Assembly: GCF_009735625.1 (NCBI RefSeq)
Contig: NZ_CP046244.1
Location: 310,001 to 374,000 of the forward strand
Length of the DNA stretch: 64,000 nt
DNA from: Moorella glycerini
GTDB taxonomy: Bacteria > Bacillota > DSM-521 > Neomoorellales > Neomoorellaceae
Reading direction: 5' to 3'
Of the stretch, positions 1 to 64,000 are shown piece by piece. The position numbers were made by a program, and so were the translations under genes. Position 1 is the stretch's first letter. The number at the start of each line of letters is the position of its first letter. The notes under the pieces were generated by a model that was not told the origin of the DNA, did not search any database, and saw nothing but the letters and a program-made list of their open reading frames with translations.

Positions 1-1104
1 AGCGATTAAACGGCGGAGGTTCGGCAGTTTATCCCGGGACAACCCTTGTATTCCCATCTTGGCGGCCTCAAAATCCACCATCCAATAGAGGCTAACATAA
101 TACAAAATAGCCGGGATGGCGGCCGCAATAGCTATTTGGTAGTAGGGAATACCTACTACCTCCGACATGAGGAAGGCGGCCGCGCCCATTACCGGGGGCA
201 TTAACTGTCCGCCCGTGGAAGCCACGGCTTCAATGGCTCCTGCTACAGCGGCGCGAAATCCCGCCCGTTTCATGGGGGGAATGGTCAAATAACCATCAAC
301 TATCACGTTAGCAACGGCACTGCCCGAAATCGTACCAAAAAGGGCACTAGAAATTATTGGTACCTTCGCGATACCACCCCGGCTGCGCCCCGTAACAGCC
401 AACGCCAGTTTGATAAACAACTCTCCTGCCCCGGAGCGCTGGAGAAAGGTACCGAAAAGGATGAAGATGAAAACATACTGCGCCGAAACACCCAAGGGAA
501 TAGTATATATGCCCACCGGGCTGAATAAAAAGCTTATAATCCTGTTAAAGGAATAGCCGCGATGCCATAGCATCCCTGGAAGTTGCGGTCCGACCAGGGC
601 ATATACTATAAAAAATAGTGCTATAATGGGTAAAGCGTAACCGGAAGTGCGCCGCATCATCTCCATGACCACGATTACCGCCAGTAACCCGAACAGCATA
701 TCCGCCGGCGTTGCCAGGGCACCACCCGCCCGATACATAAGAGCTCTGAAATCCAGTATTACATATATTATTGTAGCGACAGATGCTACTATAAGCAGAC
801 CATCGACCACTGAAGGTCGATCTTTGGGCGACCGGGTGTTAGCCGGTATTAACAGGAAAACTAGTATAGAAGCAAAAACCAAGTGGCCGCCCCTAAAAAG
901 CCAAGGATCAATAGAGGTCACATATAGTACATAAAGATGGAAGAGCGTCATCAGTACTCCTACTATATAGGCAAACGTTCCCACCTTTCCCCTTAGGGTC
1001 CGTAAGCGAACGACCCTAGCTTCTCCTTCAAGATTCAAGAGCGTATCCTGGTCCTCAGTTGTTACTCCACTACCTTTTATAGCCAGATCTTCACTTTTTT
1101 CCAT
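1..1104 (-). CDS. TRAP transporter fused permease, 3' end outside window
   Basis: Predicted fused small and large membrane subunits of a TRAP transporter, driving Na+ or H+ coupled uptake of an organic solute across the cytoplasmic membrane. The frame reads from ATG at 1104 (AAGGGAGG seven bases upstream) to the window edge without a stop, giving the first 368 residues. A short polar N-terminus is followed by several hydrophobic segments, and the large-subunit part carries the typical 'GTISGSAVANV' and 'STGGQLMPPVMGAAAF' stretches. The neighbouring TAXI binding protein upstream is its expected partner. The C-terminal part is not visible. The substrate cannot be read from sequence; the catabolic genes upstream suggest an amide or carboxylate. 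Confidence 0.88.
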   Translation of the reverse strand, partial: MEKSEDLAIKGSGVTTEDQDTLLNLEGEARVVRLRTLRGKVGTFAYIVGVLMTLFHLYVLYVTSIDPWLFRGGHLVFASILVFLLIPANTRSPKDRPSVVDGLLIVASVATIIYVILDFRALMYRAGGALATPADMLFGLLAVIVVMEMMRRTSGYALPIIALFFIVYALVGPQLPGMLWHRGYSFNRIISFLFSPVGIYTIPLGVSAQYVFIFILFGTFLQRSGAGELFIKLALAVTGRSRGGIAKVPIISSALFGTISGSAVANVIVDGYLTIPPMKRAGFRAAVAGAIEAVASTGGQLMPPVMGAAAFLMSEVVGIPYYQIAIAAAIPAILYYVSLYWMVDFEAAKMGIQGLSRDKLPNLRRLIA

Positions 1105-1330
1105 AAATATCCTCCCTTAAACAGCATAATGACCGTTACTCTTAATCTCTACTTTTTTTGCCATGCCCGTGGGCCTTCCCCTCAGGCTAAATGAAAATCC
1201 TAACACCTCCGAGACCGGGTTGCCGACCCACCGCGCCAACCAAAAGGCACGCAAGCTAAACCTTGAAAGGCGGACAACCCGGCCCCCAGACTTGCTAAAT
1301 ACTTTGGTTACCTTCAGACCAGATATTTCT

Positions 1331-2398
1331 TTATTTCTTCATTTCCGGAGGAATAGCCCCATCAGGGAGTTGTATCCCCTTTTCCTTAAAATACCTCACC
1401 GCTCCGGGATGAAGGGGGAAGGTAGCATACTTAGCATTTTCCGGTAAAGCGTCAACCGCAGCTTTATAGCTGGCAACCAGGTCCTTGTTGTTTTCGGAAG
1501 CAGCTTTGACCACCGCGTAGATAAAGTCCTCAGGTAGATCTTTATGGGTACCCACAAAGGTCCACACCACCAACGTCGTAACGGGTTCTGTCTGACCTTT
1601 GTACGTATTGGCCGGGATAGTCCCTACAGCCAGCGGGTTCTTGGCAGCAAACTCCTCAGCGTCCTTCTTATTAACCCCGATGATGGCTATATTCCGGGTG
1701 ATAGCCATCTCCTGTGCCGCCGGAGCAGGTACCCCGCTCCAGGCCCCGACCGCGTCAATTTGCCCATTGACTAGTAGCTCATTGGCGTCGGAAAAGTTAG
1801 CCATATTAGTAACCCTCTTAGGCTTGATATTGAAGTAATTGAATAATTTCATCCCGTAATCATTGAGAAAACTCCCAGGCCCGGACATATCTACTGCACG
1901 ACCATTCAGATCACGAAAATCCTTAATCTCTTTATCGGCAAAGGCCCACCAGTGCAGATACTGGGGAAACATGGGGAAGACAGCCCTGAGGTCGCTGTAT
2001 TTCTTCCCTTTAGCCTGACCAAGCCCATTATAAGCCTCATAACCCATGGCTCCCGGAACTGGACCGAAATCCGTCTGACGCTTCTCGATAAGTTCAATGC
2101 TCTGCCACGGACCCCCGGTGGCCTCCACAGCCATCGGCACGCCCAGTTTATCAGTGACTACCTTGGCGAGAGCAGCTCCGAACATATAGTGAGCTCCTCC
2201 TAAGGCTGAACCGGACCAGGTTACTCCTTTAGGCCAGTCTTTCTTGGTAGCCTTATAAGCCTCGGCTTGTTGACTACCAGCCTGATCCTTTTTCAGCGTC
2301 TCAGGTGCTTTTGATCCTGTGCAGGCGGCAAGTGCCATAGTCAAAAGCAACAATACTAGGGGAATCCCCAATAGTTTCCATCTAAACCGTAAAGGCAT
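1331..2398 (-). CDS. TAXI-family TRAP transporter solute-binding lipoprotein
   Basis: Extracellular solute receptor for the TRAP permease that follows it in the operon. The 355-residue product begins with a basic, hydrophobic signal peptide ending in the lipobox 'LAAC' (Cys about residue 26), so it should be a membrane-anchored lipoprotein. The TAXI-type fold is suggested by 'GSALGGAHYMFGAALAKVV' near the start of the mature protein and by the central 'VGAWSGVPAPA' region. Length is normal for the family. ATG 2398 has GGGAG ten bases upstream. About 226 bp separate it from the permease and hold no gene. The ligand is unknown. Confidence 0.9.
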   Translation of the reverse strand: MPLRFRWKLLGIPLVLLLLTMALAACTGSKAPETLKKDQAGSQQAEAYKATKKDWPKGVTWSGSALGGAHYMFGAALAKVVTDKLGVPMAVEATGGPWQSIELIEKRQTDFGPVPGAMGYEAYNGLGQAKGKKYSDLRAVFPMFPQYLHWWAFADKEIKDFRDLNGRAVDMSGPGSFLNDYGMKLFNYFNIKPKRVTNMANFSDANELLVNGQIDAVGAWSGVPAPAAQEMAITRNIAIIGVNKKDAEEFAAKNPLAVGTIPANTYKGQTEPVTTLVVWTFVGTHKDLPEDFIYAVVKAASENNKDLVASYKAAVDALPENAKYATFPLHPGAVRYFKEKGIQLPDGAIPPEMKK

Positions 2399-2446
2399 TT
2401 ATCTACCACTCCCTCTTCTAAGATTAAATTAAATTAACTATTATTG

Positions 2447-3412
2447 TTACCACAAATTCTCATCCAACCACTCCAGGTATTCATTTACCCCCGTTACAAG
2501 GTCTACCTCCGGCGAAAATCCTAATTCGTTCCTAGTTCGGCTGATATCCAATGGCCCGCGCAGGCTGGTCCGGAAACTGGGGTTATCTCCCGCTAAAAAC
2601 CCCTCTCCTATTCGCAGGCGGGCCCCGGGTCTCAGCCTCTTGACCACCTCCACCAATTCCCGCAGGGTATAGGAACGCCCTGAGGATATATTATAAATGT
2701 TGTAGCGCAACTTCTCGCACCTACAGGCGGCCGCTACACCTCGCGCGGTATCGCTTACATAGGTAAAGTCGCGCGGGTGATCCCCTCCGGAGGCCAGATT
2801 GACTTCCCGCCCCTCCAGAGCCGCCCGGCACCAAAACTGCACATGCATGGGGGAAGGCTTAATCTTTTCCAAGGGTCCATAAGGTGCTGATATACGTAGG
2901 GAAACAAACTCTACTTCAAAAAGGTTGGCATACTCTATGCCGTACATTTCCGCCATCTGTTTGGTGGTGGCATAGATACCGCAAGGCCTGGCTGGCTCTT
3001 CTTCCCTTAGAGGCCGTAAATCCAGTCGAGGGCCGTACTGGGTCCCCGAGCCAAGGTAAACCACCCGCCGCACCCTGGCCAGGGCGGCCTGGGTCAAAAC
3101 GTTGGCCGTACCCATTACGTTGCTGGCCAGGGTCCGCTCCGGGCAACGGCGGGCGGCTGGCTCCCCGTTTATAGCCGCAGCGTGGACAATGCACTCTACC
3201 TGATAAGATTTAAGGGTCCTTCCAAATTGACCGGCGTCAAGGACATCTCCCTCTACATAATGGATCCTGGATGCAAGATCAGCCAGGTAAGCCATGGCGG
3301 GCTCAGAAAACCCGGAAGGGCTGTAGTTGATAACCTCCTCGCCAGCTTCGGCCAGAGCCTTGACTATATGCGTGCCCAAAAACCCGCTGCCACCGGTTAC
3401 TAAAACCTTCAC
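2447..3412 (-). CDS. NAD-dependent epimerase/dehydratase (extended SDR)
   Basis: Extended short-chain dehydrogenase/reductase of nucleotide-sugar epimerase type. The N-terminal Rossmann motif 'VTGGSGFLGTHI' (GxxGxxG) binds NAD, and the catalytic Y-x3-K is present as 'YATTK' after a Ser/Thr-rich 'LGSGTQYGP' segment. I start it at GTG 3412 (preceded by AGGGGTGGCGG), which places the Rossmann strand right at the N-terminus; an in-frame TTG at 3448 would add 12 unconserved residues and overlap the upstream gene. Product about 321 aa. It sits between a hydrolase gene and the TRAP genes, so it may act on a catabolic intermediate rather than a nucleotide sugar; this is inference. Confidence 0.85.
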   Translation of the reverse strand: MKVLVTGGSGFLGTHIVKALAEAGEEVINYSPSGFSEPAMAYLADLASRIHYVEGDVLDAGQFGRTLKSYQVECIVHAAAINGEPAARRCPERTLASNVMGTANVLTQAALARVRRVVYLGSGTQYGPRLDLRPLREEEPARPCGIYATTKQMAEMYGIEYANLFEVEFVSLRISAPYGPLEKIKPSPMHVQFWCRAALEGREVNLASGGDHPRDFTYVSDTARGVAAACRCEKLRYNIYNISSGRSYTLRELVEVVKRLRPGARLRIGEGFLAGDNPSFRTSLRGPLDISRTRNELGFSPEVDLVTGVNEYLEWLDENLW

Positions 3413-3440
3413 GTTCCCGCCACCCCTGGCTAAAGATGTC

Positions 3441-4109
3441 TCAAGCAAAGGGAAACTGAGGTCGGCCCAACTGCTCCAGATAGTTCAATACCTCCTGGAG
3501 TTCTACCACATCAGCGTACTTCATATCCATGTCAAAGAGGCTGACTTTATGGGGCAGGGCCGCACGGTCGCCCACACACTCTACCGGCACAATCACCCGG
3601 AAGTTATAGGAAAACCCATCTACTACAGTAGCCCGTACACAACCGCTGGTAGTCAAGCCGGTAACGATGATGGTGTCAACCCCCAGGTAAAAGAGCATAC
3701 CTGCCAGTTGGGTACCAAAAAAGGCGCTGGCTTTAGGCTTGGTAACTATCACGTCTCCCTCTTGGGGAGCCAATTCATCCACTATTTTGTCGGCCTCCGT
3801 TGTGATTCCCTTAGACCCAGCCACCTTCTCTCCCCAAATACCCTTCTCAGCCGCAGTGGAACGCAGGCCCACTTTAGAATAAAAAATGGGAACACTTTTC
3901 AGTCGAGCTGCTGCCAGCAACCTAGCGTTGGCCTGGATAACCTCTCCGACATTATCACCGTGACCCAGAGCAAAACGCGGACTGGCATACAAGTTAATCA
4001 TATCTACCACTATTATCGCCGGCTTGTAGCCAAAACCGATCCGGCGCCCGTGCCCGCCGGCCCTATAGCCAGCCAGATCAGTATCGGCTAACAACTTATC
4101 CCAAACCAT
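3441..4109 (-). CDS. Isochorismatase-family cysteine hydrolase (N-carbamoylsarcosine-amidase-like)
   Basis: Cysteine hydrolase of the isochorismatase/nicotinamidase/N-carbamoylsarcosine amidohydrolase superfamily, which cleaves amide or vinyl-ether bonds. The triad is visible: Asp in 'AIIVVDMINLY', Lys in 'VTKPKASAF' and Cys in 'TTSGCVRA'. The region 'RIGFGYKPAIIVVDM' resembles N-carbamoylsarcosine amidases more than nicotinamidases. The open frame extends to 4325, but the first 72 codons look unconserved and ATG 4109 is preceded by CAGGGAGTGGGAG, giving 222 aa, normal for the family. The gene lies downstream of an M24 creatinase-like gene, fitting consecutive C-N bond hydrolyses. Substrate unproven. 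Confidence 0.85.
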   Translation of the reverse strand: MVWDKLLADTDLAGYRAGGHGRRIGFGYKPAIIVVDMINLYASPRFALGHGDNVGEVIQANARLLAAARLKSVPIFYSKVGLRSTAAEKGIWGEKVAGSKGITTEADKIVDELAPQEGDVIVTKPKASAFFGTQLAGMLFYLGVDTIIVTGLTTSGCVRATVVDGFSYNFRVIVPVECVGDRAALPHKVSLFDMDMKYADVVELQEVLNYLEQLGRPQFPFA

Positions 4110-4293
4110 TATCTCCCACTCCCTGATTAGGCTAAATACTTTCGAAGTAATAAGTCTACCAGAAGATACTGGCACTCGCTCTTGACGAGGTTTAATGACG
4201 AACCATATGGTTACCTTTCTCGGGGGGGCGCCGGCCCAGCCAGCATCCTCCGTACTGGCGGGACCGGCTTCTGGCAACCTGGCCTTGGGCTCG

Positions 4294-5481
4294 CTAGTCC
4301 AAAAGGTCTTCCTCGTAAGGAGCACGGCTCAAGACCCGGTAACCGGTAGCAGTGATTAAATAGATATCTTCCAGCCGTACACCTCCTACTCCCTCTTTCC
4401 ACAGAGCGGGCTCCAAGTTGATGATCATCCCTTCTTCCAGCTCTGTATCCAGTTCAGGGAACCGCGCCGTGATGTAGGGCTGCTCCTGGCGAATGCCCAT
4501 ACCGTGGCCAGTATACGGGTAGCCACCGTAGTAATCTTCCAAACCGGCTTCGCGGACTACCCGCAGGCAGGCCATTTCGAGGTCTGAAGTCCTGGTGCCA
4601 GGTTTCATAATTTCCTTGGCTGCTTCCAATGCTTCCCAGATAGTCCGGTAGAGAAGCTTGTGTTCGCTTCCCGGTCGTCCGCCGGTCCACACAGTACGGG
4701 CAAACTCTGCTCTAAAACCGTTGAAGGAGCCTGGCCCGTCAATAACCACCAGTTCTCCGCCCCGGACGGGCTTGGCGCTGCTGAAGCGGCGTACGGGGGC
4801 GGTACGCTCCCCGGAGGTGCACCAGATGTCGGTAGCATGGCAGCCGCGGCGCAAAAGCTCGTACTGGGCCATGGCCGCAATTTCTATTTCGCTATAACGG
4901 CCCCAGCTTTCCTTGCAAGCCTTGATACCGACGTTGATGCCCGCTTCTACCAGACTAACCGTATACTCGTAAGCCTTAATTTCTTCTGGATTTTTTACCA
5001 TGCGCATGCGGTTCAGGGCTGTACTGGCGTTGACAAAGTTGACCCGCGGTAAGGACTTGACTAGCCCGTTGTATAAAGAAGCATTCATCCTGGTATCCAA
5101 ACCGACAGTGGCTTCGCTCAAGCCGTAGTCCTCCAGCGCCCGGCTAAAATAAGACACCCAGGTGTTTTGCCAAGGCGGCAAAACGCGAATATCGCTGTAA
5201 AAATGGTCCTGTTTCACCGCCCCGGAATCTCCCTCGGAGCAAAAGATGACGGGTTCCTTTTGCTCCCTAAGGAAGAGTACCGCATAGGAACCGGGATGCA
5301 CGCTGGTCCGGTGCCGCGGCCAACCGGTGAGATAGATGACATTGTCAACCACGTTGGTTAGAATAGCGTCCAGCCCCTCGGCAGCCATGATCTCCCTGGC
5401 CCGCTTCCATCTCAATTCCTGCAAAAGTTGCCAGTCTATTATAGGTCTAGTAGGTTCTAAAAAACCTACAAAAGATGCCAT
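4294..5481 (-). CDS. M24-family (creatinase/aminopeptidase P fold) protein
   Basis: Pita-bread-fold protein of peptidase family M24 with the N-terminal creatinase domain (about residues 20-155) and the C-terminal M24 domain (about 165-390). Ligand positions are mostly kept: Asp in 'VVIDGP', His in 'TGHGMGI', Glu in 'INLEPAL' and Glu in 'RLEDIYL'. The second Asp of the family pattern appears as Glu in 'FRAEFART'. It may be a metallopeptidase with an altered site or a creatinase-like amidinohydrolase. Length (395 aa) is typical. ATG 5481 has GGAGGG nine bases upstream. Its amidase neighbour downstream suggests nitrogen-compound catabolism rather than dipeptide cleavage. Confidence 0.86.
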   Translation of the reverse strand: MASFVGFLEPTRPIIDWQLLQELRWKRAREIMAAEGLDAILTNVVDNVIYLTGWPRHRTSVHPGSYAVLFLREQKEPVIFCSEGDSGAVKQDHFYSDIRVLPPWQNTWVSYFSRALEDYGLSEATVGLDTRMNASLYNGLVKSLPRVNFVNASTALNRMRMVKNPEEIKAYEYTVSLVEAGINVGIKACKESWGRYSEIEIAAMAQYELLRRGCHATDIWCTSGERTAPVRRFSSAKPVRGGELVVIDGPGSFNGFRAEFARTVWTGGRPGSEHKLLYRTIWEALEAAKEIMKPGTRTSDLEMACLRVVREAGLEDYYGGYPYTGHGMGIRQEQPYITARFPELDTELEEGMIINLEPALWKEGVGGVRLEDIYLITATGYRVLSRAPYEEDLLD

Positions 5482-5506
5482 CTCTATATCCCTCCGTCAA
5501 AAACTA

Positions 5507-6886
5507 TCACGCCACAATTAGCAAGTTGGTCAGTTCCCTCAGGTTAGAAAGGGTCTCCAGTTGCCCTACGGTACGGATAACTTCTGCCATGGCTTTATCA
5601 TCGAGGGCAGCAGAAGCCACTTCCTTGAATTTGGCCTCCAGTTGTTCCCGCGTGAGAGGATTCTCCGGCTCACCACTGCAGTAGTCCACCCGGCTGGTTA
5701 ACTGGCGGCCGTCCTTTAGGGTAATGTCCACAAAAGTTGTCTTGGTCTTGGGAGCCAGTTTATCGGCCTCGGGTTCTGGTACTATACGGACCTTTTTGCC
5801 GAGTTCCAGGATTTCGGGATCACGGTACTTTTCTTCGGTAAACTGCTTCAAGCCGCAAGCGCGGTCAAAGATGGTTACCGCCAGGATATAACCCATACTG
5901 TTCTGGGCTTCATAAAAGTCTGTTGGTGGGAAGTGGTGCAAAGCCTTATTGGTGGCTATGCCCGTGGTGGTACGCACGAGGATGTCCTCAATCTCTTGAG
6001 GAGCCAGTGGTTCCTTACGCAAAATATCCAATACGGCGTCGATGGCCGAGTGGACTCCGCCCTTGGTAGGATAACACTTCAAACCTATTTCCATGGTCAT
6101 CCAGTAACTTCCAAGATCTTTGGTTAAAAATTCCGGTTCGTAAACAGGAGAAATGATATCGCCAATGTTACCCCACTTGCCGTCAAAGATATCAAACCCA
6201 CCAGTTATTCCTTCAGCCGCCATAAAAGCTGCAGCAATCCCATTTTCAGCCGCCTTACCGATCAGCACGCGCTTACTCATAGCCAAACCACCGCACCACA
6301 GACCAGTCGGCTGGCTGCCAGCCAGAGAAAGGGCATGGGCCATTTGCTCAACGGAAAGACCCAGGAGCTTACCAGTTATGGCCGCAGCCCCAAAAGTACC
6401 TATACTACTGGTCGAGATCCAGCCGCGAGCATATCCTTCTTTTCCTACGTGGGTAGCCGTGGCGATACGCAGGCAAATCTCATTAGCTACCACCAGGGCA
6501 GTTAAAACCTCCGCTCCGCTAGCGCCTGTTTTTTCAGCCACGGCCAAAGCCGCCGGTACCAAGACTGTATTAGGTTTAAACTTGGTACGGTGGTGAGCAT
6601 CTTCCATCTCCGTTAAGTTGGCAAAAGAACCATTAGCAAAAGCAGCCTGGAGACAGTTAACCTTAGAAGGCGTGCCCCATACTACAGATTCGCCACTAGT
6701 GGGAAATCTCTCCAAATACTGTCGTACTAGTACTCCAAAGGAGGAAACCGCGCCATACAGGCCATTACCAAGGCCGTCAAGGAGGTGGTCTTTTTCTTTA
6801 GCAATTACCTCTTTAGGTATGTCCTGGAAATCTAGATTGACCACAAAATCCGCTAGTTGCAGGCACCTGTTACTATCACTTCCCAT
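5507..6886 (-). CDS. MmgE/PrpD-family protein
   Basis: Member of the MmgE/PrpD family, whose characterised members include 2-methylcitrate dehydratase, cis-aconitate decarboxylase and iminodisuccinate epimerase. The 459-residue protein shows the mostly helical N-terminal domain with 'AFANGSFANLTEMEDAHH' and the smaller C-terminal domain ending in 'ALDDKAMAEVI'. The conserved 'MEDAHH' segment corresponds to the family's 'HALD.DD' region but is altered, so activity cannot be assigned. Start ATG 6886 follows GGAGGGG. It is followed 25 bp later by the M24 gene, indicating cotranscription. In this context a stereoisomerase or dehydratase in the same catabolic route is plausible. Confidence 0.87.
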   Translation of the reverse strand: MGSDSNRCLQLADFVVNLDFQDIPKEVIAKEKDHLLDGLGNGLYGAVSSFGVLVRQYLERFPTSGESVVWGTPSKVNCLQAAFANGSFANLTEMEDAHHRTKFKPNTVLVPAALAVAEKTGASGAEVLTALVVANEICLRIATATHVGKEGYARGWISTSSIGTFGAAAITGKLLGLSVEQMAHALSLAGSQPTGLWCGGLAMSKRVLIGKAAENGIAAAFMAAEGITGGFDIFDGKWGNIGDIISPVYEPEFLTKDLGSYWMTMEIGLKCYPTKGGVHSAIDAVLDILRKEPLAPQEIEDILVRTTTGIATNKALHHFPPTDFYEAQNSMGYILAVTIFDRACGLKQFTEEKYRDPEILELGKKVRIVPEPEADKLAPKTKTTFVDITLKDGRQLTSRVDYCSGEPENPLTREQLEAKFKEVASAALDDKAMAEVIRTVGQLETLSNLRELTNLLIVA

Positions 6887-6898
6887 AGCAACCCCTCC

Positions 6899-7264
6899 TC
6901 ACAGGACCCTCTCGGTAAACTCCTTAACTTTGCGATAGCTTAAAAGACATTTCTCCCCCTTTTCTGGTTGCCAGGGATCCACGCCACGCACATGGTAGGG
7001 CCGTAAATCTTCAATGTACTTCATAGCAGCCATAATTTCCGCCACTTCCGGGTCTACCTGGCGATCAAGTTTCGGCTTGTCTGAGTGCAGGAGATCAAAA
7101 TTATCTTCTGTGATCCCCAATTTGTGGAGCACCGCGTTCAACAGGTGGGTACCGGCCAGCATGCAATTTTCAATAACAGTTTCGTAATCTTCCTTGAGAT
7201 CAAGTTTCTGCATCATTGTGTCCTCAATACGTTTGGCTTTAGCAATATGATCTTCTACGCGCAT
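6899..7264 (-). CDS. Unrecognised 121-aa protein, first gene of the catabolic operon
   Basis: I do not recognise this family. The product is 121 residues, soluble and charged. The N-terminal half is helical, with 'AKAKRIEDTMMQKLDLKEDYE' character followed by 'LAGTHLLNAVLHKLGI', reminiscent of small HEPN-like helical bundles but without an R-x4-6-H motif. The middle has 'RQVDPEVAEIMAAMKYIEDL' and a C-terminal 'RPYHVRGVDPW' stretch. ATG 7264 is preceded by AGGAGAGG. It ends 12 bp before the MmgE/PrpD gene, so it is the promoter-proximal gene of the operon. It could be an accessory or carrier protein for the pathway; no function is claimed. Confidence 0.72.
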   Translation of the reverse strand: MRVEDHIAKAKRIEDTMMQKLDLKEDYETVIENCMLAGTHLLNAVLHKLGITEDNFDLLHSDKPKLDRQVDPEVAEIMAAMKYIEDLRPYHVRGVDPWQPEKGEKCLLSYRKVKEFTERVL

Positions 7265-7362
7265 AAAAATCCTCTCCTTCTAGCTTGTGTTGCTACGTTT
7301 CACGCTATTAAGTTGTGTTAACTTACTAGAACTTTAGAACTTCTTTCCTCACCCCCTTAAAC

Positions 7363-7465
7363 AAAAAATCTCAGCCACAGGCAAATGGCCCCTCTCGGGG
7401 TTTGCACAGCAGCTGAGACTACCTACTTTACCTGCGAGGCCTTTTAAGCCCCGCTCCATAGGTAA
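7363..7465 (-). ncRNA. Two-hairpin leader RNA with terminal U-tract (riboswitch/attenuator candidate)
   Basis: On the minus strand, about 100 bp before the operon starting at 7264, two stable hairpins lie back to back. The first pairs 7460-7465 with 7428-7433, then 7448-7454 with 7434-7440, with a 5-nt bulge. The second pairs 7412-7417 with 7370-7375, 7401-7405 with 7381-7385 and 7397-7400 with 7389-7392 around a GAGA tetraloop. It ends in a run of six T at 7363-7368. The second hairpin can act as a Rho-independent terminator, either ending the DUF3870 transcript or attenuating the operon. I checked it by eye against TPP, c-di-GMP-I, SAM, guanidine, THF and Moco motifs and found no match. Confidence 0.5.
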
Positions 7466-7506
7466 CAGCTCTTTATAAAATTATCATTAAATACTTGGAA
7501 GTTTTA

Positions 7507-7878
7507 TTAACTTTCCCTTCCGGACTTAAGCAGTTGACCCGTCCGAAAGTCGCGGTAGCGTTCATAGGCTATCTGTAAAGCTTGGATTACTGCTCCCTGG
7601 GAAAAAGCATGAAAACGACTTTTAACCTCAGCTAACAATGAATCTAGCCCACCCTTAAGGTTGTACCCCTTAACAATGTTCCGCAAGAATTCCACCGATA
7701 CCGAGGAATATAAGGAAAAATCAGCATTAATTATTTGCTCGCTATCCCAATCAATCTCCAATACTACTGTTACAACTTTAACAGTTTCGTAGGCGGTAGT
7801 TAATTTTGGTACCTGGGCCTTACCTGAAAACAATACACTCTTGCCCTTTAAACTAGTCAGAACCCACCGCCTCCTCAA
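7507..7878 (-). CDS. DUF3870-domain protein
   Basis: Small conserved protein of unknown function matching my memory of DUF3870: 'VLFSGKAQVP', 'TTAYETVKVVTVVLEID', 'ADFSLYSS' and 'IVKGYNL' occur in family order, followed by the C-terminal 'RYRDF'. The frame stays open to 8001, but the upstream part has no good ribosome site and looks non-conserved. TTG 7878 has GAGGA eight bases upstream and CTG 7860 has GGAGG nine bases upstream; I chose TTG, giving about 123 aa. Such genes often sit beside catabolic operons. It may be expressed with the operon at 7264 or stop at the terminator-like hairpin between them. Start is uncertain. Confidence 0.72.
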   Translation of the reverse strand: MRRRWVLTSLKGKSVLFSGKAQVPKLTTAYETVKVVTVVLEIDWDSEQIINADFSLYSSVSVEFLRNIVKGYNLKGGLDSLLAEVKSRFHAFSQGAVIQALQIAYERYRDFRTGQLLKSGRES

Positions 7879-8392
7879 AAGTTCTGTCCTCGGGATTTCT
7901 CGCGATATCAGATTGATCCAGTTGATTTTTGTCGCGGAGGCCCTTAAAAAGGGTCTAGACATCTCAGGTGCCGGGCCAGCCCCTAGCTGCTTAACTTTCA
8001 CTTTTTAAGCAAAGGTTTTCCATAAAACCCCTGAAACGTGCGTGCTTTTGGGGATTAGCTTTGCTATTCTCCTTTTTAGGCCTTGCTCTACCATTATTTA
8101 GTAAATTTGGCAGCTCTTATCTATAACTGGTGTCTCGATTACTTTTTTATTATTTTATCTTAATATTTTTGGGCACCACTTCCTACATTTCGGATTGTAG
8201 TCAGTTTTTACCCGGGGGGGTGTTTACGAAAGACTACCCTATCCTACCCTATATTTTTTTCTACATATCTTGTGAAAATCCTTCTTTCATTTTATAATTT
8301 TTTACCTACATTGTTAGGGTAATCAGGTCCCAGGTCCTGGTAATGGACTTTGTCCTTCATCTGGGCCAGTGAGGGGCTCCTCTGTAAAAAGC
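7879..8392. other. AT-rich non-coding stretch between nth and DUF3870
   Basis: No convincing gene. The centre (about 8120-8310) is AT-rich with a tandem ACCCTATCCT-type repeat near 8233-8251 and a short C/G run at 8212-8220. It probably carries the promoter of the DUF3870 gene on the minus strand, but no clear -35/-10 pair could be fixed. A small palindrome, CCAGG-A-CCTGG, sits near 8330-8340. Confidence 0.4.
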
Positions 8393-9064
8393 TCATTGTG
8401 ATGCCTTGCCCCGGCTATTGTGATCCTCATCACTATAGTTATAGGTTTTATTTTCGCAGTAACTACTAACCACACACTCCCGGCACCCGGGGCGCCTGGC
8501 CCTGCAGACCGCCCGGCCGTGGTAGATCAGCAGGTGGTGGGCTTCACCGCGGCTGCCCGGCGGCAGGACGGCCATCAGCTGCTTTTCCGTCTCCCGGACA
8601 TTACCGGCACAGGCCAGGCCCAGGCGGTTGGCCACCCGGAAGACATGGGTGTCGACAGCGATGACATCCCGGCCATAGGCGTTGCTCAGGACCACATTGG
8701 CCACTTTGCGGCCTACGCCGGGAAGATCCAGGAGTTCCTCCAGGTTGTCCGGTACCCGGCCACCATATTTTTCCACCAAGTTCCGGCAGGCAGCCACCAG
8801 GTGGGCGGCTTTCATCCGGTACAGGCCCAGGCTTTTAATACAGGCGGCAACCTCTTCCGGGTCTGCCGCCGCTAAGGCTGCCGGCGTGGGATAACGCCGG
8901 AAAAGCTCGACTGTTACCTTGTTAACCTGATCGTCGGTGGTCTGGGCCGAGAGGATGGCCGCCACCAGGAGTTCAAAGGCATTGCTGTACTTGAGGCGCG
9001 ACCGCGCCCCCGGGTAAGCAACCCGCAAGGATTGCAGGATGGCTTCTATCCTGTCCCTCTGCAT
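8393..9064 (-). CDS. nth: Endonuclease III (DNA glycosylase/AP lyase)
   Basis: Base-excision-repair enzyme that removes oxidised pyrimidines and cuts at abasic sites. The helix-hairpin-helix is 'LPGVGRKVANVVL' with the catalytic Lys, the catalytic Asp lies in 'IAVDTHVFRVANRLG', and the C-terminal [4Fe-4S] loop has the spacing C-x6-C-x2-C-x5-C in 'CRARRPGCRECVVSSYC'. The open frame reaches 9097, but ATG 9064 has GGGAG nine bases upstream and gives about 223 aa, close to other bacterial Nth proteins. It diverges from the thiamine-binding-type gene at 9178. No oddity noted. Confidence 0.96.
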   Translation of the reverse strand: MQRDRIEAILQSLRVAYPGARSRLKYSNAFELLVAAILSAQTTDDQVNKVTVELFRRYPTPAALAAADPEEVAACIKSLGLYRMKAAHLVAACRNLVEKYGGRVPDNLEELLDLPGVGRKVANVVLSNAYGRDVIAVDTHVFRVANRLGLACAGNVRETEKQLMAVLPPGSRGEAHHLLIYHGRAVCRARRPGCRECVVSSYCENKTYNYSDEDHNSRGKASQ

Positions 9065-9098
9065 AACTTCCATCTCCCGGACAAAAAATAAAAACACT

Positions 9099-9151
9099 CC
9101 GTCTTTGCTTATATCGAAGCCCGCACGGCGGCAAACAAAGACGGCGTCTTT
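9099..9151 (+). promoter_or_regulatory. Mutually exclusive hairpins upstream of the thiamine-binding-type gene
   Basis: Two overlapping inverted repeats are visible: CCGTCTTTG (9099-9107) with CAAAGACGG (9136-9144), and the palindrome AAAGACGGCGTCTTT (9137-9151). Both use the segment at 9137-9144, so they cannot form together. They lie 26 bp before the start codon at 9178. This could be a small attenuation or translational switch, or an operator. It has no TPP-riboswitch core. Confidence 0.35.
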
Positions 9152-9177
9152 AAGACATAGCGACAGGAGGTATCTCT

Positions 9178-9420
9178 ATGCTCAGCGCCGAGGTCAGCCT
9201 TTATCCCCAGAAGACGACCCGGGCCAGCGAGATTATCAACGACTCTATCCAATCCCTGGCCCGGCAGGGCGTTAGCTACAATGTAGGCCCCATCAGCACC
9301 GAAATCCACGGTACGGAAGAACAGGTCTGGACCGGTATCCGCTCCCTTTTCGACCGGGCCAGTTCAGCCGGCGAAGTCAGCATGGTCGTTACCCTTTCCA
9401 ATGCGGCCCGTAAAGGTTGA
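9178..9420 (+). CDS. MTH1187/YkoF-type thiamine-binding protein (UPF0045)
   Basis: Small ferredoxin-like-fold protein of the MTH1187/YkoF group, members of which bind thiamine or related pyrimidines. The 80-aa product shows 'MLSAEVSLYPQKT' at the N-terminus, 'YNVGPISTEIHG' in the middle and 'VSMVVTLSNAARKG' at the end, all in family order. Start ATG 9178 follows the strong site AGGAGGT. It is monocistronic, divergent from nth and convergent with pckA, from which it is separated by a terminator. Ligand in this organism not shown. Confidence 0.85.
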   Translation: MLSAEVSLYPQKTTRASEIINDSIQSLARQGVSYNVGPISTEIHGTEEQVWTGIRSLFDRASSAGEVSMVVTLSNAARKG

Positions 9421-9435
9421 AAGGTTTCCGGAATC

Positions 9436-9472
9436 AAAAAGCCGGTGTATATCATATACAGCCGGCTTTTTT
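9436..9472. terminator. Bidirectional terminator between the thiamine-binding-type gene and pckA
   Basis: A stem with GCCGG at 9441-9445 and CCGGC at 9462-9466, plus inner TGTAT/ATACA pairing, is flanked by five A on the left and six T on the right. It can end both convergent transcripts. Confidence 0.85.
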
Positions 9473-9493
9473 ATATTCTTAGCAGGAGCATTT

Positions 9494-11074
9494 CTACTTA
9501 CTGACAGGTCCGGCCGCCAGAATACCCGCCGGGACGTCCCTGAATTTGGCAAAGTTCTCCCTGAAGAGGCCAGCCAGCCTGCGGGCCATGGCATCATATC
9601 TTTCCGGTTCCGCCCAGGTATTACGGGGATTGAGAATTTCCGCCGGGACCCCGGGGCAGGCTTCAGGTACCAGAAAGCCGAAAACAGGGTCGGAGGTAAA
9701 TTCCACCTCATCCAGTTCACCGTTTAAAGCCGCCCGGACCATGGCCCGGGTATAGGGCAGGCTCATGCGCCGGCCGGTGCCGTAAGGTCCCCCGGTCCAG
9801 CCGGTATTGACCAGGTAAACGCTGGCGTTGTGCCTGGCTATCCTTTCCCCAAGGAGGTTGGCGTAAACCATGGGCGACCGGGGCAGGAAGGGGGCCCCGA
9901 AACAGGTGGAGAAGGTGGCCTGGGGCTCGGTAATCCCCCGCTCGGTGCCGGCCAGCTTGCTGGTATAACCGGACAGGAAATGGTACATGGCCTGTTCCCG
10001 GGTGAGTTTGGCTATGGGCGGCATAACGCCAAAGGCGTCAGCGGTGAGGAAAACTACCGTGCGGGGATGGCCGCCCACCCCCGGAATGACGGCGTTGGGG
10101 ATGAAATCTACCGGGTAGGCGGCGCGGGTGTTTTCCGTCAGGGCATCGCTGTCGTAGTCAATGGCCCGGCAATCGGGGTCTACCATCACATTCTCCAGGA
10201 CGCTGCCGAAACGGATGGCGTTCCAGATCTGGGGTTCGTGCTCGGCGGAAAGCTTGATACACTTGGCATAGCAACCGCCTTCAAAGTTAAAAATGCCCTT
10301 GTCCGACCAGCCGTGCTCGTCGTCGCCAATAAGGAAGCGTTCCGGATCGGCCGACAGGGTGGTCTTGCCGGTGCCGGAAAGGCCGAAGAACAGGGCCGTA
10401 TCGCCTGCCGGGCCTATATTGGCGGAACAGTGCATGGGACAAACGCCTTGTTCGGGTAACAAGTAGTTCATGACGGTAAAGATGGATTTTTTCATCTCGC
10501 CGGCATAGGAGGTACCGCCGATGATTATCACACGGCGGTCAAAATTGAGGATAACAAAGGCCTCGGAGCGGGTGCCGTCATGTTCCGGGATGGCCTTAAA
10601 GCCCGGGGCACAGATAACGGTAAACTGGGGTTCATGCCCGGTGAGTTCATCCGCCGCCGGCCGGATAAAAAGCTGGCGAACGAACAAGTTCTGCCAGGCA
10701 TACTGGTTGACGATCCTGATGGGCATGCGGTAGGCGGGATCGGCCCCGACAAAACCGTCAAAAACAAAGAGATCCCTTCCCTGGAGGTAGGCCGTCAGGC
10801 GGCTGTAGAGGCGTTCAAAGGTTGCCTCGCTCACAGGCTGGTTAACGGTACCCCAGCTGATGCTGTCGTGGACAGCGGGAGTGTCCACGATAAACCTGTC
10901 GTTAGGGGAACGGCCGGTATACTTGCCGGTATTAACGCTTAAAGCCCCATTGGGAGCCAGGAGGCCTTCTCCCCGGGCCAGGGCTATTTCAACCAGCCGG
11001 GCCACCGGCAGGTTACGGTAAACAGTACCGGGATTAATGAGACCCAAGCGCTCTAAACCATAAGTATTACCCAT
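9494..11074 (-). CDS. pckA: Phosphoenolpyruvate carboxykinase (ATP)
   Basis: Cytosolic ATP-dependent PEP carboxykinase, interconverting oxaloacetate + ATP and PEP + CO2 + ADP. The P-loop is '[11 protein letters not shown]', the kinase-2/metal segment is '[13 protein letters not shown]', and '[14 protein letters not shown]' near residue 50 is the PEPCK-ATP signature. I place the start at ATG 11074 (GGGAG upstream), giving 526 aa, the usual length; the longer frame to 11167 would add 31 hydrophobic residues not seen in the family. It could serve gluconeogenesis or anaplerosis. A sigma-A-like promoter lies just upstream. Confidence 0.97.
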
Positions 11075-11110
11075 AAGCTCTCCCTTCCTTCTCCCTCTAT
11101 GATCTTTAGC

Positions 11111-11140
11111 AATATACCATAAGGGCTGAAGGAAGGTCAA
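11111..11140 (-). promoter_or_regulatory. Sigma-A-type promoter of pckA
   Basis: Minus-strand TTGACC (11140-11135) and TATATT (11116-11111) are separated by 18 bp and lie 37 bp before the pckA start codon. Confidence 0.6.
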
Positions 11141-11365
11141 CAGAATCGCGAAATGTATACAGTACACCTGTTTTCAGGGGTTACCAGTAGGAACTGTAAT
11201 GGCCAGCAGCATCCACTTAAACACCACTTTATGACACTATAGTTCAGAAAGCGGAGAGAAAGCGGAGGAAAAGTGGAGAGAAGCAAGGGCCGGCTGTTAA
11301 ATTATACTTAACTTCTAAAGGCCAAACCTTCTCTCCCGACCTGGGACTCTGGGGACATGACCGAC

Positions 11366-11385
11366 AAAAAAAGGGGCGCCGCCCC
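11366..11385 (-). terminator. Rho-independent terminator of the CMD-family gene
   Basis: GGGGC (11385-11381) and GCCCC (11377-11373) form a stem with a 3-nt loop followed by seven T on the minus strand, six bases after the stop codon. Confidence 0.85.
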
Positions 11386-11390
11386 ATATC

Positions 11391-11684
11391 TTACCGATAA
11401 GCAGCCCCGCCGGTCGCCAAGACGCCGTTACCAGCGACAAAGTAGGCCAGGCGCAGGGCTTCCCTGATTTCTTCCTCGCTGGCGCCGAGATCGCGGGCCT
11501 GCCTGGCCAGGACGGCTACCCCTTCGCTGGCGCCGTGGGCGGCATCCAGGGCCAGGGTAATCAGGGTTTTGGTTTTGGCGTCCAGGGCGCCGGGGGCCAT
11601 GGCCGTTTCCGCCACGGCTTTGACGGCCCGGTAAAACTCCGGGTCCCGCCCGGCCAGGGCTTCAATAAAGGCTGGTAAGGGCAT
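11391..11684 (-). CDS. Carboxymuconolactone-decarboxylase-family protein lacking the redox Cys pair
   Basis: Small helical protein of the CMD/AhpD-like superfamily (97 aa). The family pattern 'DAKTKTLITLALDAAHGA' followed by 'QARDLGASEEEIREALRLA' is clear. The usual C-x2-C-x3-H redox motif is absent: the corresponding segment reads 'AAHGASEGVAVLARQA', with no cysteine. It therefore should not act as an AhpD-type peroxidase, and its role is unknown. ATG 11684 has AGGAGG eight bases upstream. It is probably monocistronic with its own terminator. Confidence 0.85.
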   Translation of the reverse strand: MPLPAFIEALAGRDPEFYRAVKAVAETAMAPGALDAKTKTLITLALDAAHGASEGVAVLARQARDLGASEEEIREALRLAYFVAGNGVLATGGAAYR

Positions 11685-11957
11685 AGATATCGCCTCCTTT
11701 TATGAGATTGAGGAGTTGGAGCCTGTCAGGAACCCTCTAAAGCCAGTTCCTGAAGGCAACTTCCTGATTCCCTTCTTTTACATATTCTCCCTGTAAAAAC
11801 AAAATCCTGCCGGGGTTTAATGCTCCGCGCCGATTTTTATGTCTCCCCGGTTACTGATAAGCTGCTCCGGCTGCTCCAGGGGCTCATAGGAGCCAGCTTC
11901 TTAAATCCCGCCGCTTATGGCTCGCACCGGGTAAGGGCTTGCGAATAAATGTCATTG

Positions 11958-12965
11958 TCATCGTTCGTCATTGTTCCCCTGAACCCCCGCCAGATAAGCT
12001 TTAAGGGCCAGGAGCAGGATGCCGGCCTCGGCGGCGTGGTAGGGCCAGGGGTGTCCCCGGGCAATAATATTCTCCTCCAGCCCGGTCACATACTGGCGCA
12101 CCCGCCAGCGGTCTTCCATCAGGGTGGCGGCATAGACTACCAGGGTGGTGGTGAAATTCTCCGACGTCGTTTGCCGGTACCAGTGGGGATAGTTACGCAG
12201 GAAATTGGCGTACAGGCGCCGGGCAGCCTCTTCCCGGGGCGTGAGGACGCCGGTTATAATGGGAAAGAGCTGCGCCAGGGCGTCGGGGTACCACTTCTTC
12301 CAGTTGGGCCGCTTGCGCAGGCCGGCGCGGTAAATAGCCGGGCAGTAGCCACCATTAACCCGCATCTTGTCCTCCAGGGCCTCCCTGACTTTCCCGGCCA
12401 GGGCCTCGTATCCCTGCGCCTCCGCTACCTCCCCCCGGGCCCTGGCCAGCAGCCAGGCGTAGTCCTTTAATCCCCGGTAGACCTCACAGTTATCCATCAG
12501 GTACTTCACCCGCCAGTCCGGCCGGGCCAGGGTGAGATTGTCCTTTTGTAACGTGGCCAGCATGGCCCCGGCCACCAGGTCCAGCTCCGGCCAATGATCC
12601 TCCAGCCAGACCCTGTCGCCGCTGGTCCCATAATAAAGCCGCAACAGGGTGAAAAAGGTGGCGGCATAGGAATCGGAAGAATCATAGGTGTAGGCCGGAA
12701 CCTCCGCCCCCCTCTCATCCAGGTGATAATCATAGACGGTACCCGTGACGCCGTAGCGGTCCGGCCTTTCCAGGTGGGCCAGGTACCAGTCCAGGTAGGC
12801 CCGTACCCGCGGAAGGTGCAGGCCCCAGGCCGCCGGGCCGTAGAGGGCCAGGTGGGCAAAGTAAGGGACAATTTTGGGCTGGCCGGGGTAAGCGGTTACA
12901 ACTGCTCCACCGGGTAACTGCTGGCTGAGAATCCAATCGGCCTCCCGCCGGATAAGCGTTTCCAT
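11958..12965 (-). CDS. Alpha/alpha-barrel (six-hairpin glycosidase-like) protein
   Basis: Predicted soluble 335-aa protein with the repeated helical hairpins of the six-hairpin glycosidase superfamily. Visible segments are 'ADWILSQQLPGGAVVTAYPG' at the N-terminus, 'TYDSSDSYAATFFTLLRLYY' in the middle and 'PWPYHAAEAGILLLALKAYL' near the end. There is no signal peptide. The catalytic residues cannot be assigned. ATG 12965 follows GGGGGGTG and is preferred over the start five codons upstream. It may act on an internal glucan, in keeping with the GH15/GH57 genes further right, but this is only inference. Confidence 0.7.
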   Translation of the reverse strand: METLIRREADWILSQQLPGGAVVTAYPGQPKIVPYFAHLALYGPAAWGLHLPRVRAYLDWYLAHLERPDRYGVTGTVYDYHLDERGAEVPAYTYDSSDSYAATFFTLLRLYYGTSGDRVWLEDHWPELDLVAGAMLATLQKDNLTLARPDWRVKYLMDNCEVYRGLKDYAWLLARARGEVAEAQGYEALAGKVREALEDKMRVNGGYCPAIYRAGLRKRPNWKKWYPDALAQLFPIITGVLTPREEAARRLYANFLRNYPHWYRQTTSENFTTTLVVYAATLMEDRWRVRQYVTGLEENIIARGHPWPYHAAEAGILLLALKAYLAGVQGNNDER

Positions 12966-13032
12966 AAAAACACCCCCCACACCATCTTATGGTGAAAGGG
13001 GGGTCCTGGTCAGATTGTGGGCACCTACCCCA

Positions 13033-13743
13033 TTAATAGACCAGGCGGCTAAAAATATGGGCATAGCTAAAATCCTCGCGCATGAGGCGATGGCGATAGG
13101 GGGAGATTTCCGCCCTTTTTTTAATAAGAGCTCCGTAAACCCCGGCCTGGTGGATGGCGCCCACCAGGATCATCCCCACCAGGATATTATCCCGGAGGAC
13201 CAGTTTTTTATAGTAGTTGCGGTCCGGTTGATAATCGGCAAGAACTTCATAATTATTTCCTTCCGGTTGGGTCAGCCCCATGGCAATGGCCGGTATTTCC
13301 CGGAACTCAACTGCATTTTGCATGCCTACCATGCCGCCGTAAGGGCGCCTGCAGCCTGCCATGTTATAGGCGCTAATGCGCCCCTGGGCCGCGGCATTGG
13401 GCCAGATGGGCGTAAGCCCTACCTTGCCGGTTACCACATCTTTGGTTTCCGCCACATCCCCGGCGGCATAGATATCGGCAATGCTTGTCTCCATATAGTC
13501 GTTAACCGGTATGCCACGGTTGACCGTCATCCCGGTTCCGCGGATCAAGTCGACGTTAGGTCGGGTTCCGGTTGCTACAATAACTACTTCGGCTTTCAGT
13601 CGCTCGCCGTCTTCGAGTATTACCCCTTTGCCGGACCGGCCGAAGAGGCGTCCCCACAAACCGGACGAGGCAATTTCTTTGATCCCCCGGCCCAGGATAA
13701 AACGGATCCCTTCCGCCTGCATATCCCGCATTAAAAGGCAGGT
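13033..13743 (-). pseudogene. FAD-dependent NAD(P)-disulfide oxidoreductase, N-terminus missing
   Basis: C-terminal half of a flavoprotein of the NADH oxidase/CoA-disulfide reductase/nitrite-reductase-subunit type. It keeps 'VVIVATGTRPNVDLI' (end of the NAD domain) and the FAD motif 'ADIYAAGDVAE', then a dimerisation domain. The normal protein has about 400 residues or more; here homology begins abruptly around 13743, about 235 residues from the C-terminus, and the frame hits a stop at 13753-13755. Both nucleotide-binding GxGxxG motifs of the N-terminal half are missing, so it is probably non-functional. Upstream it abuts a GGDEF remnant on the other strand. Confidence 0.8.
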
Positions 13744-13745
13744 GA

Positions 13746-13874
13746 TCCGGAACTATCCTGGCTGTCGGCTGGGCCTCCGGCCCGGCCGCGCAGCTGGAGG
13801 AACTGATCCGGACGGCCGACCGGGCGATGTACCACGATAAAGTCAATATCCGTAACGATACTTCTTTTAGGTGA
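13746..13874 (+). pseudogene. C-terminal remnant of a GGDEF (diguanylate cyclase) gene
   Basis: A 42-codon frame ending at TGA 13872-13874 reads 'TILAVGWASGPAAQLEELI' then 'RTADRAMYHDKVNIRN', the standard last 40 residues of a GGDEF domain (beta strand, helix, 'ADRAMYxxK', 'GRN'-type end). The signature GGDEF loop and everything before it are gone, and an in-frame stop lies at 13743-13745. It is a gene fragment left by a rearrangement. Confidence 0.82.
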
Positions 13875-13912
13875 TATACATCACTGCTCCTCTAGATGGA
13901 AGACTTTATAAT
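13871..13912 (+). promoter_or_regulatory. CRP/FNR-type operator and promoter of the cupin gene
   Basis: The palindrome GTGATATACATCAC spans 13871-13884. A perfect -10 TATAAT lies at 13907-13912, predicting a start near 13919, and the dyad centre is then at -41.5, the classical class II activator position. No good -35 box is present, as expected for an activated promoter. The same half-sites recur at 15332-15347. Confidence 0.62.
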
Positions 13913-13948
13913 GGAACAAAAGCAACAAAAACCACGGGAGGAGTCACT

Positions 13949-14281
13949 ATGGAAATCATCCGCATCGCCGAGCTGCCGCAGCAGGCAACCCCCAGGGGCG
14001 TCAAAGCCCGGACCATAATAGACGTGCCTTACATCAATATCATGAACCTGACCCTGGCCCCCGGCGACGAGGTGCCTTCCCACACCACGCCGGTAGACGT
14101 GCTGTTCCACGTCATCGAGGGCGAGGGCTCCATTACCGTCGGTCCGGAAACGGCTAAAGTCAGCGCCGGGGAGATAGTAGTCAGCCCGGCCGGCATCCCC
14201 CACGCCCTGGCCGCCAATGCCGGCAGTAGTTTTAGCGTCCTGGTGATGAAAATACCCAATCCCAAAGGAATGGCCAAATAA
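13949..14281 (+). CDS. Single-domain cupin protein
   Basis: Small cupin (110 aa). Cupin motif 1 is seen as 'GDEVPSHTTPVDVLFHVIEG' (metal-ligand type His residues at both ends) and motif 2 as 'PAGIPHALAAN'. Such proteins bind a metal or a small ligand; no specific activity can be read. ATG 13949 is preceded by GGGAGGAG at good spacing. It is monocistronic between a GGDEF remnant and a strong terminator, and appears to be under CRP/FNR-type control. It is the only intact gene in the decayed stretch 13033-14580, suggesting it is under selection. Confidence 0.88.
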   Translation: MEIIRIAELPQQATPRGVKARTIIDVPYINIMNLTLAPGDEVPSHTTPVDVLFHVIEGEGSITVGPETAKVSAGEIVVSPAGIPHALAANAGSSFSVLVMKIPNPKGMAK

Positions 14282-14392
14282 AACTGTGCCCATGGCACTG
14301 CCGGATGCAAACAAAAAACCTGGTAAACTCGGCCCAGTAACTGCCCCGTTATAATGGGTGTCGTGCCAAATTTTCTTTCGTGATGAAGAAAT

Positions 14393-14440
14393 ATAGGGAG
14401 AAGACGCGGTAAAAACCGCAATTCTTCTCCCTATTTTTTT
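14393..14440 (+). terminator. Strong Rho-independent terminator after the cupin gene
   Basis: ATAGGGAGAAGA (14393-14404) pairs with TCTTCTCCCTAT around an inner CGCGG/CCGC stem, followed by a T run to 14440. Confidence 0.88.
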
Positions 14441-14469
14441 ACGTGGAAACCCGTAAAACGCAAGAAGTT

Positions 14470-14580
14470 CTATTCCAGGTTTTTACGAAATTTCAGGGCG
14501 CTGATGGCGATAATTACCAGCCCGAAAAACAACAGGTAGAAGACCTGGAACAGCAGGTAGCTGAAGCCGACGCCATATCG
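14470..14580 (-). pseudogene. C-terminal remnant of an ABC-2 transporter permease
   Basis: A minus-strand frame ending in TAG at 14470-14472 encodes 'GVGFSYLLFQVFYLLFFGLV' followed by 'ISALKFRKNLE', a last transmembrane helix and basic tail typical of ABC-2 type permeases. No start and no upstream membrane part exist; the frame is cut at about 14580, where the 3' end of another small gene is joined in a different frame. Confidence 0.6.
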
Positions 14581-14747
14581 GTGGTATTATATATGTCATT
14601 GCGATATACCTGGACAAATAAATCCTCCCTAATATATAAACGGAATTTACATACCCGAATGCCACGTTCTAGAACAACCAATCTGTCAGCAATTTTCTTT
14701 TTCAGGATAACCTCCGCTTCCTTAAATAAAAGCGAACAGTTAACCAT
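14514..14747 (-). pseudogene. Truncated small protein, partner of the 96-aa gene upstream
   Basis: The first ~55 codons encode a charged protein with 'VILKKKIADRLVVLERGIRV' and 'IREDLFVQVYRNDIYN'. I recall a family of small stand-alone proteins in which this continues with 'FALI..' and a C-terminal His/Pro-rich segment, but the family is not named with confidence. After about 14588 the frame enters the ABC permease remnant in the wrong frame, giving a nonsense tail. It overlaps the upstream gene by 8 bp, as in toxin-antitoxin pairs. Confidence 0.5.
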
Positions 14748-15030
14748 TTTTACCCAACCTTTTTAATTCCTCACGGAGTTCCTCCAATCTCGTCTCCGCC
14801 AGTTCCCAATCGAAATAATCCTGTTCGGTTTCAAAGTCGGGCTCACAAAGGGATTGGCGAAAAGTTGAAAAATCAACGCTATACTTTTTCTGGAAATTAT
14901 TACTGATTAACTCATATTTACGTATATCGCTAATTACTTTCTGGCGCAGTAATTTCCGCAAGCTTTCATTGGGTTCTTTAGCTGGTTCTAGACGAACTAA
15001 AGTATCAATTAGCTCCTTACTAACAGACAA
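14740..15030 (-). CDS. Small helical protein, possible antitoxin-like partner
   Basis: I do not recognise this 96-aa family. It is highly charged and predicted almost wholly helical, with a C-terminal coiled-coil-like stretch 'WELAETRLEELREELKRLG'. The start is TTG 15030, seven bases after a GGGGGGTG ribosome site. The next gene overlaps it by 8 bp, is similarly small and is truncated. Composition is more AT-rich than the neighbouring genes, suggesting acquisition. A toxin-antitoxin or other small two-gene unit is possible but unproven. Confidence 0.6.
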   Translation of the reverse strand: MSVSKELIDTLVRLEPAKEPNESLRKLLRQKVISDIRKYELISNNFQKKYSVDFSTFRQSLCEPDFETEQDYFDWELAETRLEELREELKRLGKNG

Positions 15031-15107
15031 TCCTGAACACCCCCCCCTTTCCTTAAGGCTATTCTAACACCGGTTCCATTTAATGTCAAAGCCCATCTTA
15101 ATCTTTA

Positions 15108-15325
15108 TCACTTCCCCTCAATCCTGGTCAGAGCCAGACGCACCCGTTCCGGGTCAAAAACCCCTTGCTTCTTGACGTAACCGGAACGGGAGAGATCGTA
15201 AATTAAATCCCAGAAATTGCGCCGCGACCCCAGGTCGACACCCCCGGTGAGTTCGTCCAAAAAAACAGCCCAGGCTCATGAATCAGGGCACAGCCCAGGG
15301 CCAGCCTTTGTTTCCAGCCTGTAGA
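15108..15325 (-). pseudogene. ABC-2 transporter ATPase fragment with frameshift and internal deletion
   Basis: Remnant of an ABC exporter ATP-binding subunit. The signature region 'STGWKQRLALGCALIHEPG' is followed by a run of seven T in which the frame shifts; reading on in the next frame gives 'LDELTGGVDLGSRRNFWDLI' (Walker B and D loop). The H-loop region is then missing: the frame jumps to the C-terminal 'FDPERVRLALTRIEGK' and stops at 15108-15110. The N-terminal Walker A half is absent. Together with the permease remnant at 14470-14580, it marks a dead exporter operon interrupted by the small gene pair. Confidence 0.78.
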
Positions 15326-15331
15326 GCGGCG

Positions 15332-15347
15332 TGTGATATAGATCACA
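15332..15347. promoter_or_regulatory. CRP-type palindromic operator
   Basis: TGTGA-TATAGA-TCACA matches the E. coli CRP consensus TGTGA-N6-TCACA exactly in both half-sites. It lies 104 bp upstream of the UROD/MetE-like gene start (15451); a -10-like TAAAAT at 15392-15397 would put the centre near -64. Confidence 0.6.
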
Positions 15348-15450
15348 TCGGCAAAACAATCATGCTCACAATCGCAGCAAGGAAAAAGGGGTAAAATTGG
15401 CATATGATCTAAAAGAGCAGCCAATCACCATGAGAAGGGAGAACCGCTCC

Positions 15451-16476
15451 GTGAAACTCCCCGGTAATTGTTTAACAACGGCCATGGGTATTCTTCCCCA
15501 TGTCGATCCGGGTACAGCCTTGCGGCTGGCCCTGTCCCTGGATATACCCTTCTGGCCGCAGCTACCCCGGCTGAGCTTTTATGAAGATATGTATGCCCAG
15601 GTATCAGAGCACCTGCCCGGCATTAAACTGGATTTTAACGCGAAGGTTATCCACTTTAACACCAATGACTTTTATACCGAGCTCCCCGCCTATATCGAGA
15701 ACTGGGAAAACCCCGACTATTTTCGTCTCTCCCCTCAGTACGCCAAGGTCTACCAGGCTTTTCTGGCGGAAGATCTCGCTCATTATCCCGCCATTCGCGG
15801 CCAGTCCATCGGCCCCGTTAGCTTTGGTCTCAAAATAATTGACGAGAAACAGGCACCAATCATCTACAATGACGAAGTCAGGGGGTTCCTCTATGATTTT
15901 ATAGCTAAAAAAATCCAGGCCCAGTACCGGGACCTGGAAGCCAAAAACCCCCGAGCTTTTGTCTGGGTAGATGAACCAGGCCTGGAACTGGTCTTTATGG
16001 CCCTTACCGGCTACAGTTCGGAAAGGGCCAGGGAGGATTACCGCCATTTCCTGGCCATGCTCCCCGGACCTAAAGGGGTGCATCTCTGCGGCAATCCCGA
16101 CTGGTCCTTTTTGCTGGGCCTGGAACTTGACATTATCTCCCTCGATGCCCTGCAGTGGGGGCACATTTTTACCCGCTACACCGGCGAAGTGAAAGAGTTC
16201 CTGCAAAGGGGCGGCATAATCTCCTGGGGCATCACCCCCACCCTGACCGAAGAGGTAGAAAAGGTAACGGTTGCCAGGCTGGTAGCCCAATTGGAAAATC
16301 TCTGGGATTATTTGCAAGGGCAGGGGATTAGCAAAGAAACTATTATCACCCAGGCCTGGCTGGCGCCGGCCCGCTGCTGCCTGGTAAATGCCGACGGTGC
16401 CGTTTCCGTCGAAAAGTCCTTCCGGCTGCTCAAAGAAGTTGCCGGGGTAATCAGGAAGAAATACGGGTTATTATAA
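15451..16476 (+). CDS. UROD/MetE-like superfamily protein (possible methyltransferase)
   Basis: A 341-aa TIM-barrel protein of the uroporphyrinogen decarboxylase/cobalamin-independent methionine synthase-like superfamily. Visible zinc-ligand candidates are His and Cys in 'GVHLCGNPDW' and the Cys pair in 'LAPARCCLVNADG', arranged as in MetE and MtaA-type methyltransferases (H-x-C and a late Cys). 'SFYEDMYAQ' near the start and 'WVDEPGLELVF' in the middle fit the barrel. GTG 15451 has AAGGGAG nine bases upstream and is preferred over earlier ATGs that lack a ribosome site. A CRP-type site lies upstream and a lone PAS gene follows. Substrate unknown. Confidence 0.75.
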   Translation: MKLPGNCLTTAMGILPHVDPGTALRLALSLDIPFWPQLPRLSFYEDMYAQVSEHLPGIKLDFNAKVIHFNTNDFYTELPAYIENWENPDYFRLSPQYAKVYQAFLAEDLAHYPAIRGQSIGPVSFGLKIIDEKQAPIIYNDEVRGFLYDFIAKKIQAQYRDLEAKNPRAFVWVDEPGLELVFMALTGYSSERAREDYRHFLAMLPGPKGVHLCGNPDWSFLLGLELDIISLDALQWGHIFTRYTGEVKEFLQRGGIISWGITPTLTEEVEKVTVARLVAQLENLWDYLQGQGISKETIITQAWLAPARCCLVNADGAVSVEKSFRLLKEVAGVIRKKYGLL

Positions 16477-16545
16477 CTTGTAACCCTTGGTAGTCACAAA
16501 GTTGACGTTGAAACCACCTCTTTTTGTAAAAGGAGGACCAGGGCG

Positions 16546-16932
16546 ATGGTTAATCTGATAGAAGAACTACTGCTGCAACTACTTGGCGAAATCCCCATGG
16601 GGGTAACCTGGATGGATGCTAACGGCCGTTTGTTCTATACCGACCCTTTGGCCGAAAAACTTCTAGGACCGGCACCGGGCGCTACCGCCACCTTCCTGGA
16701 CTGCCACCCACCCCATTTGCATGGGCGAATTCAGGCGTGCTGGCAAGAAATTACAGAGCAATCCCCCTCTATATGGCAGCACACCATTTACCATGGCCAC
16801 CGCTGGGTGCAGAACTGCTTTATCCCTTTAAGCCAGAACGGCCATTTTAAAGGGTTAGTCATTATCAGCCGTGAAATTACCGGGGAACATAGGCGCCCCT
16901 ATTTTGTCCAGCCTAGCAAACTTTTTCTCTAG
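16546..16932 (+). CDS. Stand-alone PAS-domain protein
   Basis: A 128-aa protein consisting of one PAS domain: 'MGVTWMDANGRLFYTDPLAE' opens the fold and 'NGHFKGLVIISREIT' closes it. No output domain is attached. A 'DCHPPHLHGRI' segment in the middle carries Cys and His residues that could bind a metal or heme. Start ATG 16546 follows AGGAGG. It lies 69 bp after the UROD/MetE-like gene and may be cotranscribed, perhaps as a ligand-sensing partner. The partner protein is not obvious. Confidence 0.75.
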   Translation: MVNLIEELLLQLLGEIPMGVTWMDANGRLFYTDPLAEKLLGPAPGATATFLDCHPPHLHGRIQACWQEITEQSPSIWQHTIYHGHRWVQNCFIPLSQNGHFKGLVIISREITGEHRRPYFVQPSKLFL

Positions 16933-17017
16933 AAAACAGATCCTCAATCGAACCCGCTGGTATTGCTTATTTTGAGACCCTTAATTTAATTCGCCGGAGG
17001 CAATAGCAAAAGTATTT

Positions 17018-18031
17018 CTAGCAAATACGCGGTAGTTGTTCGCCTGCTAACATATCTATCAATTTTGTTGCACCTAGAGAAGTTTTTAAAAAAACATTAC
17101 CCTGGCCTTTCTTAACCTCTCCAATGATACTGGCCTGTTGGCCCTGGGGCAGCCTGCGCAGGGCCGCTACGATGTCTGGCGCTTCCTGAGGTGAAACAAC
17201 TGCTATAAATTTTCCTTCATTAGCTAAATAAAGGGGATCCAATCCGAGCATTTCCGCCGCCCACCGAACCTCATCGCTTATGGGAATACGATCTTCAAAG
17301 AGAAATATATCTTTATTAGTAGCCAGGGCAATTTCCTTCACTGTGGTCGCCACCCCACCCCGGGTGGGATCACGCATAAGCTTAATACCCTTATATTGAA
17401 ATAGTAAATCCTGAGTGATCGAGTTTAGACAAGTACAGTCGCTTATTATATCGCTTTCAAACTCCAGGCCTTCCCGTCGGGACACCACTGCCAAACCGTG
17501 CTCACCAATATTACCATTGAGGATTACCACGTCCCCTTCTTCAACTCTATGGTAGCCAAGCTCAACGCCTTCCGGTACCAACCCGACCCCTGTCGTATTA
17601 ACAAAGATTTTATCGGCATTACCCCGTTCCACTACTTTAGTATCTCCGGCAATAATAGTAACCCCGGCCATCCGGGCTGCCTCAGCCATGGAAGTAAGGA
17701 TTTTTTCCAGGTCAGCTAAGGGTAAACCTTCTTCCAAAATAAAAGAAGCCGTAAGATAACGGGGTACAGCCCCGCTAACTGCCAGGTCGTTGACTGTACC
17801 ACAGACTGCTAGTTTACCGATATCACCACCGGGGAAAAAGATCGGTTTGATGACAAAGGAATCAGTAGTCACTACCAGCCGACCTTTTTCAATTTCCAAA
17901 GGCAAGGTGGCCGCATCACTCATGGTTTTCAAAATTGAATTTTCGAAATGCCGTAAGAATAAGTTGCTAATTAACTCGTGAGTTAAAAGGCCACCGTCAC
18001 CATGGGCTAAAAGGATTTTATCTCCTATCAA
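17018..18031 (-). CDS. hypE: Hydrogenase maturation protein HypE
   Basis: HypE dehydrates the thiocarboxamide on its own C-terminal Cys to form the cyanide ligand of the [NiFe] centre. The 337-aa protein ends in 'PRIC', the diagnostic C-terminal Cys, and has the AIR-synthase-like fold with 'GDGGLLTHELI' near the N-terminus and 'IIAGDTKVVERG' in the ATP-binding part. Its start overlaps the hypD stop by 4 bp. It is the last gene of the 17.6-kb hydrogenase operon. Confidence 0.97.
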   Translation of the reverse strand: MIGDKILLAHGDGGLLTHELISNLFLRHFENSILKTMSDAATLPLEIEKGRLVVTTDSFVIKPIFFPGGDIGKLAVCGTVNDLAVSGAVPRYLTASFILEEGLPLADLEKILTSMAEAARMAGVTIIAGDTKVVERGNADKIFVNTTGVGLVPEGVELGYHRVEEGDVVILNGNIGEHGLAVVSRREGLEFESDIISDCTCLNSITQDLLFQYKGIKLMRDPTRGGVATTVKEIALATNKDIFLFEDRIPISDEVRWAAEMLGLDPLYLANEGKFIAVVSPQEAPDIVAALRRLPQGQQASIIGEVKKGQGNVFLKTSLGATKLIDMLAGEQLPRIC

Positions 18032-19122
18032 TTCTTACTTCTCCTCCGTTCGTACTTATAATAAGCGGCACAGGCTCCTTCACTTGAGACCATACAAGGT
18101 CCAACCGGCTTTAAAGGCGTACAAATGTATGCAAAAAGAGGACACTCAGGGGGTTCCATTTTTCCCTTCAAGATCTCACCACATGAACAACCTGGCACCG
18201 CTTCAACAGTAGATTCTTCAAGGAGGTACTGTTCTTCGGCATCATACCGGGCATATTCTGCTTTGAGCTTCAGCCCGCTACGGGGTATGATACCTATACC
18301 TCGCCACTTAACATCTACCAGGTCAAAATACTTCTGCATAATCGCCTGGGCCAAAGGGTTGCCCTCCTCCCGGACCGCCCGGGAATACCTGTTAAGGACC
18401 TGGGCCTTTCCTGCCGCGACCATGTCTACCAGGGCATCAAGGGCCGCCAGAATATCAACTGGCTCAAACCCGCCAATCACGGCAGGTACATTATATTTTT
18501 GACTTAAAAACTCAAAGGTTTTTCTACCAAGAATAGTACAGACATGACCGGGTAAGAGAAAACCATCGATTTTAACCTCCGGGTCCTGTAAAAGAGTTTC
18601 CAGGGCCGGGGGGACCACCTTATGAGCAGAGTAAAGCAAGAAATTTTTCAGGTTTTTTCTCACCACTTCTTCCAGGCATAAAGCGACAGCCGGAACAGTG
18701 GTTTCAAAACCTACCCCTAAGAAAATGACTGTCTTATCCGGGTTGGCCTCGGCAATAGCCACGGCATCCAAAGCTGAATAGACTACACGCACATCACCAT
18801 TGGCCCGTTCCTGCACCAGGCTGGACCGGCTGCCTGGTACCCGCATCATATCGCCAAAGGTAGTAACAATAACTCCGGGTAGCCTGGCCAGGCCAATCAT
18901 TTTATCGATATCCCCGGTGTCGGTAACGCAGACGGGGCAGCCAGGACCGCTTTTAAGACGAAGTTTCCCCTTGAGAAGCTCCCTTATGCCACTACGGGAA
19001 ATGGCTACGGTATGAGTACCGCATACCTCCATAAAGTTAAGCGGCCTGGAGATCTTTTGCTGGAGCCTCTCTAAAATGCGTTGCCCGAGTTTTGGGTCTT
19101 TAAACCTCTGTAGTAACTCCAT
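18028..19122 (-). CDS. hypD: Hydrogenase maturation protein HypD
   Basis: HypD is the [4Fe-4S] scaffold on which Fe(CN)2CO is assembled with HypC. The conserved cysteine motifs are present: 'MEVCGTHT', 'GPGCPVC' and a C-terminal cluster region beginning 'CSCGEILKGKMEPPECP'. Length (364 aa) is typical. It overlaps hypC by 23 bp and hypE by 4 bp, implying translational coupling. ATG 19122 is adopted. Confidence 0.97.
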   Translation of the reverse strand: MELLQRFKDPKLGQRILERLQQKISRPLNFMEVCGTHTVAISRSGIRELLKGKLRLKSGPGCPVCVTDTGDIDKMIGLARLPGVIVTTFGDMMRVPGSRSSLVQERANGDVRVVYSALDAVAIAEANPDKTVIFLGVGFETTVPAVALCLEEVVRKNLKNFLLYSAHKVVPPALETLLQDPEVKIDGFLLPGHVCTILGRKTFEFLSQKYNVPAVIGGFEPVDILAALDALVDMVAAGKAQVLNRYSRAVREEGNPLAQAIMQKYFDLVDVKWRGIGIIPRSGLKLKAEYARYDAEEQYLLEESTVEAVPGCSCGEILKGKMEPPECPLFAYICTPLKPVGPCMVSSEGACAAYYKYERRRSKN

Positions 19123-19327
19123 TGATTTCCTCCCATAATTTTAGAGTTTCCAGGGCTTCCTCCATATCAAGCTTACTTATGGCATACCCGGCGTGGAGGA
19201 GAACAAAATCTCCCACCTTGACTTCCGGCGTTACCCCAATGCTGATGCGACGCCGATTACCCATTATATCTACCCAGGCATACAGACCTTCAATTTTATA
19301 TATCTTAGCCGGTACAGCTAGACACAT
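19100..19327 (-). CDS. hypC: Hydrogenase maturation chaperone HypC
   Basis: HypC carries the Fe(CN)2CO unit between HypD and the large subunit. The product (75 aa) begins 'MCLAVPAKI', with the essential Cys2 directly after the initiator Met, followed by the OB-fold segment 'GDFVLLHAGYAISKLD'. It overlaps hypF by 10 bp upstream and hypD downstream. No oddity. Confidence 0.97.
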   Translation of the reverse strand: MCLAVPAKIYKIEGLYAWVDIMGNRRRISIGVTPEVKVGDFVLLHAGYAISKLDMEEALETLKLWEEINGVTTEV

Positions 19328-21618
19328 GCTGCACTCCTCCAGTAGGCAATTGTCGCCTGACCTAGAGCCAGGCCTCCGTCATTGGTGGGTACCTGATGGT
19401 GGTAGTAAACATCAAAACCTAATTCCGTTAATTTCCGGCGGGCCATTACCAGCAGGTAAGGATTTTGCCACGTTCCACCGCTTAAGACTACTTTGTTAAG
19501 GCCATTTTTGGCTCTTACCTCAGTTGCTCCTTGGCAAACCATCGCCACTAAAGTATTATGAAATTTAGTTGCAATCAAGGTTTTATCCGTACCCCTTTTT
19601 AAATCCTCGAGGATGCCCGCCAGGACTTCGGCCGGATAAAGTACTCCTTGCCGTATTTCAAAGGGATAGGATTCGCTGTACCCCCCACGCACAAGTTCGG
19701 CCAACTCCACTGCCGCCTGACCCTCGTAGAAATTTTCCCGGCAGACCTGCAACAGAGCTGCTACCGCATCAAAAAAACGACCGCAGCTGGAAGTCAAAGG
19801 AGAATTAAATTTGCTTTGGAGCAACTTGCCTACCAGGGCAACTTCCTTGTCCGAACAAGGAATAAAATTCCGGTAGCGCTCTATGCCTTCGTGACCGAAA
19901 TATTGGTAGAGGTAAGCTAAGGCCATACGAAAGGGCTGGCGAACGGCTGCTTCTCCTCCTGGTAAGGGGACATAGGCTAATTGGACCTCACGCTGAAAGG
20001 AGCAAAAATCACCGCGTAGTATCTCAAAACCCCAGATGCAACCGTCCGTCCCGTACCCGGTACCATCACAAATTATACCGATGACCTCTTCCTGCAGTCC
20101 GTTCTCAGCCAGGCAAGAGGCCAGGTGGGCGTGGTGGTGTTGGACGGGTATTAACTGTTCAGCCGGCAGCTCTCGCGCCAGGCGCGAAATGCGGTAATTG
20201 GGGTGCAGATCATAGGCAATAACCTGGGGCACAATATTTACCAGCCGGGTTAGGGAAGCCAGAGAGGAGTGGTAAAAGGCAACACATTCCTCAGAACTCA
20301 TTTCACCGATGTACTGGCTAAAGAAGGCGCGGTTACCTTTTACCAGGCAGAAAGTATTTTTCATCTCGCCACCAGTACCCAATACACTTAACTCCCTGGG
20401 CGGGGCCGGTATTTCTAAGGGGCTGGGGACATAACCCCGGGAGCGCCGCCAAAATTGCAACTCGCCATCCATTACCTTTACTACCGAATCGTCACAACGA
20501 TTTTCGATTTCCCGGTTATGCCAGAGAAAATAGTCCGCCACCTCTCCTAACTGGACCAGGGCTTCATCATTGTTCTTAACAAGGGGTTGGCCACTGAGGT
20601 TGCCGCTGGTCATCACCAGGGCTTCGACTTCCCCATCAAAGAGTAGCAAGTGTAACGGCGTATAAGGTAACATGACGCCAAGGCTTTTGAGGTTGGGGGC
20701 CAGATTATCAGGTAAAGGGCTCCCGGGCCGGCGTTCCAGGACAACAATGGGGGCTGCCGGACTAAGTAAAACCCGGGCCTCTTCGGGACTCACCCGGCAG
20801 TATTTCTGGACTGTATCTAAATCACGGCACATGATTGCTAAAGGTTTGGCCGGACGCTTTTTGCGCCGCCTTAACTCTCCAATAGCCACAGGATTACGAG
20901 CATCACAGGCCAGGTGAAAACCGCCCAACCCTTTAACAGCAACAATTTTCCCAGCCAGGATAAGCTGGCGAAAACGTTCCGCCCAATTTCCGGCAACCTC
21001 TCTTCCATTTCTATCTACTAGGAAAATTTGGGGGCCACATCGGGGACAAGCGTTAGGTTGCGCATGAAACCTGCGGTTACGGGGGTCATGATATTCCTGC
21101 TCGCATTCCCGGCACATAGGGAAAGCGCTCATAGAGGTTCGTTCCCGGTCATAAGGAAGATCACGAATAATGGTAAAGCGTGGGCCACAGTTCGTACAAT
21201 TGGTAAAGGGATAATGAAAACGACGTTCTGCCGGGTTCAAAATATCCCGCCGGCAATCCTCGCAAATCGCGACATCCGGCGTGATAAGAACTTCTCTTTC
21301 CCCCTGACACTCGCTTTTAATTATCTCGAAGGAGGCATATCCCTGGGGATCCTGGGGAGTTAATCGTATGGCGGTAATCCTGGCCAGGCGGGGTGGATGA
21401 TACTTTAGTTCCTTTAAAAAAGAGGCAACGGCAGCCGTTTCTCCTTCAATTTCCAGAGTTACCCCTGACACGGAGTTGAGTACCCACCCCTTGAGGCCGT
21501 ATTTACACGCCAGGTTAAAAACATAGGGGCGAAATCCTACTCCTTGGACAATACCTTGAATTTTAACCTGGTAACTAATTATTTTTCCCGCTTCCTCCTG
21601 ACGAGCTGAGTAAGCCAT
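19318..21618 (-). CDS. hypF: Carbamoyltransferase HypF
   Basis: HypF uses carbamoyl phosphate and ATP to carbamoylate the HypE C-terminal Cys. Domains in order: acylphosphatase ('VQGVGFRPYVF', residues about 15-100), two zinc fingers ('CEDCRRDI' with 'CTNCGPRFT', and 'CRECEQEY' with 'CPRCGPQI'), a YrdC-like domain ('IVAVKGLGGFHLACDA') and a Kae1/TobZ-like C-terminal domain with the metal-binding 'VQHHHAHLAS'. ATG 21618 has GGAGG upstream; a GTG two codons earlier is possible. About 766 aa. It overlaps hypB by about 40 bp and hypC by 10 bp. Confidence 0.97.
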   Translation of the reverse strand: MAYSARQEEAGKIISYQVKIQGIVQGVGFRPYVFNLACKYGLKGWVLNSVSGVTLEIEGETAAVASFLKELKYHPPRLARITAIRLTPQDPQGYASFEIIKSECQGEREVLITPDVAICEDCRRDILNPAERRFHYPFTNCTNCGPRFTIIRDLPYDRERTSMSAFPMCRECEQEYHDPRNRRFHAQPNACPRCGPQIFLVDRNGREVAGNWAERFRQLILAGKIVAVKGLGGFHLACDARNPVAIGELRRRKKRPAKPLAIMCRDLDTVQKYCRVSPEEARVLLSPAAPIVVLERRPGSPLPDNLAPNLKSLGVMLPYTPLHLLLFDGEVEALVMTSGNLSGQPLVKNNDEALVQLGEVADYFLWHNREIENRCDDSVVKVMDGELQFWRRSRGYVPSPLEIPAPPRELSVLGTGGEMKNTFCLVKGNRAFFSQYIGEMSSEECVAFYHSSLASLTRLVNIVPQVIAYDLHPNYRISRLARELPAEQLIPVQHHHAHLASCLAENGLQEEVIGIICDGTGYGTDGCIWGFEILRGDFCSFQREVQLAYVPLPGGEAAVRQPFRMALAYLYQYFGHEGIERYRNFIPCSDKEVALVGKLLQSKFNSPLTSSCGRFFDAVAALLQVCRENFYEGQAAVELAELVRGGYSESYPFEIRQGVLYPAEVLAGILEDLKRGTDKTLIATKFHNTLVAMVCQGATEVRAKNGLNKVVLSGGTWQNPYLLVMARRKLTELGFDVYYHHQVPTNDGGLALGQATIAYWRSAACV

Positions 21619-22247
21619 TGACACCAGGCCTCCACCCCCTCATCTTTCAGGGCAGATACCGGAAAGATTTGAATAGCGGAGTTGATGCCCCGCACATCTT
21701 GCTCCAAGGCATCCATGTCAAAATTCGTATAGGGCAACAGGTCGATCTTATTAACTAACAAAGCCCTTGACTCCCGAAACATAAGTGGATATTTGCAAGG
21801 CTTATCGTTACCTTCAGTAACACTCAGAACCATTACCTTCATATCTTCACCTATGTCAAATTCGGCGGGGCAGACTAAATTGCCAACGTTTTCTACCACC
21901 AATAGATCTAATTCATCAAGGTTCAAATCCTCGAGGCAAGAAGCAATCATATTGGCATCCAGATGGCAAGCGCCACTGGTATTGATTTGCACCACCGGTA
22001 CACCTTTTTGGGCAATTCTCTCAGCATCCCTGGCCGTACAAATATCACCCTCGATGACACCAATATTAAGTTGATGTTGCAAATGTTCAATGGTTCTTTC
22101 CAAAATGGTGGTCTTGCCCGAACCGGGAGAACTCATTAGATTAAGGACAAAGACTCCTTTTTCCCGGAACAGCTCCCGGTTGGCAGCAGCCAGGGTATCG
22201 TTAACCCCCAAAATACTGGAAACAAGCTTAATCTGCAACAACTTCAA
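21579..22247 (-). CDS. hypB: Nickel-insertion GTPase HypB
   Basis: GTPase that, with HypA, delivers nickel to the hydrogenase large subunit. The P-loop is 'LMSSPGSGKTT', followed by 'GVIEGDICTARDAERI' (switch I region) and 'VNKIDLLPY' (NKxD base recognition). The His-rich N-terminal nickel-storage stretch of some HypB proteins is absent. Length 222 aa. It lies 44 bp after hypA and overlaps hypF. Confidence 0.96.
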   Translation of the reverse strand: MKLLQIKLVSSILGVNDTLAAANRELFREKGVFVLNLMSSPGSGKTTILERTIEHLQHQLNIGVIEGDICTARDAERIAQKGVPVVQINTSGACHLDANMIASCLEDLNLDELDLLVVENVGNLVCPAEFDIGEDMKVMVLSVTEGNDKPCKYPLMFRESRALLVNKIDLLPYTNFDMDALEQDVRGINSAIQIFPVSALKDEGVEAWCQWLTQLVRRKREK

Positions 22248-22291
22248 CCCCTTATCTTCCTAATAGTTAGTACCGCCTTACCGCAGTATCC

Positions 22292-22636
22292 TTAATCGCC
22301 CTCAATATAGTCAACATAGAGTTCACTCCCGCTAACAATGTCGACATCGGTACATTCGCATTGGGGACAGCGGAAGCGATAACCCTCCACTAAAAACTGG
22401 TGAGAACATCGCCGGCAGCTTCCCTCTATTTCCTTTATTTCAACCTCCAGTTCCCCCTGCGCTATGAGGGGGATATCTTCTTTTAGTGTAGTAAAGCAGA
22501 ATTCCAGGGAGTCAGGTACAACTGCCCTTAGCTTTCCTATAACCAACTTTATTTTCGTGATCCGGCGTAAACCGTAACTATGAGCGTTTTTGGTCACAAC
22601 ATCTAAGATTCCTTGCATTAATGCCAGCTCATGCAT
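22292..22636 (-). CDS. hypA: Nickel metallochaperone HypA
   Basis: HypA binds nickel through its N-terminal 'MHE' and zinc through two CxxC pairs. Here the protein begins 'MHELALMQGIL' and carries the pairs in 'CRRCSHQF' and 'CPQCECTD'. The open frame continues upstream to 22660, but the family requires Met-His at the N-terminus, so ATG 22636 is chosen (114 aa). First of the hyp genes in the operon. Confidence 0.95.
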   Translation of the reverse strand: MHELALMQGILDVVTKNAHSYGLRRITKIKLVIGKLRAVVPDSLEFCFTTLKEDIPLIAQGELEVEIKEIEGSCRRCSHQFLVEGYRFRCPQCECTDVDIVSGSELYVDYIEGD

Positions 22637-22705
22637 GCAGTTCATCCCCAGGCTCCACAAAATCTAGACCAACCGAAGTTGTTAGTTAGCTGATTTAACT
22701 TCTGG

Positions 22706-24070
22706 TCAAGAGCGCGGTTTGAATCTCAGGATTGCAGCTTTGTCACTAAAGAGAGGAGAGAGGGTATTACTATTGCTGGATAAACTGATGGTAAAATGAT
22801 AGTTTTTAGTCAGGTCATCAAACTGAATATCGTCCCAATGACCTGTTTTTAATGCCCTTTTGCACTCCAAATACCACCATCCGTTGCTCCACTTGGCTCC
22901 AACCCTCACATTGGCGGCACTACCGCTAGGCTCCTTTAGAATCAGTTCGGGTACCACGGCGTTAAGTTGCTCATAACGGCTCCAGATTTCTTTTAACTCT
23001 TTCAGAGTGAGGTTGCTTACCATCACGGCCTGGCCATTATCTATTTCTTCCTGGGTAATGGTCATGGCATCAATAAAAGAGACGGGATTCTTCTTGACGT
23101 ACAACGGCGCGGTATGTTCCTTATTCCAGTTGCGGTAAAAAGGTATCTTTCCTTCATCTAAAAAGGTTCTGGCTGGTATTTTATCCATAGGCATGGCGCC
23201 GCGCCATTCTATATTGTGACATTGGGAGCAATACTGATTACCTTCGGTAACTGCCGCATAACTGAACTTTGCATCATTATACGAAGCTATAATCCCATCT
23301 ACCGCATAACCTCTGAAGTAAAACGTTCCTGCGATGGGTTGCCTTGGATCCATCTTATCCGCATGGTCAAAAACAACCGGGCCTTGTTGGGACACTCCGC
23401 CCAACAACCATCCCATATCCTCAATGTAATCCTCTTTTCCCCCAGACTTAAAACCATGTCGACCCATCAACATCCAAAAGTCTGCATATTCGCCGCGACG
23501 GGCCGTGGCGTGATGCATTTTACCGTCTACCGGGCTTTTATGACAAAACCCCCCACAGCCGGTGGCTGCAAATTCCTGCCCTATGGATATATCCCAGCCC
23601 ATAGCCAGCCACTCGGGTTGTCTTTGTCGGGTAGGCGGCCTGAAAAACGTCCAATTCACCAGCTCATCATTATGGTACCACTTATTCTCCTCGGCGAAAT
23701 AGTTCCAGTTGCCAGGTGTATTGATACTCATAGTCCGATCGGGCCAAAACATCAATAGCGCCAGTTCTTTTTCGGTATAAACGGCTTTCATGGTCAGGGC
23801 ACCTGCCTGTAAAGCTGGTGCTTGTCCCCAAATAGGATCAATATCGCCATCAATAGCGGGCAAAGAATCTACTTTCACTGCTTCTAATACCAAGGGCGCA
23901 ATAAACTCTACCGGCACTGTTTGATTACTAGCTTGCCATCCATCCGAGCTAGTCTTTGCCCCTTCTGTCTTCCCGCTTGGCATACCTGGAGTTCCACACC
24001 CAACTACCGTAATAGTCAAGCAGGCCAGTAAGGAAAGCACTACAATATACCGCCACCCTGGCTTTGCCAT
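22706..24070 (-). CDS. Diheme c-type lipoprotein with ethylbenzene-dehydrogenase-related domain
   Basis: Predicted exported redox lipoprotein (454 aa). The signal peptide ends in the lipobox 'VVGC' (Cys25). Two heme-c sites are visible: an expanded C-x3-C-H ('CGGFCH', Cys172) and a canonical C-x2-C-H ('CSQCH', Cys281). The segments 'IDGDIDPIWGQAPAL' and the C-terminal 'KRALKTGHWDDIQFDD' resemble the ethylbenzene dehydrogenase-related heme domain. ATG 24070 has GGAGGG six bases upstream; the frame start at 24121 would disrupt the signal peptide. It lies between the hydrogenase protease and hypA in the same strand and spacing, so it is probably cotranscribed. Its electron partner is unknown. 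Confidence 0.82.
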   Translation of the reverse strand: MAKPGWRYIVVLSLLACLTITVVGCGTPGMPSGKTEGAKTSSDGWQASNQTVPVEFIAPLVLEAVKVDSLPAIDGDIDPIWGQAPALQAGALTMKAVYTEKELALLMFWPDRTMSINTPGNWNYFAEENKWYHNDELVNWTFFRPPTRQRQPEWLAMGWDISIGQEFAATGCGGFCHKSPVDGKMHHATARRGEYADFWMLMGRHGFKSGGKEDYIEDMGWLLGGVSQQGPVVFDHADKMDPRQPIAGTFYFRGYAVDGIIASYNDAKFSYAAVTEGNQYCSQCHNIEWRGAMPMDKIPARTFLDEGKIPFYRNWNKEHTAPLYVKKNPVSFIDAMTITQEEIDNGQAVMVSNLTLKELKEIWSRYEQLNAVVPELILKEPSGSAANVRVGAKWSNGWWYLECKRALKTGHWDDIQFDDLTKNYHFTISLSSNSNTLSPLFSDKAAILRFKPRS

Positions 24071-24096
24071 TTCCGTCCCTCCTTTTTCTCTCCCGG

Positions 24097-24627
24097 TCAG
24101 GTTCCTGAACCAGACTGCCAAAAAAGGATTTTTGCCAAAAGCTCCCGCATTGCCATAACTGTGGCCGCCACCTCAGTTGTTAAGGAAGCTCCAAAGGCCA
24201 GGTTGCCCGGCTGGATGCCGATTATAAATAGATCAGCGTTTGTTTCCCTTTGGAGATAGGCAGCTAAGAAAGAAAGGGGCAGGCCATGGGTAGAAGTGCA
24301 ATAAGCACCTACCTCATCCATTTCGATGATGCTCACGGCACCTGGTGGTGCCCCCAGGTCTGCGGCATCGATAAAAACAACATGACTTGGCTGCAACTTA
24401 ACCAGACGGCCTAAAAAGTTCTCGGGCATGTCACCGCAATTTATTATGACTACATCCCCTCTATCCAAACCTGTTTCTTCTAAGGCGTTGATTACCGCTA
24501 CCCCTGCCCCATCATCACCACGAATCTCGTTACCCACGCCGCATAAAGCTACTACCCTGCGCTTGGCAAGGCGGCAACGCAAGGCAGCTTCCAGGCTGCC
24601 CTGCGCTTCCTTTGTTGTTTCCAGCAC
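24097..24627 (-). CDS. Hydrogenase maturation endopeptidase (HycI/HyaD family)
   Basis: Nickel-dependent protease that removes the C-terminal extension of the [NiFe] large subunit after metal insertion. Family marks are 'GVGNEIRGDDGAGV' (first metal-binding Glu/Asp), 'FIDAADLGAPPG' (second Asp) and 'STHGLPLSFLAAYL' with the His ligand. I start it at GTG 24627, which overlaps the TAG stop of the CGGC gene by one base (TAGTG) and gives 176 aa; the long upstream extension of the open frame overlaps that gene and looks non-coding. The likely substrate is the large subunit at 27904-29661, which has about 25 residues after its last Cys motif. Confidence 0.9.
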   Translation of the reverse strand: MLETTKEAQGSLEAALRCRLAKRRVVALCGVGNEIRGDDGAGVAVINALEETGLDRGDVVIINCGDMPENFLGRLVKLQPSHVVFIDAADLGAPPGAVSIIEMDEVGAYCTSTHGLPLSFLAAYLQRETNADLFIIGIQPGNLAFGASLTTEVAATVMAMRELLAKILFWQSGSGT

Positions 24628-25058
24628 TATTCCCTCTGACCTCCTCCTTCCAACTGTTGCAGAAACTGTACAACCTCGTACATCTTGTTGTTCGAGCGGA
24701 AGTAGCGCACGCATTCCTGGTGGTTGCCTCTCACTACCCGTACCCCCAACTTTTCCAGTCCCGCAATGATCCGATCCATATGGGGGCAACGGGAATAAAA
24801 ATCCTCCCAAATCAGGCAGGCAGCGACATGCACTACGTTAACACCAGTCTCCCGCATCAGCTTGCGAACAATAGGAACTACCCCTTTACCCGGGCAACCG
24901 GGACATTGAAAGTTGGCTATGACCTGAAGGCTATCACCATAGCGCTTTGCCCGGGCTTCTCCCCTTAGGAATGACTTCTTACAGATAACGCTGGGGCAGG
25001 TGGTCTCTACCTTGGCGCAACCCATTAGAGCAACCTTAGCGATGTCTCCCGTCAACAT
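24627..25058 (-). CDS. CGGC-domain protein
   Basis: A 143-aa cysteine-rich protein resembling the CGGC domain family: 'CPGCPGKGVVPIVRKL' in the middle, 'VVHVAACLIWEDFYSRCPH' after it and an N-terminal 'GCAKVETTCPSVICKK'. These proteins are thought to bind metal or a FeS cluster; function is unknown. Here it lies between the GltD-like subunit and the maturation protease of the hydrogenase, sharing one base with the latter, so a role in assembly or electron transfer of the complex is possible. ATG 25058 lies 15 bp downstream of the previous stop. Confidence 0.78.
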   Translation of the reverse strand: MLTGDIAKVALMGCAKVETTCPSVICKKSFLRGEARAKRYGDSLQVIANFQCPGCPGKGVVPIVRKLMRETGVNVVHVAACLIWEDFYSRCPHMDRIIAGLEKLGVRVVRGNHQECVRYFRSNNKMYEVVQFLQQLEGGGQRE

Positions 25059-25072
25059 AGTTCACCCCTTTA

Positions 25073-26944
25073 TTACTCGCTCCTGGCCTGCACCCTTATT
25101 TGTTCCGGATCCACCGCACCCGTAAAGCATAATTCATATTCGGAAGTTAAATGGTACATGCCACAACGGCAGACCTCCTCGCACATCTGACACATGACAC
25201 ACTGGAGAAGCCTGATCACAGGGGGGCCCGTAGCCTTCCAGGCGGTATCATTCCAATAGACGTCTTCCTTTTGCGGGTCAAGCTTGAGCTCGATGGCATT
25301 AGCCGGGCAATACTTTAGACACAATTCGCAGCCCACACATTTGTAGCAGCTTAAGCAACGCCTGGCCTCGTTACGGGCCATCTCTTCGGTATAACCCAGA
25401 TAGACTTCTTTAAAATTGGTCTTACGCTCTTCGGGAGACAGCATGGGCATGGGCACTCGTTTTTTCTGCCAGGCCTCTTCCCGCAGGAACATATAACGTC
25501 GCTCGGCAGTAATGTCCAGGGCCTTTAAATCTCTACCGTAGTCATATTCATCAACAAAGGGATTGCCCTCATTACTGCCGCTTAAGTAGCGGTCGATGGC
25601 CAGGGAGGCACGGCGGCCGCCGGCCAGGGATTCTATAATAGTTGATGGCCCGCGAATTACCTCTCCCTCAGCAAAAACTCCAGCAACACTGGTGGCCCCG
25701 CTGTCCGGATCTACAGCTATCAAAGTGTCGCCGCGCGTGAGCTGGAACTGAGAGCGCTCTTCTCCCAGGACGCTTAAGTCGGCCATCTGGCCAATGGCAA
25801 TGAGCACGCTATCGCAGGGGATGACCTCGTGGGTAGACTCATCCAAGACAGGGTTGAAACGCCCTTCACTATCAAACACCGATTTGACTCCTATCAATTC
25901 GACCCCCGTTACCCGGCCATTCTTGCCCAAAACTTTTCTCGGCGCCCGGCGATGGAGAATTGTCATGCCTTCTTCGCAAGCCTCAGTTATTTCCCAGGCG
26001 TGAGCAGGCATTTCTTCCCGGCTTTCCAGGCATACCAGTTGAACTTCCGCCCCCAACCGGATGGCACAACGGGCCACATCAATGGCAACATTGCCGCCTC
26101 CAACAACTATGGCTTTTTTGCCAAGGTCGATCTTTTCGCCCAGGTTAAGGGCCCGCAAAAAATCGATGCCCCCCCATACTCCTTTTAGTTCTTCGCCCTG
26201 AACCCGCAACTTACGGCTGATATGGGAGCCAATACCTATAAAGATAGCCTTATAACCCATACCCCTGAGGTCGGCGAGGGATATATCCCGGCCAATGCGT
26301 ACACCTGTGCGAAACTCTACGCCCAGGGCTGCAATAGCCTCTATTTCTGACCGGAGGACGTCTAGAGGCAACTTGTAGCGGGGCACTCCATAGCGTAACA
26401 TCCCGCCCGGTTCCGGCAAGGCCTCAAAAACTGTCACCGGATAGCCTAGATAGGCCAGATCATAGGCAACCTGTAGACCGGACGGGCCGGCACCCACAAC
26501 GGCAACTTTTTTTTGCGGATCCTGGTTCTTAGTGCGTACCGGCTTTTTCAGCAGTGGCTCGCCGCGTTCTCTCTTTTTTTGGTAGACCCAGTCGGCAACA
26601 AAACGCTTCAACCAGGCATCGGCTACGGGCTCCTCTTCTCCATAATTGCGTTTACACATTTCCTCGCAGGGGTGATTGCAGGTACGACCAAGGGAGGCGG
26701 GCAGGCATACCTTCTGCCGGATGAGTTCAAGTGAACCTTCATAATCTCCCTCTACTATCTTACGTACGTATCCCCGTATATCTAAATGGGCCGGGCAGGC
26801 GAGACGAGCCGGGTCTGGCTTCTCATTAACGACGATTTCCGGCTTACCCCTGAGCCCTGCCGGTACAGGCGGTTTAACGAAAGGGTAAGGAGTGGTGAAA
26901 GGTTTTTCTACCAGGCGCTTTAACGTTTCCAGTTTTACACTCAT
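25073..26944 (-). CDS. GltD-like NAD(P)H:acceptor flavoprotein fused to a NuoI/MbhN-like ferredoxin domain
   Basis: Predicted cytoplasmic electron-input subunit of the hydrogenase (623 aa). Domains: an N-terminal GltD-type FeS domain (cysteines in 'RLACPAHLD' and 'GRTCNHPCEEMC'); an FAD Rossmann motif 'VAVVGAGPSGLQVAYDLAY'; an NAD(P) motif 'AIVVGGGNVAIDVARCAI'; and a C-terminal two-cluster ferredoxin with 'CVGCELCLKYCP' and 'CVMCQMCEEVC' followed by 'TSEYELCF', as in NuoI/MbhN. No separate MbhN gene exists in the operon. ATG 26944 has GAGGTG six bases upstream. It follows the NuoH-like gene by 15 bp. Whether NADH or NADPH is used is not readable. Confidence 0.88.
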   Translation of the reverse strand: MSVKLETLKRLVEKPFTTPYPFVKPPVPAGLRGKPEIVVNEKPDPARLACPAHLDIRGYVRKIVEGDYEGSLELIRQKVCLPASLGRTCNHPCEEMCKRNYGEEEPVADAWLKRFVADWVYQKKRERGEPLLKKPVRTKNQDPQKKVAVVGAGPSGLQVAYDLAYLGYPVTVFEALPEPGGMLRYGVPRYKLPLDVLRSEIEAIAALGVEFRTGVRIGRDISLADLRGMGYKAIFIGIGSHISRKLRVQGEELKGVWGGIDFLRALNLGEKIDLGKKAIVVGGGNVAIDVARCAIRLGAEVQLVCLESREEMPAHAWEITEACEEGMTILHRRAPRKVLGKNGRVTGVELIGVKSVFDSEGRFNPVLDESTHEVIPCDSVLIAIGQMADLSVLGEERSQFQLTRGDTLIAVDPDSGATSVAGVFAEGEVIRGPSTIIESLAGGRRASLAIDRYLSGSNEGNPFVDEYDYGRDLKALDITAERRYMFLREEAWQKKRVPMPMLSPEERKTNFKEVYLGYTEEMARNEARRCLSCYKCVGCELCLKYCPANAIELKLDPQKEDVYWNDTAWKATGPPVIRLLQCVMCQMCEEVCRCGMYHLTSEYELCFTGAVDPEQIRVQARSE

Positions 26945-26959
26945 GCTCTTCACCTCGCC

Positions 26960-27901
26960 TTAGTGCATGATAATTATCCGCATCAGATCCAGGGCTGCGA
27001 TGGGAGCTACGCCAAACCAGAAAAAACGCAAGGTTTGATCGATACGCAGGCGGGCGCAAACGGCCCGGATATAGCTCACCAGGCCCAATAATGCCAGGGT
27101 TTTAAGCAAAAAGCTGACTATGGGAGGCAATACAAAAGCGCCAAAATGGATGGATTCGGGTCCGCCAAAGAACAGGGATACCGCCAGTCCGGTAACGATT
27201 ACCAGTTCAAGATGCTTGGCCAGGTAAAACAATGCCAATTTAGGACCCGAATACTCAATGAAAGGTCCATCATGAATCTCATAGAGAGCCAGAGGTGCGT
27301 CAAAAGGTACCTTGTAGAGAATGGCAGGTAAAACCGTCAGGAGAGCAACAGCTGCCAGGGGAGCCTTCAAAAATAACCACCCGTGCTGGGCCTGGAAACT
27401 GACTATCTCGGTTAGGCCAAGGGAGCCAACGATTATTACCGGAGATAGTACGCTCAGGATCAAAGGGAATTCGTAAGCCAGCAAAAGGGTTAGACTGCGG
27501 GAACCGCCTACAGCTCCGTAAGGATTGCTCGAAGATAACCCTCCTATCCCAATGGCCAGCTCGGGAATGAGCAATAAAGCCAGAATTACCAGCAAATCGC
27601 CAGTGGAGGCAAGCACGGCCTGTGACGAACTCATAGGTATGAGCAGGAGCAGTACAGTAGTGCTAGCTACTGCCAGGACAGGAGCCAGGTTAAAGACGCT
27701 GCTTACAGCGGCGGCAGGTGTCAAATCCTCTTTGACAAAAAATAGTTTCCCGAAATCATAAAACGCCTGCCAGATAGGGGGCCCCATGCGATGCTGCATC
27801 CGGGCATAAAGCCTGCGGTCTATACCTTCATAGAGAAAACCTAAGAATGAGCAAAAGAGAAGACCAGGAAACCCCACAACCTGCAAGATAGTCTCGGCCA
27901 T
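26960..27901 (-). CDS. Membrane subunit of Mbh-type hydrogenase (NuoH/MbhM/HycD-like)
   Basis: Integral membrane protein (313 aa, about eight hydrophobic segments) of the NuoH/HycD/EchB family that anchors the peripheral hydrogenase arm and contributes to the ion path. Typical loops are 'RMQHRMGPPIWQAFYDFGKL' near the N-terminus and 'YKVPFDAPLALYEIHDGPFI' in the middle, the latter with the acidic residues of the quinone/E-channel loop in complex I relatives. It starts 3 bp after the large-subunit stop codon. ATG 27901 is adopted. Confidence 0.93.
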   Translation of the reverse strand: MAETILQVVGFPGLLFCSFLGFLYEGIDRRLYARMQHRMGPPIWQAFYDFGKLFFVKEDLTPAAAVSSVFNLAPVLAVASTTVLLLLIPMSSSQAVLASTGDLLVILALLLIPELAIGIGGLSSSNPYGAVGGSRSLTLLLAYEFPLILSVLSPVIIVGSLGLTEIVSFQAQHGWLFLKAPLAAVALLTVLPAILYKVPFDAPLALYEIHDGPFIEYSGPKLALFYLAKHLELVIVTGLAVSLFFGGPESIHFGAFVLPPIVSFLLKTLALLGLVSYIRAVCARLRIDQTLRFFWFGVAPIAALDLMRIIIMH

Positions 27902-27903
27902 AC

Positions 27904-29661
27904 CTACAACCTCACCCTTTCCTGATAAAGTTCATCCAGGGTATAAATATGACGGCGACCAGTTTTGGCGCTGACCAGCGTCACCCGCTCCACACATCCG
28001 TAACAGTGATCAAAGGTGCGAATGGTAATGGGGATGTCGGCCACACTGTCTCCCACCAGGGCCGTTTTAAAAGCATTGATGTTGGCACCAGTGGGGCCGC
28101 GAAGACGGTTACGCTCCAGAACCTCGGTGCCGTTACCCCGCATATAGTGGCAGCACTCGCCCCGCGGCGCTTCCCAGCGCATAAGGGATTCCCCCTCGGG
28201 GATAGTATCCGGGGGCAAAACCCTAACGGGCCCGGCCGGCAGGTTAGCTAAAATCTGGCGGATAATCTTAGTAGATTCGTAGCACTCGTAAATCCGCACC
28301 AGGGTACGGGCCAAATTGTCGCAAGTGTCAAAAACAGCCATATCCCAGTCCAGGAGAGGGTAGACCGAGGCAGGGTCAGATTTACGGGTATCAAATCGAA
28401 TGCCAGACCCCCGAGCCATCATGCCTACGATGCAGAGTTTACGAGCATCTTCTTTGGGGATAATGCCTACGCCCTTCAATCTCGCGATGGCAGTGGGCTC
28501 CCTGGTGAATATACTTTCGTAGTACTTGGTCTGCTCATCAAGGTAGTCCATTGCCTCCAAAATCTTATGGGCTATGTCGGTATTTATATCCCGGCGCACG
28601 CCGCCTTCTGTATTGTAATCTTTGCGCATGCGGTTACCGCACATGGCTTCAATGATATCATTAATTCGCTCGCGGTCGCGCCAGGTATAATGGAAAACGG
28701 TATCGAAGCCCATGTCCTGGGCAATGATGCCGAACCAGAGATAATGGGACTGTAGCCTCTCCAGCTCCATCATCAGCGCCCGCAGGTAATGGGCCCGGGG
28801 CGGAATTTCTAAGCCCATTCTTTCTTCCAGGCAGTAGGCAAAAGTACTGGCTTCGGAATGATCACAGATGGCGCATATTCGCTCGATTAAATAGTGGGCT
28901 TTGGGATAGGGACGGCTTTCAATAGCCTTTTCCATGCCGCGAAAATTGTAACCCAGAATGAAGTCGACATCCACCACTTCTTCCCCGTCAATAACGAACT
29001 GGAAGTGCACCGGCTCTTTTAGAATGATATGTTGGGGCCCCAGGGGCAGGATAAAGCGACCCTTCTGCCCTCCCTCCTGGCGGCCCGGGGGGTTATAGAC
29101 CTTCTTGCCTATAACTTCTTCTGATGACCTTTTCTCCTGGTAAAGCCTGGTGAGGTCTTCGTTAGTGTATTCCTTTCGTAACGGGTAAACCTCTCCCGGC
29201 CAGTCTTCCGGCAGATAAATCGGCCGGTCATCGGGTATACCTTCTACCTTGACCCCGAAGAAAGACTGCAGCTCGCGTTCATACCACAAAGCCCCGGGGA
29301 TCAGGTGGGTGATGGTAGGCACCCGGGCTTCACTGTACGGCACCCTCAAACGGAAATTAACGGTACAGTAAAGTTTGGGGAAATCGCCCTCCGAGATGTG
29401 GTAGAGAACTTCCAGTTCCTTATGATTATCTACCCCGGTAATGAAGGTAAGGAACCCCATGTCATACTTTGTCATCAGGTACTTGATGCCTTCCAGCAGG
29501 CCGGTTTGATCCACGTCTATCCAGGCGCGGCCGGCGGCGGCCTCATAGGGTAGGCATACTTTCCGATCATGATCGAGGCGATACCCCAAAAAATGGGGTC
29601 CCAGAACATTTTTCAGCTCCAGGGCCAGCATTTCGGCATTCTTTTCGTTGGGACTCGCCAT
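27904..29661 (-). CDS. [NiFe] hydrogenase large subunit with fused NuoC-like domain (MbhK-MbhL/HycE type)
   Basis: Catalytic subunit of a group-4 [NiFe] hydrogenase (585 aa). The N-terminal ~180 residues are the NuoC/MbhK-like 30-kDa domain ('GALWYERELQSFFGV'); the rest is the NuoD/MbhL-like large subunit. All four nickel-binding cysteines are present: 'RICAICDHSEA' (usual G replaced by A) and 'FDHCYGCVERV' (usual DPC becomes DHC). About 25 residues follow, consistent with a peptide removed by the protease at 24097. It is therefore a real hydrogenase rather than a NuoCD. It follows the NuoB-like gene after 50 bp. Confidence 0.95.
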   Translation of the reverse strand: MASPNEKNAEMLALELKNVLGPHFLGYRLDHDRKVCLPYEAAAGRAWIDVDQTGLLEGIKYLMTKYDMGFLTFITGVDNHKELEVLYHISEGDFPKLYCTVNFRLRVPYSEARVPTITHLIPGALWYERELQSFFGVKVEGIPDDRPIYLPEDWPGEVYPLRKEYTNEDLTRLYQEKRSSEEVIGKKVYNPPGRQEGGQKGRFILPLGPQHIILKEPVHFQFVIDGEEVVDVDFILGYNFRGMEKAIESRPYPKAHYLIERICAICDHSEASTFAYCLEERMGLEIPPRAHYLRALMMELERLQSHYLWFGIIAQDMGFDTVFHYTWRDRERINDIIEAMCGNRMRKDYNTEGGVRRDINTDIAHKILEAMDYLDEQTKYYESIFTREPTAIARLKGVGIIPKEDARKLCIVGMMARGSGIRFDTRKSDPASVYPLLDWDMAVFDTCDNLARTLVRIYECYESTKIIRQILANLPAGPVRVLPPDTIPEGESLMRWEAPRGECCHYMRGNGTEVLERNRLRGPTGANINAFKTALVGDSVADIPITIRTFDHCYGCVERVTLVSAKTGRRHIYTLDELYQERVRL

Positions 29662-29711
29662 CTCATCTTCCCCCCAATTGTCTCTAGTCAGGGCTTTACT
29701 ACTTTACCAGG

Positions 29712-30176
29712 TCATACGCAGGCTACCTTTTTACCGTAACGGCGGGACTTTTCTGCCAGGATGCCCAACGCCTGCACCGCGGCATGAATTACTCCGTCCG
29801 GCCGGTGAGGGCATCCCGGGACATAAACATCAACAGGAATAACTTTATCTACCCCTCCAATGATATTAAAGCAATCCCGGAACGCGCCCCCGGAGCAAGC
29901 ACATGACCCCGAGGCCACTACTACCTTGGGCTCCGGCATTTGTTCGTACACCCGCCGGAGAATGGGGGCTGTATTATAATTCACTGGTCCGGTGACAAAG
30001 AGGATATCGCCATGGCGGGGCGAGCCTTTTAATAAAATACCAAAGCGTTCTACATCCAAATAAGGCGTAAAGAGAGGTAACAGCTCCGTATCGCATCCGT
30101 CGCACGAACACGCGTTAACCCAAACGGCCCAGGGCGACTTGGTCTGGAAGAAAGCCCGGACATCTCCCCAATTCAC
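29712..30176 (-). CDS. [NiFe] hydrogenase small subunit (NuoB/MbhJ/HycG-like)
   Basis: FeS small subunit (154 aa) carrying the proximal [4Fe-4S] cluster next to the nickel site. The ligands are visible as Cys pair 'CSCDGC', 'GSCACSGG' and 'VPGCPHRPDG'. It has no signal peptide, so it stays cytoplasmic as in group-4 enzymes. It begins two bases after the antiporter-like gene stop. Its partner is the large subunit directly downstream. Confidence 0.95.
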   Translation of the reverse strand: MNWGDVRAFFQTKSPWAVWVNACSCDGCDTELLPLFTPYLDVERFGILLKGSPRHGDILFVTGPVNYNTAPILRRVYEQMPEPKVVVASGSCACSGGAFRDCFNIIGGVDKVIPVDVYVPGCPHRPDGVIHAAVQALGILAEKSRRYGKKVACV

Positions 30177-30177
30177 T

Positions 30178-32025
30178 TCAAATCCCTCCTATCGTCTGTA
30201 CCAGTAAGAAGATAAGCACGCCTACCGTTAAAATCACCCAGCCTAGCCCACCTTTAAGAAAACTTAAATCCAGGGCACCAAGCACCGGACCGAAGATGCG
30301 GCGAACAGCCCAGTACAGGTGCTGGCCAGCCATGTATAGTTCCCGGTCGGCGTAGCTGCAGCCCCACCCATCGCCTACTGTGGATACACCGTTGAGGTAA
30401 AGGGCGCTCTTTCCCGGGCAGGGTTGGGACCGTGTCAGCGACCTGCTGACTGCTACGACCAGGGAGGCTAAAACTGCTATTCCTAGCAAAAGCACGCCGG
30501 TTACGACAGGATCCCAGTAGCCCCAGACTTGAACCGCAGGTACAGCATCCGCCAACACTGCTAAAGCTGGCCTTAAATAAGTCAACGCCTGTGCTGGCCA
30601 GAGCCCCAGCAGGATACAAAGTATAGCGAGTACCCATGTTGGGAGCATGGTCAGAAATGAAGGCTTAAAAATCTTTCCTTCTGATTTCACCGGACCCAGG
30701 AATAAGCCGGAGAAGACCTTGCCGTAGGCTATAAGGGTCAGAGCGCTCACTACCACCGCTATTACAGTGAGAAACGGATGCCCTGCCTCTAAGCCGGCTC
30801 GATAAATCAGCCACTTGCTGGCAAAACCGTTTAAAGGCGGTACTCCAGCCGAGGCCAGGGCCGCCAACCCGAAGAGCATAGTATTGGTAGGAAGCCGCCG
30901 GCCCCAGCCGCCCAGGTAGCGCAGCTCACTGGTGCCAGCCTGACGGATGATGACTCCCGCTGCCAGGAACAGCAGGGTCTCCATAATAGCGAAGTTCATC
31001 AGGTGAAGTAAGGCGCCGCTGGAGCCAATTGGTGTCCATAAGCCCAAGCCCAGCAGGATATAGCCTACCTGGCTAATGGAAGAGTAAGCCAGAACGCGCC
31101 GCAAATCATTTTGCTGGAGAATTAGAAAGCCGCCAACTAGCATCGTCAGCACGGCTAAGGCCAGCAGTATGGGCCGGACTATATTTAGCCAGGGAATATA
31201 AATGACAACCAGGAGACGTACCAGGGCATAAAGAGAGGCAGTCGTCGAAGCAGCTGCAAGAACAGCTCCCACAGGCATGCTTGCGCCAGCGTAGGCATCG
31301 GGCTTCCAGGAATGCAGCGGTACCACCGCCGCCTTTAGCCCCAGACCGGTAATTAGCGCGGCCATAGCCAGAGACAAGGCCAGGGGAGGCTGCCCCTGGA
31401 TCCCTAAGGCCTGGACTTTAAGGGCAAGGTCCCTCATATTCAAGGTGCCAACTAAGCCGTAAAGAACAGCAATCCCCAGCAGGACAGCTCCAGTCCCCAC
31501 CGATCCAAGCACCAGGTATTTATAAGCACCAGCTATCGCCTCAGGCCGCTCCTCTTCAAAGGCTACTAAGCCGTAAGCAGCAACGCTCATGATCTCCAGG
31601 AATACGTAAAGGTTAAAAATATCACCTGTGAAGGTAAGGCCCATTATTCCGACAGTGAGTAAAAGATAGAGGGTATAAAATCGTGTTAGTCCACTGTTCT
31701 GGCTCATATCTGCTACGGTATAAATGCCCACCAGCAAGCTGACCCCGGCCACCAGCAGAGCTACCATCAAGTTAAAACCGTCGATATTAAGGGTGATGCC
31801 CCACGGAGCCGGCCAACTTCCTAACCGGTACTCAACTTCTCCCCGGGTCCAGATGATCTGGGCCAGGCCAAGGCAAGCTGCACCACTGATACCGAGGCTG
31901 ACCACGGCAAACCAATCGCGAAGGCGCGGCAACCTCCATCGCTCCACTACCATCCCGACCAGCGGTGTAAGGAAAGCCGCCGCAAAAAGAATCACTATGG
32001 GTAAGATCGGCAATTGTTCCCGCAT
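30178..32025 (-). CDS. MrpD/MbhH-like ion-pumping subunit with MbhI-like C-terminal extension
   Basis: Large antiporter-like membrane protein (615 aa) of the NuoL/M/N-MrpD family. Key segments are 'NLYVFLEIMSVAAYGLVAFE' (membrane Glu), 'LHSWKPDAYAGASMPVGAV' (the pumping Lys/His region) and 'LRRVLAYSSISQVGY'. Pyrococcus MbhH has about 500 residues; the extra ~110 at the C-terminus contain a hydrophilic stretch and a final helix 'LGWVILTVGVLIFLLVQTI', which matches the position and size of the separate MbhI subunit. I infer an MbhH-MbhI fusion. It begins 1 bp after the MnhC-like gene. Confidence 0.93.
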   Translation of the reverse strand: MREQLPILPIVILFAAAFLTPLVGMVVERWRLPRLRDWFAVVSLGISGAACLGLAQIIWTRGEVEYRLGSWPAPWGITLNIDGFNLMVALLVAGVSLLVGIYTVADMSQNSGLTRFYTLYLLLTVGIMGLTFTGDIFNLYVFLEIMSVAAYGLVAFEEERPEAIAGAYKYLVLGSVGTGAVLLGIAVLYGLVGTLNMRDLALKVQALGIQGQPPLALSLAMAALITGLGLKAAVVPLHSWKPDAYAGASMPVGAVLAAASTTASLYALVRLLVVIYIPWLNIVRPILLALAVLTMLVGGFLILQQNDLRRVLAYSSISQVGYILLGLGLWTPIGSSGALLHLMNFAIMETLLFLAAGVIIRQAGTSELRYLGGWGRRLPTNTMLFGLAALASAGVPPLNGFASKWLIYRAGLEAGHPFLTVIAVVVSALTLIAYGKVFSGLFLGPVKSEGKIFKPSFLTMLPTWVLAILCILLGLWPAQALTYLRPALAVLADAVPAVQVWGYWDPVVTGVLLLGIAVLASLVVAVSRSLTRSQPCPGKSALYLNGVSTVGDGWGCSYADRELYMAGQHLYWAVRRIFGPVLGALDLSFLKGGLGWVILTVGVLIFLLVQTIGGI

Positions 32026-32026
32026 T

Positions 32027-32398
32027 TTATTTCCCCCTCAGCCCGACAGTGTCCGTAACTCCCAAACGTTGGTATGCTTTTACGGCCAGGGATAGGGCTA
32101 CGGCCGATACGCAAACGCCGATAACAATGGCGGTAAGAACCAGGGCCTGGGGGAGGGGGTCTACGAATGAAGTGGCCAAGCTTGTTACTATTTCCTTCGC
32201 CCCTTCGCCCTCTGGTAAAATGGGAGCCCTCCCGCCAGCGCGATAACCCAGACACAGCAGGAGTAGATGTAAACCGTCGCTCATAATCTTTAGGCCAATG
32301 GCGATCTTAATCAGGTTTCTCTTGAACAGCAGGCAATAGATGCCCAGCATAAAAGTTAAAATGGCCACTCCATACGGTAAGTTCTGCCACATTAACAT
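32027..32398 (-). CDS. MnhC/NuoK/MbhG-like membrane subunit
   Basis: Small three-helix membrane protein (123 aa) of the MrpC/NuoK family. 'GLKIMSDGLHLLLLCLGY' and 'DPLPQALVLTAIVIGVCVSA' carry the family's conserved intramembrane pattern. Overlaps the upstream MbhE/F fusion gene by 7 bp. Part of the ion-translocating module. Confidence 0.92.
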   Translation of the reverse strand: MLMWQNLPYGVAILTFMLGIYCLLFKRNLIKIAIGLKIMSDGLHLLLLCLGYRAGGRAPILPEGEGAKEIVTSLATSFVDPLPQALVLTAIVIGVCVSAVALSLAVKAYQRLGVTDTVGLRGK

Positions 32399-33252
32399 TC
32401 CGACCCCCTTCCCGCCTCTGGTGCTACCGGTTTCTGCCTTGTAGAACGATAAGCCTGGTCACCTCCGGCCAGAATGAAGGCCAGGACGACGGTGAGAAGA
32501 CCAGCTGCTACATGCAATCCTGTTCCCAGGTTATATAGAGGAACGGCACCACCGCTAAAAAGAGTACCGAAGCCACCTTTGGGGAAAATATTGGTCATAA
32601 AACCTACACCAGCCAGCAAACTAGCTATACCTACAACAACAAGCAGGAAGCTGCCGAAAGCATCCATTGCCTCCAGGCGGTGGGACGTAATTCTACTCCT
32701 TAATCCATCGATACCATAAGCTAGGATAAGCATGATCACCGCTGAGGCTACGATCACCCCGCCGGCAAAGCCGCCACCCGGCGTCAGGTGCCCATGGGCA
32801 ACGACGTAGACACCGAAAAGCAGGGCGATGGGACACAGTATCCTCGCCACAACTTTTACAATTACAGTCATCCCATGGCCCATTTTTGAATCCCCCACTA
32901 AGTTACCCGCTTGCTTCCTGCTGCTTTTAACGCCTTCCCGGTTACGAAAGAGAGCGGCTGCTGCGCAAACGGCAGTAAACAAAACAGTGGCTTCTCCCAA
33001 GGTATCAAAGCCGCGGTAATCCCACATAACAGCTGCCACTATATTGCGATTACCGCTTTCGCTGGCGGCCCGGACATTAAAATCTGTACCGATGCTTTCA
33101 GTGTGGAATCCCAGCCACTGGCGCTGGGGAAAATCTCCGAAAGGCGGAAAGGCTTGGAGAGCGGCTGCAACCAGAAAAATGGTTAAAGCAACCACTAACG
33201 CCAACATCAGCCACCTTCCTAAGAAGTCACCAGCGCGCTCCTGCCTATTCAT
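32392..33252 (-). CDS. MbhE-MbhF-like fusion (MrpA C-terminal element + MrpB)
   Basis: Membrane protein of 286 aa combining two subunits that are separate in the archaeal Mbh. The first ~105 residues contain 'AAVMWDYRGFDTLGEATVLF', the MbhE/MrpA C-terminal motif. After a polar linker ('REGVKSSRKQAGN'), the rest is MrpB/MbhF-like with 'VVAHGHLTPGGGFAGGVI' and 'YNLGTGLHVAAGLLTVVLAF'. It overlaps both neighbours (8 and 7 bp). The fusion is continuous in frame with no stop. Confidence 0.9.
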   Translation of the reverse strand: MNRQERAGDFLGRWLMLALVVALTIFLVAAALQAFPPFGDFPQRQWLGFHTESIGTDFNVRAASESGNRNIVAAVMWDYRGFDTLGEATVLFTAVCAAAALFRNREGVKSSRKQAGNLVGDSKMGHGMTVIVKVVARILCPIALLFGVYVVAHGHLTPGGGFAGGVIVASAVIMLILAYGIDGLRSRITSHRLEAMDAFGSFLLVVVGIASLLAGVGFMTNIFPKGGFGTLFSGGAVPLYNLGTGLHVAAGLLTVVLAFILAGGDQAYRSTRQKPVAPEAGRGSEC

Positions 33253-33535
33253 TTTTCGTCACCACCTTAGAAAGGCCCTCAGCTTCCTCTTCCCTTTTGG
33301 TGAGGCTAATGGCTAGGACATATAGAACCGTGCTCAGACCCGCCCCCACTGCCGCTTCGGTAATAGCCACATCAGGAGCCTGGAGCATATAAAAGACCAG
33401 GGCCAGGATAGCACTAGCGCCCCCGCTAGCCAGGACGGCATAGAGCAGGTCATGCTGATGTACTGCCAGAACGCAGGCCAACAAGAAAAAAAGGAGAAGC
33501 CCGTAGAAGATATAAGCCTCGATTCCGTTCATCAA
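33245..33535 (-). CDS. DUF4040/MbhD-like subunit
   Basis: A 96-aa membrane protein with three hydrophobic segments, matching the DUF4040 element found in MrpA and as MbhD. The pattern 'ASGGASAILALVFYMLQAPD' followed by 'VAITEAAVGAGLSTVLYVLA' is diagnostic. It overlaps the MnhG-like gene by 4 bp and the fusion gene by 8 bp. Confidence 0.92.
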   Translation of the reverse strand: MMNGIEAYIFYGLLLFFLLACVLAVHQHDLLYAVLASGGASAILALVFYMLQAPDVAITEAAVGAGLSTVLYVLAISLTKREEEAEGLSKVVTKNE

Positions 33536-33867
33536 TTACCCACCTCCCGGAGTAAATCTCGATTTGGTTCCTTCAACCATGGTTTCGTCCCAGCATAGTG
33601 AGCCGCCCGGCTGATGGCATGGGCTCCCACCGGCGAGGTACAAAACAAAAATAATACTACCAGGACTGCCTTGAGGCTATAAGGGCTACCAAAACAATAA
33701 AGGGCAATCCCTATCAGACAGAGCCCGGCCCCACCCGCCACCGCTACCGTGCTGGCATGGAGGCGGCAGTAAACATCAGGAAGGCGTATGAGGCCAAGAG
33801 CACCTACCAAAGCGCAAAAGGCGCCGATGGCAAGGAGGGATTTTCCGGCCAGGTCCAGGAGGTTCAT
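33532..33867 (-). CDS. mnhG: MnhG/MbhC-like subunit
   Basis: Small membrane protein (111 aa) of the MrpG family with 'GALGLIRLPDVYCRLHAST' and 'TSPVGAHAISRAAHYAG', the two conserved blocks. Overlaps both neighbours by 4 bp. In Mbh-type complexes it belongs to the Na+/H+ antiporter-like half. Confidence 0.93.
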   Translation of the reverse strand: MNLLDLAGKSLLAIGAFCALVGALGLIRLPDVYCRLHASTVAVAGGAGLCLIGIALYCFGSPYSLKAVLVVLFLFCTSPVGAHAISRAAHYAGTKPWLKEPNRDLLREVGN

Positions 33868-34145
33868 GACCCAATCCCCCTTCCTTCAAGGTATTTGGCT
33901 ATGGCCAGGGTGCCAACGAATGCCAGCAACGCGTAGACAAAAGCTATGTCCAGGTAGAAATCTTTTTGATAATAAATACCGAGAATAATTAAAATTGCCG
34001 CCAGTAAAGCTGTAAAGGCATCCAACCCTACTACCCGGTCGGCCAGGGTAGGCCCCACTGCCACCCGGAACAAGCAAAGGATAGAGGCCACTCCCAGTGC
34101 TAAAGTTATGATTAATAAAAAGTTCATTCTACCACCTTCTGCCAC
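33864..34145 (-). CDS. mnhF: MnhF/MbhB-like subunit
   Basis: Small three-helix MrpF-family protein (93 aa). 'VGPTLADRVVGLDAFTALL' is the family motif and 'IAFVYALLAFVGTLAIAKYL' the last helix. It overlaps the MnhE-like gene by 22 bp and the MnhG-like gene by 4 bp. An N-terminally shorter form from a later Met is possible. Confidence 0.92.
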   Translation of the reverse strand: MAEGGRMNFLLIITLALGVASILCLFRVAVGPTLADRVVGLDAFTALLAAILIILGIYYQKDFYLDIAFVYALLAFVGTLAIAKYLEGRGIGS

Positions 34146-34666
34146 AATTTTGCCCAGGGCCCAAGGATCGCACTGGCAGCCATTTCAGGGACGAGGGTGG
34201 ACGCATCCAGCCAGTGCACATAAAGGTGTCCCTGATCGCGGTCAACGTCCATTGTCAAGGTGCCCGGCGTCATGGTGATCCCGTTGGCTACCCCGGTTAG
34301 ACTGACCTCATGTTTGGCTTCAAGGGGTATACAAACAATAGCCGGATTTATGGGAAGACGCGGGTGCAGGATTAAATAAATAACCTGCAAGTGGGACTGT
34401 ACTTCCGCCCAGAGGTAAAACAGGAGAAAAAGCAGTGCCGTGCCCCACCGTAACGGGTTTAACAGCGAGGCAACACGACCTGTAAAGAAAAAATCTGTAG
34501 CCAGCAAGGCAATCACTAAGGCCACCGCCGCGCCGGTGTAAACCTCGGGCAGCAGCACAGCTATACTTGCGCCCGGTAAAACCGCTCCAGCAAAGATGAG
34601 CCACATCAGCCACAGGAAAACAGCGGTAGCAGTAAATCTTATAAATTTGGGAGACGAGGTTGGCAA
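34124..34666 (-). CDS. mnhE: MnhE/MbhA-like subunit, first gene of the hydrogenase operon
   Basis: MrpE-family protein (180 aa): two or three N-terminal membrane helices, then a cytoplasmic domain with 'TMTPGTLTMDVDRDQGHLYV' and 'VHWLD', the conserved MrpE block. ATG 34666 is preceded by a GGAGG-containing region (34677-34682). It is the promoter-proximal gene; the start is 85 bp from intergenic repeat copy 1, which carries a sigma-54-like element. Everything downstream to 17018 runs in the same direction without a gap above about 70 bp. Confidence 0.92.
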   Translation of the reverse strand: MPTSSPKFIRFTATAVFLWLMWLIFAGAVLPGASIAVLLPEVYTGAAVALVIALLATDFFFTGRVASLLNPLRWGTALLFLLFYLWAEVQSHLQVIYLILHPRLPINPAIVCIPLEAKHEVSLTGVANGITMTPGTLTMDVDRDQGHLYVHWLDASTLVPEMAASAILGPWAKLWQKVVE

Positions 34667-34835
34667 AAAAGATTACCTCCTTTCCTTGGAACATAAAGGT
34701 TTCGCAACACACCTTAGAAGTAAGCGTTCACCTCTTCGTGGATAATTTATCCCTCCTCCCTTTACCTCAGGCCAAGGTTAAACAAGTATTCCAGCGGCAC
34801 ATATCAAAAGTCCTTAATGTGTGATGGTGGCTACA

Positions 34836-34851
34836 AGCAACAACGGTTCCG
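34836..34851 (-). promoter_or_regulatory. Sigma-54-like -24/-12 element in repeat copy 1
   Basis: On the minus strand CGGAACCGTTGTTGCT has the invariant GG-N10-GC spacing and a TTGC -12 box. It would start transcription near 34823, about 157 nt before the MnhE-like start. Copy 2 has TGGAAAC for -24 but TTAC for -12, so the GC is lost there. Confidence 0.42.
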
Positions 34852-34953
34852 TAAACTACTTATAAGCAAAATCCATGCCAGATTTATCGCAATGACAATA
34901 ACCCCATGCGAAATATAGAGAATGTCCTCGGCTATCTCAATTATGTAGATACT

Positions 34954-34990
34954 AAAAACCGGCGGATGTGACATCGATGCCACATCCGCC
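34954..34990 (-). terminator. Terminator-like hairpin in repeat copy 1
   Basis: A perfect 10-bp stem GGCGGATGTG/CACATCCGCC (34961-34970 with 34981-34990) is followed on the minus strand by GGTTTTT (T at 34954-34958). It could end leftward transcription from the DUF1646 gene. Confidence 0.6.
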
Positions 34991-35030
34991 GGGCCATCAA
35001 TCTCTATTCGTATCTCAGCTTAGGAATTAC

Positions 35031-35058
35031 AAACCTGTGGCTTATTTGCCACAGGTTT
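35031..35058. promoter_or_regulatory. 11-bp perfect dyad in repeat copy 1 (possible activator site)
   Basis: AAACCTGTGGC (35031-35041) and GCCACAGGTTT (35048-35058) flank a 6-nt spacer. It lies about 190 bp upstream of the sigma-54-like element, a usual distance for an enhancer-type activator site. Copy 2 has a degraded version. Confidence 0.35.
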
Positions 35059-35094
35059 GTGGCTTCAAACCCACATGTTTCGTTTTTTTGGTCG

Positions 35095-35143
35095 AGCTGC
35101 CTCCGAAATATTACCATGGTGTTATTCCAGGACCCAGGGGCAG
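35095..35143 (-). pseudogene. Remnant of the 3' end of an NtrC-type regulator gene
   Basis: The minus strand reads L-E-stop-H-H-G-N-I-S-E-A-A-R, matching 'LEQHGGNISEAAR' in the Fis-type helix-turn-helix of the regulator at 36760-38154; CAA has become TAA. It directly follows repeat copy 1, as the intact gene follows copy 2, except that about 100 bp between them has been deleted. Confidence 0.72.
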
Positions 35144-35192
35144 AAGAATCGGACGAAACTTAACCACATTTTAACGGCAGCAGTTGCTCTAA

Positions 35193-35216
35193 AAGCCACC
35201 CTATGTAGGGCGGCTT
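35193..35216 (-). terminator. Hairpin terminator after the DUF1646 gene
   Basis: AAGCCGCCCTA-CAT-AGGGTGGCTT forms on the minus strand, about 40 bp after the stop codon, followed by TT. Confidence 0.5.
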
Positions 35217-35255
35217 ATTGTCGAAAAAATAATCCATCTGTTACAGCGGAATGGT

Positions 35256-36287
35256 TTATAAAATCACAAACAGGATTATATAGTAGGCAATCATTATTGC
35301 CAGACCCAAAGGTACCCCCAGTTGAGCCCATTCGCTGCTAGAAATCTCCAGTTTTCCGGCCGAAATGATATTGGGAATATTCCCTGGTATCAACATACCG
35401 CCACTTATGAATAGCCCCATCAGAACGGCTCTTACCTGGGTACTGGTCATTACCGGGCTAATTTCAGCAGCTGCCAGGGTTGCGTTATCTAAAATAGCGG
35501 AAATCATATTAATCCAATATAAAATCCGGCTATCTAGGTAGATAACGTAAGTATCAATAACAGGCTTAAAGCCAGCCCCGAGGAGTTCCAAGGCCAGGAC
35601 AAAGACAAATACTTTTGCTGCCCGAACAAGCACCCCCGTATAAGATTCTACATTTCCCTCCAGTCCAGCAATCTCGGTCGCCTTAACCACCCCACCCCGG
35701 CCCACTAAAATCGTACTTAAGAGTCCTATTACCAATACACTGGGGATGATAAATTCACCCACTTCCCGCATTAGGTACCAGAAGTCGCCACCCATTTTGG
35801 AGACAACAATGGTTGCTAATGGTTCTCCGACCGGAGTCAAGACTGCCCCCAAGCCTATGGCGAAGCAAGCCAGAATGTCCAAGCGTATTTTATCGCGTCG
35901 GTCCAGAGGAAGGTTACTAACTACCTCTACCAGGACCAGGGAAGCGATAATGGCCGTAATTACACTAGAAAGTAAACCGAGGAGGACAACTACCAGAAAT
36001 ATAAAAACCTTGAGGGTCATAAACCGTAAAATAGCATCAATGCCCACTTTAATCCGGTCTTGGAGCAACTTAAATAAGATACCTGCAATTAGGACGGCTG
36101 CCGTAATCATGTATAAAAGATGATTCTCCAGGATTTCCACGACTAATTCTTTACTAAAGACACCGGAAACAATGGTCGCTGCCAGGCCCATGAGGAAAAG
36201 AAAAGGTTCAAGGTTATATTCTACCTGTTTGATAAAAAAGGGCAAGGTAAGGACCAGCAGTAAAATAATTATTAGGCCAATTAACAA
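35256..36287 (-). CDS. DUF1646-family predicted cation transporter
   Basis: Polytopic membrane protein (343 aa, about ten hydrophobic segments) of the DUF1646 group in the NhaD/ArsB ion-transporter superfamily. The re-entrant-type motif 'AIGLGAVLTPVGEPLATIVV' and a second related block 'LFISGGMLIPGNIPNIISAG' are characteristic. Substrate unknown; a Na+/H+ or anion exchange role beside an ion-pumping hydrogenase is plausible. It lies between the two intergenic repeats and has its own terminators. ATG 36287 follows AGGTAGG. Confidence 0.82.
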   Translation of the reverse strand: MLIGLIIILLLVLTLPFFIKQVEYNLEPFLFLMGLAATIVSGVFSKELVVEILENHLLYMITAAVLIAGILFKLLQDRIKVGIDAILRFMTLKVFIFLVVVLLGLLSSVITAIIASLVLVEVVSNLPLDRRDKIRLDILACFAIGLGAVLTPVGEPLATIVVSKMGGDFWYLMREVGEFIIPSVLVIGLLSTILVGRGGVVKATEIAGLEGNVESYTGVLVRAAKVFVFVLALELLGAGFKPVIDTYVIYLDSRILYWINMISAILDNATLAAAEISPVMTSTQVRAVLMGLFISGGMLIPGNIPNIISAGKLEISSSEWAQLGVPLGLAIMIAYYIILFVIL

Positions 36288-36389
36288 CTAACCTACCTCC
36301 TAACTTTGTCGCATTATTCACTTTGTTATTAATTAAACTTTTGAGTTCCATACATCTCCATAATAACTAAAAATCCTGCTAGCAGTTTC

Positions 36390-36734
36390 ACCTCCCCCTT
36401 TACCTCTGGCCAAGGTTAAACAAATATCCCAGCGGCACATGTTACAAGGCTTTAACGTGCGATGGTGGCTACAAGTAACAAGTTTCCACAAAATTATCAT
36501 TGCATGCAAAATGCATACCAGATTTATGGCAATGCCAATAATCCTATGGGAAATATAGATAAAGTTCTCGAAGTATCTCGATTATGAAGGAGCAAAAAAA
36601 CAGCGGATGTAGCATTTATGCCCCATCCGCCGCGCCATCAATCTCTATTCATCTCTCACCTTGTTAGTTGCAAACTTGGGGCGCATTTGCCATAGGTTTG
36701 TGGCTTCAATCACCAATGCTTCTTTTTTGTGGTC
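36390..36734. repeat. Intergenic repeat, copy 2 (upstream of the DUF1646 gene)
   Basis: Second copy of the sequence at 34751-35094, in direct orientation, about 345 bp long and clearly diverged. It sits between the NtrC-type regulator (stop at 36760) and the DUF1646 start (36287). Terminator hairpin and promoter-like element occur in the same order as in copy 1. Confidence 0.85.
36594..36630 (-). terminator. Rho-independent terminator of the two-component operon
   Basis: GCGGATG/CATCCGC stem (36624-36630 with 36603-36609) followed on the minus strand by seven T at 36594-36600. Confidence 0.72.
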
Positions 36735-36759
36735 AATTACATATTAGTTTTGTTCTTCT

Positions 36760-38154
36760 TTATTTTTCTGGCTTGAGGTTATGTTTGGCCAGCAACCGGT
36801 AGAGGGTCTTCCGGTCCATTCGCGCCGTACGGGCTGCCTCCGAAATATTGCCACCGTGTTGTTCCAGGAGCCTCAGCAAGTATTGACGTTCAAAATTGGC
36901 TATCCACTTTTTCTTGGCGGCAGCAAAGGAACTCCCACCCATGGTTGCCTGTTCATCATCACCAGTACCCCTTACTAACGAACGAAATTGTTCCGGCAAA
37001 TCCTCAGGCATGATAAAATCGTTTTCCGTAAGAGCTACTGCTCTTTCCAGTACGTTTTGCAATTCTCTGACATTACCCGGCCAGTGGTAGTTCTGCAATA
37101 ACTGCAAGGTCTGGGAGGAGATACCCTTAACTTGCTTATCATACATAATGTTAAACTTGCCAAGAAAATGAACAGTAAGTAAGGGGATGTCTTCCAAGCG
37201 CTCCCGTAAAGGCGGTAGGGTCAGGGAAATAACGTTCAGACGGTAAAAGAGGTCTTCACGGAAAGTCTTTTCTTGCATAGCCTTATTCAGATCAACATTG
37301 GTAGCGGCTATTAGCCGGAAATCTACCTGGATGAGGTGAGTCCCACCAATCCGGCGGACTTCACCCTCTTGCAGTACTCGGAGCAGCTTGGCCTGCAAAT
37401 TAATGTCCAGATTGCCGATCTCATCCAAAAAGAGGGTACCAGTGTGTGCCAGCTCAAAAATGCCTGGTTTTGTGCGGGTAGCCCCTGTAAAGCTACCCTT
37501 TTCGTAACCGAAAAGCTCACTTTCCAGCAAGGTTGGCGGTAAAGAGGAACAATCTACAGGAATGAACGGCTTTCCGGCCCGTCGACTGCTAGCATGGATG
37601 GCCTTGGCCAGTAGTTCTTTACCTGTACCGCTTTCTCCGCCAATAAGAACGCTGGCATCCGTGCGGGCTGCTTTTATAGCCAGCCGAATGACATGCTGCA
37701 TAGCGTTGCTCTTACCGATCAGTTGGTTAAAGCTGTGATGTTCTTGTAATTGACGCCGCAACTCCCTGTTTTCTTCCATCAGGTTTCTTTGCTGGAGAGC
37801 CCGTTCTATTACCAGGTGTAACTGACTTGCTGTGAAAGGCTTGGGAATATAATCATAAGCCCCGTTTTTGATAGCTTCCACCGCGGACTCGATGGTGGCG
37901 TAAGCGGTAAAAAATATGACCATGATATCAGGGTCATAATCCTTGGCAGCCCGGAGAATAGCCATCCCGTCCAATCGCGGCATTTTCAGGTCTGTCAAAA
38001 TAACGTCAGGTTTCTCATGCCTCAGGACGGCCAGGGCCTGTTCGCCATTGAGGAAAGTAACTACTTCATATCCAAGGGGCATCAATAAACGCCGGCAATT
38101 TTCTAGCATGTCTTCCTCATCATCAATAACCATGATCTTCCTTTTTCCTGCCAT
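36760..38154 (-). CDS. NtrC-family sigma-54-dependent response regulator
   Basis: Response regulator activating sigma-54 promoters (464 aa). Receiver domain (about 1-120) with the acidic pair 'VIDDEED' and phospho-acceptor Asp in 'ILTDLKMPRLDG'; AAA+ domain (about 145-380) with Walker A 'GESGTGKELLAKAIH', the sigma-54 contact loop 'GSFTGA' and Walker B 'LFLDEIGNLD'; Fis-type helix-turn-helix 'GGNISEAARTARMDRKTLYR' at the C-terminus. It follows the histidine kinase by 40 bp. Candidate targets are the sigma-54-like promoter of the hydrogenase operon and its own operon. A broken copy of its last exon-like segment lies at 35095-35143. Confidence 0.95.
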   Translation of the reverse strand: MAGKRKIMVIDDEEDMLENCRRLLMPLGYEVVTFLNGEQALAVLRHEKPDVILTDLKMPRLDGMAILRAAKDYDPDIMVIFFTAYATIESAVEAIKNGAYDYIPKPFTASQLHLVIERALQQRNLMEENRELRRQLQEHHSFNQLIGKSNAMQHVIRLAIKAARTDASVLIGGESGTGKELLAKAIHASSRRAGKPFIPVDCSSLPPTLLESELFGYEKGSFTGATRTKPGIFELAHTGTLFLDEIGNLDINLQAKLLRVLQEGEVRRIGGTHLIQVDFRLIAATNVDLNKAMQEKTFREDLFYRLNVISLTLPPLRERLEDIPLLTVHFLGKFNIMYDKQVKGISSQTLQLLQNYHWPGNVRELQNVLERAVALTENDFIMPEDLPEQFRSLVRGTGDDEQATMGGSSFAAAKKKWIANFERQYLLRLLEQHGGNISEAARTARMDRKTLYRLLAKHNLKPEK

Positions 38155-38194
38155 TTATCTTTATCTCCCTTCAGGAAGCATCTTTTATTTCCCG

Positions 38195-39529
38195 TTAGTG
38201 AGGACTTGATACGGTGGGCTTCGAAGGTTCTTGCCCACTTCTGGTCCCGGCAGCCGGCAGGGTTACTATAAACGTAGCCCCCTGGCCGGGTTGGCTATTA
38301 ACCTCAATACGGCCACCGTGATTTTCAATGATACCCCGGGTCACGAAGAGTCCCAAGCCTGTACCTTTACCCACCTCTTTAGTAGTAAAGAAAGGGTCAA
38401 AAATCCGCTCCAGGTTTTCTGGAGCAATTCCAACTCCTGTGTCGCTAACTTCTATTTCCACCCACCCGGAGACAGAGGAACGTGTTGAAACTTTGATTGT
38501 GCCTTCTTGGATAATAGCATCCCTAGCATTTTGGAGAAGATTAATCAGGACCTGTTGCAGTTGATTCGGATTGCCGTATATAAAGGGCAGTTTGCAGTCC
38601 AGATGCTTTTGCAGTTGGATGCGACCTTTCTCCAATTGCTTGCCTAGCAAGGAGAGCGCCCCTTCCACTACCTCATTCAGGTCCACGGGCAGGAAGGTTT
38701 CCGTTGAACGCCGGGCAAAGGAAAGCAGACTCTGGGTGGTAGTAGTTATACGCCGGGCATGCTTACCAATTACCTGCAGGTCTTTAATCAGGGAAGAAAG
38801 TTCAGGTTGTAGCCCGTTTTGTAATTCTGACAGCATACATTCCAGGCGGGCAAGAATTATGCTGGCCGGATTATTGATTTCGTGGGCCAGTCCCGCGGCC
38901 AGCTGGCCAATGGCCGCCATTTTTTCTGACTGGATTAATAGTCGCTCGAACCTTTTTAGTTCCTCGTACCTTTCTACCAGGGTCTTATTTAACTGGTTTA
39001 TCTCCCGGTTGGCCTCTTCCAGTTGTTGTTTTTCCTTTTGTAGCCTGGCAATTAGCCTGCTTCTTTGGATGGCCAGGCCGGTAAGGTTGGCTATGGCCAG
39101 GATTACCTCCTGCTCCTCCAGGGTAAAAACTCCAGGTTCTGCACTGGCTATGGATAGAACGGCTATAATTTTCTGGTCAACTTTAACGGGGAGGCAGAGA
39201 TATTTTTGGATGGCCTTCTCGGTCATCAGGTAAGCACAGTCGTGAGCGCCATCAGAGAGGTTAACTATCACCGGGAAACCATCACGCAGAGCCGGACACT
39301 GCCTGGAATTCAGTGCTTCCTGGCAAAGGTTTTTGCGGGGCTGTGATAGGAAACACCATTGAGCTTGGAAGGAAAAAGTTACTCCCTCCAGCAAGAAAAA
39401 TCGACAACAGTAAGTAGGGAAGAGCTGCTTCATTTCCTTTACCACCACGGTTACTATCTGGTCCACTTCCATAGGCAGGTAACCAAAAAGGTTATTTAGT
39501 TTAAGCACAGTGGCAAAAGCCTTATTCAC
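38195..39529 (-). CDS. Soluble GAF-domain histidine kinase with Cys-rich sensor
   Basis: Sensor kinase (444 aa) without transmembrane segments. An N-terminal GAF-like domain (about 10-165) has an unusual number of cysteines: 'YCCRFF', 'QWCFL', 'NLCQEA', 'RQCPALRDG', 'HDCAYL' and 'KYLCLPV', which could bind heme, a FeS cluster or a metal. A short coiled coil follows, then the HisKA box 'AAGLAHEINNPASI', N box 'LINLLQNARDA', G boxes 'DTGVGIAPENL' and 'GTGLGLFV'. It sits 12 bp after the methyltransferase-like gene and before its regulator, so both are in one operon. Confidence 0.93.
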   Translation of the reverse strand: MNKAFATVLKLNNLFGYLPMEVDQIVTVVVKEMKQLFPTYCCRFFLLEGVTFSFQAQWCFLSQPRKNLCQEALNSRQCPALRDGFPVIVNLSDGAHDCAYLMTEKAIQKYLCLPVKVDQKIIAVLSIASAEPGVFTLEEQEVILAIANLTGLAIQRSRLIARLQKEKQQLEEANREINQLNKTLVERYEELKRFERLLIQSEKMAAIGQLAAGLAHEINNPASIILARLECMLSELQNGLQPELSSLIKDLQVIGKHARRITTTTQSLLSFARRSTETFLPVDLNEVVEGALSLLGKQLEKGRIQLQKHLDCKLPFIYGNPNQLQQVLINLLQNARDAIIQEGTIKVSTRSSVSGWVEIEVSDTGVGIAPENLERIFDPFFTTKEVGKGTGLGLFVTRGIIENHGGRIEVNSQPGQGATFIVTLPAAGTRSGQEPSKPTVSSPH

Positions 39530-39541
39530 TTTGCCTCGCCC

Positions 39542-40534
39542 CTATTGTCTTTTGGCTGCCATGAATGCCGTTACATACTCGGGCCGGGCGTCCAGGGGTA
39601 ATTCGCAACCGGAGCTGAGGATGAGTTGTTGACCGGGCAATTGAGTTAAGGCCTGAACTTCTTCCCGAATCTTTTCTTCTGGTCCTGATACAAAAAGATA
39701 AGGTTTAACGTTACCTATGAAGCATATGCCAGGTAATAGTTGCATGGCCTCGAGAGGCGAAACGACGTAGTCAAGCCCCACCAAATTTACAGGTATCTCT
39801 TGCAGGTAGGGAAGGATTTTTCCTACCGGACCGGTAATTTGCAGCCAGCGAATACAAGCGCCCGCAGCGGCATATGCTGAGAATATACTGTCCAGGAGGG
39901 GGACAAGATAGCTGTGAAAAGCAGCCGCGGGCAAAACGACGGGTGAGCCGGCGGGTTCTATAAGTACCAAACCATGGGCTCCTGCGGCTAAAAGAGCCTG
40001 GCCCTGCAGGGTACTTACCCGGGCCGTAAAGGCCAGGATTTCCTGGAATTTCGCCGGAGCGTCAATTATCAGGTATAAGAGCTGTTCCAGACCCAGTAAT
40101 TGACCGGCTATTGTCATAGGGCCTGTCACTTTACCCACCACTGGTACCTGGTTTTTCACCTGCTGGCGCAACAAGGCACAGGCCTTAAGAATGACCGGTA
40201 TTCGCCCTGCCTTTGTAGGTTCAGGCAAGTGCAAGGAAGCCAGGTCGTTAAAACCCAGCCGGCCAATAACATAGGGATAATCATCTTCAGGATATTCCAG
40301 GGTGGCTCCCAGGGCTTCTGCCTCCACTGAATTATCGGCCCCTACCAGGAGTAAATCATATTGGAAACGCCAATAGCTGGTAAGGAGGCTCTCTACCATA
40401 GCCTCAGCTTCTGTCACATAACGGCGGACTGGAACTCTGGCTATTCTTGCTGCCCAGGCTAGCACCTGTGGCGCTGCGGGTATTGTTTCTGGCTTTAGCT
40501 CAATAGCTTGCATTATCCTCGTGTAGGAATTCAC
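39542..40534 (-). CDS. UroD-type corrinoid methyltransferase homologue with altered zinc site
   Basis: Uroporphyrinogen-decarboxylase-family protein (330 aa) of the MtaA/CmuA/MtvA type, normally moving methyl groups to or from a corrinoid protein. The barrel is clear ('VVGKVTGPMTIAGQLLG', 'FIGNVKPYLFV', 'LSSGCELPLDARPEYV'). In active members a His-x-Cys follows the sixth strand, before a GN or GD loop; here the segment reads 'CIRWLQITGPVGKIL', so His-x-Cys is lost and only the late Cys in 'SSGCELP' remains. It overlaps the corrinoid protein gene by 4 bp. It may be a low-activity or sensory form. Confidence 0.87.
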   Translation of the reverse strand: MNSYTRIMQAIELKPETIPAAPQVLAWAARIARVPVRRYVTEAEAMVESLLTSYWRFQYDLLLVGADNSVEAEALGATLEYPEDDYPYVIGRLGFNDLASLHLPEPTKAGRIPVILKACALLRQQVKNQVPVVGKVTGPMTIAGQLLGLEQLLYLIIDAPAKFQEILAFTARVSTLQGQALLAAGAHGLVLIEPAGSPVVLPAAAFHSYLVPLLDSIFSAYAAAGACIRWLQITGPVGKILPYLQEIPVNLVGLDYVVSPLEAMQLLPGICFIGNVKPYLFVSGPEEKIREEVQALTQLPGQQLILSSGCELPLDARPEYVTAFMAAKRQ

Positions 40535-41169
40535 AGTTTAACCCCCTTCGCGGTACAAAGCCTCAGGGCGGTAAAGACGTCACCGGCTATCAAATCCACG
40601 TTGAGATCTTCGGGGCAGCACTGCTGTACAGCTCCTCCCCCAGCAATTACTTTTACATCCTTAAGACCGAGTTTTTGGGCAAGGGGCTTGATTTCCCTTA
40701 CGGTATGAAACGTAGTGCAAATGAGGGTGGAAACGCCAATCCAGCTTGCCTGTTCCTGCTGGGCTACAGTAACGAAGGTTTGGGGCGGTACGTCTGTTCC
40801 CAGGTCTATTACCCGAAAGCCTGCCGCGGTAAAAATTATTTTTACGATGTTTTTGCCCAAGTCGTGGATGTCGCCCTGGATGGTGCCTAAGACTATGGTG
40901 TCTTGCTGCACCTGCTTCATATTTAAATACCCGCGGGCTTGTAAAGCATTCATGACGCTCATTACGGCCCGGCCAGCCAGTAAGATTTCCAGCAGGTTAA
41001 ATTCATCGTTGGTACATTTCATGTCCAGGGAACGCAAGGCATAGGTCAACCCCAGTTCTATCACAATCTCTATCGGGAGACCGTCTTGCAACAGTTGGAA
41101 AGCAATCTCTACCGCTTCTGTACTTCGGCCTTCCATAATGACTGTGGCCAATTTTTTAGCATCCACCAT
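40531..41169 (-). CDS. Corrinoid (B12-binding) methyl-carrier protein
   Basis: Corrinoid protein of the MtaC/MtbC/MtvC type (212 aa). The helical cap domain (about 1-85) contains 'EFNLLEILLAGRAVMSVMNA' and the Rossmann-like B12 domain begins with 'GTIQGDIHDLGKNIV', the D-x-H-x2-G base-off cobalamin motif, followed by 'VIDLGTDVPPQTFV' and 'VIAGGGAV'. ATG 41169 has GGGAG eight bases upstream; the frame's earlier start at 41235 would add a hydrophobic tail absent from the family. It heads an operon with the methyltransferase homologue and the two-component system. Confidence 0.93.
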   Translation of the reverse strand: MVDAKKLATVIMEGRSTEAVEIAFQLLQDGLPIEIVIELGLTYALRSLDMKCTNDEFNLLEILLAGRAVMSVMNALQARGYLNMKQVQQDTIVLGTIQGDIHDLGKNIVKIIFTAAGFRVIDLGTDVPPQTFVTVAQQEQASWIGVSTLICTTFHTVREIKPLAQKLGLKDVKVIAGGGAVQQCCPEDLNVDLIAGDVFTALRLCTAKGVKL

Positions 41170-41561
41170 GACTCCATCTCCCAAAAAGAAAATTAGCCAA
41201 AAATATAGCTTCGCTGTACCTTGGTTTGGTATCAAGCACCTGGAGCCAGGTCATCCAAAACCTTTTCCTGGACCTCTAAATCTGATAACTAAATTTTCTA
41301 ACGCCTGCTTTCCAGGTTTCTTAGCGCAAGATGGGGATAACCAAGCCTTGCAGGTAGATAAAATATTATCGACATAAGACTGATGCCCGCAGGTCTACCA
41401 GTCATGTTTTTAATTCGCCAGACAGGAAGTATGTTCCTGCTCGCCAACTAAATTAGCCGCAAATGAGTTAAGCCGGGTCCATCGTCCCGGCTTAACTCAT
41501 TTCTGGTATCTATGCCCTTGCTTCTTCCGGAAAACATCAGCGCTTTCTAGTTTCTTGTTTT
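41170..41561. other. Intergenic region between the corrinoid operon and the NrfD gene
   Basis: No gene seen. It contains a strong terminator of the NrfD operon (41461-41502). The rest (41170-41400) should hold the promoter of the corrinoid operon on the minus strand; no GG-N10-GC sigma-54 element or clear sigma-A pair was found there. Confidence 0.5.
41461..41502 (-). terminator. Terminator downstream of the NrfD gene
   Basis: A perfect 17-bp stem (41461-41477 with 41486-41502, GC-rich core CCGGG) with an 8-nt loop, about 60 bp after the stop codon. The T-tract is short, so efficiency may differ. Confidence 0.7.
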
Positions 41562-42818
41562 TTAATAAAGGGACCGTTTCTGCGGGAGAAAATTATAAGA
41601 ACTCACCATCAAGGTGATAATCAACAGGGCCAGGCCGAAGGGCAGGAGGTCAACGGCAATCTCAAATATGGTAGGCATATAAGGCCAGGAACCGGCAAAC
41701 ACCGGCGCTCCTGCCTTAAATTCACCAACTGCTACGGGGTAATGCCAGCCTTCTACTTCCATTCCCGGGAGGGAAAGGCTTAGGGGAAACTGGTTGAAGG
41801 CCGGGAACATCAACATCAGCCGGTGGGCAAAGACGCCGGCAAAAAGCAAAGCGCAGCCCAGGAGCAGGGAACCGGCCGACCGCCCGCCTTTTTCGCTGAA
41901 GAAGTAAACCATGACAAAGGCTGGCAGGGCGATTTCCACCAGGTAGACCGGAGCATAGCGATTAAATACCAGGGATAGAATGCCCATGGCTTCGGGGCTG
42001 CCCCACCACCAGTGGATAAGAAGATCCATGGCTACGAAAAAGAAATGGACGGCCAGGGCGCCGGCTGTAATCCGGGCCAGGGTATTAAAGACGCCTGCAT
42101 ACTGGTTAAACCCCTCTTTCCCGGCCACCAGGAGGGCAATCACCAGGACCAGGGCCGTCCCGGAAGCCACCGCCACGGCGATGAAATCCGGGGGTAAAAT
42201 GGCCGTATACCACCAGCTGTGCGAGGCCTGGGTGGCAAAAATCAAGGCCGTGATGGTATGAATTAGAATCGCCACCGGCAGCCCCACCACGGCTACCCGC
42301 CGGGACCACCTGGCAGCAATGCTTTCTACTTCCTCCTGGGTAAGCTTCCTTGTCCAGCCGTTAAGAAAACCGCGTCCTCCCTTTTTCCAGTCAGGCAAAA
42401 GCTGAAAATAGACGCTTAAAAAGGTTAATATGGTATAGGCGCTAACAACTATTACGTCCCAGATTAAAGGCGACCGGAAATTGGGGTGCAGCAGCAAGTT
42501 GTAAATCCTGTCTACCCGCCCCAGGTCCGGCAAGATGATTACCGCCGCGGCCATAATGCTGGCAAAGGCGGAAAGGGAAGCAATGCGGGTAAAGGGCTTC
42601 AACTGCTCAAGATTGAAAAGGTAAACCGAAGAAGAAACGATTAGCCCCCCGGCGGCAATCCCCACAAAGAAGGCGAAGGTGGTAATATACAGTCCCCAGC
42701 TAAAGGGATTGCGCATACCTGTCACAATCAGGCCGCTTTTAAGCTGGTAGCCCCAGGTAAATAAACTTACCAGCAAAAGAACCAGACCCAGGACAAAAGC
42801 CACATTTAGTTTCCTCAC
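41562..42818 (-). CDS. NrfD/PsrC-type membrane subunit of molybdopterin oxidoreductase
   Basis: Polytopic quinone-interacting membrane anchor (418 aa, about ten hydrophobic segments) of the NrfD/PsrC/DmsC-like family. 'RNPFSWGLYITTFAFFVGI' at the N-terminus is typical of the family, as is the acidic 'YAPVYLVEIALPAFVMVYFF' region near residue 290. With the FeS subunit upstream it should pass electrons between menaquinone and the exported catalytic subunit. It is separated from the FeS gene by a 248-bp gap containing a large hairpin, unusual within such operons. Confidence 0.9.
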   Translation of the reverse strand: MRKLNVAFVLGLVLLLVSLFTWGYQLKSGLIVTGMRNPFSWGLYITTFAFFVGIAAGGLIVSSSVYLFNLEQLKPFTRIASLSAFASIMAAAVIILPDLGRVDRIYNLLLHPNFRSPLIWDVIVVSAYTILTFLSVYFQLLPDWKKGGRGFLNGWTRKLTQEEVESIAARWSRRVAVVGLPVAILIHTITALIFATQASHSWWYTAILPPDFIAVAVASGTALVLVIALLVAGKEGFNQYAGVFNTLARITAGALAVHFFFVAMDLLIHWWWGSPEAMGILSLVFNRYAPVYLVEIALPAFVMVYFFSEKGGRSAGSLLLGCALLFAGVFAHRLMLMFPAFNQFPLSLSLPGMEVEGWHYPVAVGEFKAGAPVFAGSWPYMPTIFEIAVDLLPFGLALLIITLMVSSYNFLPQKRSLY

Positions 42819-42887
42819 AAGGTCTCCCTCCTAGAAAATGTTACTTGCCTGGCTTTGTTTTCGCTCGCGCCAAACCACTTAAGGAGC

Positions 42888-42958
42888 GACCAGCACTCAA
42901 CTCGTTTGGAACAGGTGACTATTCGCGAACAAAACCTTTGTGAGTTGAGGGCTGGGTC
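42888..42958 (-). ncRNA. Large hairpin in the gap between FeS-subunit and NrfD genes
   Basis: CCAGC-A-CTCAACTC (42890-42903) pairs with GAGTTGAG-G-GCTGG (42942-42955), one mismatch only, extended by GAC/GTC with a bulge. The 38-nt loop contains the small palindrome TTCGCGAA. It lies in a 248-bp leader between two genes of one operon and could be an RNA processing or attenuation element. There is no T-tract after it, so it is not a classical terminator. Confidence 0.4.
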
Positions 42959-43066
42959 AGCCGTAAAGCTTAAGGCCAGGTTCCAGGGGCCGCTGCGCCG
43001 CCCGGTAGAAGCTTGCTCGCTTCAATCAAAAGCCTGAATGGCACTATCCCGAGTAAAGGTCTTCCC

Positions 43067-43753
43067 TTACTTCCGTGGTCCTGCGGGCGGCAGGTAAAAG
43101 ACTTTGGGCTTTGTACCCAGTTCTTCTTTCAGCCTTAGGGCCTGTCGTTGCCGTACCAGGCGGCTTACTTCCGACCTGGGGTCATCGAGATCGCCAAAGA
43201 AGCGGGCCCCGGCAGGGCAGGCCTGGACACATACTGGTAATTCCCCTTTATCGGTATACTGCACGCAGAAGGTACATTTTTCCACTATTCCTTTGGGACG
43301 ATCCGGCGTGTAAACCAGGCGGCCGCTCCGGTCACGATGCTCAAAGGGATAGCCGTAATTATACCCTGGCATATAACCTGCCTTCGCTTTGGCCTTTTGC
43401 TGGTCCTCCCAGTTGAACTGGCGCACACCATAGGGACAGGCGGCCATGCAGTAACGGCAGCCGATGCAGCGCTCGTAGTCAACTAATATCCGGCCCCGGT
43501 CATCGGTATACGTCGCTCCCACCGGGCAGACCTTTGCACAGGGCGCATTTTCACACATCTGGCAGGATACAGGTAAAAAGTACATCTGCGCTTCCCCGTC
43601 TTTAGCGAGGGGGATCTGGTGCTCCTTACTTCCCGGTGTGAATACCCGGTTCCACCAGGTGCCCGGCGGTTGCGAATTATGCTCTTTACAGACCACCGCG
43701 CAGGTACGGCAGCCGATACAGCGGTCCAGGTCAATGACCATTCCCAGTTTCAC
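43067..43753 (-). CDS. DmsB-type four-cluster ferredoxin subunit
   Basis: Electron-transfer subunit (228 aa) with four [4Fe-4S] motifs: 'CIGCRTCAVVCKEHN', 'CQMCENAPCAKVCP', 'CIGCRYCMAACP' and a last set beginning 'CTFCVQ' and ending 'CVQACPAGA'. It links the catalytic subunit to the NrfD anchor. The start codon ATG 43753 shares one base with the stop of the catalytic-subunit gene. It is probably exported with its partner's Tat signal. Typical size for the DmsB/PhsB group. Confidence 0.94.
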   Translation of the reverse strand: MKLGMVIDLDRCIGCRTCAVVCKEHNSQPPGTWWNRVFTPGSKEHQIPLAKDGEAQMYFLPVSCQMCENAPCAKVCPVGATYTDDRGRILVDYERCIGCRYCMAACPYGVRQFNWEDQQKAKAKAGYMPGYNYGYPFEHRDRSGRLVYTPDRPKGIVEKCTFCVQYTDKGELPVCVQACPAGARFFGDLDDPRSEVSRLVRQRQALRLKEELGTKPKVFYLPPAGPRK

Positions 43754-46332
43754 TATACTTCACCTGCCTTTCGTACATCGCAGAGGGCTTCGTTCCAGGC
43801 TGTATTGGGGGCCCATATCCCCGCTACAAAGTAGACCTCATGGGTGGGCTTGATAAAGGGATAGGTTAATGAGTTATAAGAATCTCCTTTGAGATAGCGG
43901 CTCCACCAGCCCTGCTCAAAGATGATGATTTTCCTCCCCTGACCGGGGTCCAGAACGGCGTAACCTCTAACCTTGCCGCGGTCGTTGTAAGCTTCGACCA
44001 GGTCTCCCTCTTTAATCCCTTTTTCAGCCGCGTCCTCAGGGTTTAAGAAAACCTTCGGCTTATTATCCTGCAGCTCGTTCATCCAGATATTATTGGAGTG
44101 ATTGGAGTGAATACGGTAAAGGGAGTTACGGGTAATGAAAGCAAACTGGTACTTGCCTTTGGCTCCCGGGTTTAAGGCATACTCGCTTTCTACAAAGGGC
44201 GGCTTGTGCACAGGCAAAGTTTCGCCGAGTTGCATAAAGGTATCCTCTTCCTTGTAAAATTCAATCCTGCCGCTTTTAACAAATTGTGCCGTAGCTTCAA
44301 TTGCCGCCGGCCGGCTGACGGGGGGGAAGGGCTTTTTAAACTGTACCTGTTCGTAAAAGGGAATCTGGCGATTTCCCGGTACCTCTGATTTCAGCCGCAC
44401 CGGCCCTTTTTTCAGCTGCTCCAGGGTAATCCCGGCCACCGGCGGTCCGCCTGTGGCAAGAAGAAGTTCAATAGCTTTTTCCGCTGCCGTATTTTCATCC
44501 AGGCCAGGAAAGAAATATTTTTCAAAATCAGGATTAAGGCGTTTGGCAATTTCGCGGGCAATCCACAGCTCCGATTTGGATTCGTAAAGGGGTTTAATGG
44601 CCGGTTGCTGCAGCTGCATATAAGGATGCAAGGGTGTAGTCGTCAGTTCGGTTTTTTCATACCAGCTGGCTACAGGGAAAACCACATCGCTATAAAGACA
44701 GCTGGTGGTCATCTGGTGGTCCATTCCAACAATAAATTCCAGGTCCCCCTTAATCGCCATTTGCCGCAACCGATCGGCCATATTATGCTGGTCAAAGGGG
44801 TTGCCCCACCCAAAGATGAAGGCTTTGACTCCGTTGGCGGGCCATTTCGCCTTCATGCTTTTTGTGGGGCCATTGAGGATATAAAGCCAGGGAAGCCAGC
44901 GCGGCGGTTTAGGGAACCACCACTCTTTGACGTTAAACCGGATCTTGTACTGGCCAGCATACGTCGAAATACCTGCGCCCGGCTTGCCAATATTACCGGT
45001 CAGCACCGGCAGCAGGGCCAGGGCGCGGCCCTTCAGGTCGCCGTGATACCACTGGTAGTTGCTGGCGCCGTAGATGACATGCAATGGTTTCGTGGTCGCC
45101 ATCTCCCGGGCCAGGCGGACTACCGTATCCCCGGCAACGCCCGTTTCTTGCTCCACATAGACCGGTGTATAGCCGGTTAAATGTTCTTTTAATAATTGGA
45201 ACACTGGTTTAACCTTGACCCGCTGGCCATCCTTTAATTCAACTTCCATTTCGCCTTCCAGGATTACATTAAGGGGAAGCTCGAGTTTTTCCGGGTGCAC
45301 CGCCAGGAACTGCCCGTTGTAAGCGACAAATACATCCCGGTAAGGTGGTATATCTGCCGGTTTGTCCAGACCTTTAACCTCTTCAGCTTTCAGGCGCTTT
45401 CTGGTATCCAGGCGAACCAAAAGAGGCATATCAGTAAAGGTTTTAACAAATTCTTCGTCGTACAGCTTTTCCTCAATTATCACCCGGGCCATTCCCAAGG
45501 CTAAAGCTGCATCACTGCTGGCTTTAAGCTGGACCCACTCATCCGCTTTAGCAGCAGTTGGGCAGTAGTTGGGATCAAATACTACAAGTTTAGCGCCATT
45601 GTTACGTGCTTTGATTAAGAAGTCGGAATCAATCAAACGCGTTACCATAATATTGGAACCGAAAACAGCGATATAGCGGGAATTGGCCCATTCAAGGGGT
45701 TCCAGTTCCTCTGACTGGACGCCGAAGGTCTGGGGCCAGAACATTGGCAGGTCGCCATTCTTATCATAAGGATGGTTCAAATTCCATCCCGCCAGGGTAG
45801 AGAGGGCGATCCACGCTCCTTTCTGGACGTGGCCGGTCCCGCCTACCTGAAAGCTGAAACAAACAGATTCCGGGCCGTATTTGGTGGCAATCTCCTGTAA
45901 GCGGCTGGCCGTGTAATCCAGCGCTTCTTCCCAGGAAACCTCTCTGAATTCTCCTTTACCCCGTTCTCCCGTCCTGATGAGGGGTTTCTTGATCCGGTCA
46001 GGGCCATAAATAACGTTAATATAACTCAAACCCCTTAAACAACCCCGGGGACCGTACTCGGGCTCGGGATAGTCATTGGTAGGAAATAAGGCCTTTATTT
46101 GCCCGTCTACTACCATAGCCCTTATCCCGCAGGAAGAAGTACAGTTGGGCGAGCAGGTGCTGCGAACGTATTTAACTTCTTTTAATGGGGTTGGACTCCC
46201 CCCTGCCACAGCTTGGGAAATAAAATATTTACTTGTCCCCGCCGTACCCGCCATGACGGCCGTTGCCGCCGACGCCTTTAAAAACTGGCGCCGGCTGAGC
46301 TTAAATTCTCGCTTCTCATTTTTATCCTTCAT
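43753..46332 (-). CDS. Tat-exported molybdopterin oxidoreductase catalytic subunit
   Basis: Catalytic subunit of a DMSO-reductase-family enzyme (859 aa). The Tat motif is 'SRRQFLKASAATAVMAG'. The [4Fe-4S] site is C-x3-C-x3-C-x(n)-C, from 'CSPNCTSSCG' to 'GPRGCLRG'. The Mo-ligand region reads 'HPYDKNGDLPMFWPQTFG', whose 'DLP' resembles the aspartate-ligated type II enzymes (NarG, EbdA, SerA, DdhA groups), whereas neighbours (NrfD, DmsB) resemble polysulfide/thiosulfate reductases. Substrate is therefore open; sulfur oxyanions are suggested by the nearby YeeE/TusA genes. ATG 46332 was chosen over GTG 46353. A sigma-54 promoter lies about 200 bp upstream. Confidence 0.9.
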   Translation of the reverse strand: MKDKNEKREFKLSRRQFLKASAATAVMAGTAGTSKYFISQAVAGGSPTPLKEVKYVRSTCSPNCTSSCGIRAMVVDGQIKALFPTNDYPEPEYGPRGCLRGLSYINVIYGPDRIKKPLIRTGERGKGEFREVSWEEALDYTASRLQEIATKYGPESVCFSFQVGGTGHVQKGAWIALSTLAGWNLNHPYDKNGDLPMFWPQTFGVQSEELEPLEWANSRYIAVFGSNIMVTRLIDSDFLIKARNNGAKLVVFDPNYCPTAAKADEWVQLKASSDAALALGMARVIIEEKLYDEEFVKTFTDMPLLVRLDTRKRLKAEEVKGLDKPADIPPYRDVFVAYNGQFLAVHPEKLELPLNVILEGEMEVELKDGQRVKVKPVFQLLKEHLTGYTPVYVEQETGVAGDTVVRLAREMATTKPLHVIYGASNYQWYHGDLKGRALALLPVLTGNIGKPGAGISTYAGQYKIRFNVKEWWFPKPPRWLPWLYILNGPTKSMKAKWPANGVKAFIFGWGNPFDQHNMADRLRQMAIKGDLEFIVGMDHQMTTSCLYSDVVFPVASWYEKTELTTTPLHPYMQLQQPAIKPLYESKSELWIAREIAKRLNPDFEKYFFPGLDENTAAEKAIELLLATGGPPVAGITLEQLKKGPVRLKSEVPGNRQIPFYEQVQFKKPFPPVSRPAAIEATAQFVKSGRIEFYKEEDTFMQLGETLPVHKPPFVESEYALNPGAKGKYQFAFITRNSLYRIHSNHSNNIWMNELQDNKPKVFLNPEDAAEKGIKEGDLVEAYNDRGKVRGYAVLDPGQGRKIIIFEQGWWSRYLKGDSYNSLTYPFIKPTHEVYFVAGIWAPNTAWNEALCDVRKAGEV

Positions 46333-46550
46333 AACTTTGCCTGTCACCTCCACGGTACATTCCGGGACCCGCTCCCGGCATCACATAACGGTTATGGATG
46401 TCGCACTTTTCTAAAATAATATTCCTGCCGTTAAAGGTATAACTATACCCTTTAAATAATCGCCTCTTGTAGTATTTCCGGTCATTTTATTCCCCTCCCC
46501 TGCCTTGTGAAAGTAACATATTTATACATGTCATTTATCCATGTTTCTCT

Positions 46551-46567
46551 AGCAAGTTTCGTGCCGG
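46551..46567 (-). promoter_or_regulatory. Sigma-54 promoter of the exported molybdoenzyme operon
   Basis: Minus-strand CGGCACGAAACTTGCT differs from the consensus TGGCACG-N4-TTGCW only at the first base, and the GG-N10-GC spacing is exact. Transcription should begin near 46539, about 205 nt before the start codon. The activator is probably the PAS regulator at 48952-50643. Confidence 0.75.
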
Positions 46568-46573
46568 CAAAAC

Positions 46574-46608
46574 AAAAAGCCCCGGGGCGTGTTTTCCCGG
46601 GACTTTTT
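46574..46608 (-). terminator. Terminator of the cytoplasmic molybdoenzyme gene
   Basis: AAAAAG-T-CCCGGG / CCCGGGG-CTTTTT hairpin with T run in the minus direction; nearly symmetrical, so it may work both ways. It abuts the -24 box of the sigma-54 promoter. Confidence 0.8.
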
Positions 46609-46671
46609 ACCGTCCTGAGCCAAGGATGTCTCGAAAATATTAGAATCCATGTCTAGATTCATAGAAACTTT

Positions 46672-48930
46672 TTAGCCGCTACAGTTTTCACTCCGGCCTT
46701 CCTGCCCCATGCTTCCTTCCCGCCTCCTGCTTCCTGCCTCCTGCCTCTCAATCCGGCAGGCGCCGGCCTTGGCCAGGGGCTGGCCGGAAAGGGGGTCCGC
46801 CGCCCGGCCGGTAAGGCGGTTGGCCGCCTGGCGCCTTTCCCTCTCGCCGGGGTCCAGATCACCAAAGTGGAAGGGGACAAAGACCTCTCCCGGTGCCACC
46901 ACCTCTGTAAGCCTGGCCGGCACCTCAATCCAGCCCCGGCGGGAGACAACCCGGACCACCTCCCCGTCCGCCACCTGCAGGCGGGCCGCATCGGCAGGAT
47001 TGATCTCCACATAGGCCCCGGGAACCAGGGCCTGGAGTTCGGGGATACGCTTTGTCCTGGTCCGGGTATGGTAATGTTCAATAATCCGGCCGGTATTGAG
47101 CCAGAAGGGAAATTCCCCGTCAGGTATTTCCGGCGGCGGTGCATAAGGAACAGCCAGGAGGCGCGCCCTGCCCTCCGGGTGATTGAACTCGCCGTAACCC
47201 TGGGCTTCTTCCGGGCGGGTGGGAAAAACACCGGCGGTATAGAGCCGCGGCGTTCCACCGCTCCCGGCCGGGCAGGGCCACTGGACTCCTGCCAGGCGTT
47301 CCAGCAGGGCGTAATCCACCCCTGTCATGTCGTTGGGCCGGCCGCGGGTGAGCTCCCGCAATTCCCGGAAGGCATCCTCCGGGCCCTGCCAGGCAAAGAG
47401 CCCCCCTGCTCCCAGGTAGCGGGCCACCTGGGTGACGATGGCCAGGTCGTCCCGGGCCTCCCCCGGCGGGGCCACGGCCCGGCGGACCAGGTTCAGGCGC
47501 CGTTCCGAGTTGGTAACGACCCCCGTCTTTTCCCCCCACCCGGCCCCGGGCAGGAAGATATCGGCGAAAGCCGCCGTCTCCATGGGATAAAAGACGTCCT
47601 GGACAATTAAGAAGACCTTTTCCAGCTGGCGGCGGCTGAAACCCAGATCCGGCAGAGAAACGGCCGGGTTGGTGCCGATGACCCACAGCACCTTGAGCCT
47701 ACCGTCTTCCACCAGCTCCAGCATACGGTTGATATCATTGACCCGGCGGGGCAGCCGGTCTTCCGGGATACCCCAGTAGTTGGCCACCTGGCGGCGGTGC
47801 TCAGGATTCTCCGGGTTGCGGAAACCGGGCAAAGAACCGCCGCCGCCAATCTCCCGCATGCTCAAGGCCGAGGCCTGGCCGGTCAGGGAAAAGGGTGCCG
47901 ACCCGGGCCGGCCGATTTTGCCGGTGATAAGGTGCAGGGAGTTGATTAAAGTTACCGCCGCCACCGCCTGGCTGCTCTGGTTGACCCCCTGGCAGAAGAC
48001 AGTCACGGCGCTCGGGGAAAGCCCGAAAAGGCGGGCGGCGGCCACAATATCCGCCGCCGGCACGCCGGTAAGGCCGGCCACCCGCTCCGGCGGGAAGGCA
48101 GCGGCGGCCCGGGCCAGCTCCTCGAAGCCTGCCGTCGCCCGCCGGATGAAGTCCCGGTCCAGCATGTCTTCCTTAATCAGAATATTAATCAAGCCGTACA
48201 GCAGGGGGATGTTGCTGCCGCAGCGCAGGCGCAGGTGGAGGTCGGCCATCCGGGCCGGCAGGGTAAGGCGCGGGTCGGCCACCACGATTTTAGCCCCGTT
48301 AAGTTTACGGTTGCGTAAAATCCGCTGCCAGAGCTGGGGGTGCATCTCCGCCGGGTTGGCGCCAAAGATAAAGATGAGGCGGCTCACATCCAGGTCTTCG
48401 TAGCAACCCGGCGGGGCGTCGACGCCGAAGGAGAGGATGTGGCCGCTTACGGTGGAAGCCATGCACAGCCGGGTATTGGCGTCGATATTGGGCGTGCCCA
48501 GTACACCCTTGGCCAGCTTGTGGATGGCATAGTATTCCTCCAGGGTCAGCTGGCCGCCGTGGTAAATGCCGACGGCTTCCGGGCCGCCGGTCGCCAGGGC
48601 TTCCCGGAGACACTGCGCCACCTCCGCCAGGGCCCCTTCCCAGGTCACGGGGTGCATCTCCTTACCCCGGCGCCGGAGAGGTACCGTCGCCCGCTCCGGG
48701 TGGTGCAGGGTTTTCCACTCATAGAGGCCCTTGAGGCACAGGTGGCCTTTATTTACCGGTGCGGCGGTATCAGGTTTGACGGCCACTGCCCGGCCGTTTT
48801 TTACCCCCAGGTAAAGGCCGCAGCCGGTACCGCAATAACCGCAGGTGGTAGCCACCCAGCGGTCCACGGCTGCTTCCCCCCGGCCCTGGAACAGGCTAAC
48901 TATCCCCTGTTGCAACTCTGCCAGTGCCAT
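46672..48930 (-). CDS. Cytoplasmic molybdopterin oxidoreductase of nitrate-reductase (NasA/NapA) type
   Basis: Molybdopterin enzyme (752 aa) without signal peptide. The N-terminal [4Fe-4S] motif is 'TTCGYCGTGCGLYL' with the fourth Cys in 'GHLCLKG'. The Mo-ligand Cys is in 'NTRLCMASTVSGH', the pattern of NasA/NapA nitrate reductases; formate dehydrogenases have Sec or Cys in a different 'RVCH/RVUH' context. The C-terminal dinucleotide-binding domain ends near 'AGACRIE', after which about 25 residues of repetitive 'QEAGSRRREGSMGQEG' are encoded by a purine-rich repeat. Assimilatory nitrate reduction is the best guess. ATG 48930; it lies 21 bp after the PAS regulator gene. Confidence 0.87.
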   Translation of the reverse strand: MALAELQQGIVSLFQGRGEAAVDRWVATTCGYCGTGCGLYLGVKNGRAVAVKPDTAAPVNKGHLCLKGLYEWKTLHHPERATVPLRRRGKEMHPVTWEGALAEVAQCLREALATGGPEAVGIYHGGQLTLEEYYAIHKLAKGVLGTPNIDANTRLCMASTVSGHILSFGVDAPPGCYEDLDVSRLIFIFGANPAEMHPQLWQRILRNRKLNGAKIVVADPRLTLPARMADLHLRLRCGSNIPLLYGLINILIKEDMLDRDFIRRATAGFEELARAAAAFPPERVAGLTGVPAADIVAAARLFGLSPSAVTVFCQGVNQSSQAVAAVTLINSLHLITGKIGRPGSAPFSLTGQASALSMREIGGGGSLPGFRNPENPEHRRQVANYWGIPEDRLPRRVNDINRMLELVEDGRLKVLWVIGTNPAVSLPDLGFSRRQLEKVFLIVQDVFYPMETAAFADIFLPGAGWGEKTGVVTNSERRLNLVRRAVAPPGEARDDLAIVTQVARYLGAGGLFAWQGPEDAFRELRELTRGRPNDMTGVDYALLERLAGVQWPCPAGSGGTPRLYTAGVFPTRPEEAQGYGEFNHPEGRARLLAVPYAPPPEIPDGEFPFWLNTGRIIEHYHTRTRTKRIPELQALVPGAYVEINPADAARLQVADGEVVRVVSRRGWIEVPARLTEVVAPGEVFVPFHFGDLDPGERERRQAANRLTGRAADPLSGQPLAKAGACRIERQEAGSRRREGSMGQEGRSENCSG
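46694..46750. repeat. Degenerate GGCAGGAAG-type repeat in the 3' end of the molybdoenzyme gene
   Basis: On the minus strand, units close to GGCAGGA and GGAAGCAGGA recur about six times over 55 bp. They encode the atypical C-terminal tail of the enzyme, beyond the conserved domain, and look like replication-slippage expansion. Confidence 0.6.
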
Positions 48931-48951
48931 CAGCGTTCCCCCAAAAATGAG

Positions 48952-50643
48952 TTACTGGATATTGTAACGTTTCAACTTCTGGTACAGGCCGGAAGGGTGA
49001 ATGCCCAGGAGCCTTGCCGCTTCCTGCTTATTACCCCCGGCGGCCGCCAGGGCCCTCTGGATGGCTGCCCTTTCAGCTTCAGCAACGGCCTCCTTCAATT
49101 CCAGGCCCACATCTCTACCGCGCACCTGTTGCAGGGCCGCCGGCAGGTGTTCCCGGCGGATGATCTCTTCCCCCGGTTCCAGGAAATTAAAGGCATGCTC
49201 CAGGACGTTCTCCAGCTCGCGGACATTACCCGGCCAGCTATAGTGATAAAATAGCTCCTGGACGCCAGGGGCAAGGCCTCTCACAGCCATTCCATAACTA
49301 CTATTCAGGCGCCGGATAATGGCCGCCGTCAAAACCTCGATATCTTCCGGCCGCTCGCGCAGGGGCGGTATATGCAGGGTCACCACTGCCAGGCGGTAAT
49401 AAAGGTCGCGGCGAAACCTGCCGGCCGCCTCCAGGGCCAGGAGGTCCTGGTTGGTGGCAGCAATAATCCTCACATCTACCTTGATAGTCTTACGTCCCCC
49501 GACCCGCTCAAAGGTACGTTCCTGCAAAGCCCTGAGGAGCTTCGGCTGCATACTCAAAGGCAGGTCACCGATTTCATCCAGGAATATGGTGCCGCCATCG
49601 GCCAGCTCAAACTTGCCGGGCTTGCCGCCCCGGGCCGCCCCGGTAAAGGCCCCTTCTTCGTAGCCAAAGAGCTCGGCCTCCAGCAGGTTTTCCGGGATAG
49701 CCGCGCAGTTGATTTTAATCAGGGGCTCATTGCGGCGGGAACTAGCCCTGTGGATGGCCTGGGCCAGCAGTTCCTTGCCGGTACCGCTCTCGCCGGTAAT
49801 TAAAACATTAGCCTCACCCCGGGCCACCCGGGCCGCCAGTTTTTTCAGCTGCACCACGGCCGGGCTCGTCCCCAGTATCCCCTGCCAGGCGTCCTGTTCC
49901 CCCTGGAGGGACGCCAGTTCCTGCTGGTAAAAGAGGACCTTGCCCTCCAAAACCTGCAGGCGCCGGGAAATATCCTTGAGGCCTGCAGCGGCCAGGTCTT
50001 CAACTGCCATGGCCTTGCTTACGGCACCCAGAAGGTTGCCGGTGGCATCTTTGACAGGCATTTCCGACAATAACAGTTTCTTGCCGGCATACTGGACCTC
50101 AAAGCCGACTACCGGCCGCCCGGTAGCCAGGACCTCCGGCAGGCGGCTGAAGGTTAAAACATCTCCTATCTCCAGGCCGGTAAGGACATCAGCCCTCTGG
50201 CCCAGGAGTTCGGCATACATCTGGTTGATACTGACGATTACACCCTGGCGGTTAACTATTACCAGGTAGAGGGGGAAATCATCGAGGAGGGCGGCGTAAA
50301 GTTCATTAAGGGCCTGAAGGTGGGCTGCGCCCGGCTGTTCTTCCGTAAAAAGAACGAGGACTCCCCCCTGGCCGTCGGGGAAATAATCGACGCGGTAGTT
50401 TTTACCCCCGGTGGCAAAACAGGTTCCCTGGAGGGGGCGGCGGTGGGTAAGGACCTCGGCCAGGCGCGTCTCCGGGAAGACCTCCGTCAGCCGCCGGCCC
50501 TTTAAATCCCGGCCGGCCAGCCCCAGGATGGCGGCAGCCAGGGAGTTGGCCACCAGGATGTGACCGCCGGCGTCGACATAGATCATGCCCTGCTGCAGCG
50601 CATTAAAGGTTGCTCCCCAGAAATCCCTGGCAGTTCCGTCCAT
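48952..50643 (-). CDS. PAS-domain sigma-54-dependent activator
   Basis: Enhancer-binding protein of 563 aa without receiver domain. Two PAS domains (about 1-105, 'NALQQGMIYVDAGGHILVAN'; about 120-225, 'FPLYLVIVNRQGVIVSINQM') precede a linker helix and the AAA+ domain with 'GESGTGKELLAQAIH', 'GAFTGA' and 'IFLDEIGDLP'; it ends with a Fis-type helix-turn-helix 'GGNKQEAARLLGIHPSGLYQ'. ATG 50643 has GGGAGGGGAG upstream. Its likely target is the sigma-54 promoter of the exported molybdoenzyme operon; a sigma-54-like element also lies before its own gene, suggesting autoregulation. Confidence 0.94.
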   Translation of the reverse strand: MDGTARDFWGATFNALQQGMIYVDAGGHILVANSLAAAILGLAGRDLKGRRLTEVFPETRLAEVLTHRRPLQGTCFATGGKNYRVDYFPDGQGGVLVLFTEEQPGAAHLQALNELYAALLDDFPLYLVIVNRQGVIVSINQMYAELLGQRADVLTGLEIGDVLTFSRLPEVLATGRPVVGFEVQYAGKKLLLSEMPVKDATGNLLGAVSKAMAVEDLAAAGLKDISRRLQVLEGKVLFYQQELASLQGEQDAWQGILGTSPAVVQLKKLAARVARGEANVLITGESGTGKELLAQAIHRASSRRNEPLIKINCAAIPENLLEAELFGYEEGAFTGAARGGKPGKFELADGGTIFLDEIGDLPLSMQPKLLRALQERTFERVGGRKTIKVDVRIIAATNQDLLALEAAGRFRRDLYYRLAVVTLHIPPLRERPEDIEVLTAAIIRRLNSSYGMAVRGLAPGVQELFYHYSWPGNVRELENVLEHAFNFLEPGEEIIRREHLPAALQQVRGRDVGLELKEAVAEAERAAIQRALAAAGGNKQEAARLLGIHPSGLYQKLKRYNIQ

Positions 50644-50980
50644 TATTCTCCCCTCCCTGTACGGCCAGCCTTGTTCTTTCATTATGTTAACACTTTGCTT
50701 TCCCGTCTGCAACCCGGCCAATTTTCCAACAGTGCTGACGTATCAAAAATCGCTATAAACCTTGTCTGCCAAAGATAAAAAAATTTTAGCCTGCCCCCTC
50801 AATGCCTTAGCAATGCCATATCTGCAATTCAGACGTCAGCACTGATATTCCTCTAAAAACAGCACACTCTCTCAACGAGCCGTCCAATCATTCCAAAAAG
50901 GAATATAAAGCATAGCAGGACTTTATAAAATCATGACGAATCTCGTAGGCATATCAACCCCAAAGGAGTGAGATGATACC
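50644..50980. other. Divergent control region between the PAS activator and YeeE genes
   Basis: No gene seen. It carries a sigma-54-like element on the minus strand (50802-50819) and a perfect 12-bp inverted repeat whose arms (50730-50741 and 50833-50844) flank that element. The YeeE side has AT-rich TATAAA-type sequences near 50922 but no firm promoter. Confidence 0.5.
50730..50844. promoter_or_regulatory. Inverted repeat arms flanking a sigma-54-like element
   Basis: CAGTGCTGACGT (50730-50741) and ACGTCAGCACTG (50833-50844) are perfect inverted copies 91 bp apart. Between them the minus strand has TGGCATTGCTAAGGCAT (50803-50819) with GG-N10-GC spacing. The arms are candidate half-sites for the PAS activator. 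Confidence 0.42.
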
Positions 50981-52204
50981 TTGAGCTGCAAAACAATTTT
51001 AAATGGTGAGGGCAAAAAAAGCTATGTCCGGCAATCTTTAAAAGGTGGTTGGTTAAGGATTTTTGCCGAACCCTGGCCTATCGGAGTAGGCGTCTTTGCT
51101 CTAACCATTACCAACTTATATATGTTCATGTATGCCCGGGCCCTGGGCGTCTTTCCCCAAATGGCCATGTGGGGGAGCTGGCTTTATAACCTGGTAGGAA
51201 TAAAAACTGAAAGCCCATTTATCCCTTATCCTGTAAAACCTATTTATCTCGATATGCATAGCTTGATTGACATTGGTATCATAGCTGGTGCCTTCGGGTC
51301 TTCTCTGCTGGCCCGTGAATTTAAAATTCGCAAAGAAGACTGGCAGGGTTATCTCTGGGGCGCTGCCGGGGGTATACTAATGGGTTTTGGTACGGTCTTG
51401 ATGCCTCCATGTAATGTAGGAGGATTCTGGGTGGCTACCATGGCCTTTTCTTTAAGCGGTCCCCTGTCTGCTGCAGGGCTTCTGCTGGGTGCTTATGTAG
51501 GAGGCAAAATTCTCCAATATCAGATGCATAAAGCCCTGCAAAAGCTAGATTTCTCCACCGCACCAAAGGGAGAAACGCAAGCGGTGAAAGTTTTATCCCG
51601 TCAACCCCAATGGGGAGTCCTGGTATTTTCCCTTACACTTCTCATCGCTGTCATTTATTACATAGCAGGCATGCCCAAAAATGCAGGTCTCTTTTTATTT
51701 GGGATTCTTTTTGGGCTGATTATCCAGCGCTCGCGTCTTTGTTTTGTAGCTGCCTTCCGTGAAATTTTAGTCAGCCGTGACGGTAAGGTTATGAAGTGGC
51801 TTTTGCTGGGAATGGCTGTGGGAGCCATGGGTTTCGCCCTTCTCAAAGCTCAGGGCTATCAACCTGAACATATGGTTTTTCCCGCAGGATGGCATAATAT
51901 CGCTGGTGGCTTCATTTTTGGTATCGGCATGGTCCTGGCCGGAGGATGCGGTTTGGGCATCCTGGCGCGGAGCGGTGAAGGTTACACGCGTTCCTGGGTG
52001 GCGATTTTAACCGCCATGTTAACTTCTGGGGCCTGGGTACACATTTATGGCCAGAAGGTTGGACAGGGATGGCTATACGGGAAACCGGTATACCTGCCCC
52101 AATTATGGGGCTGGGGAGGGGCTGTAGCCTTTATCTACGGTTTCTTGCTACTGTTCTACTTTTTTATCCTCTGGGTGGAGGCTGGCAAGCATGAAAGAGC
52201 TTAA
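50981..52204 (+). CDS. YeeE/YedE-family sulfur (thiosulfate) transporter
   Basis: Polytopic membrane protein (407 aa) of the YeeE/YedE family, which imports thiosulfate or other sulfur compounds. Two pseudo-symmetric halves are visible, each with a conserved Cys motif: 'TVLMPPCNVGGFW' and 'MVLAGGCGLGILARSGEG', plus a basic loop 'IQRSRLCFVAAFREI'. Start is TTG 50981, ten bases after AGGAGTGAG; the nearer ATG at 50972 runs into a stop at once. It overlaps the TusA-like gene by 14 bp, the usual transporter-carrier pair. Confidence 0.9.
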   Translation: MSCKTILNGEGKKSYVRQSLKGGWLRIFAEPWPIGVGVFALTITNLYMFMYARALGVFPQMAMWGSWLYNLVGIKTESPFIPYPVKPIYLDMHSLIDIGIIAGAFGSSLLAREFKIRKEDWQGYLWGAAGGILMGFGTVLMPPCNVGGFWVATMAFSLSGPLSAAGLLLGAYVGGKILQYQMHKALQKLDFSTAPKGETQAVKVLSRQPQWGVLVFSLTLLIAVIYYIAGMPKNAGLFLFGILFGLIIQRSRLCFVAAFREILVSRDGKVMKWLLLGMAVGAMGFALLKAQGYQPEHMVFPAGWHNIAGGFIFGIGMVLAGGCGLGILARSGEGYTRSWVAILTAMLTSGAWVHIYGQKVGQGWLYGKPVYLPQLWGWGGAVAFIYGFLLLFYFFILWVEAGKHERA

Positions 52205-52457
52205 AGCAGTTAAGGTAAACGATAACCATTATCAGGTTGATATGCGCGGCTGGATGTGCCCGTATCCCAAGTACGCCGTTGCAACCCTCCTGGAAAAACT
52301 ACCACCGGCTAGCTGTTTAGACCTTTTAGTCGACTGTCCTTCCGCAACAAAGGACGTACCTGACCTGGCTAAAAATCAAGGGTATGATGTGCAGAAAGTT
52401 GAACTTTTGACGGAAGGGGAATGGCTAATTTGTATAAGCAACTTAAATCATAGTTAA
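52191..52457 (+). CDS. TusA/YeeD-like sulfur-carrier protein
   Basis: Small sulfurtransferase (88 aa) with the SirA/TusA active-site motif in 'DMRGWMCPYPKYAV' (Cys-Pro-x-Pro), which carries persulfide sulfur. It overlaps the YeeE gene and should receive sulfur from it. A second Cys pair, 'SCLDLLVDCPSATKDV', is typical of YeeD-like members. No terminator is clear before the convergent CPBP gene. Confidence 0.92.
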   Translation: MKELKAVKVNDNHYQVDMRGWMCPYPKYAVATLLEKLPPASCLDLLVDCPSATKDVPDLAKNQGYDVQKVELLTEGEWLICISNLNHS

Positions 52458-52501
52458 GCAACATATGCATTCCACATGATGGGTGTGGGGAAACATATTT
52501 T

Positions 52502-53212
52502 TCAAACCCAGCGCAGGGCAAAATAAAGGAGGAGAATCATAATGGTATTCCAGGTAGCATGGGCAACAATGGAAGTGAGGATATTTCCCGTCCGTTCATA
52601 AAGATAGGCTAGGCCCATACCCCCCAGGGCCAGAGGCAGGAAACGTACCGGGTCCAGGTGCAGGAGGGCAAAGATCAGGCCGCTCCCCAGGAGGCCCTTG
52701 CCGAAGCCGTAGCGATTTTTAAGGGCGGGGAAAAGAAAACCCCGGAAATAAAGTTCTTCCGTAACGGGAGCCAGAAAAGCACCGAGAAATAGCGGTATAA
52801 TCAGGTCACGGGGCTGCCGGGCGTTGATGACCAGTTCGGTGAAGGGCTGGGGGGCCTGGTCGGGTAAAAAGAACTGTAACAGGCTGCCGACAATAACTAC
52901 CAGTAAAAATAAAACCAGGCCGCCTCCCAGGCCTGAAGCTATGGCCCGCACCAAAGAAGCGGCTTTTAAACCTACAGCTTCCAGGCCCAGGCCGTTTTTC
53001 TTGCGCACGAAATAATGCAGTCCAGCCAGGACGGCCGCCCCCTGGGCCAGGCCCACCAGCAGGTAACGGTAGGCCAGGGGGAGCCCGGAAGCAAAGAACC
53101 GGACCAGTAACGCCGTACCATAACCTGACGCCAGCATCCCCAGTAATACCAGGAAACACTGCCGTAAATTCCAGGGTATTTTCTCCGTTTTTTTCTCCGT
53201 TTCTCCTGTCAT
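52502..53212 (-). CDS. CPBP-family intramembrane metalloprotease
   Basis: Membrane protein (236 aa, about seven hydrophobic segments) of the CPBP/Abi family. Motif 1 is 'TEELYFRGFLFPAL' (EExxxR-type) and motif 2 is 'LIFALLHLDPVRFLP', followed by 'NILTSIVAHATWN' with the third His. The product may cleave membrane-bound substrates; none can be named. ATG 53212 has GAGGTGG five bases upstream. Isolated between convergent TusA and GH15 genes. Confidence 0.88.
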   Translation of the reverse strand: MTGETEKKTEKIPWNLRQCFLVLLGMLASGYGTALLVRFFASGLPLAYRYLLVGLAQGAAVLAGLHYFVRKKNGLGLEAVGLKAASLVRAIASGLGGGLVLFLLVVIVGSLLQFFLPDQAPQPFTELVINARQPRDLIIPLFLGAFLAPVTEELYFRGFLFPALKNRYGFGKGLLGSGLIFALLHLDPVRFLPLALGGMGLAYLYERTGNILTSIVAHATWNTIMILLLYFALRWV

Positions 53213-53290
53213 CTTTTCCACCTCGTTGAGCCTTTAACTGAAGGGGCCTTATGGCCTAAATATATAACAATCCCTGCTCTTTGAAAAGCA

Positions 53291-55270
53291 CTATGGCGCC
53301 CCTTTTCCGGCCAGTAACTGCCGCCTCCGGGCGAGGTATTTTTCCACGGCGCTAACAAAGGCGGCATGGGACCAGGTTAAAGGAGAAACTGACAGGGGTT
53401 CGCCGGTAAAGGGGTGCAGTTGCTCCGGGAGCATCCCCGCCGGCGTGGCCCGTTCTGCCGCCCAGGTGAGAATACTGCTGGCCGCGGCCAGGTCATTTAA
53501 ATTTTGCGCCCGTAAAGTGTACCACTCGGCCAGCCACAGGGTACAGATAAACCAGGGGTTCCCCGGGGCCACCTGGAGGTTATCGCTTTTCCGGAAATAG
53601 TAATCCCCGGTATAGCGGGCCAATCCTCCTGTTTCCGTCTTGACCTGCAGTCCTTCCGCCACTGCCGCCATGGTTCGTGCAAGGCGCGGGTCAGCCAGGG
53701 GCACCGCTTCCAGCAGGGCCAGGGCCGTGAGACTGGCATCCAGGGTAAAATCAGGCACCAGGCGGCCATTATCTTCCCGGTAAATACCCCGGATGAAACG
53801 CCCCAGGTCCGGGGAATAGAAGTGTTCGCTAATACCCTCCCCGACCTCCACCGCCGCCCGCCGGTAACGGTCTTCCCGGCCTACGTCACCGGCCAGGCGC
53901 GCCATATCGGCAGCGGCAAGAAGACCGGCGTAGACGGCAGCAGAAGTAAAGGCAAAGATGCCCCGCCGCTCTTCCCAGAGGTCATAGCTCGGCAGGGGCA
54001 GGCCCAGGTCTGGATCGCGGTAATCCACCAGGAAATCGGCTGCCGGCCGTACCAGGGCCGGGAAGAGGTCGTGGATGAGACCCCAGTTCCGCCCCAGGCG
54101 GAAGGACTGGCCCAGGGCCCAGAGGACCAGGGCTGTTTCATCTTCCTGGATGGGCAAAATGCGCTCACCCCGGTGCACCGGCGGTAACCAGCTGGATCCC
54201 AGGCTGCCGTCGGGATTGTATTTTTGATAAAAAAAGCCGTCCTGCTCCAGCACCCGGGAGCAATAATAAAAAAAGCTGGCCGTTAATTCGCTATAGCCGG
54301 CCTGGTCCAGGGCACTGGCTACCAGGGCCCCATCCCGGGGCCAGCAGTAGCCGTAGTGATCCCGGGCTTCCGCCAGGATGTCGCTATCGGTAGCCGCCAG
54401 GATCGCCCCCCGGTTGTCAATCTGGGTACGTATGACCAGGAGGCTGCGGTGGTAGAGGTCAACTACCGCCGGGGGTAAATCGGTAAAGTCGCGTCCATTT
54501 TTATAGACCCAGCCCCGCCAGTAGGCCGCCGTGGCTGCCAGCAGGTTTTTTACCCCCTGGGACAGCACCCAGTTATTTAGCTCTCCGGCAGCCGTAAAGT
54601 TCTCGGCAGCCACAATCCAGTAGGTAATCTCTCCCCTCTCTCCCGCGGCCAGCTGCAGGCGAAAGCTAAAGGTACTGTCTACCGAACCGTGATGGATGGG
54701 ATGGCCTTCCAGCCAGCCGTCCTCGGCATCCCGCCAGGTGCCCTCGGCACCGCGAAAGCGCTTGTTGCCGGTGGCATACTGGAAAAAAATGTTGGCCCCG
54801 GCGCGGCCATTGATTAAAAGGTAGAGTCCCCGTTTATAATGAAGCAACACCTTCTGGTCCGGCAGGTAAGTCACTGTATCGCCGAGGGGGGATTCATTTA
54901 AAGTAAAATCATGGTAAAAAAACAGCCGCACTTCCCTGGAGCGGCTGGCCAGGTTATGGACTGTAACTCTTGCCAGGTAAATGTCTTCCTGAAAATGGAC
55001 GGCGTTGTTAATATTTATTTCCAATTCCAAACCCCTGTGCCTGGCCCGGCAATAACCTACCAGGGTATCAGCTTCAAAACCCACCTGCCTTTCCCAGTCC
55101 GGGCTTCCCAACCAGCTAAAATGGCCATCCACCCAGCAACCCAGGCGATTTTTTTCCCCGCCGATGTGATTGGGCCAGCCAACATAAGGGTAATATAAGT
55201 CACGCATATTAAATTCAGCATCAAAATTAATCAACAAACGCCCGTTCCCCAGGGCCAGTTCTCGCGGCAT
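53291..55270 (-). CDS. Glycoside hydrolase family 15 (glucoamylase/trehalase-type)
   Basis: Cytoplasmic GH15 enzyme (659 aa) with an N-terminal beta-sandwich domain (about 1-260) and an (alpha/alpha)6 catalytic domain. Substrate-site segments are 'DHYGYCWPRDGALVASAL' (Trp-Pro-Arg-Asp), 'GLPLPSYDLWEERRGIF' with the catalytic acid Glu, and a C-terminal 'LPEQLHPFTGEPLSVSPLTW' with the catalytic base Glu. No signal peptide. It probably releases glucose from alpha-glucan or trehalose-type substrates. It is divergent from the DUF4912 gene and near the GH57 enzyme, forming a glucan locus. Confidence 0.93.
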   Translation of the reverse strand: MPRELALGNGRLLINFDAEFNMRDLYYPYVGWPNHIGGEKNRLGCWVDGHFSWLGSPDWERQVGFEADTLVGYCRARHRGLELEININNAVHFQEDIYLARVTVHNLASRSREVRLFFYHDFTLNESPLGDTVTYLPDQKVLLHYKRGLYLLINGRAGANIFFQYATGNKRFRGAEGTWRDAEDGWLEGHPIHHGSVDSTFSFRLQLAAGERGEITYWIVAAENFTAAGELNNWVLSQGVKNLLAATAAYWRGWVYKNGRDFTDLPPAVVDLYHRSLLVIRTQIDNRGAILAATDSDILAEARDHYGYCWPRDGALVASALDQAGYSELTASFFYYCSRVLEQDGFFYQKYNPDGSLGSSWLPPVHRGERILPIQEDETALVLWALGQSFRLGRNWGLIHDLFPALVRPAADFLVDYRDPDLGLPLPSYDLWEERRGIFAFTSAAVYAGLLAAADMARLAGDVGREDRYRRAAVEVGEGISEHFYSPDLGRFIRGIYREDNGRLVPDFTLDASLTALALLEAVPLADPRLARTMAAVAEGLQVKTETGGLARYTGDYYFRKSDNLQVAPGNPWFICTLWLAEWYTLRAQNLNDLAAASSILTWAAERATPAGMLPEQLHPFTGEPLSVSPLTWSHAAFVSAVEKYLARRRQLLAGKGAP

Positions 55271-55389
55271 GGTTCTCGCCCCTTCACTTTCCTCATCTTA
55301 ACGGCAATAAAGTACAGGTAAGTGGATATACTAAGCGATGAGTTTAACGGTCCTTTAGCATTATTCCACCAGAGAGCGGGGATTATTGC

Positions 55390-55986
55390 ATGCTAGCCTT
55401 GATTGCCCTGTTAATCATAGCCATCCTGGCCGGGGCGCTCTTCTGGTACCGGCGCTGGCAGGCCGCCCGCCCGGCCACCAAACCCCTGCCAGCCCCGGCA
55501 CCGGCAGGCCGGGAGTTACCGGCAAAATATGGTAAAGATGAAGTTGTCCTCATGGTCAAGGACCCCTACTGGCTCTATGCCTACTGGGAGTTAAGCGATG
55601 CCAAAAAGGAGGAGCTCAAGCGCCGCTTTGGCCCGGGTGCCTGGGAAAAGTCCCGGCCTTTACTCAGGGTTTACGACCTTACCAGCCAACCCTATGATTT
55701 TCTCCAGGCACCCTTTTTTGAAATTGCCATTACGGATATGGCCGACAACTGGTATATCCATACCGGTAAACCATCCAGCACCTTTTGCGTTGACCTGGGA
55801 CGCTGGTTTCCGGAATATGGTTTTGTTACCATAGCCCGGTCCAATATCGTCACTACCCCGGCCGATAAACCCAGCAGCGTTATTGACCCCTTATGGCCGC
55901 CCCTGGAAGCCTGCTGGCAGGCGTTGGAACGTTACGGTAAGGCCAGGGGTTTCAGCTCTCCCCAGCTGGTGAAAACACAAAAATAA
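55390..55986 (+). CDS. DUF4912-domain protein with N-terminal membrane anchor
   Basis: A 198-aa protein: one N-terminal transmembrane helix ('LIALLIIAILAGALFWYRRW'), a Pro/Ala-rich linker and a DUF4912 domain with 'VLMVKDPYWLYAYWELSD' and 'NWYIHTGKPSSTFCVDLG'. The domain resembles carbohydrate-binding/peptidoglycan-bridge modules and often occurs beside GH57 genes. It may tether glucan metabolism to the membrane; no activity is known. ATG 55390; the GH57 gene follows after a hairpin. Confidence 0.83.
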   Translation: MLALIALLIIAILAGALFWYRRWQAARPATKPLPAPAPAGRELPAKYGKDEVVLMVKDPYWLYAYWELSDAKKEELKRRFGPGAWEKSRPLLRVYDLTSQPYDFLQAPFFEIAITDMADNWYIHTGKPSSTFCVDLGRWFPEYGFVTIARSNIVTTPADKPSSVIDPLWPPLEACWQALERYGKARGFSSPQLVKTQK

Positions 55987-56016
55987 GGACGGGGCCCCTC
56001 AATAAGGACCCGTCCC
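55986..56016 (+). terminator. Hairpin after the DUF4912 gene
   Basis: GGACGGG (55987-55993) pairs with CCCGTCC (56009-56015) over a 15-nt loop, directly after the stop codon. No T run follows, so it may only slow or process the transcript before the GH57 gene. Confidence 0.4.
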
Positions 56017-56099
56017 TATTACATAGAAGTCTTTTATCCTTTTGATGACCAGGTTCGCTAACCTTCGCTAAATAACTGTACCATGAAAGGAAGAAACTT

Positions 56100-57686
56100 A
56101 TGCCCCGTGGTTATGTCGCCCTGGTTTTACACGCTCATTTACCCTACGTCCGGGATACGGAAGACGACTTTTCCCTGGCCGAAAAATGGTTCCACGAAGC
56201 CGTCACCGAAACCTATATCCCTTTGATTCATGTCTGCCAGCGTCTCAACCGGGACCGGGTACCCTATAAATTAACCATTTCTTTAAGCCCGCCGCTGACA
56301 TCAATGATGGCCGATAACCTGGTCCAGGAGCATTACCGCCGTTACCTGGAACGCCTGCGGGAGCTGGCCGCCAGGGAGGTCTGGCGCACCAGGAGCGACC
56401 CGCGCTTCCACCTGGTGGCCCGCATGTACCAGGACCTTTTTGAACATATCTACCGTACTTACCTGGCTTATGACGGCAACCTGATCAATGCCTTCCGGGA
56501 ACTCCAGGACAGCGGCCGGGTGGAAATAATCACCTGCGCCGCCACCCACGGCTACCTGCCGCTCATCGGCCTGCAGCGGGAAGTGGTCCGGGCCCAGGTA
56601 GAGGTGGCCGTCAACAACCATCGCCGCCTCTTCGGCCGGCCGCCGGCGGGCCTGTGGCTGCCCGAATGTGCCTATAACCCCGGCGATGATGCCATTTTAA
56701 GGGATTACGGCCTTAAATACTTCTTTGTCGACGCCCACGGCCTCCTTTACGCCACGCCGCGGCCCCGCTACAGCATTTTTGCCCCCGTCTACACCCCGGC
56801 AGGGGTTGCTGCCTTCGGCCGCGACCTGGAGTCTTCGGAGCAGGTGTGGAGTGCCCAGGAAGGCTACCCCGGGGATTTCGATTACCGGGAGTTTTACCGG
56901 GATATTGGTTATGACCTGGATTTTGAGTATATCAAGCCCTACATCCATCCTTCCGGCCTCCGGGTGGATACGGGGATGAAATACTACCGCATCACCGGCA
57001 AGTCCAACTATAAGGAGCCCTATGTCCCGGAATGGGCGATTTTTAAAGCCCACATCCATGCCGGCAACTTCTTATTTAACCGGGAACACCAGATTAACTA
57101 CCTGGCCGGTTACATGGACCGGCCGCCCCTCATTGTCTGCCCCTATGACGCTGAGCTTTTCGGCCACTGGTGGTTCGAAGGTCCCCAGTTCCTGGAATCC
57201 CTTTTCCGCCAGGTGGCAAATCTGGCCCACCAGCCCTTCACCTTTATCACCCCGAGCGAGTACCTGGAGCGTTTCCCTGTCAACCAGCCAGCCACGCCCT
57301 GCATGTCCAGCTGGGGGAATAACGGTTATAACGAGGTCTGGCTGGAGGGTTCCAACGACTGGATTTACCGCCATCTCCACCACGCCGCTGACGAGATGAT
57401 CCGCCTGGCCAACCAGTACCAGGACGCCGCAGGCCTGCTGCTGCGCGCCTTAAACCAGGCCGCCCGGGAACTCCTGGTGGCCCAGAGCAGCGACTGGGCC
57501 TTCATCATGAAAACCGGCACCATGGTAGATTACGCCGTTGGGCGGACGAAAAAACACCTGCTGAATTTCTGGGATCTTACGCGGGCAATTGATAGTAACG
57601 ACCTGGACCCGGAGAAGGTGCAGGCTATGGAGGAAGGTAATAATATATTCCCGGATCTAAACTACCGGGTCTTCGCCAGCAGGTAG
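56100..57686 (+). CDS. GH57 1,4-alpha-glucan branching enzyme (DUF1957-type)
   Basis: GH57 enzyme of 528 aa related to the Thermococcus/Thermus branching enzymes. Region I 'ALVLHAHLPYVRD', region III with the nucleophile Glu in 'GLWLPECAYNPG', and region IV with the acid Asp in 'IVCPYDAELFGHWWFEGP' are all present, with the C-terminal helical DUF1957 domain ('AAGLLLRALNQAARELLVAQ'). It should introduce alpha-1,6 branches in glycogen. ATG 56100 has AAGGAAG six bases upstream. Same-strand neighbour of the DUF4912 gene. Confidence 0.94.
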   Translation: MPRGYVALVLHAHLPYVRDTEDDFSLAEKWFHEAVTETYIPLIHVCQRLNRDRVPYKLTISLSPPLTSMMADNLVQEHYRRYLERLRELAAREVWRTRSDPRFHLVARMYQDLFEHIYRTYLAYDGNLINAFRELQDSGRVEIITCAATHGYLPLIGLQREVVRAQVEVAVNNHRRLFGRPPAGLWLPECAYNPGDDAILRDYGLKYFFVDAHGLLYATPRPRYSIFAPVYTPAGVAAFGRDLESSEQVWSAQEGYPGDFDYREFYRDIGYDLDFEYIKPYIHPSGLRVDTGMKYYRITGKSNYKEPYVPEWAIFKAHIHAGNFLFNREHQINYLAGYMDRPPLIVCPYDAELFGHWWFEGPQFLESLFRQVANLAHQPFTFITPSEYLERFPVNQPATPCMSSWGNNGYNEVWLEGSNDWIYRHLHHAADEMIRLANQYQDAAGLLLRALNQAARELLVAQSSDWAFIMKTGTMVDYAVGRTKKHLLNFWDLTRAIDSNDLDPEKVQAMEEGNNIFPDLNYRVFASR

Positions 57687-57709
57687 GGTAGGGGACCCAG
57701 ATCTTATGC

Positions 57710-57739
57710 AGGCTGGCTTTTACCCAGGATAGCCGGCCT
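57710..57739 (+). terminator. Terminator hairpin after the GH57 gene
   Basis: AGGCTGGCT (57710-57718) pairs with AGCCGGCCT (57731-57739, one G-U), followed by TATTATATTT. Confidence 0.6.
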
Positions 57740-57799
57740 TATTATATTTGATACACACATGCCGCCGGCGCGGCACCAGCAGAAGGATTAGAATTATTA

Positions 57800-58465
57800 T
57801 TATAATAAGGTTAAGGGTATTCTAGCCGCAAGAGCCATCTGCAGGCGCTTTTCCACTTCCGCCCAGTTCACCAGTTGCCACCAGGCCTTAACATAGTCGG
57901 CGCGCCGGTTCTGGTAGTCCAGGTAATAGGCGTGTTCCCACACATCCAGCACCAGGATGGGGATGCCACCCCACTGGGTCTTCTGGTGCTTCTCTGCTGT
58001 CAGGATTTCCAGACGACTCCAGGCCGGCTGCCAGATTAAAATCGCCCAGCCGGAGCCTTCCACATCAATAGCCGCTTTCATTAACTGCTCCTGGAAGGCC
58101 GTCATGCTACCAAAATAACTGTTTATTTTCTCCCGCAGTAAACTCCCTGGCCCGCCTCCCGCCCACGGGCTCATCACCGTCCAATAGATGCTGTGCAGAA
58201 TATGGCCCGAACCGTGAAACGCCAGCTCCCGCTCCCAGTGCTTCACCAGGGCAAAGTCCCCTTTTTGCCGCGCTTCAACCAGCTTTAACTCCGCTTTGTT
58301 GAGCCCCTCGACATAAGCCAGGTGATGGCGGTCATGGTGGATGCGCAGTTGCCTTTCGCTGATTACCGGTTCTAAAGCATTATATGGATAAGGCAGGGGC
58401 GGTAACTGGTGACCGCCCGGGGGCACCACCGGCCATAACGGCCAAAAATTTTGCACTTCTACCAT
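57800..58465 (-). CDS. Superoxide dismutase (Fe/Mn type)
   Basis: Iron/manganese superoxide dismutase (221 aa). Metal ligands are visible: His in 'RIHHDRHHLAYVEGLN', His in 'GSGHILHSIYWTVM', and Asp and His in 'LVLDVWEHAYYLDYQNRR'. 'MSPWAGGGPG' is the usual loop. The N-terminus carries a short extra 'MVEVQNFWPLWPVVPPGG' before the conserved 'YPYNALEPVIS'. Fe or Mn preference cannot be judged. It is a lone gene convergent with GH57; role is oxygen defence in an anaerobe. Confidence 0.94.
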   Translation of the reverse strand: MVEVQNFWPLWPVVPPGGHQLPPLPYPYNALEPVISERQLRIHHDRHHLAYVEGLNKAELKLVEARQKGDFALVKHWERELAFHGSGHILHSIYWTVMSPWAGGGPGSLLREKINSYFGSMTAFQEQLMKAAIDVEGSGWAILIWQPAWSRLEILTAEKHQKTQWGGIPILVLDVWEHAYYLDYQNRRADYVKAWWQLVNWAEVEKRLQMALAARIPLTLL

Positions 58466-58578
58466 GCCAAATCCTCCCGGAAATTGTTTCCTTACATCCT
58501 ATGCGTTTCCGGTCCGAGGTGGTATTAGGCCTACGCTGAGTAAAATCCTGAAAAAATAGGAACAAAATTGTAGGATAA

Positions 58579-59490
58579 CTATTTGGCAAGGCGGAAATGG
58601 GGGCTGGCCCGGCGGGCTGCCTTTAAAGCCTCTTTAAACTCTTCTCTGGTAATCCGCCGGCTCAAAGGGCCATAGCGGTAGGCCTCGTAGGCCGGGTAAT
58701 ACTGGTTCATGACGTTAATGTAAGCATAGGGTGAGATTTCCCGGGCGATAAATTCCATGACCTCCTTCGTTCCGGCCAGGCCCCCCGGCAGGACCAGGTG
58801 GCGAATAATTAACCCTCGCCTCGCTATACCTTCTGCATCCACCTGCAGGTCGCCCACCTGGCGCTGCATTTCTTTGATAGCTTCCTTAGCCACCTGGGGA
58901 TAATCCGGCACATGGGAAAGGCGTTTGCCAACCTCAGGATCAGCATACTTAAAGTCCGGCATGTAGATGTCTATAAGGCCGGCAATCTCCTCCAGGGTCG
59001 CCTTCTCTTCATAACCGCCACAGTTATAAACCAGAGGTAGCTTGAGGCCCGTTTCGGCGGCAATGGCCAGGGCGGCGATAATCTGGGGGACATAATGGGA
59101 AGGCGTCACCAGGTTGATGTTATGGCAGCCCCGGGCCTGTAAGGAGAGCATAATGCGAGCCAGCTTCTCCAGGGAAACCTTTTCGCCATGGTGCCCACGG
59201 CTGATATCGAAGTTCTGGCAAAAGACGCATGCTAAGTTGCAGTGGCTAAAGAAAATGGTCCCCGAGCCACCCCTGCCCACCAGGGGCGGCTCCTCGCCAA
59301 AGTGGGGGCCATAGCCGCCGATTTCCACCTCCCAGCCCGCCCGGCAAAAGCCCAGCTCCCCTTTTTGCCGGTTGACATGGCAATGGTGGGGACAAATAGT
59401 GCAATCCTTAAGGCGCTCCATAAGCCCGGCAGCCAGGTCCTTTAGCCTGCCGCTCCTGGAGCTATCCAGGTAACCCGGGTAGACAGCCAT
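58579..59490 (-). CDS. Radical SAM protein, PflA/YgeP-like
   Basis: Radical SAM enzyme (303 aa) annotated in relatives as putative pyruvate-formate-lyase-activating-type protein. The SAM cluster is 'CNLACVFCQN' (C-x3-C-x2-C). An N-terminal Cys set 'CTICPHHCHVNR' with 'LGFCRAG' may bind another cluster or metal. 'GGYGPHFGEEPPLVGRGGSG' is the family's hallmark. No glycyl-radical enzyme is in the window, so the substrate is unknown. ATG 59490 follows AAGGGGG. Confidence 0.9.
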   Translation of the reverse strand: MAVYPGYLDSSRSGRLKDLAAGLMERLKDCTICPHHCHVNRQKGELGFCRAGWEVEIGGYGPHFGEEPPLVGRGGSGTIFFSHCNLACVFCQNFDISRGHHGEKVSLEKLARIMLSLQARGCHNINLVTPSHYVPQIIAALAIAAETGLKLPLVYNCGGYEEKATLEEIAGLIDIYMPDFKYADPEVGKRLSHVPDYPQVAKEAIKEMQRQVGDLQVDAEGIARRGLIIRHLVLPGGLAGTKEVMEFIAREISPYAYINVMNQYYPAYEAYRYGPLSRRITREEFKEALKAARRASPHFRLAK

Positions 59491-59645
59491 AAAGGTCCCC
59501 CTTAAAGTACTATTTCTTTGCTTAGGGTAACCTGAGTCTTATTTTTTAGCCCTGGCAAGAGGATTCCCAGTGGTAGGTTCTCGTCATAATATGGTAAAAT
59601 AATTAAGGGACAAATATTTCGGTTTCAAAAGGGAGTTAAAGCCCT

Positions 59646-60101
59646 ATGGTTTATAGGGATCTTAACATAGCCCGTCTCAGCCAAAAAGTTGCTGATATCA
59701 AGGATGCTTTGGCTGTGTTGCGCGATTATGCAGCCCGCAACGATGAGGACTTTTTAAACAATGCGGAAGCTATCAGGTCAGCCAAGTATGCTTTTATTAT
59801 TCTTATCGAAGCGGCCACCAACATAGCCAATCATCTCTGTGCCAGGTTATTAAATCTAGCCCCAACCAGTTATGCCGAAAGTTTCTTATTGCTGGGGGAA
59901 AATAAGCTGATTGATGATGCTCTGGCTAAACGGCTGGGGAAAATGACCGGTTTTCGCAACCTTTTAGTGCACGGCTATGGAAAAATTGATAACAAAAAAA
60001 TGCTCAAAACTATGCGTGAAGATTTGGGTGACCTCGATGCTTTCCTGGCCAGTTTACAAAACATAATTCAAAGGGAGAATAAACCGGATGAACTTAAATA
60101 G
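59646..60101 (+). CDS. hepT: HepT-type HEPN ribonuclease toxin
   Basis: HEPN-domain protein of the HepT/DUF86 family (151 aa). The catalytic R-x4-6-H motif is present as 'RNLLVHGY' near residue 107, and the N-terminal helices ('IEAATNIANHLCARLLNL') match the family. HepT proteins act as RNases whose activity is blocked by MntA-mediated AMPylation of the conserved Tyr after the His. The next gene overlaps by 14 bp and encodes MntA. ATG 59646 has GGGAG ten bases upstream; a -10-like TAAAAT is at 59595-59600. Confidence 0.92.
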   Translation: MVYRDLNIARLSQKVADIKDALAVLRDYAARNDEDFLNNAEAIRSAKYAFIILIEAATNIANHLCARLLNLAPTSYAESFLLLGENKLIDDALAKRLGKMTGFRNLLVHGYGKIDNKKMLKTMREDLGDLDAFLASLQNIIQRENKPDELK

Positions 60102-60516
60102 ATATTCCTTTACCCGGGAAGAGAAAGAAGCCATTATCAAAATCATTAAGGCCTATTTAGCTAATATACCGTCCATAAAATTTGCCTATCTCCACGGATC
60201 GTTTTTAGGGGATTTACCTTCCCGCGACATTGATATAGCAATTTATTATGATCCTGCTCTTACCCCCAACGATCAACTTGATTTATCTTTAACTATTTCC
60301 TCAGAATTGAGTTTCAAGTTAAGGTTACCGGTTGATGCCCATAGTTTAAACGCAACTTCACTTTCTTTCGCTTATGAAGCTACTAAAGGTATGGTTATTA
60401 TTTCCAATGATGAACAAGCGCGACTTGACTTTTTAGAAAACACCTGGATAAATTATTTTGATTTTGAACCTCTGATGCGGGAGGCCCTTTTTGACCTGCT
60501 GCGGTTAGGAAGTTAA
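60088..60516 (+). CDS. mntA: MntA-type minimal nucleotidyltransferase antitoxin
   Basis: Minimal nucleotidyltransferase (142 aa) with the core motif 'YLHGSFLGDLPSRDIDIAIY' (GSF-x(n)-D-x-D). MntA neutralises HepT by AMP transfer. The third acidic residue is probably the Asp in 'LRLPVDAHSLN'. Overlap with hepT implies coupled translation. The pair is more AT-rich than the flanking genes, consistent with horizontal acquisition. Confidence 0.92.
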   Translation: MNLNRYSFTREEKEAIIKIIKAYLANIPSIKFAYLHGSFLGDLPSRDIDIAIYYDPALTPNDQLDLSLTISSELSFKLRLPVDAHSLNATSLSFAYEATKGMVIISNDEQARLDFLENTWINYFDFEPLMREALFDLLRLGS

Positions 60517-60532
60517 AAGGAAAATGCCCGTC

Positions 60533-60574
60533 GGCTGGCTGCGGTTTCCCTAAAAATCGCTCCAGCAGCCAGCC
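60533..60574. terminator. Hairpin between mntA and the M24 gene
   Basis: GGCTGGCTGC (60533-60542) pairs perfectly with GCAGCCAGCC (60565-60574). On the minus strand it is followed within 20 bp by TTTTCCTTTT, so it may end the leftward transcript of the M24 gene. Confidence 0.4.
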
Positions 60575-60642
60575 GCCGGTATACATCCGCCAGACCCGGT
60601 TTTCTGCTAACCTTAAAGGCTCTTCTTAAGCATCACTGGCCC

Positions 60643-61752
60643 TTACCTCTCTAGAATAAGGGGTCGACTGACCTCTTGCCGTCCAAGCTCTAACGTTGCT
60701 ACCGGCCACCATCCCGGCACTGAGGTTAAAAATTCCAGGCCACCTCCATCCTGCACCAGCACCGTGTCTTCACATTTGGTGCCCTGGACGGTAGGATTCC
60801 AGGCCAGCATCTGGTTGGGCTGGATAGTTTCTCCGCCACCTTCGCCGGCCCGGTATTCCCGGGGCGCGTAGCCAATGGCTCCCCCCTGGTGATGGCGCTG
60901 CCACTCGTCCGGGAAACCGGCTGCAGCATAAGCCTCCCGACCCTGGTCAAAGATGAACTGGCTGCCGGCACCAACTTTACTAGCCTGCAAGAAGGCTGCT
61001 TCTACCTTTAAAGCCACATCATATAACCGGCGCAAGTGTTCCGGTAGCCGGCCAAAATAGACCGACCTGGTCAGGGCCAAATGCAGGCCGTCTTTTTCGC
61101 CCACCAGGCCGATGATGGCATATTTATCCAGCCTTTTGTCCGTTGGTACAGGATGGCGGTGCTTAAAGGCACGTTCATCAGTACCTACCAGCAATACAGC
61201 CGGCCGTACGCCATACTTGATGAGACGGTAAGATAGCTCGGCCTGGACCTCCCATTCCGTCATTCCCGGGCTTATATTAACGCAGGTGGCGGCCAGCTCC
61301 CTGGAACAAATCGCACCTATTTCCCTGGCCCGGGCAATCTCCTCTCCCGTCAGGCTGTAGCGGAGCCGGTTGAGGTCGGCGCCCAGCACCGGCCAGCCGC
61401 CCATGGGTATATCGGTGCCAATCTTGCGGCTGCCAACGAGGTCCGCAATGGCCTTTTCCCTGCTCTCATACCATTCATAGGTCCAGGGCTCAAAGCCCAG
61501 ATCGGGCACCTGCTCCTCCAGGAAACGCTCGATTTCATTTTTGGGGGCTACTATATACTTCCTGTCGCCCAGGATCACCAGGGCAGCGGCTCCCGTTTCC
61601 GAACCGGTCACGACGCGGTTATTACCTCCGCCTGTAAACCAGGCGAAATTGATGGCCCGGGAAAGGCAGACGCCATCCAGGCCCATCTTGGTGATTAAAT
61701 CACTGATACGTTTTTCTTTTTGTGTTACTTCTTTCTGCCTGACGGCACTCAT
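60643..61752 (-). CDS. M24-family protein with degenerate metal site
   Basis: Aminopeptidase P/creatinase-fold protein (369 aa) with an N-terminal creatinase domain and a C-terminal M24 domain. The metal ligands of active peptidases are largely missing: the first Asp pair region reads 'IIGLVGEKDGLHLALTRSV' (no DxGx10D), and the usual 'EPG' Glu is replaced in 'MLAWNPTVQG'. The His in 'RHHQGGAIG' and the Glu in 'TKCEDTVLV' remain. It is therefore probably not a metallopeptidase. ATG 61752 has AGGGAG nine bases upstream. It follows the fucose-isomerase-like gene by 70 bp and may belong to the same sugar or opine pathway. Confidence 0.85.
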   Translation of the reverse strand: MSAVRQKEVTQKEKRISDLITKMGLDGVCLSRAINFAWFTGGGNNRVVTGSETGAAALVILGDRKYIVAPKNEIERFLEEQVPDLGFEPWTYEWYESREKAIADLVGSRKIGTDIPMGGWPVLGADLNRLRYSLTGEEIARAREIGAICSRELAATCVNISPGMTEWEVQAELSYRLIKYGVRPAVLLVGTDERAFKHRHPVPTDKRLDKYAIIGLVGEKDGLHLALTRSVYFGRLPEHLRRLYDVALKVEAAFLQASKVGAGSQFIFDQGREAYAAAGFPDEWQRHHQGGAIGYAPREYRAGEGGGETIQPNQMLAWNPTVQGTKCEDTVLVQDGGGLEFLTSVPGWWPVATLELGRQEVSRPLILER

Positions 61753-61822
61753 ATAATTACACTCCCTCATCCTAATAAACTCAAAATAACGGCAAGTTTA
61801 AGGCTTGCCGTTACATGCGTTT

Positions 61823-63154
61823 CTATTCAAGAATCTCCAGTCCAACCAGTTTGCCCAGCTCTTTTAGTTCTAAACTATAATTGCCATATATTATAACGTA
61901 ATGATGTTCTAGCCCTTTTTGTAAGAATTTGGCGATTAATTGCCTGACAGGTTGCTGCATTTTTACCAGCAAAGTATTGCCCTGAAAAAGGAGGCCGGCT
62001 TCTAATCCCTCTCCTTCAACAACCAAAAGGCGCAATCGCCCGTCAGGACCCGGGCTGAGACGCGTAATGGTGACCTCGCCTTCTTTTAAGGGAAAATTAA
62101 CTGATAGCGCCATCTTTCGATTAGGATGCACGCCGGCTACCGGCACCACGTTACTCGCTGCTAGTGTGCGTGGGGCCGCCCCGCAGTGCCAGAAGGTTAA
62201 AGTGTCTTCCTCTTCATCACCAATAACCAGATCAGCAAAAAAAACCGGCTGGCCTGATAAAAATTGTCCTATGAGTATGGTAGCCGCACCGTTAACATCG
62301 GCCTCACAGGCAGCGCTGATACCGTCGTCATTCAACTGGCTTACTGCATAACACGCCGCACCGGCAAACTCTGTCATAAAAGCCGGCCAGCATTCGACAG
62401 CAACCGCATCATACCTGTTCTCTTTAATAATTTCCTTCAGGGCCAGGTAGGCTTGTAAAGACTTGTTTATTTCTCCTGCCGACCTCCCTGCCAGTCCGTC
62501 CAGGCCCTGTATCTTTTCTTTGGCGTGGTCCGGATTCATGCTGGCAGCAGCAGCAAAAACCTTATTTAAAGGGATATATTCTACTTTTATGCCAAGTTTA
62601 GCATAAAGATCGACTTCGTTAAAATTTGAGGCATAGAATCCGGCTGGACGGTTGCCTGCGACGCCAATTTTTTTGCCTTTCAGCCAAGCCATAGATGCAG
62701 CGGCACGCAAAAAGGCTACTACTTCTCTTACAGTTGCTGGGGAATCAATATCTCCATATACCGCTTTAAATTGCTTATTACCGGCCACCAGGGCGTTTGC
62801 TGCCAGGTTTAAACCGCATAATGAATTTAACCTCAATCTTTCACCGGTGGGTTGTTCTTTAACCGCCCAAATAACCATAGGCAGGTCAGTATTTTCCCTT
62901 AAGGTAAGAATTATGGAAGCATCACAAAAAGTACCCTGAAAGACTACTATGGCCTGGAGGTTGTGGCCATGAATTTTGGTGAACGCAATTTCTACTTCCT
63001 CGGGAGTTGTAATGGGCTCTTCTACCGCGAAGATATTTATGCCCTGCTGCTCTAAAATTCTTAAGGCAGCGCGATAATGTTTTTGGGCCAGGGTAATATC
63101 AAATTGGGGCCTCCCCAGCATAATTACTCCCACGTTTATACCTGTGGCTACCAT
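61823..63154 (-). CDS. L-fucose/L-arabinose isomerase-like protein
   Basis: Protein of 443 aa resembling the fucose/arabinose isomerase family. The N-terminal domain contains 'GVIMLGRPQFDITLAQ' and 'VFQGTFCDASIILTL', the middle carries 'KGKKIGVAGNRPAGFYASNF', and the catalytic-domain part has 'AVECWPAFMTEFAGAACYA' and 'EADVNGAATILIGQFLSG', with the Glu and Asp expected to bind Mn2+. The C-terminal domain is shortened and lacks a clear His ligand. ATG 63154 follows AAGGATAGATTT. It is preceded by a sugar ABC permease gene, so sugar isomerisation is likely. Confidence 0.85.
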   Translation of the reverse strand: MVATGINVGVIMLGRPQFDITLAQKHYRAALRILEQQGINIFAVEEPITTPEEVEIAFTKIHGHNLQAIVVFQGTFCDASIILTLRENTDLPMVIWAVKEQPTGERLRLNSLCGLNLAANALVAGNKQFKAVYGDIDSPATVREVVAFLRAAASMAWLKGKKIGVAGNRPAGFYASNFNEVDLYAKLGIKVEYIPLNKVFAAAASMNPDHAKEKIQGLDGLAGRSAGEINKSLQAYLALKEIIKENRYDAVAVECWPAFMTEFAGAACYAVSQLNDDGISAACEADVNGAATILIGQFLSGQPVFFADLVIGDEEEDTLTFWHCGAAPRTLAASNVVPVAGVHPNRKMALSVNFPLKEGEVTITRLSPGPDGRLRLLVVEGEGLEAGLLFQGNTLLVKMQQPVRQLIAKFLQKGLEHHYVIIYGNYSLELKELGKLVGLEILE

Positions 63155-63187
63155 AAATCTATCCTTCCTCCGGTACAATTAAATATC

Positions 63188-64000
63188 TTATCCCTCATAC
63201 GTGACTTTGCTGGCGTCCAAGATCCTGAACTGCAAAATGGTGATTACCGCAATGATTATCATATAAAGCACGGCTGAAGCGGCGGCATAGCCAAATTTAA
63301 AGTTATTAAAGGCCTCATGATAAATGAATAATGATAAAATCTCCGTAGCATAGGAAGGCCCGCCATTTGTCATGGCTAAAATCAAGTCAAAGGCCTTGAA
63401 GGATTGCAGGGTAGTATAAGCGACGACAATCGTAGCCGAAGGAGCCAACAGAGGCCAGGTGACCTTGGTAAAAGTCTGCCATTTACTGGCTCCTTCGATC
63501 CTGGCAACCTCGTATAAGGATTGGGGAATAGAGTTGAGGCCGGCAATAAATATAGTCATTACCTGTCCCGTATGGGCCCATACCTGGACAAAAGCCAGGC
63601 TATATATAGCGATATTTTTATCACCCAGCCATGACTTAATGAAGGAACCAAGGCCAATCCTGGTTAAAAATAAATTCAAGGAACCAAGACTCGGATCATA
63701 AACAAAAATCCAGATAAAGGCTACAGAAACTGAGGCGATAATAGTTGGCAAGAAAAACAATGCGCGATAAAAAATATTGAGCCTTGTGTTTTTAGCTAGG
63801 ATAGTAGCAAAAATCAAGGAGAATAGTGTTTGAAAAACAACCACGAAGAGCATATATTTTATGTTGTTGCTAAAAGCCTGCCTAAAGATTTGATCATCTA
63901 CTATCAGGGTCTTGAAGTTGTTCAGACCAACCCAGGAAAAATTAGGTGCAATCCCGTTCCAGTTGGTGAAGCTTAGACCTAAAACCGATAGCAAAGGGAT
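63188..64000 (-). CDS. Carbohydrate ABC transporter permease (MalF/UgpA type), 5' end outside window
   Basis: Inner-membrane permease of a CUT1-type sugar importer. The reading frame continues past 64000 (IPLLSVLGLSFTNWNG precedes the first internal start), so only the last 271 residues are seen. The EAA loop is 'YEVARIEGASKWQTFTKVTW', which contacts the ATPase. 'FMTNGGPSYATEIL'-like 'ALTNGGPSYATEILSLFIYH' is the usual next segment. It lies 33 bp upstream of the isomerase-like gene, suggesting one operon. Confidence 0.93.
   Translation of the reverse strand: MPLLSVLGLSFTNWNGIAPNFSWVGLNNFKTLIVDDQIFRQAFSNNIKYMLFVVVFQTLFSLIFATILAKNTRLNIFYRALFFLPTIIASVSVAFIWIFVYDPSLGSLNLFLTRIGLGSFIKSWLGDKNIAIYSLAFVQVWAHTGQVMTIFIAGLNSIPQSLYEVARIEGASKWQTFTKVTWPLLAPSATIVVAYTTLQSFKAFDLILAMTNGGPSYATEILSLFIYHEAFNNFKFGYAAASAVLYMIIIAVITILQFRILDASKVTYEG

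Follow-up and report, generated by a model that had tools for sequence, protein, structure and literature searches.

The last gene of an Mbh-type hydrogenase operon in the heat-loving Moorella glycerini encodes an MbhN subunit that carries a GltD/NfnB-type domain and would work as an NAD(H):Fe-S oxidoreductase. We put the probability that this is the best explanation of the whole locus at about two in three. The anatomy of the fusion, a GltD-type domain inserted within MbhN, is strongly supported, and the function is what we infer from it: judged from its sequence, the enzyme probably exchanges electrons with NADH itself and not with ferredoxin only. The direction and coupling of the complex are deduced from thermodynamics. 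Coordinates are those of the window, the whole 64,000-nucleotide stretch analysed (Table 1).

The hydrogenase operon and its neighborhood

The minus strand between 25073 and 34666 contains a complete Mbh/Mrp-type [NiFe] hydrogenase operon in the order MbhA, MbhB, MbhC, MbhD, fused MbhE and MbhF, MbhG, MbhH, NuoB, NuoCD, NuoH and then the fusion, and every gene of the Mbh type that an earlier note on this DNA had named was found. The Mrp-like antiporter module (A-H) and NuoH are present. Only a candidate exists for an MbhI equivalent, possibly the C-terminal extension of MbhH, and comparison of the extension with the MbhI sequence gave no match. The CAIC and CYGC motifs of the large subunit align with C68/C71 and C374/C377 of P. 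furiosus MbhL (6cfw_L), which bears out the earlier reading of intact nickel cysteines, and the cluster cysteines of NuoB are intact in the alignment to MbhJ. These features support assignment to the Mbh-type, Mrp-containing, energy-converting group-4 [NiFe] hydrogenases, with energy conversion being predicted. Pfam and NCBIfam scans of the operon open reading frames detected no genes for NuoE/F/G, NfnA, HydBC, NuoF/HydB-like proteins or BfuABC.

Maturation genes lie downstream of the operon; HypF, HypB and HypA were assigned by reading, together with matches to the hyp homologues of other operons. The TIGR00142 match to the HycI-type protease begins at residue 89, so the true start is probably well downstream in the open reading frame. 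The palindrome upstream of mbhA is a candidate activator site, and its sole other copy in the genome (36603-36632) is upstream of a DUF1646 gene. The NtrC/AtoC-type regulator and the histidine kinase probably control the operon along with the DUF1646 transporter. The sigma-54-like site is not significant by itself (two such sites found vs. 2.04 expected), and no RNA elements were found in the duplicated promoter region with Rfam.

Table 1. Features of the hydrogenase locus. Residue numbers of the fusion count from GTG 26953 (626 aa), not from ATG 26944.
Feature	Coordinates	Strand	Remarks
hypE, hypD, hypF, hypB, hypA maturation genes	17018..22660	-	HypE, HypD by NCBIfam
HycI-type hydrogenase maturation protease	24097..24810	-	TIGR00142, 122.8 bits (cut-off 119.1)
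CGGC-domain protein between fusion and hycI	24627..25058	-	PF08821, 75 bits
MbhN with inserted GltD-type FAD/NAD(H) domain, 623 aa from ATG 26944	25073..26944	-	ORF open from GTG 26953
NuoI/MbhN-type two-cluster ferredoxin, YEL tail, residues 539-611	25121..25339	-	
Segment VPMPMLSPEERKTNFKEVYLGYTEEMARNEARRCLSC, about residues 500-536, ligands C533 and C536	25346..25456	-	alignment to NfnB 4ylf_B
GltD/NfnB-type body, residues 49-460, FAD and NAD(H) Rossmann folds	25574..26809	-	
MbhN/HycF N-terminal arm, residues 8-40, LETLKRLVEKPFTTPYPFVKPPVPAGLRGKPEI	26834..26932	-	arm HMM, 26.5 bits
MbhM (NuoH), proximal membrane subunit	26960..27901	-	PF00146, 236 bits
MbhK+MbhL fused (NuoCD), [NiFe] large subunit	27904..29661	-	all four ligand cysteines present
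MbhJ (NuoB), proximal [4Fe-4S] subunit	29712..30176	-	
MbhH (MnhD antiporter-like), C-terminal extension of about 120 aa	30178..32025	-	6cfw_H matches residues 6-492
MbhG (MnhC)	32027..32398	-	
MbhE+MbhF fused (MbhE + MnhB)	32392..33252	-	
MbhD (DUF4040)	33245..33535	-	
MbhC (MrpG/MnhG)	33532..33867	-	
MbhB (MrpF)	33864..34145	-	
MbhA (MnhE)	34124..34666	-	
Sigma-54-like -24/-12 site TGGCATGGATTTTGCT	34865..34880	-	1 mismatch
Palindrome GCGGATGTG-N10-CACATCCGC, upstream of mbhA	34960..34989	.	
NtrC/AtoC-type response regulator	36760-38154	-	
Histidine kinase	38195-39529	-	identified by reading

A GltD-type domain within MbhN

A separate MbhN/HycF of 110-184 aa was present in all 20 group-4 operons compared, and the fusion occupies the same position, with 15 bases between nuoH and its gene, exactly where MbhN is expected. 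A profile search that gave 146-148 bits in relatives owning an MbhN found none as a separate gene, either within the operon or in the rest of the genome. The sole separate MbhN relative in the genome is NuoI, which lies inside the complete nuo cluster of complex I, and the only 49-kDa-type subunits are those of complex I and of the Mbh. A separate MbhN gene serving the complex from elsewhere is thus ruled out, and the earlier statement that the fusion stands in place of a separate MbhN holds. The operon is not a plain member of the Mbh group because it has no separate MbhN and because the MbhN arm and dicluster are found within the fusion.

The start codon that fits the fusion best is ATG 26944, which is preceded by GAGGTGA. 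Pfam detected Fer4_20 at residues 49-126, Pyr_redox_2 at 148-442 and Fer4_7 at 538-598, NCBIfam NuoI matched residues 536-610 (44.5 bits), and the whole protein scored 448.6 bits against PRK12771, its best NCBIfam relative, under the cut-off of 516. No NuoG-like domain was detected in the fusion by Pfam or NCBIfam scans. The domain searches agree with the earlier description of a 623-aa protein with GltD-type FAD and NAD(P) domains and a NuoI-like C-terminal ferredoxin, but its picture of a GltD protein joined in front of a NuoI-like part missed the N-terminal MbhN arm. The arm HMM gave 26.5 bits for the fusion, vs. 4.9 bits for the next real non-MbhN open reading frame and 13.5 bits for the best of 2000 shuffles, and the other GltD proteins used for comparison had no such arm. 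Since residues 8-40 are the MbhN arm, the GltD-type domain is an internal insertion that sits ahead of the two-cluster ferredoxin of MbhN. The GltD body resembles StnC, NfnA and NfnB in fold and contains the N-terminal Fe-S ligands C53, C92, C96, C100 and K116, followed by K194 and the NAD motif C308-L309-E310. The segment VPMPMLSPEERKTNFKEVYLGYTEEMARNEARRCLSC, which is N-terminal in NfnB, is placed behind the GltD body in the fusion.

Both C-terminal clusters are complete (C539, C542, C545, C549, C585, C588, C591, and C595), and the best PDB sequence match of the C-terminus is NuoI. The first 47 structure matches of the C-terminal AlphaFold model in Foldseek were all NuoI-type subunits of complex I, NDH-1 or FHL; this model has a mean pLDDT of 58 (low confidence), and its matches are not fully independent since the underlying alignment included MbhNs. 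The C-terminal domain therefore models onto the NuoI position, on which the earlier note had staked its reading, in a low-confidence model. The AlphaFold model of the fusion was confident for the GltD body only, with low confidence in the arm and C-terminus, because MbhN rows could not be aligned by MAFFT on both sides of the insertion. The dicluster scored 37.6 bits with the MbhN HMM vs. 35.6 bits for the best generic dicluster and is not diagnostic alone, so the argument for docking leans on the arm, the slot and the YEL tail jointly.

Electron path, nucleotide and direction

The arm and dicluster would dock on NuoH and NuoB as in Mbh, and electrons would move reversibly along a path from NAD(H) through FAD, the Fe-S clusters of the GltD part, the two MbhN clusters and the NuoB cluster to the NiFe site. 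It is unlikely, though still worth weighing, that the MbhN clusters are fed by soluble ferredoxin for ferredoxin-to-H2 pumping and that the inserted domain also reduces NAD+, as a branch point for Fd:NAD+ and H2:NAD+ reactions. Such an arrangement would leave the coupling sense unchanged and is consistent with the two complete MbhN clusters of the fusion and with the docking of P. furiosus ferredoxin on MbhN (PMC11228991), but the inserted domain would adjoin the first MbhN cluster and may mask the ferredoxin site, and ferredoxin electrons dropping to NAD+ would waste the pump.

The flavin site points to a non-bifurcating, StnC-like conduit. K116 aligns with K170 of StnC, a position at which NfnB has a Glu that ligates the FAD-proximal cluster, and K194 aligns with R239 of StnC and R201 of NfnB, the Arg at FAD N5; the NfnB of the same genome keeps E, R and YRR at the three compared sites. 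Two NfnB residues have been linked to bifurcation, and StnC, which has the same lysine ligand, conducts electrons and does not bifurcate them (PMC10482914). Lysine at both positions marking the bifurcating NfnB flavin weakens the earlier option of confurcation with ferredoxin, in which the GltD flavin would act as in NfnB and NADH and reduced ferredoxin would jointly form H2 or the reaction would run the other way, whether coupled to pumping or not. We regard this scheme as improbable even though the domain has the fold of NfnB with its bifurcating FAD, NADH by itself is too weak a donor for H2, and a group-4 hydrogenase with bifurcating BfuABC subunits (Mbh-Bfu) has been proposed, as a prediction, in Dehalococcoides (PMC9304861); the operon also lacks an NfnA, HydBC or NuoEF partner.

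Residues 308-310 of the fusion are CLE where the NADP motif YRR is expected. YRR, which marks NADP(H) in DsrL and NfnB (PMC7596348), is kept in NfnB and in another GltD-like protein of the same genome. CLE also occurs in the 1487-aa HdrA of the genome's MTHFR (methylene-THF reductase) cluster, and benzyl viologen was reduced with NADH by the MetFV-HdrABC-MvhD complex of M. thermoacetica (PMC5861303). As CLE replaces YRR in the same way as in HdrA, the motif predicts NAD(H), not NADP(H), as the nucleotide; the nicotinamide domain of the earlier NAD(P)H claim stands, and the NADP part does not. An uptake hydrogenase supplying NADPH is quite improbable on these grounds, although NADPH supply matters in the genus, M. 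thermoacetica having another NADP-reducing hydrogenase for CO2 reduction (PMC13040438). Very improbable is a soluble, PRK12771/DsrL-like NADH-dependent oxidoreductase that merely lies in the operon while the Mbh is served by NuoI from complex I or by a generic ferredoxin, a reading that the PRK12771 match, the near-generic dicluster score and a NuoI encoded elsewhere favor, but one that leaves the arm without an evident role and runs against the gene's MbhN slot and the place of NuoI in a complete nuo cluster.

Under ordinary conditions, H2 formation from NADH costs about 18-26 kJ/mol. An uphill reaction cannot pay for pumping, so NADH-driven H2 formation with outward pumping is doubtful, and with it the earlier proposal that NADH is plugged into ion-pumping H2 formation; this direction would be feasible only at very low H2, or if coupling had the reverse sense of that in known Mbh. 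The energetics may instead favor electron flow from H2 to NAD+, which would be downhill by about 18-26 kJ/mol at high H2 and pulled by ion influx at trace H2, with the coupling direction of Ech running backwards. H2-dependent NAD+ reduction or gradient-driven operation is thus more coherent with the energetics than H2-forming outward pumping.

Distribution, meaning and comparison with known systems

The same fusion was detected in one independent genome of the same order (98.4% identity), the only one among 61 relatives, 22 class genomes and 398 phylum genomes. Short peptide patterns, which distant fusions may escape, picked out 29 related loci in 84,980 species genomes, and none of them lies beside mbh genes. 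The search for such fusions that the earlier note had proposed therefore yielded one same-order genome and otherwise none among those searched. Nei-Gojobori comparison of the two copies gave 21 synonymous and 9 non-synonymous differences (dN/dS about 0.12), purifying selection that indicates a gene kept as one protein; together with the independent genome, this rules out an assembly or frameshift artefact. The fused gene is known from just these two copies, which are almost identical, so deep conservation cannot be invoked. The operon lies within an island of about 22.6 kb with 93-98% identity to one bacterium of another family, the sole other carrier of the fusion found, and a comparison for a plasmid origin of the locus gave no match. 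The GltD body and HdrA (45% identical) belong to one clade of proteins with CLE, and this clade has strong support.

No GltD-NuoI fusion or NADH-linked Mbh fusion was found in the openly available literature searched; although its parts are known, the manner in which an NADH domain is joined into MbhN appears undescribed. Mbh-type hydrogenases serve as models of how complex I arose, and it has long been asked by what route an ancestral pump fed with ferredoxin acquired NADH input. The fusion would be a second, independent solution, with the FAD/NAD domain inside the subunit that takes NuoEFG electrons in complex I. More tentatively, the complex may be an energy-converting respiratory NADH/H2 complex distinct from complex I, with a one-polypeptide, non-bifurcating NAD(H) port on an Mbh pump that arose by insertion of an HdrA-like GltD domain into MbhN and couples H2-to-NADH conversion, or its reverse, to Na+ or H+ without ferredoxin or NuoEFG. 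With NADH a weaker electron donor than H2, the pump would run backwards, drive H2 uptake at trace H2 or be uncoupled, an energetic puzzle that is testable in an available, cultivable type strain.

The operon shares with P. furiosus Mbh (PDB 6CFW) the Mrp-like module, NuoH, NuoB, the NiFe large subunit, gene order, intact NiFe and NuoB ligands, and an MbhN arm with two clusters. P. furiosus MbhN, however, is a subunit of its own, a ferredoxin-type protein of 139 aa that receives its electrons from ferredoxin, and MbhK+L and MbhE+F are fused in Moorella. In contrast to complex I, the operon has no NuoEFG module and retains the NiFe ligands that complex I has lost. Fdh-Ech (Ech1/Hyc) of sister Moorella genomes is likewise a group-4 hydrogenase with hyp genes alongside, but is formate- or CO-linked with a separate HycF and is absent from the M. 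glycerini genome. Mbh-Bfu also gives a group-4 hydrogenase a nicotinamide-linked module, but does so with separate, HydABC/NuoEF-like bifurcating subunits and no GltD domain in MbhN.

DsrL (PMC7596348) and PRK12771-type proteins are built in the same order, with an Fe-S region followed by the FAD fold, the NAD(P) fold, a linker and a two-cluster ferredoxin at the C-terminus, and the NAD form also lacks YRR; these proteins work with DsrAB or other soluble enzymes and lack the MbhN arm, whereas the Moorella fusion has a NuoI-like C-terminus and its gene is in a hydrogenase operon. HdrA of MetFV-HdrABC-MvhD shares the GltD-type module and CLE within an NADH-reactive complex, but there the GltD part is fused to HdrA and soluble. 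The fusion differs from NfnB at all three sites (K116, K194, and CLE). StnC/NfnA of the Stn-type transhydrogenase (PDB 8OH5, 9BOV, 9N5U) has a GltD-type module with a lysine cluster ligand; StnC is fused to a NuoG-like domain and is NADP-type, in a soluble complex with HydBC-like bifurcating subunits, unlike the Moorella fusion, but it hands electrons on to a larger machine and does not bifurcate them, as we propose for the fusion.

Operon and the MbhN position

The 623 residues reported for the fusion in the earlier note are obtained with the ATG start at 26944, 15 bases past the nuoH stop and behind GAGGTGA (residue numbering below is counted from GTG 26953), and all genes of the Mbh-order operon that the note had described were found (see table). 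These genes abut or overlap one another. The fusion gene is followed by genes for a CGGC-domain protein and then a HycI-type maturation protease, after which come hypA, hypB, hypF, hypD and hypE. The EB_dh-domain protein encoded between hycI and hypA is missing from the corresponding place in G018, a genome from another family of the same order that carries a near-identical fusion. At its C-terminus the MbhH-like protein is extended by about 120 aa, in which two membrane helices are probable and a further stretch is amphipathic; this is possibly a fused MbhI, and no sequence match was found to support that reading.

Coordinates of features discussed in the text
Feature	Position	Strand	Content
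Mbh-order operon	25073-34666	-	MbhA, B, C, D, fused MbhE+F, MbhG, MbhH, NuoB (MbhJ), NuoCD (MbhK+L), NuoH (MbhM), fusion
Fusion	25073-26944	-	MbhN with GltD-type domain
MbhH-like protein	30178-32025		C-terminal extension
EB_dh protein	22706-24121		471 aa, lipoprotein-like, EB_dh (ethylbenzene dehydrogenase) haem-type domain
Repeat before mbhA	34758-35093		palindrome, sigma-54-like site
Repeat before DUF1646 transporter gene	36396-36734		palindrome, sigma-54-like site
Region matching G018	18817-41438		~22.6 kb
Region upstream of regulators	41562-50721		DsrP/NrfD-like membrane protein, two molybdopterin oxidoreductases (one with Tat signal), further sigma-54 activator

The large subunit of the operon aligned end to end with Pyrococcus furiosus MbhL, the four NiFe cysteines all being kept, and the NuoB of the operon aligned with MbhJ, cluster cysteines included; the complex is a hydrogenase rather than a relative of Mbx or complex I. 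The sole other 49-kDa-type subunit in the genome is that of an 11-subunit complex I, and the HycE-type hydrogenase of several genomes of the same genus or the same family is absent. The complex I locus (L084, G000:C1:2449000-2466000) lacks NuoEFG, has its own NuoI and adjoins RNase HII, a neighbour that is likewise described for the complex I cluster of M. thermoacetica (PMC13040438). The genome of Moorella glycerini DSM 11254T comprises chromosome CP046244 and one plasmid (PMC6978639).

Twenty group-4 hydrogenase operons were retrieved from the phylum, and every one encodes a separate MbhN/HycF of 110-184 aa, which in most cases lies between nuoH and hycI. The lack of one here was borne out by an MbhN profile search of the genome, in which the one separate relative was the NuoI of complex I (90.9 bits) and the dicluster of the fusion ranked among generic ferredoxins. 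The same search gave 146-148 bits in relatives with Ech, so a missing MbhN would have shown up.

Anatomy of the fusion

A GltD-type part followed by a NuoI-type part had been proposed. Both are present, but the first 48 residues had been left unassigned. A profile built from the N-terminal arms of MbhN and NuoI, with the fusion left out, matched residues 9-39 (LETLKRLVEKPFTTPYPFVKPPVPAGLRGKPEI vs the family pattern ...LFKKPATISYP......NFRGK...). When 1296 ORFs and 2000 shuffled sequences were searched, the fusion ranked 45th with 26.5 bits; all 44 sequences above it were MbhN, NuoI or HycF proteins, and the best shuffle and best unrelated ORF reached 13.5 and 4.9 bits. Since the arm is also absent from the GltD-ferredoxin relatives compared, the GltD-type domain is an insertion that separates the arm of MbhN from its two-cluster part. 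All eight cysteines of the dicluster are kept. By itself the dicluster scores 37.6 bits against the MbhN profile, little more than the 35.6 bits of the best generic dicluster; the arm, the position in the operon and the YEL tail make up for this weakness.

In the AlphaFold model the GltD body was confident (pLDDT >90 over most of 150-460), the arm and C-terminus were poor, and the best structural matches were StnC and NfnA/NfnB. A low-confidence model of the C-terminal 102 residues gave NuoI or its NDH-1/FHL counterpart as its first 47 Foldseek matches, before any generic ferredoxin. This agrees with the NuoI-like C-terminus proposed earlier, but since MbhNs were part of the alignment it counts as support and not as proof.

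Nucleotide, electron path and direction

The proposed NAD(P)H link holds as to the nicotinamide domain, but NADP is probably not the substrate. YRR holds the NADP phosphate in NfnB and DsrL-2, and DsrL-1, which lacks it, uses NAD (PMC7596348). The fusion has CLE at this position and is predicted to use NAD(H); the NfnB and another GltD-like protein of this genome have YRR. CLE also occurs in the 1487-aa HdrA of the hdrCBA-mvhD-met cluster, and NADH serves as electron donor for benzyl viologen reduction by the corresponding complex of M. thermoacetica (PMC5861303). In the tree the fusion fell within a clade of 15 rows (support 100/99; inner order unresolved) in which the readable motifs are CLE. 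At L118 (a locus in G167, another genome of the phylum) and at similar loci in other genomes of the phylum lies a group of proteins, each about 850 aa long, whose GltD domain is of the CLE type and shares 46-49% identity with the body of the fusion.

Bifurcation in NfnB involves Glu as a cluster ligand together with Arg at FAD N5, and StnC, which has Lys, does not bifurcate (PMC10482914). The fusion has K116 and K194 at these positions, K116 being like the StnC ligand, whereas the NfnB of this genome retains Glu and Arg. Bifurcation is therefore less likely than plain conduction of electrons from NAD(H) into the Fe-S chain.

H2 (-414 mV) is a stronger reductant than NADH (E0' -320 mV, about -280 mV in cells), and Mbh pumps as electrons pass from the clusters to NiFe. 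Because NADH to H2 costs about 18-26 kJ/mol, it would not drive outward pumping, which on thermodynamic grounds argues against NAD(P)H feeding an ion-pumping hydrogenase as first pictured. With the Mbh pumping sense unchanged, the energised mode that is consistent would be H2 to NAD+ accompanied by ion influx, which would be of use at trace H2, and we infer this direction and coupling in preference; for gradient-driven NADH to H2 the enzyme would have to pump in the opposite sense or be uncoupled.

Regulation, transfer and known systems

The two repeats (about 340 bp, 79-87% alike) each contain the palindrome GCGGATG..CATCCGC (GCGGATGNNNCATNNATGNNNCATCCGC), of which the genome has only these two copies, and a sigma-54-like site that is weak on its own. 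Genes for an NtrC-type regulator and a histidine kinase adjoin the repeats, and the mbhA and DUF1646 operons are probably a two-operon regulon of this regulator.

A match to one G018 contig at 93-98% DNA identity is confined to 18817-41438, apart from one short, weak stretch elsewhere in the window, which suggests that this region moved recently as a module by horizontal transfer. The island holds the hyp genes, Mbh, the DUF1646 transporter, two-component regulators and an MtaA-like methyltransferase with a corrinoid protein. G018 also encodes its own Ech-type MbhN and complex I NuoI. The fused genes of the two genomes differ by 21 synonymous and nine non-synonymous changes, and genome searches found no further cases of the fusion.

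The observation of a fusion replacing MbhN is confirmed and sharpened: the separate MbhN that characterises the Mbh family is wanting because in this variant MbhN has been turned into a flavoprotein predicted to be NAD(H)-linked. Its Lys/Lys/CLE residues differ from the Glu/Arg/YRR of NfnB. Predicted Mbh-Bfu complexes (PMC9304861) are a conceptual precedent, although their nicotinamide-linked modules are unrelated to the GltD-type module of the fusion.
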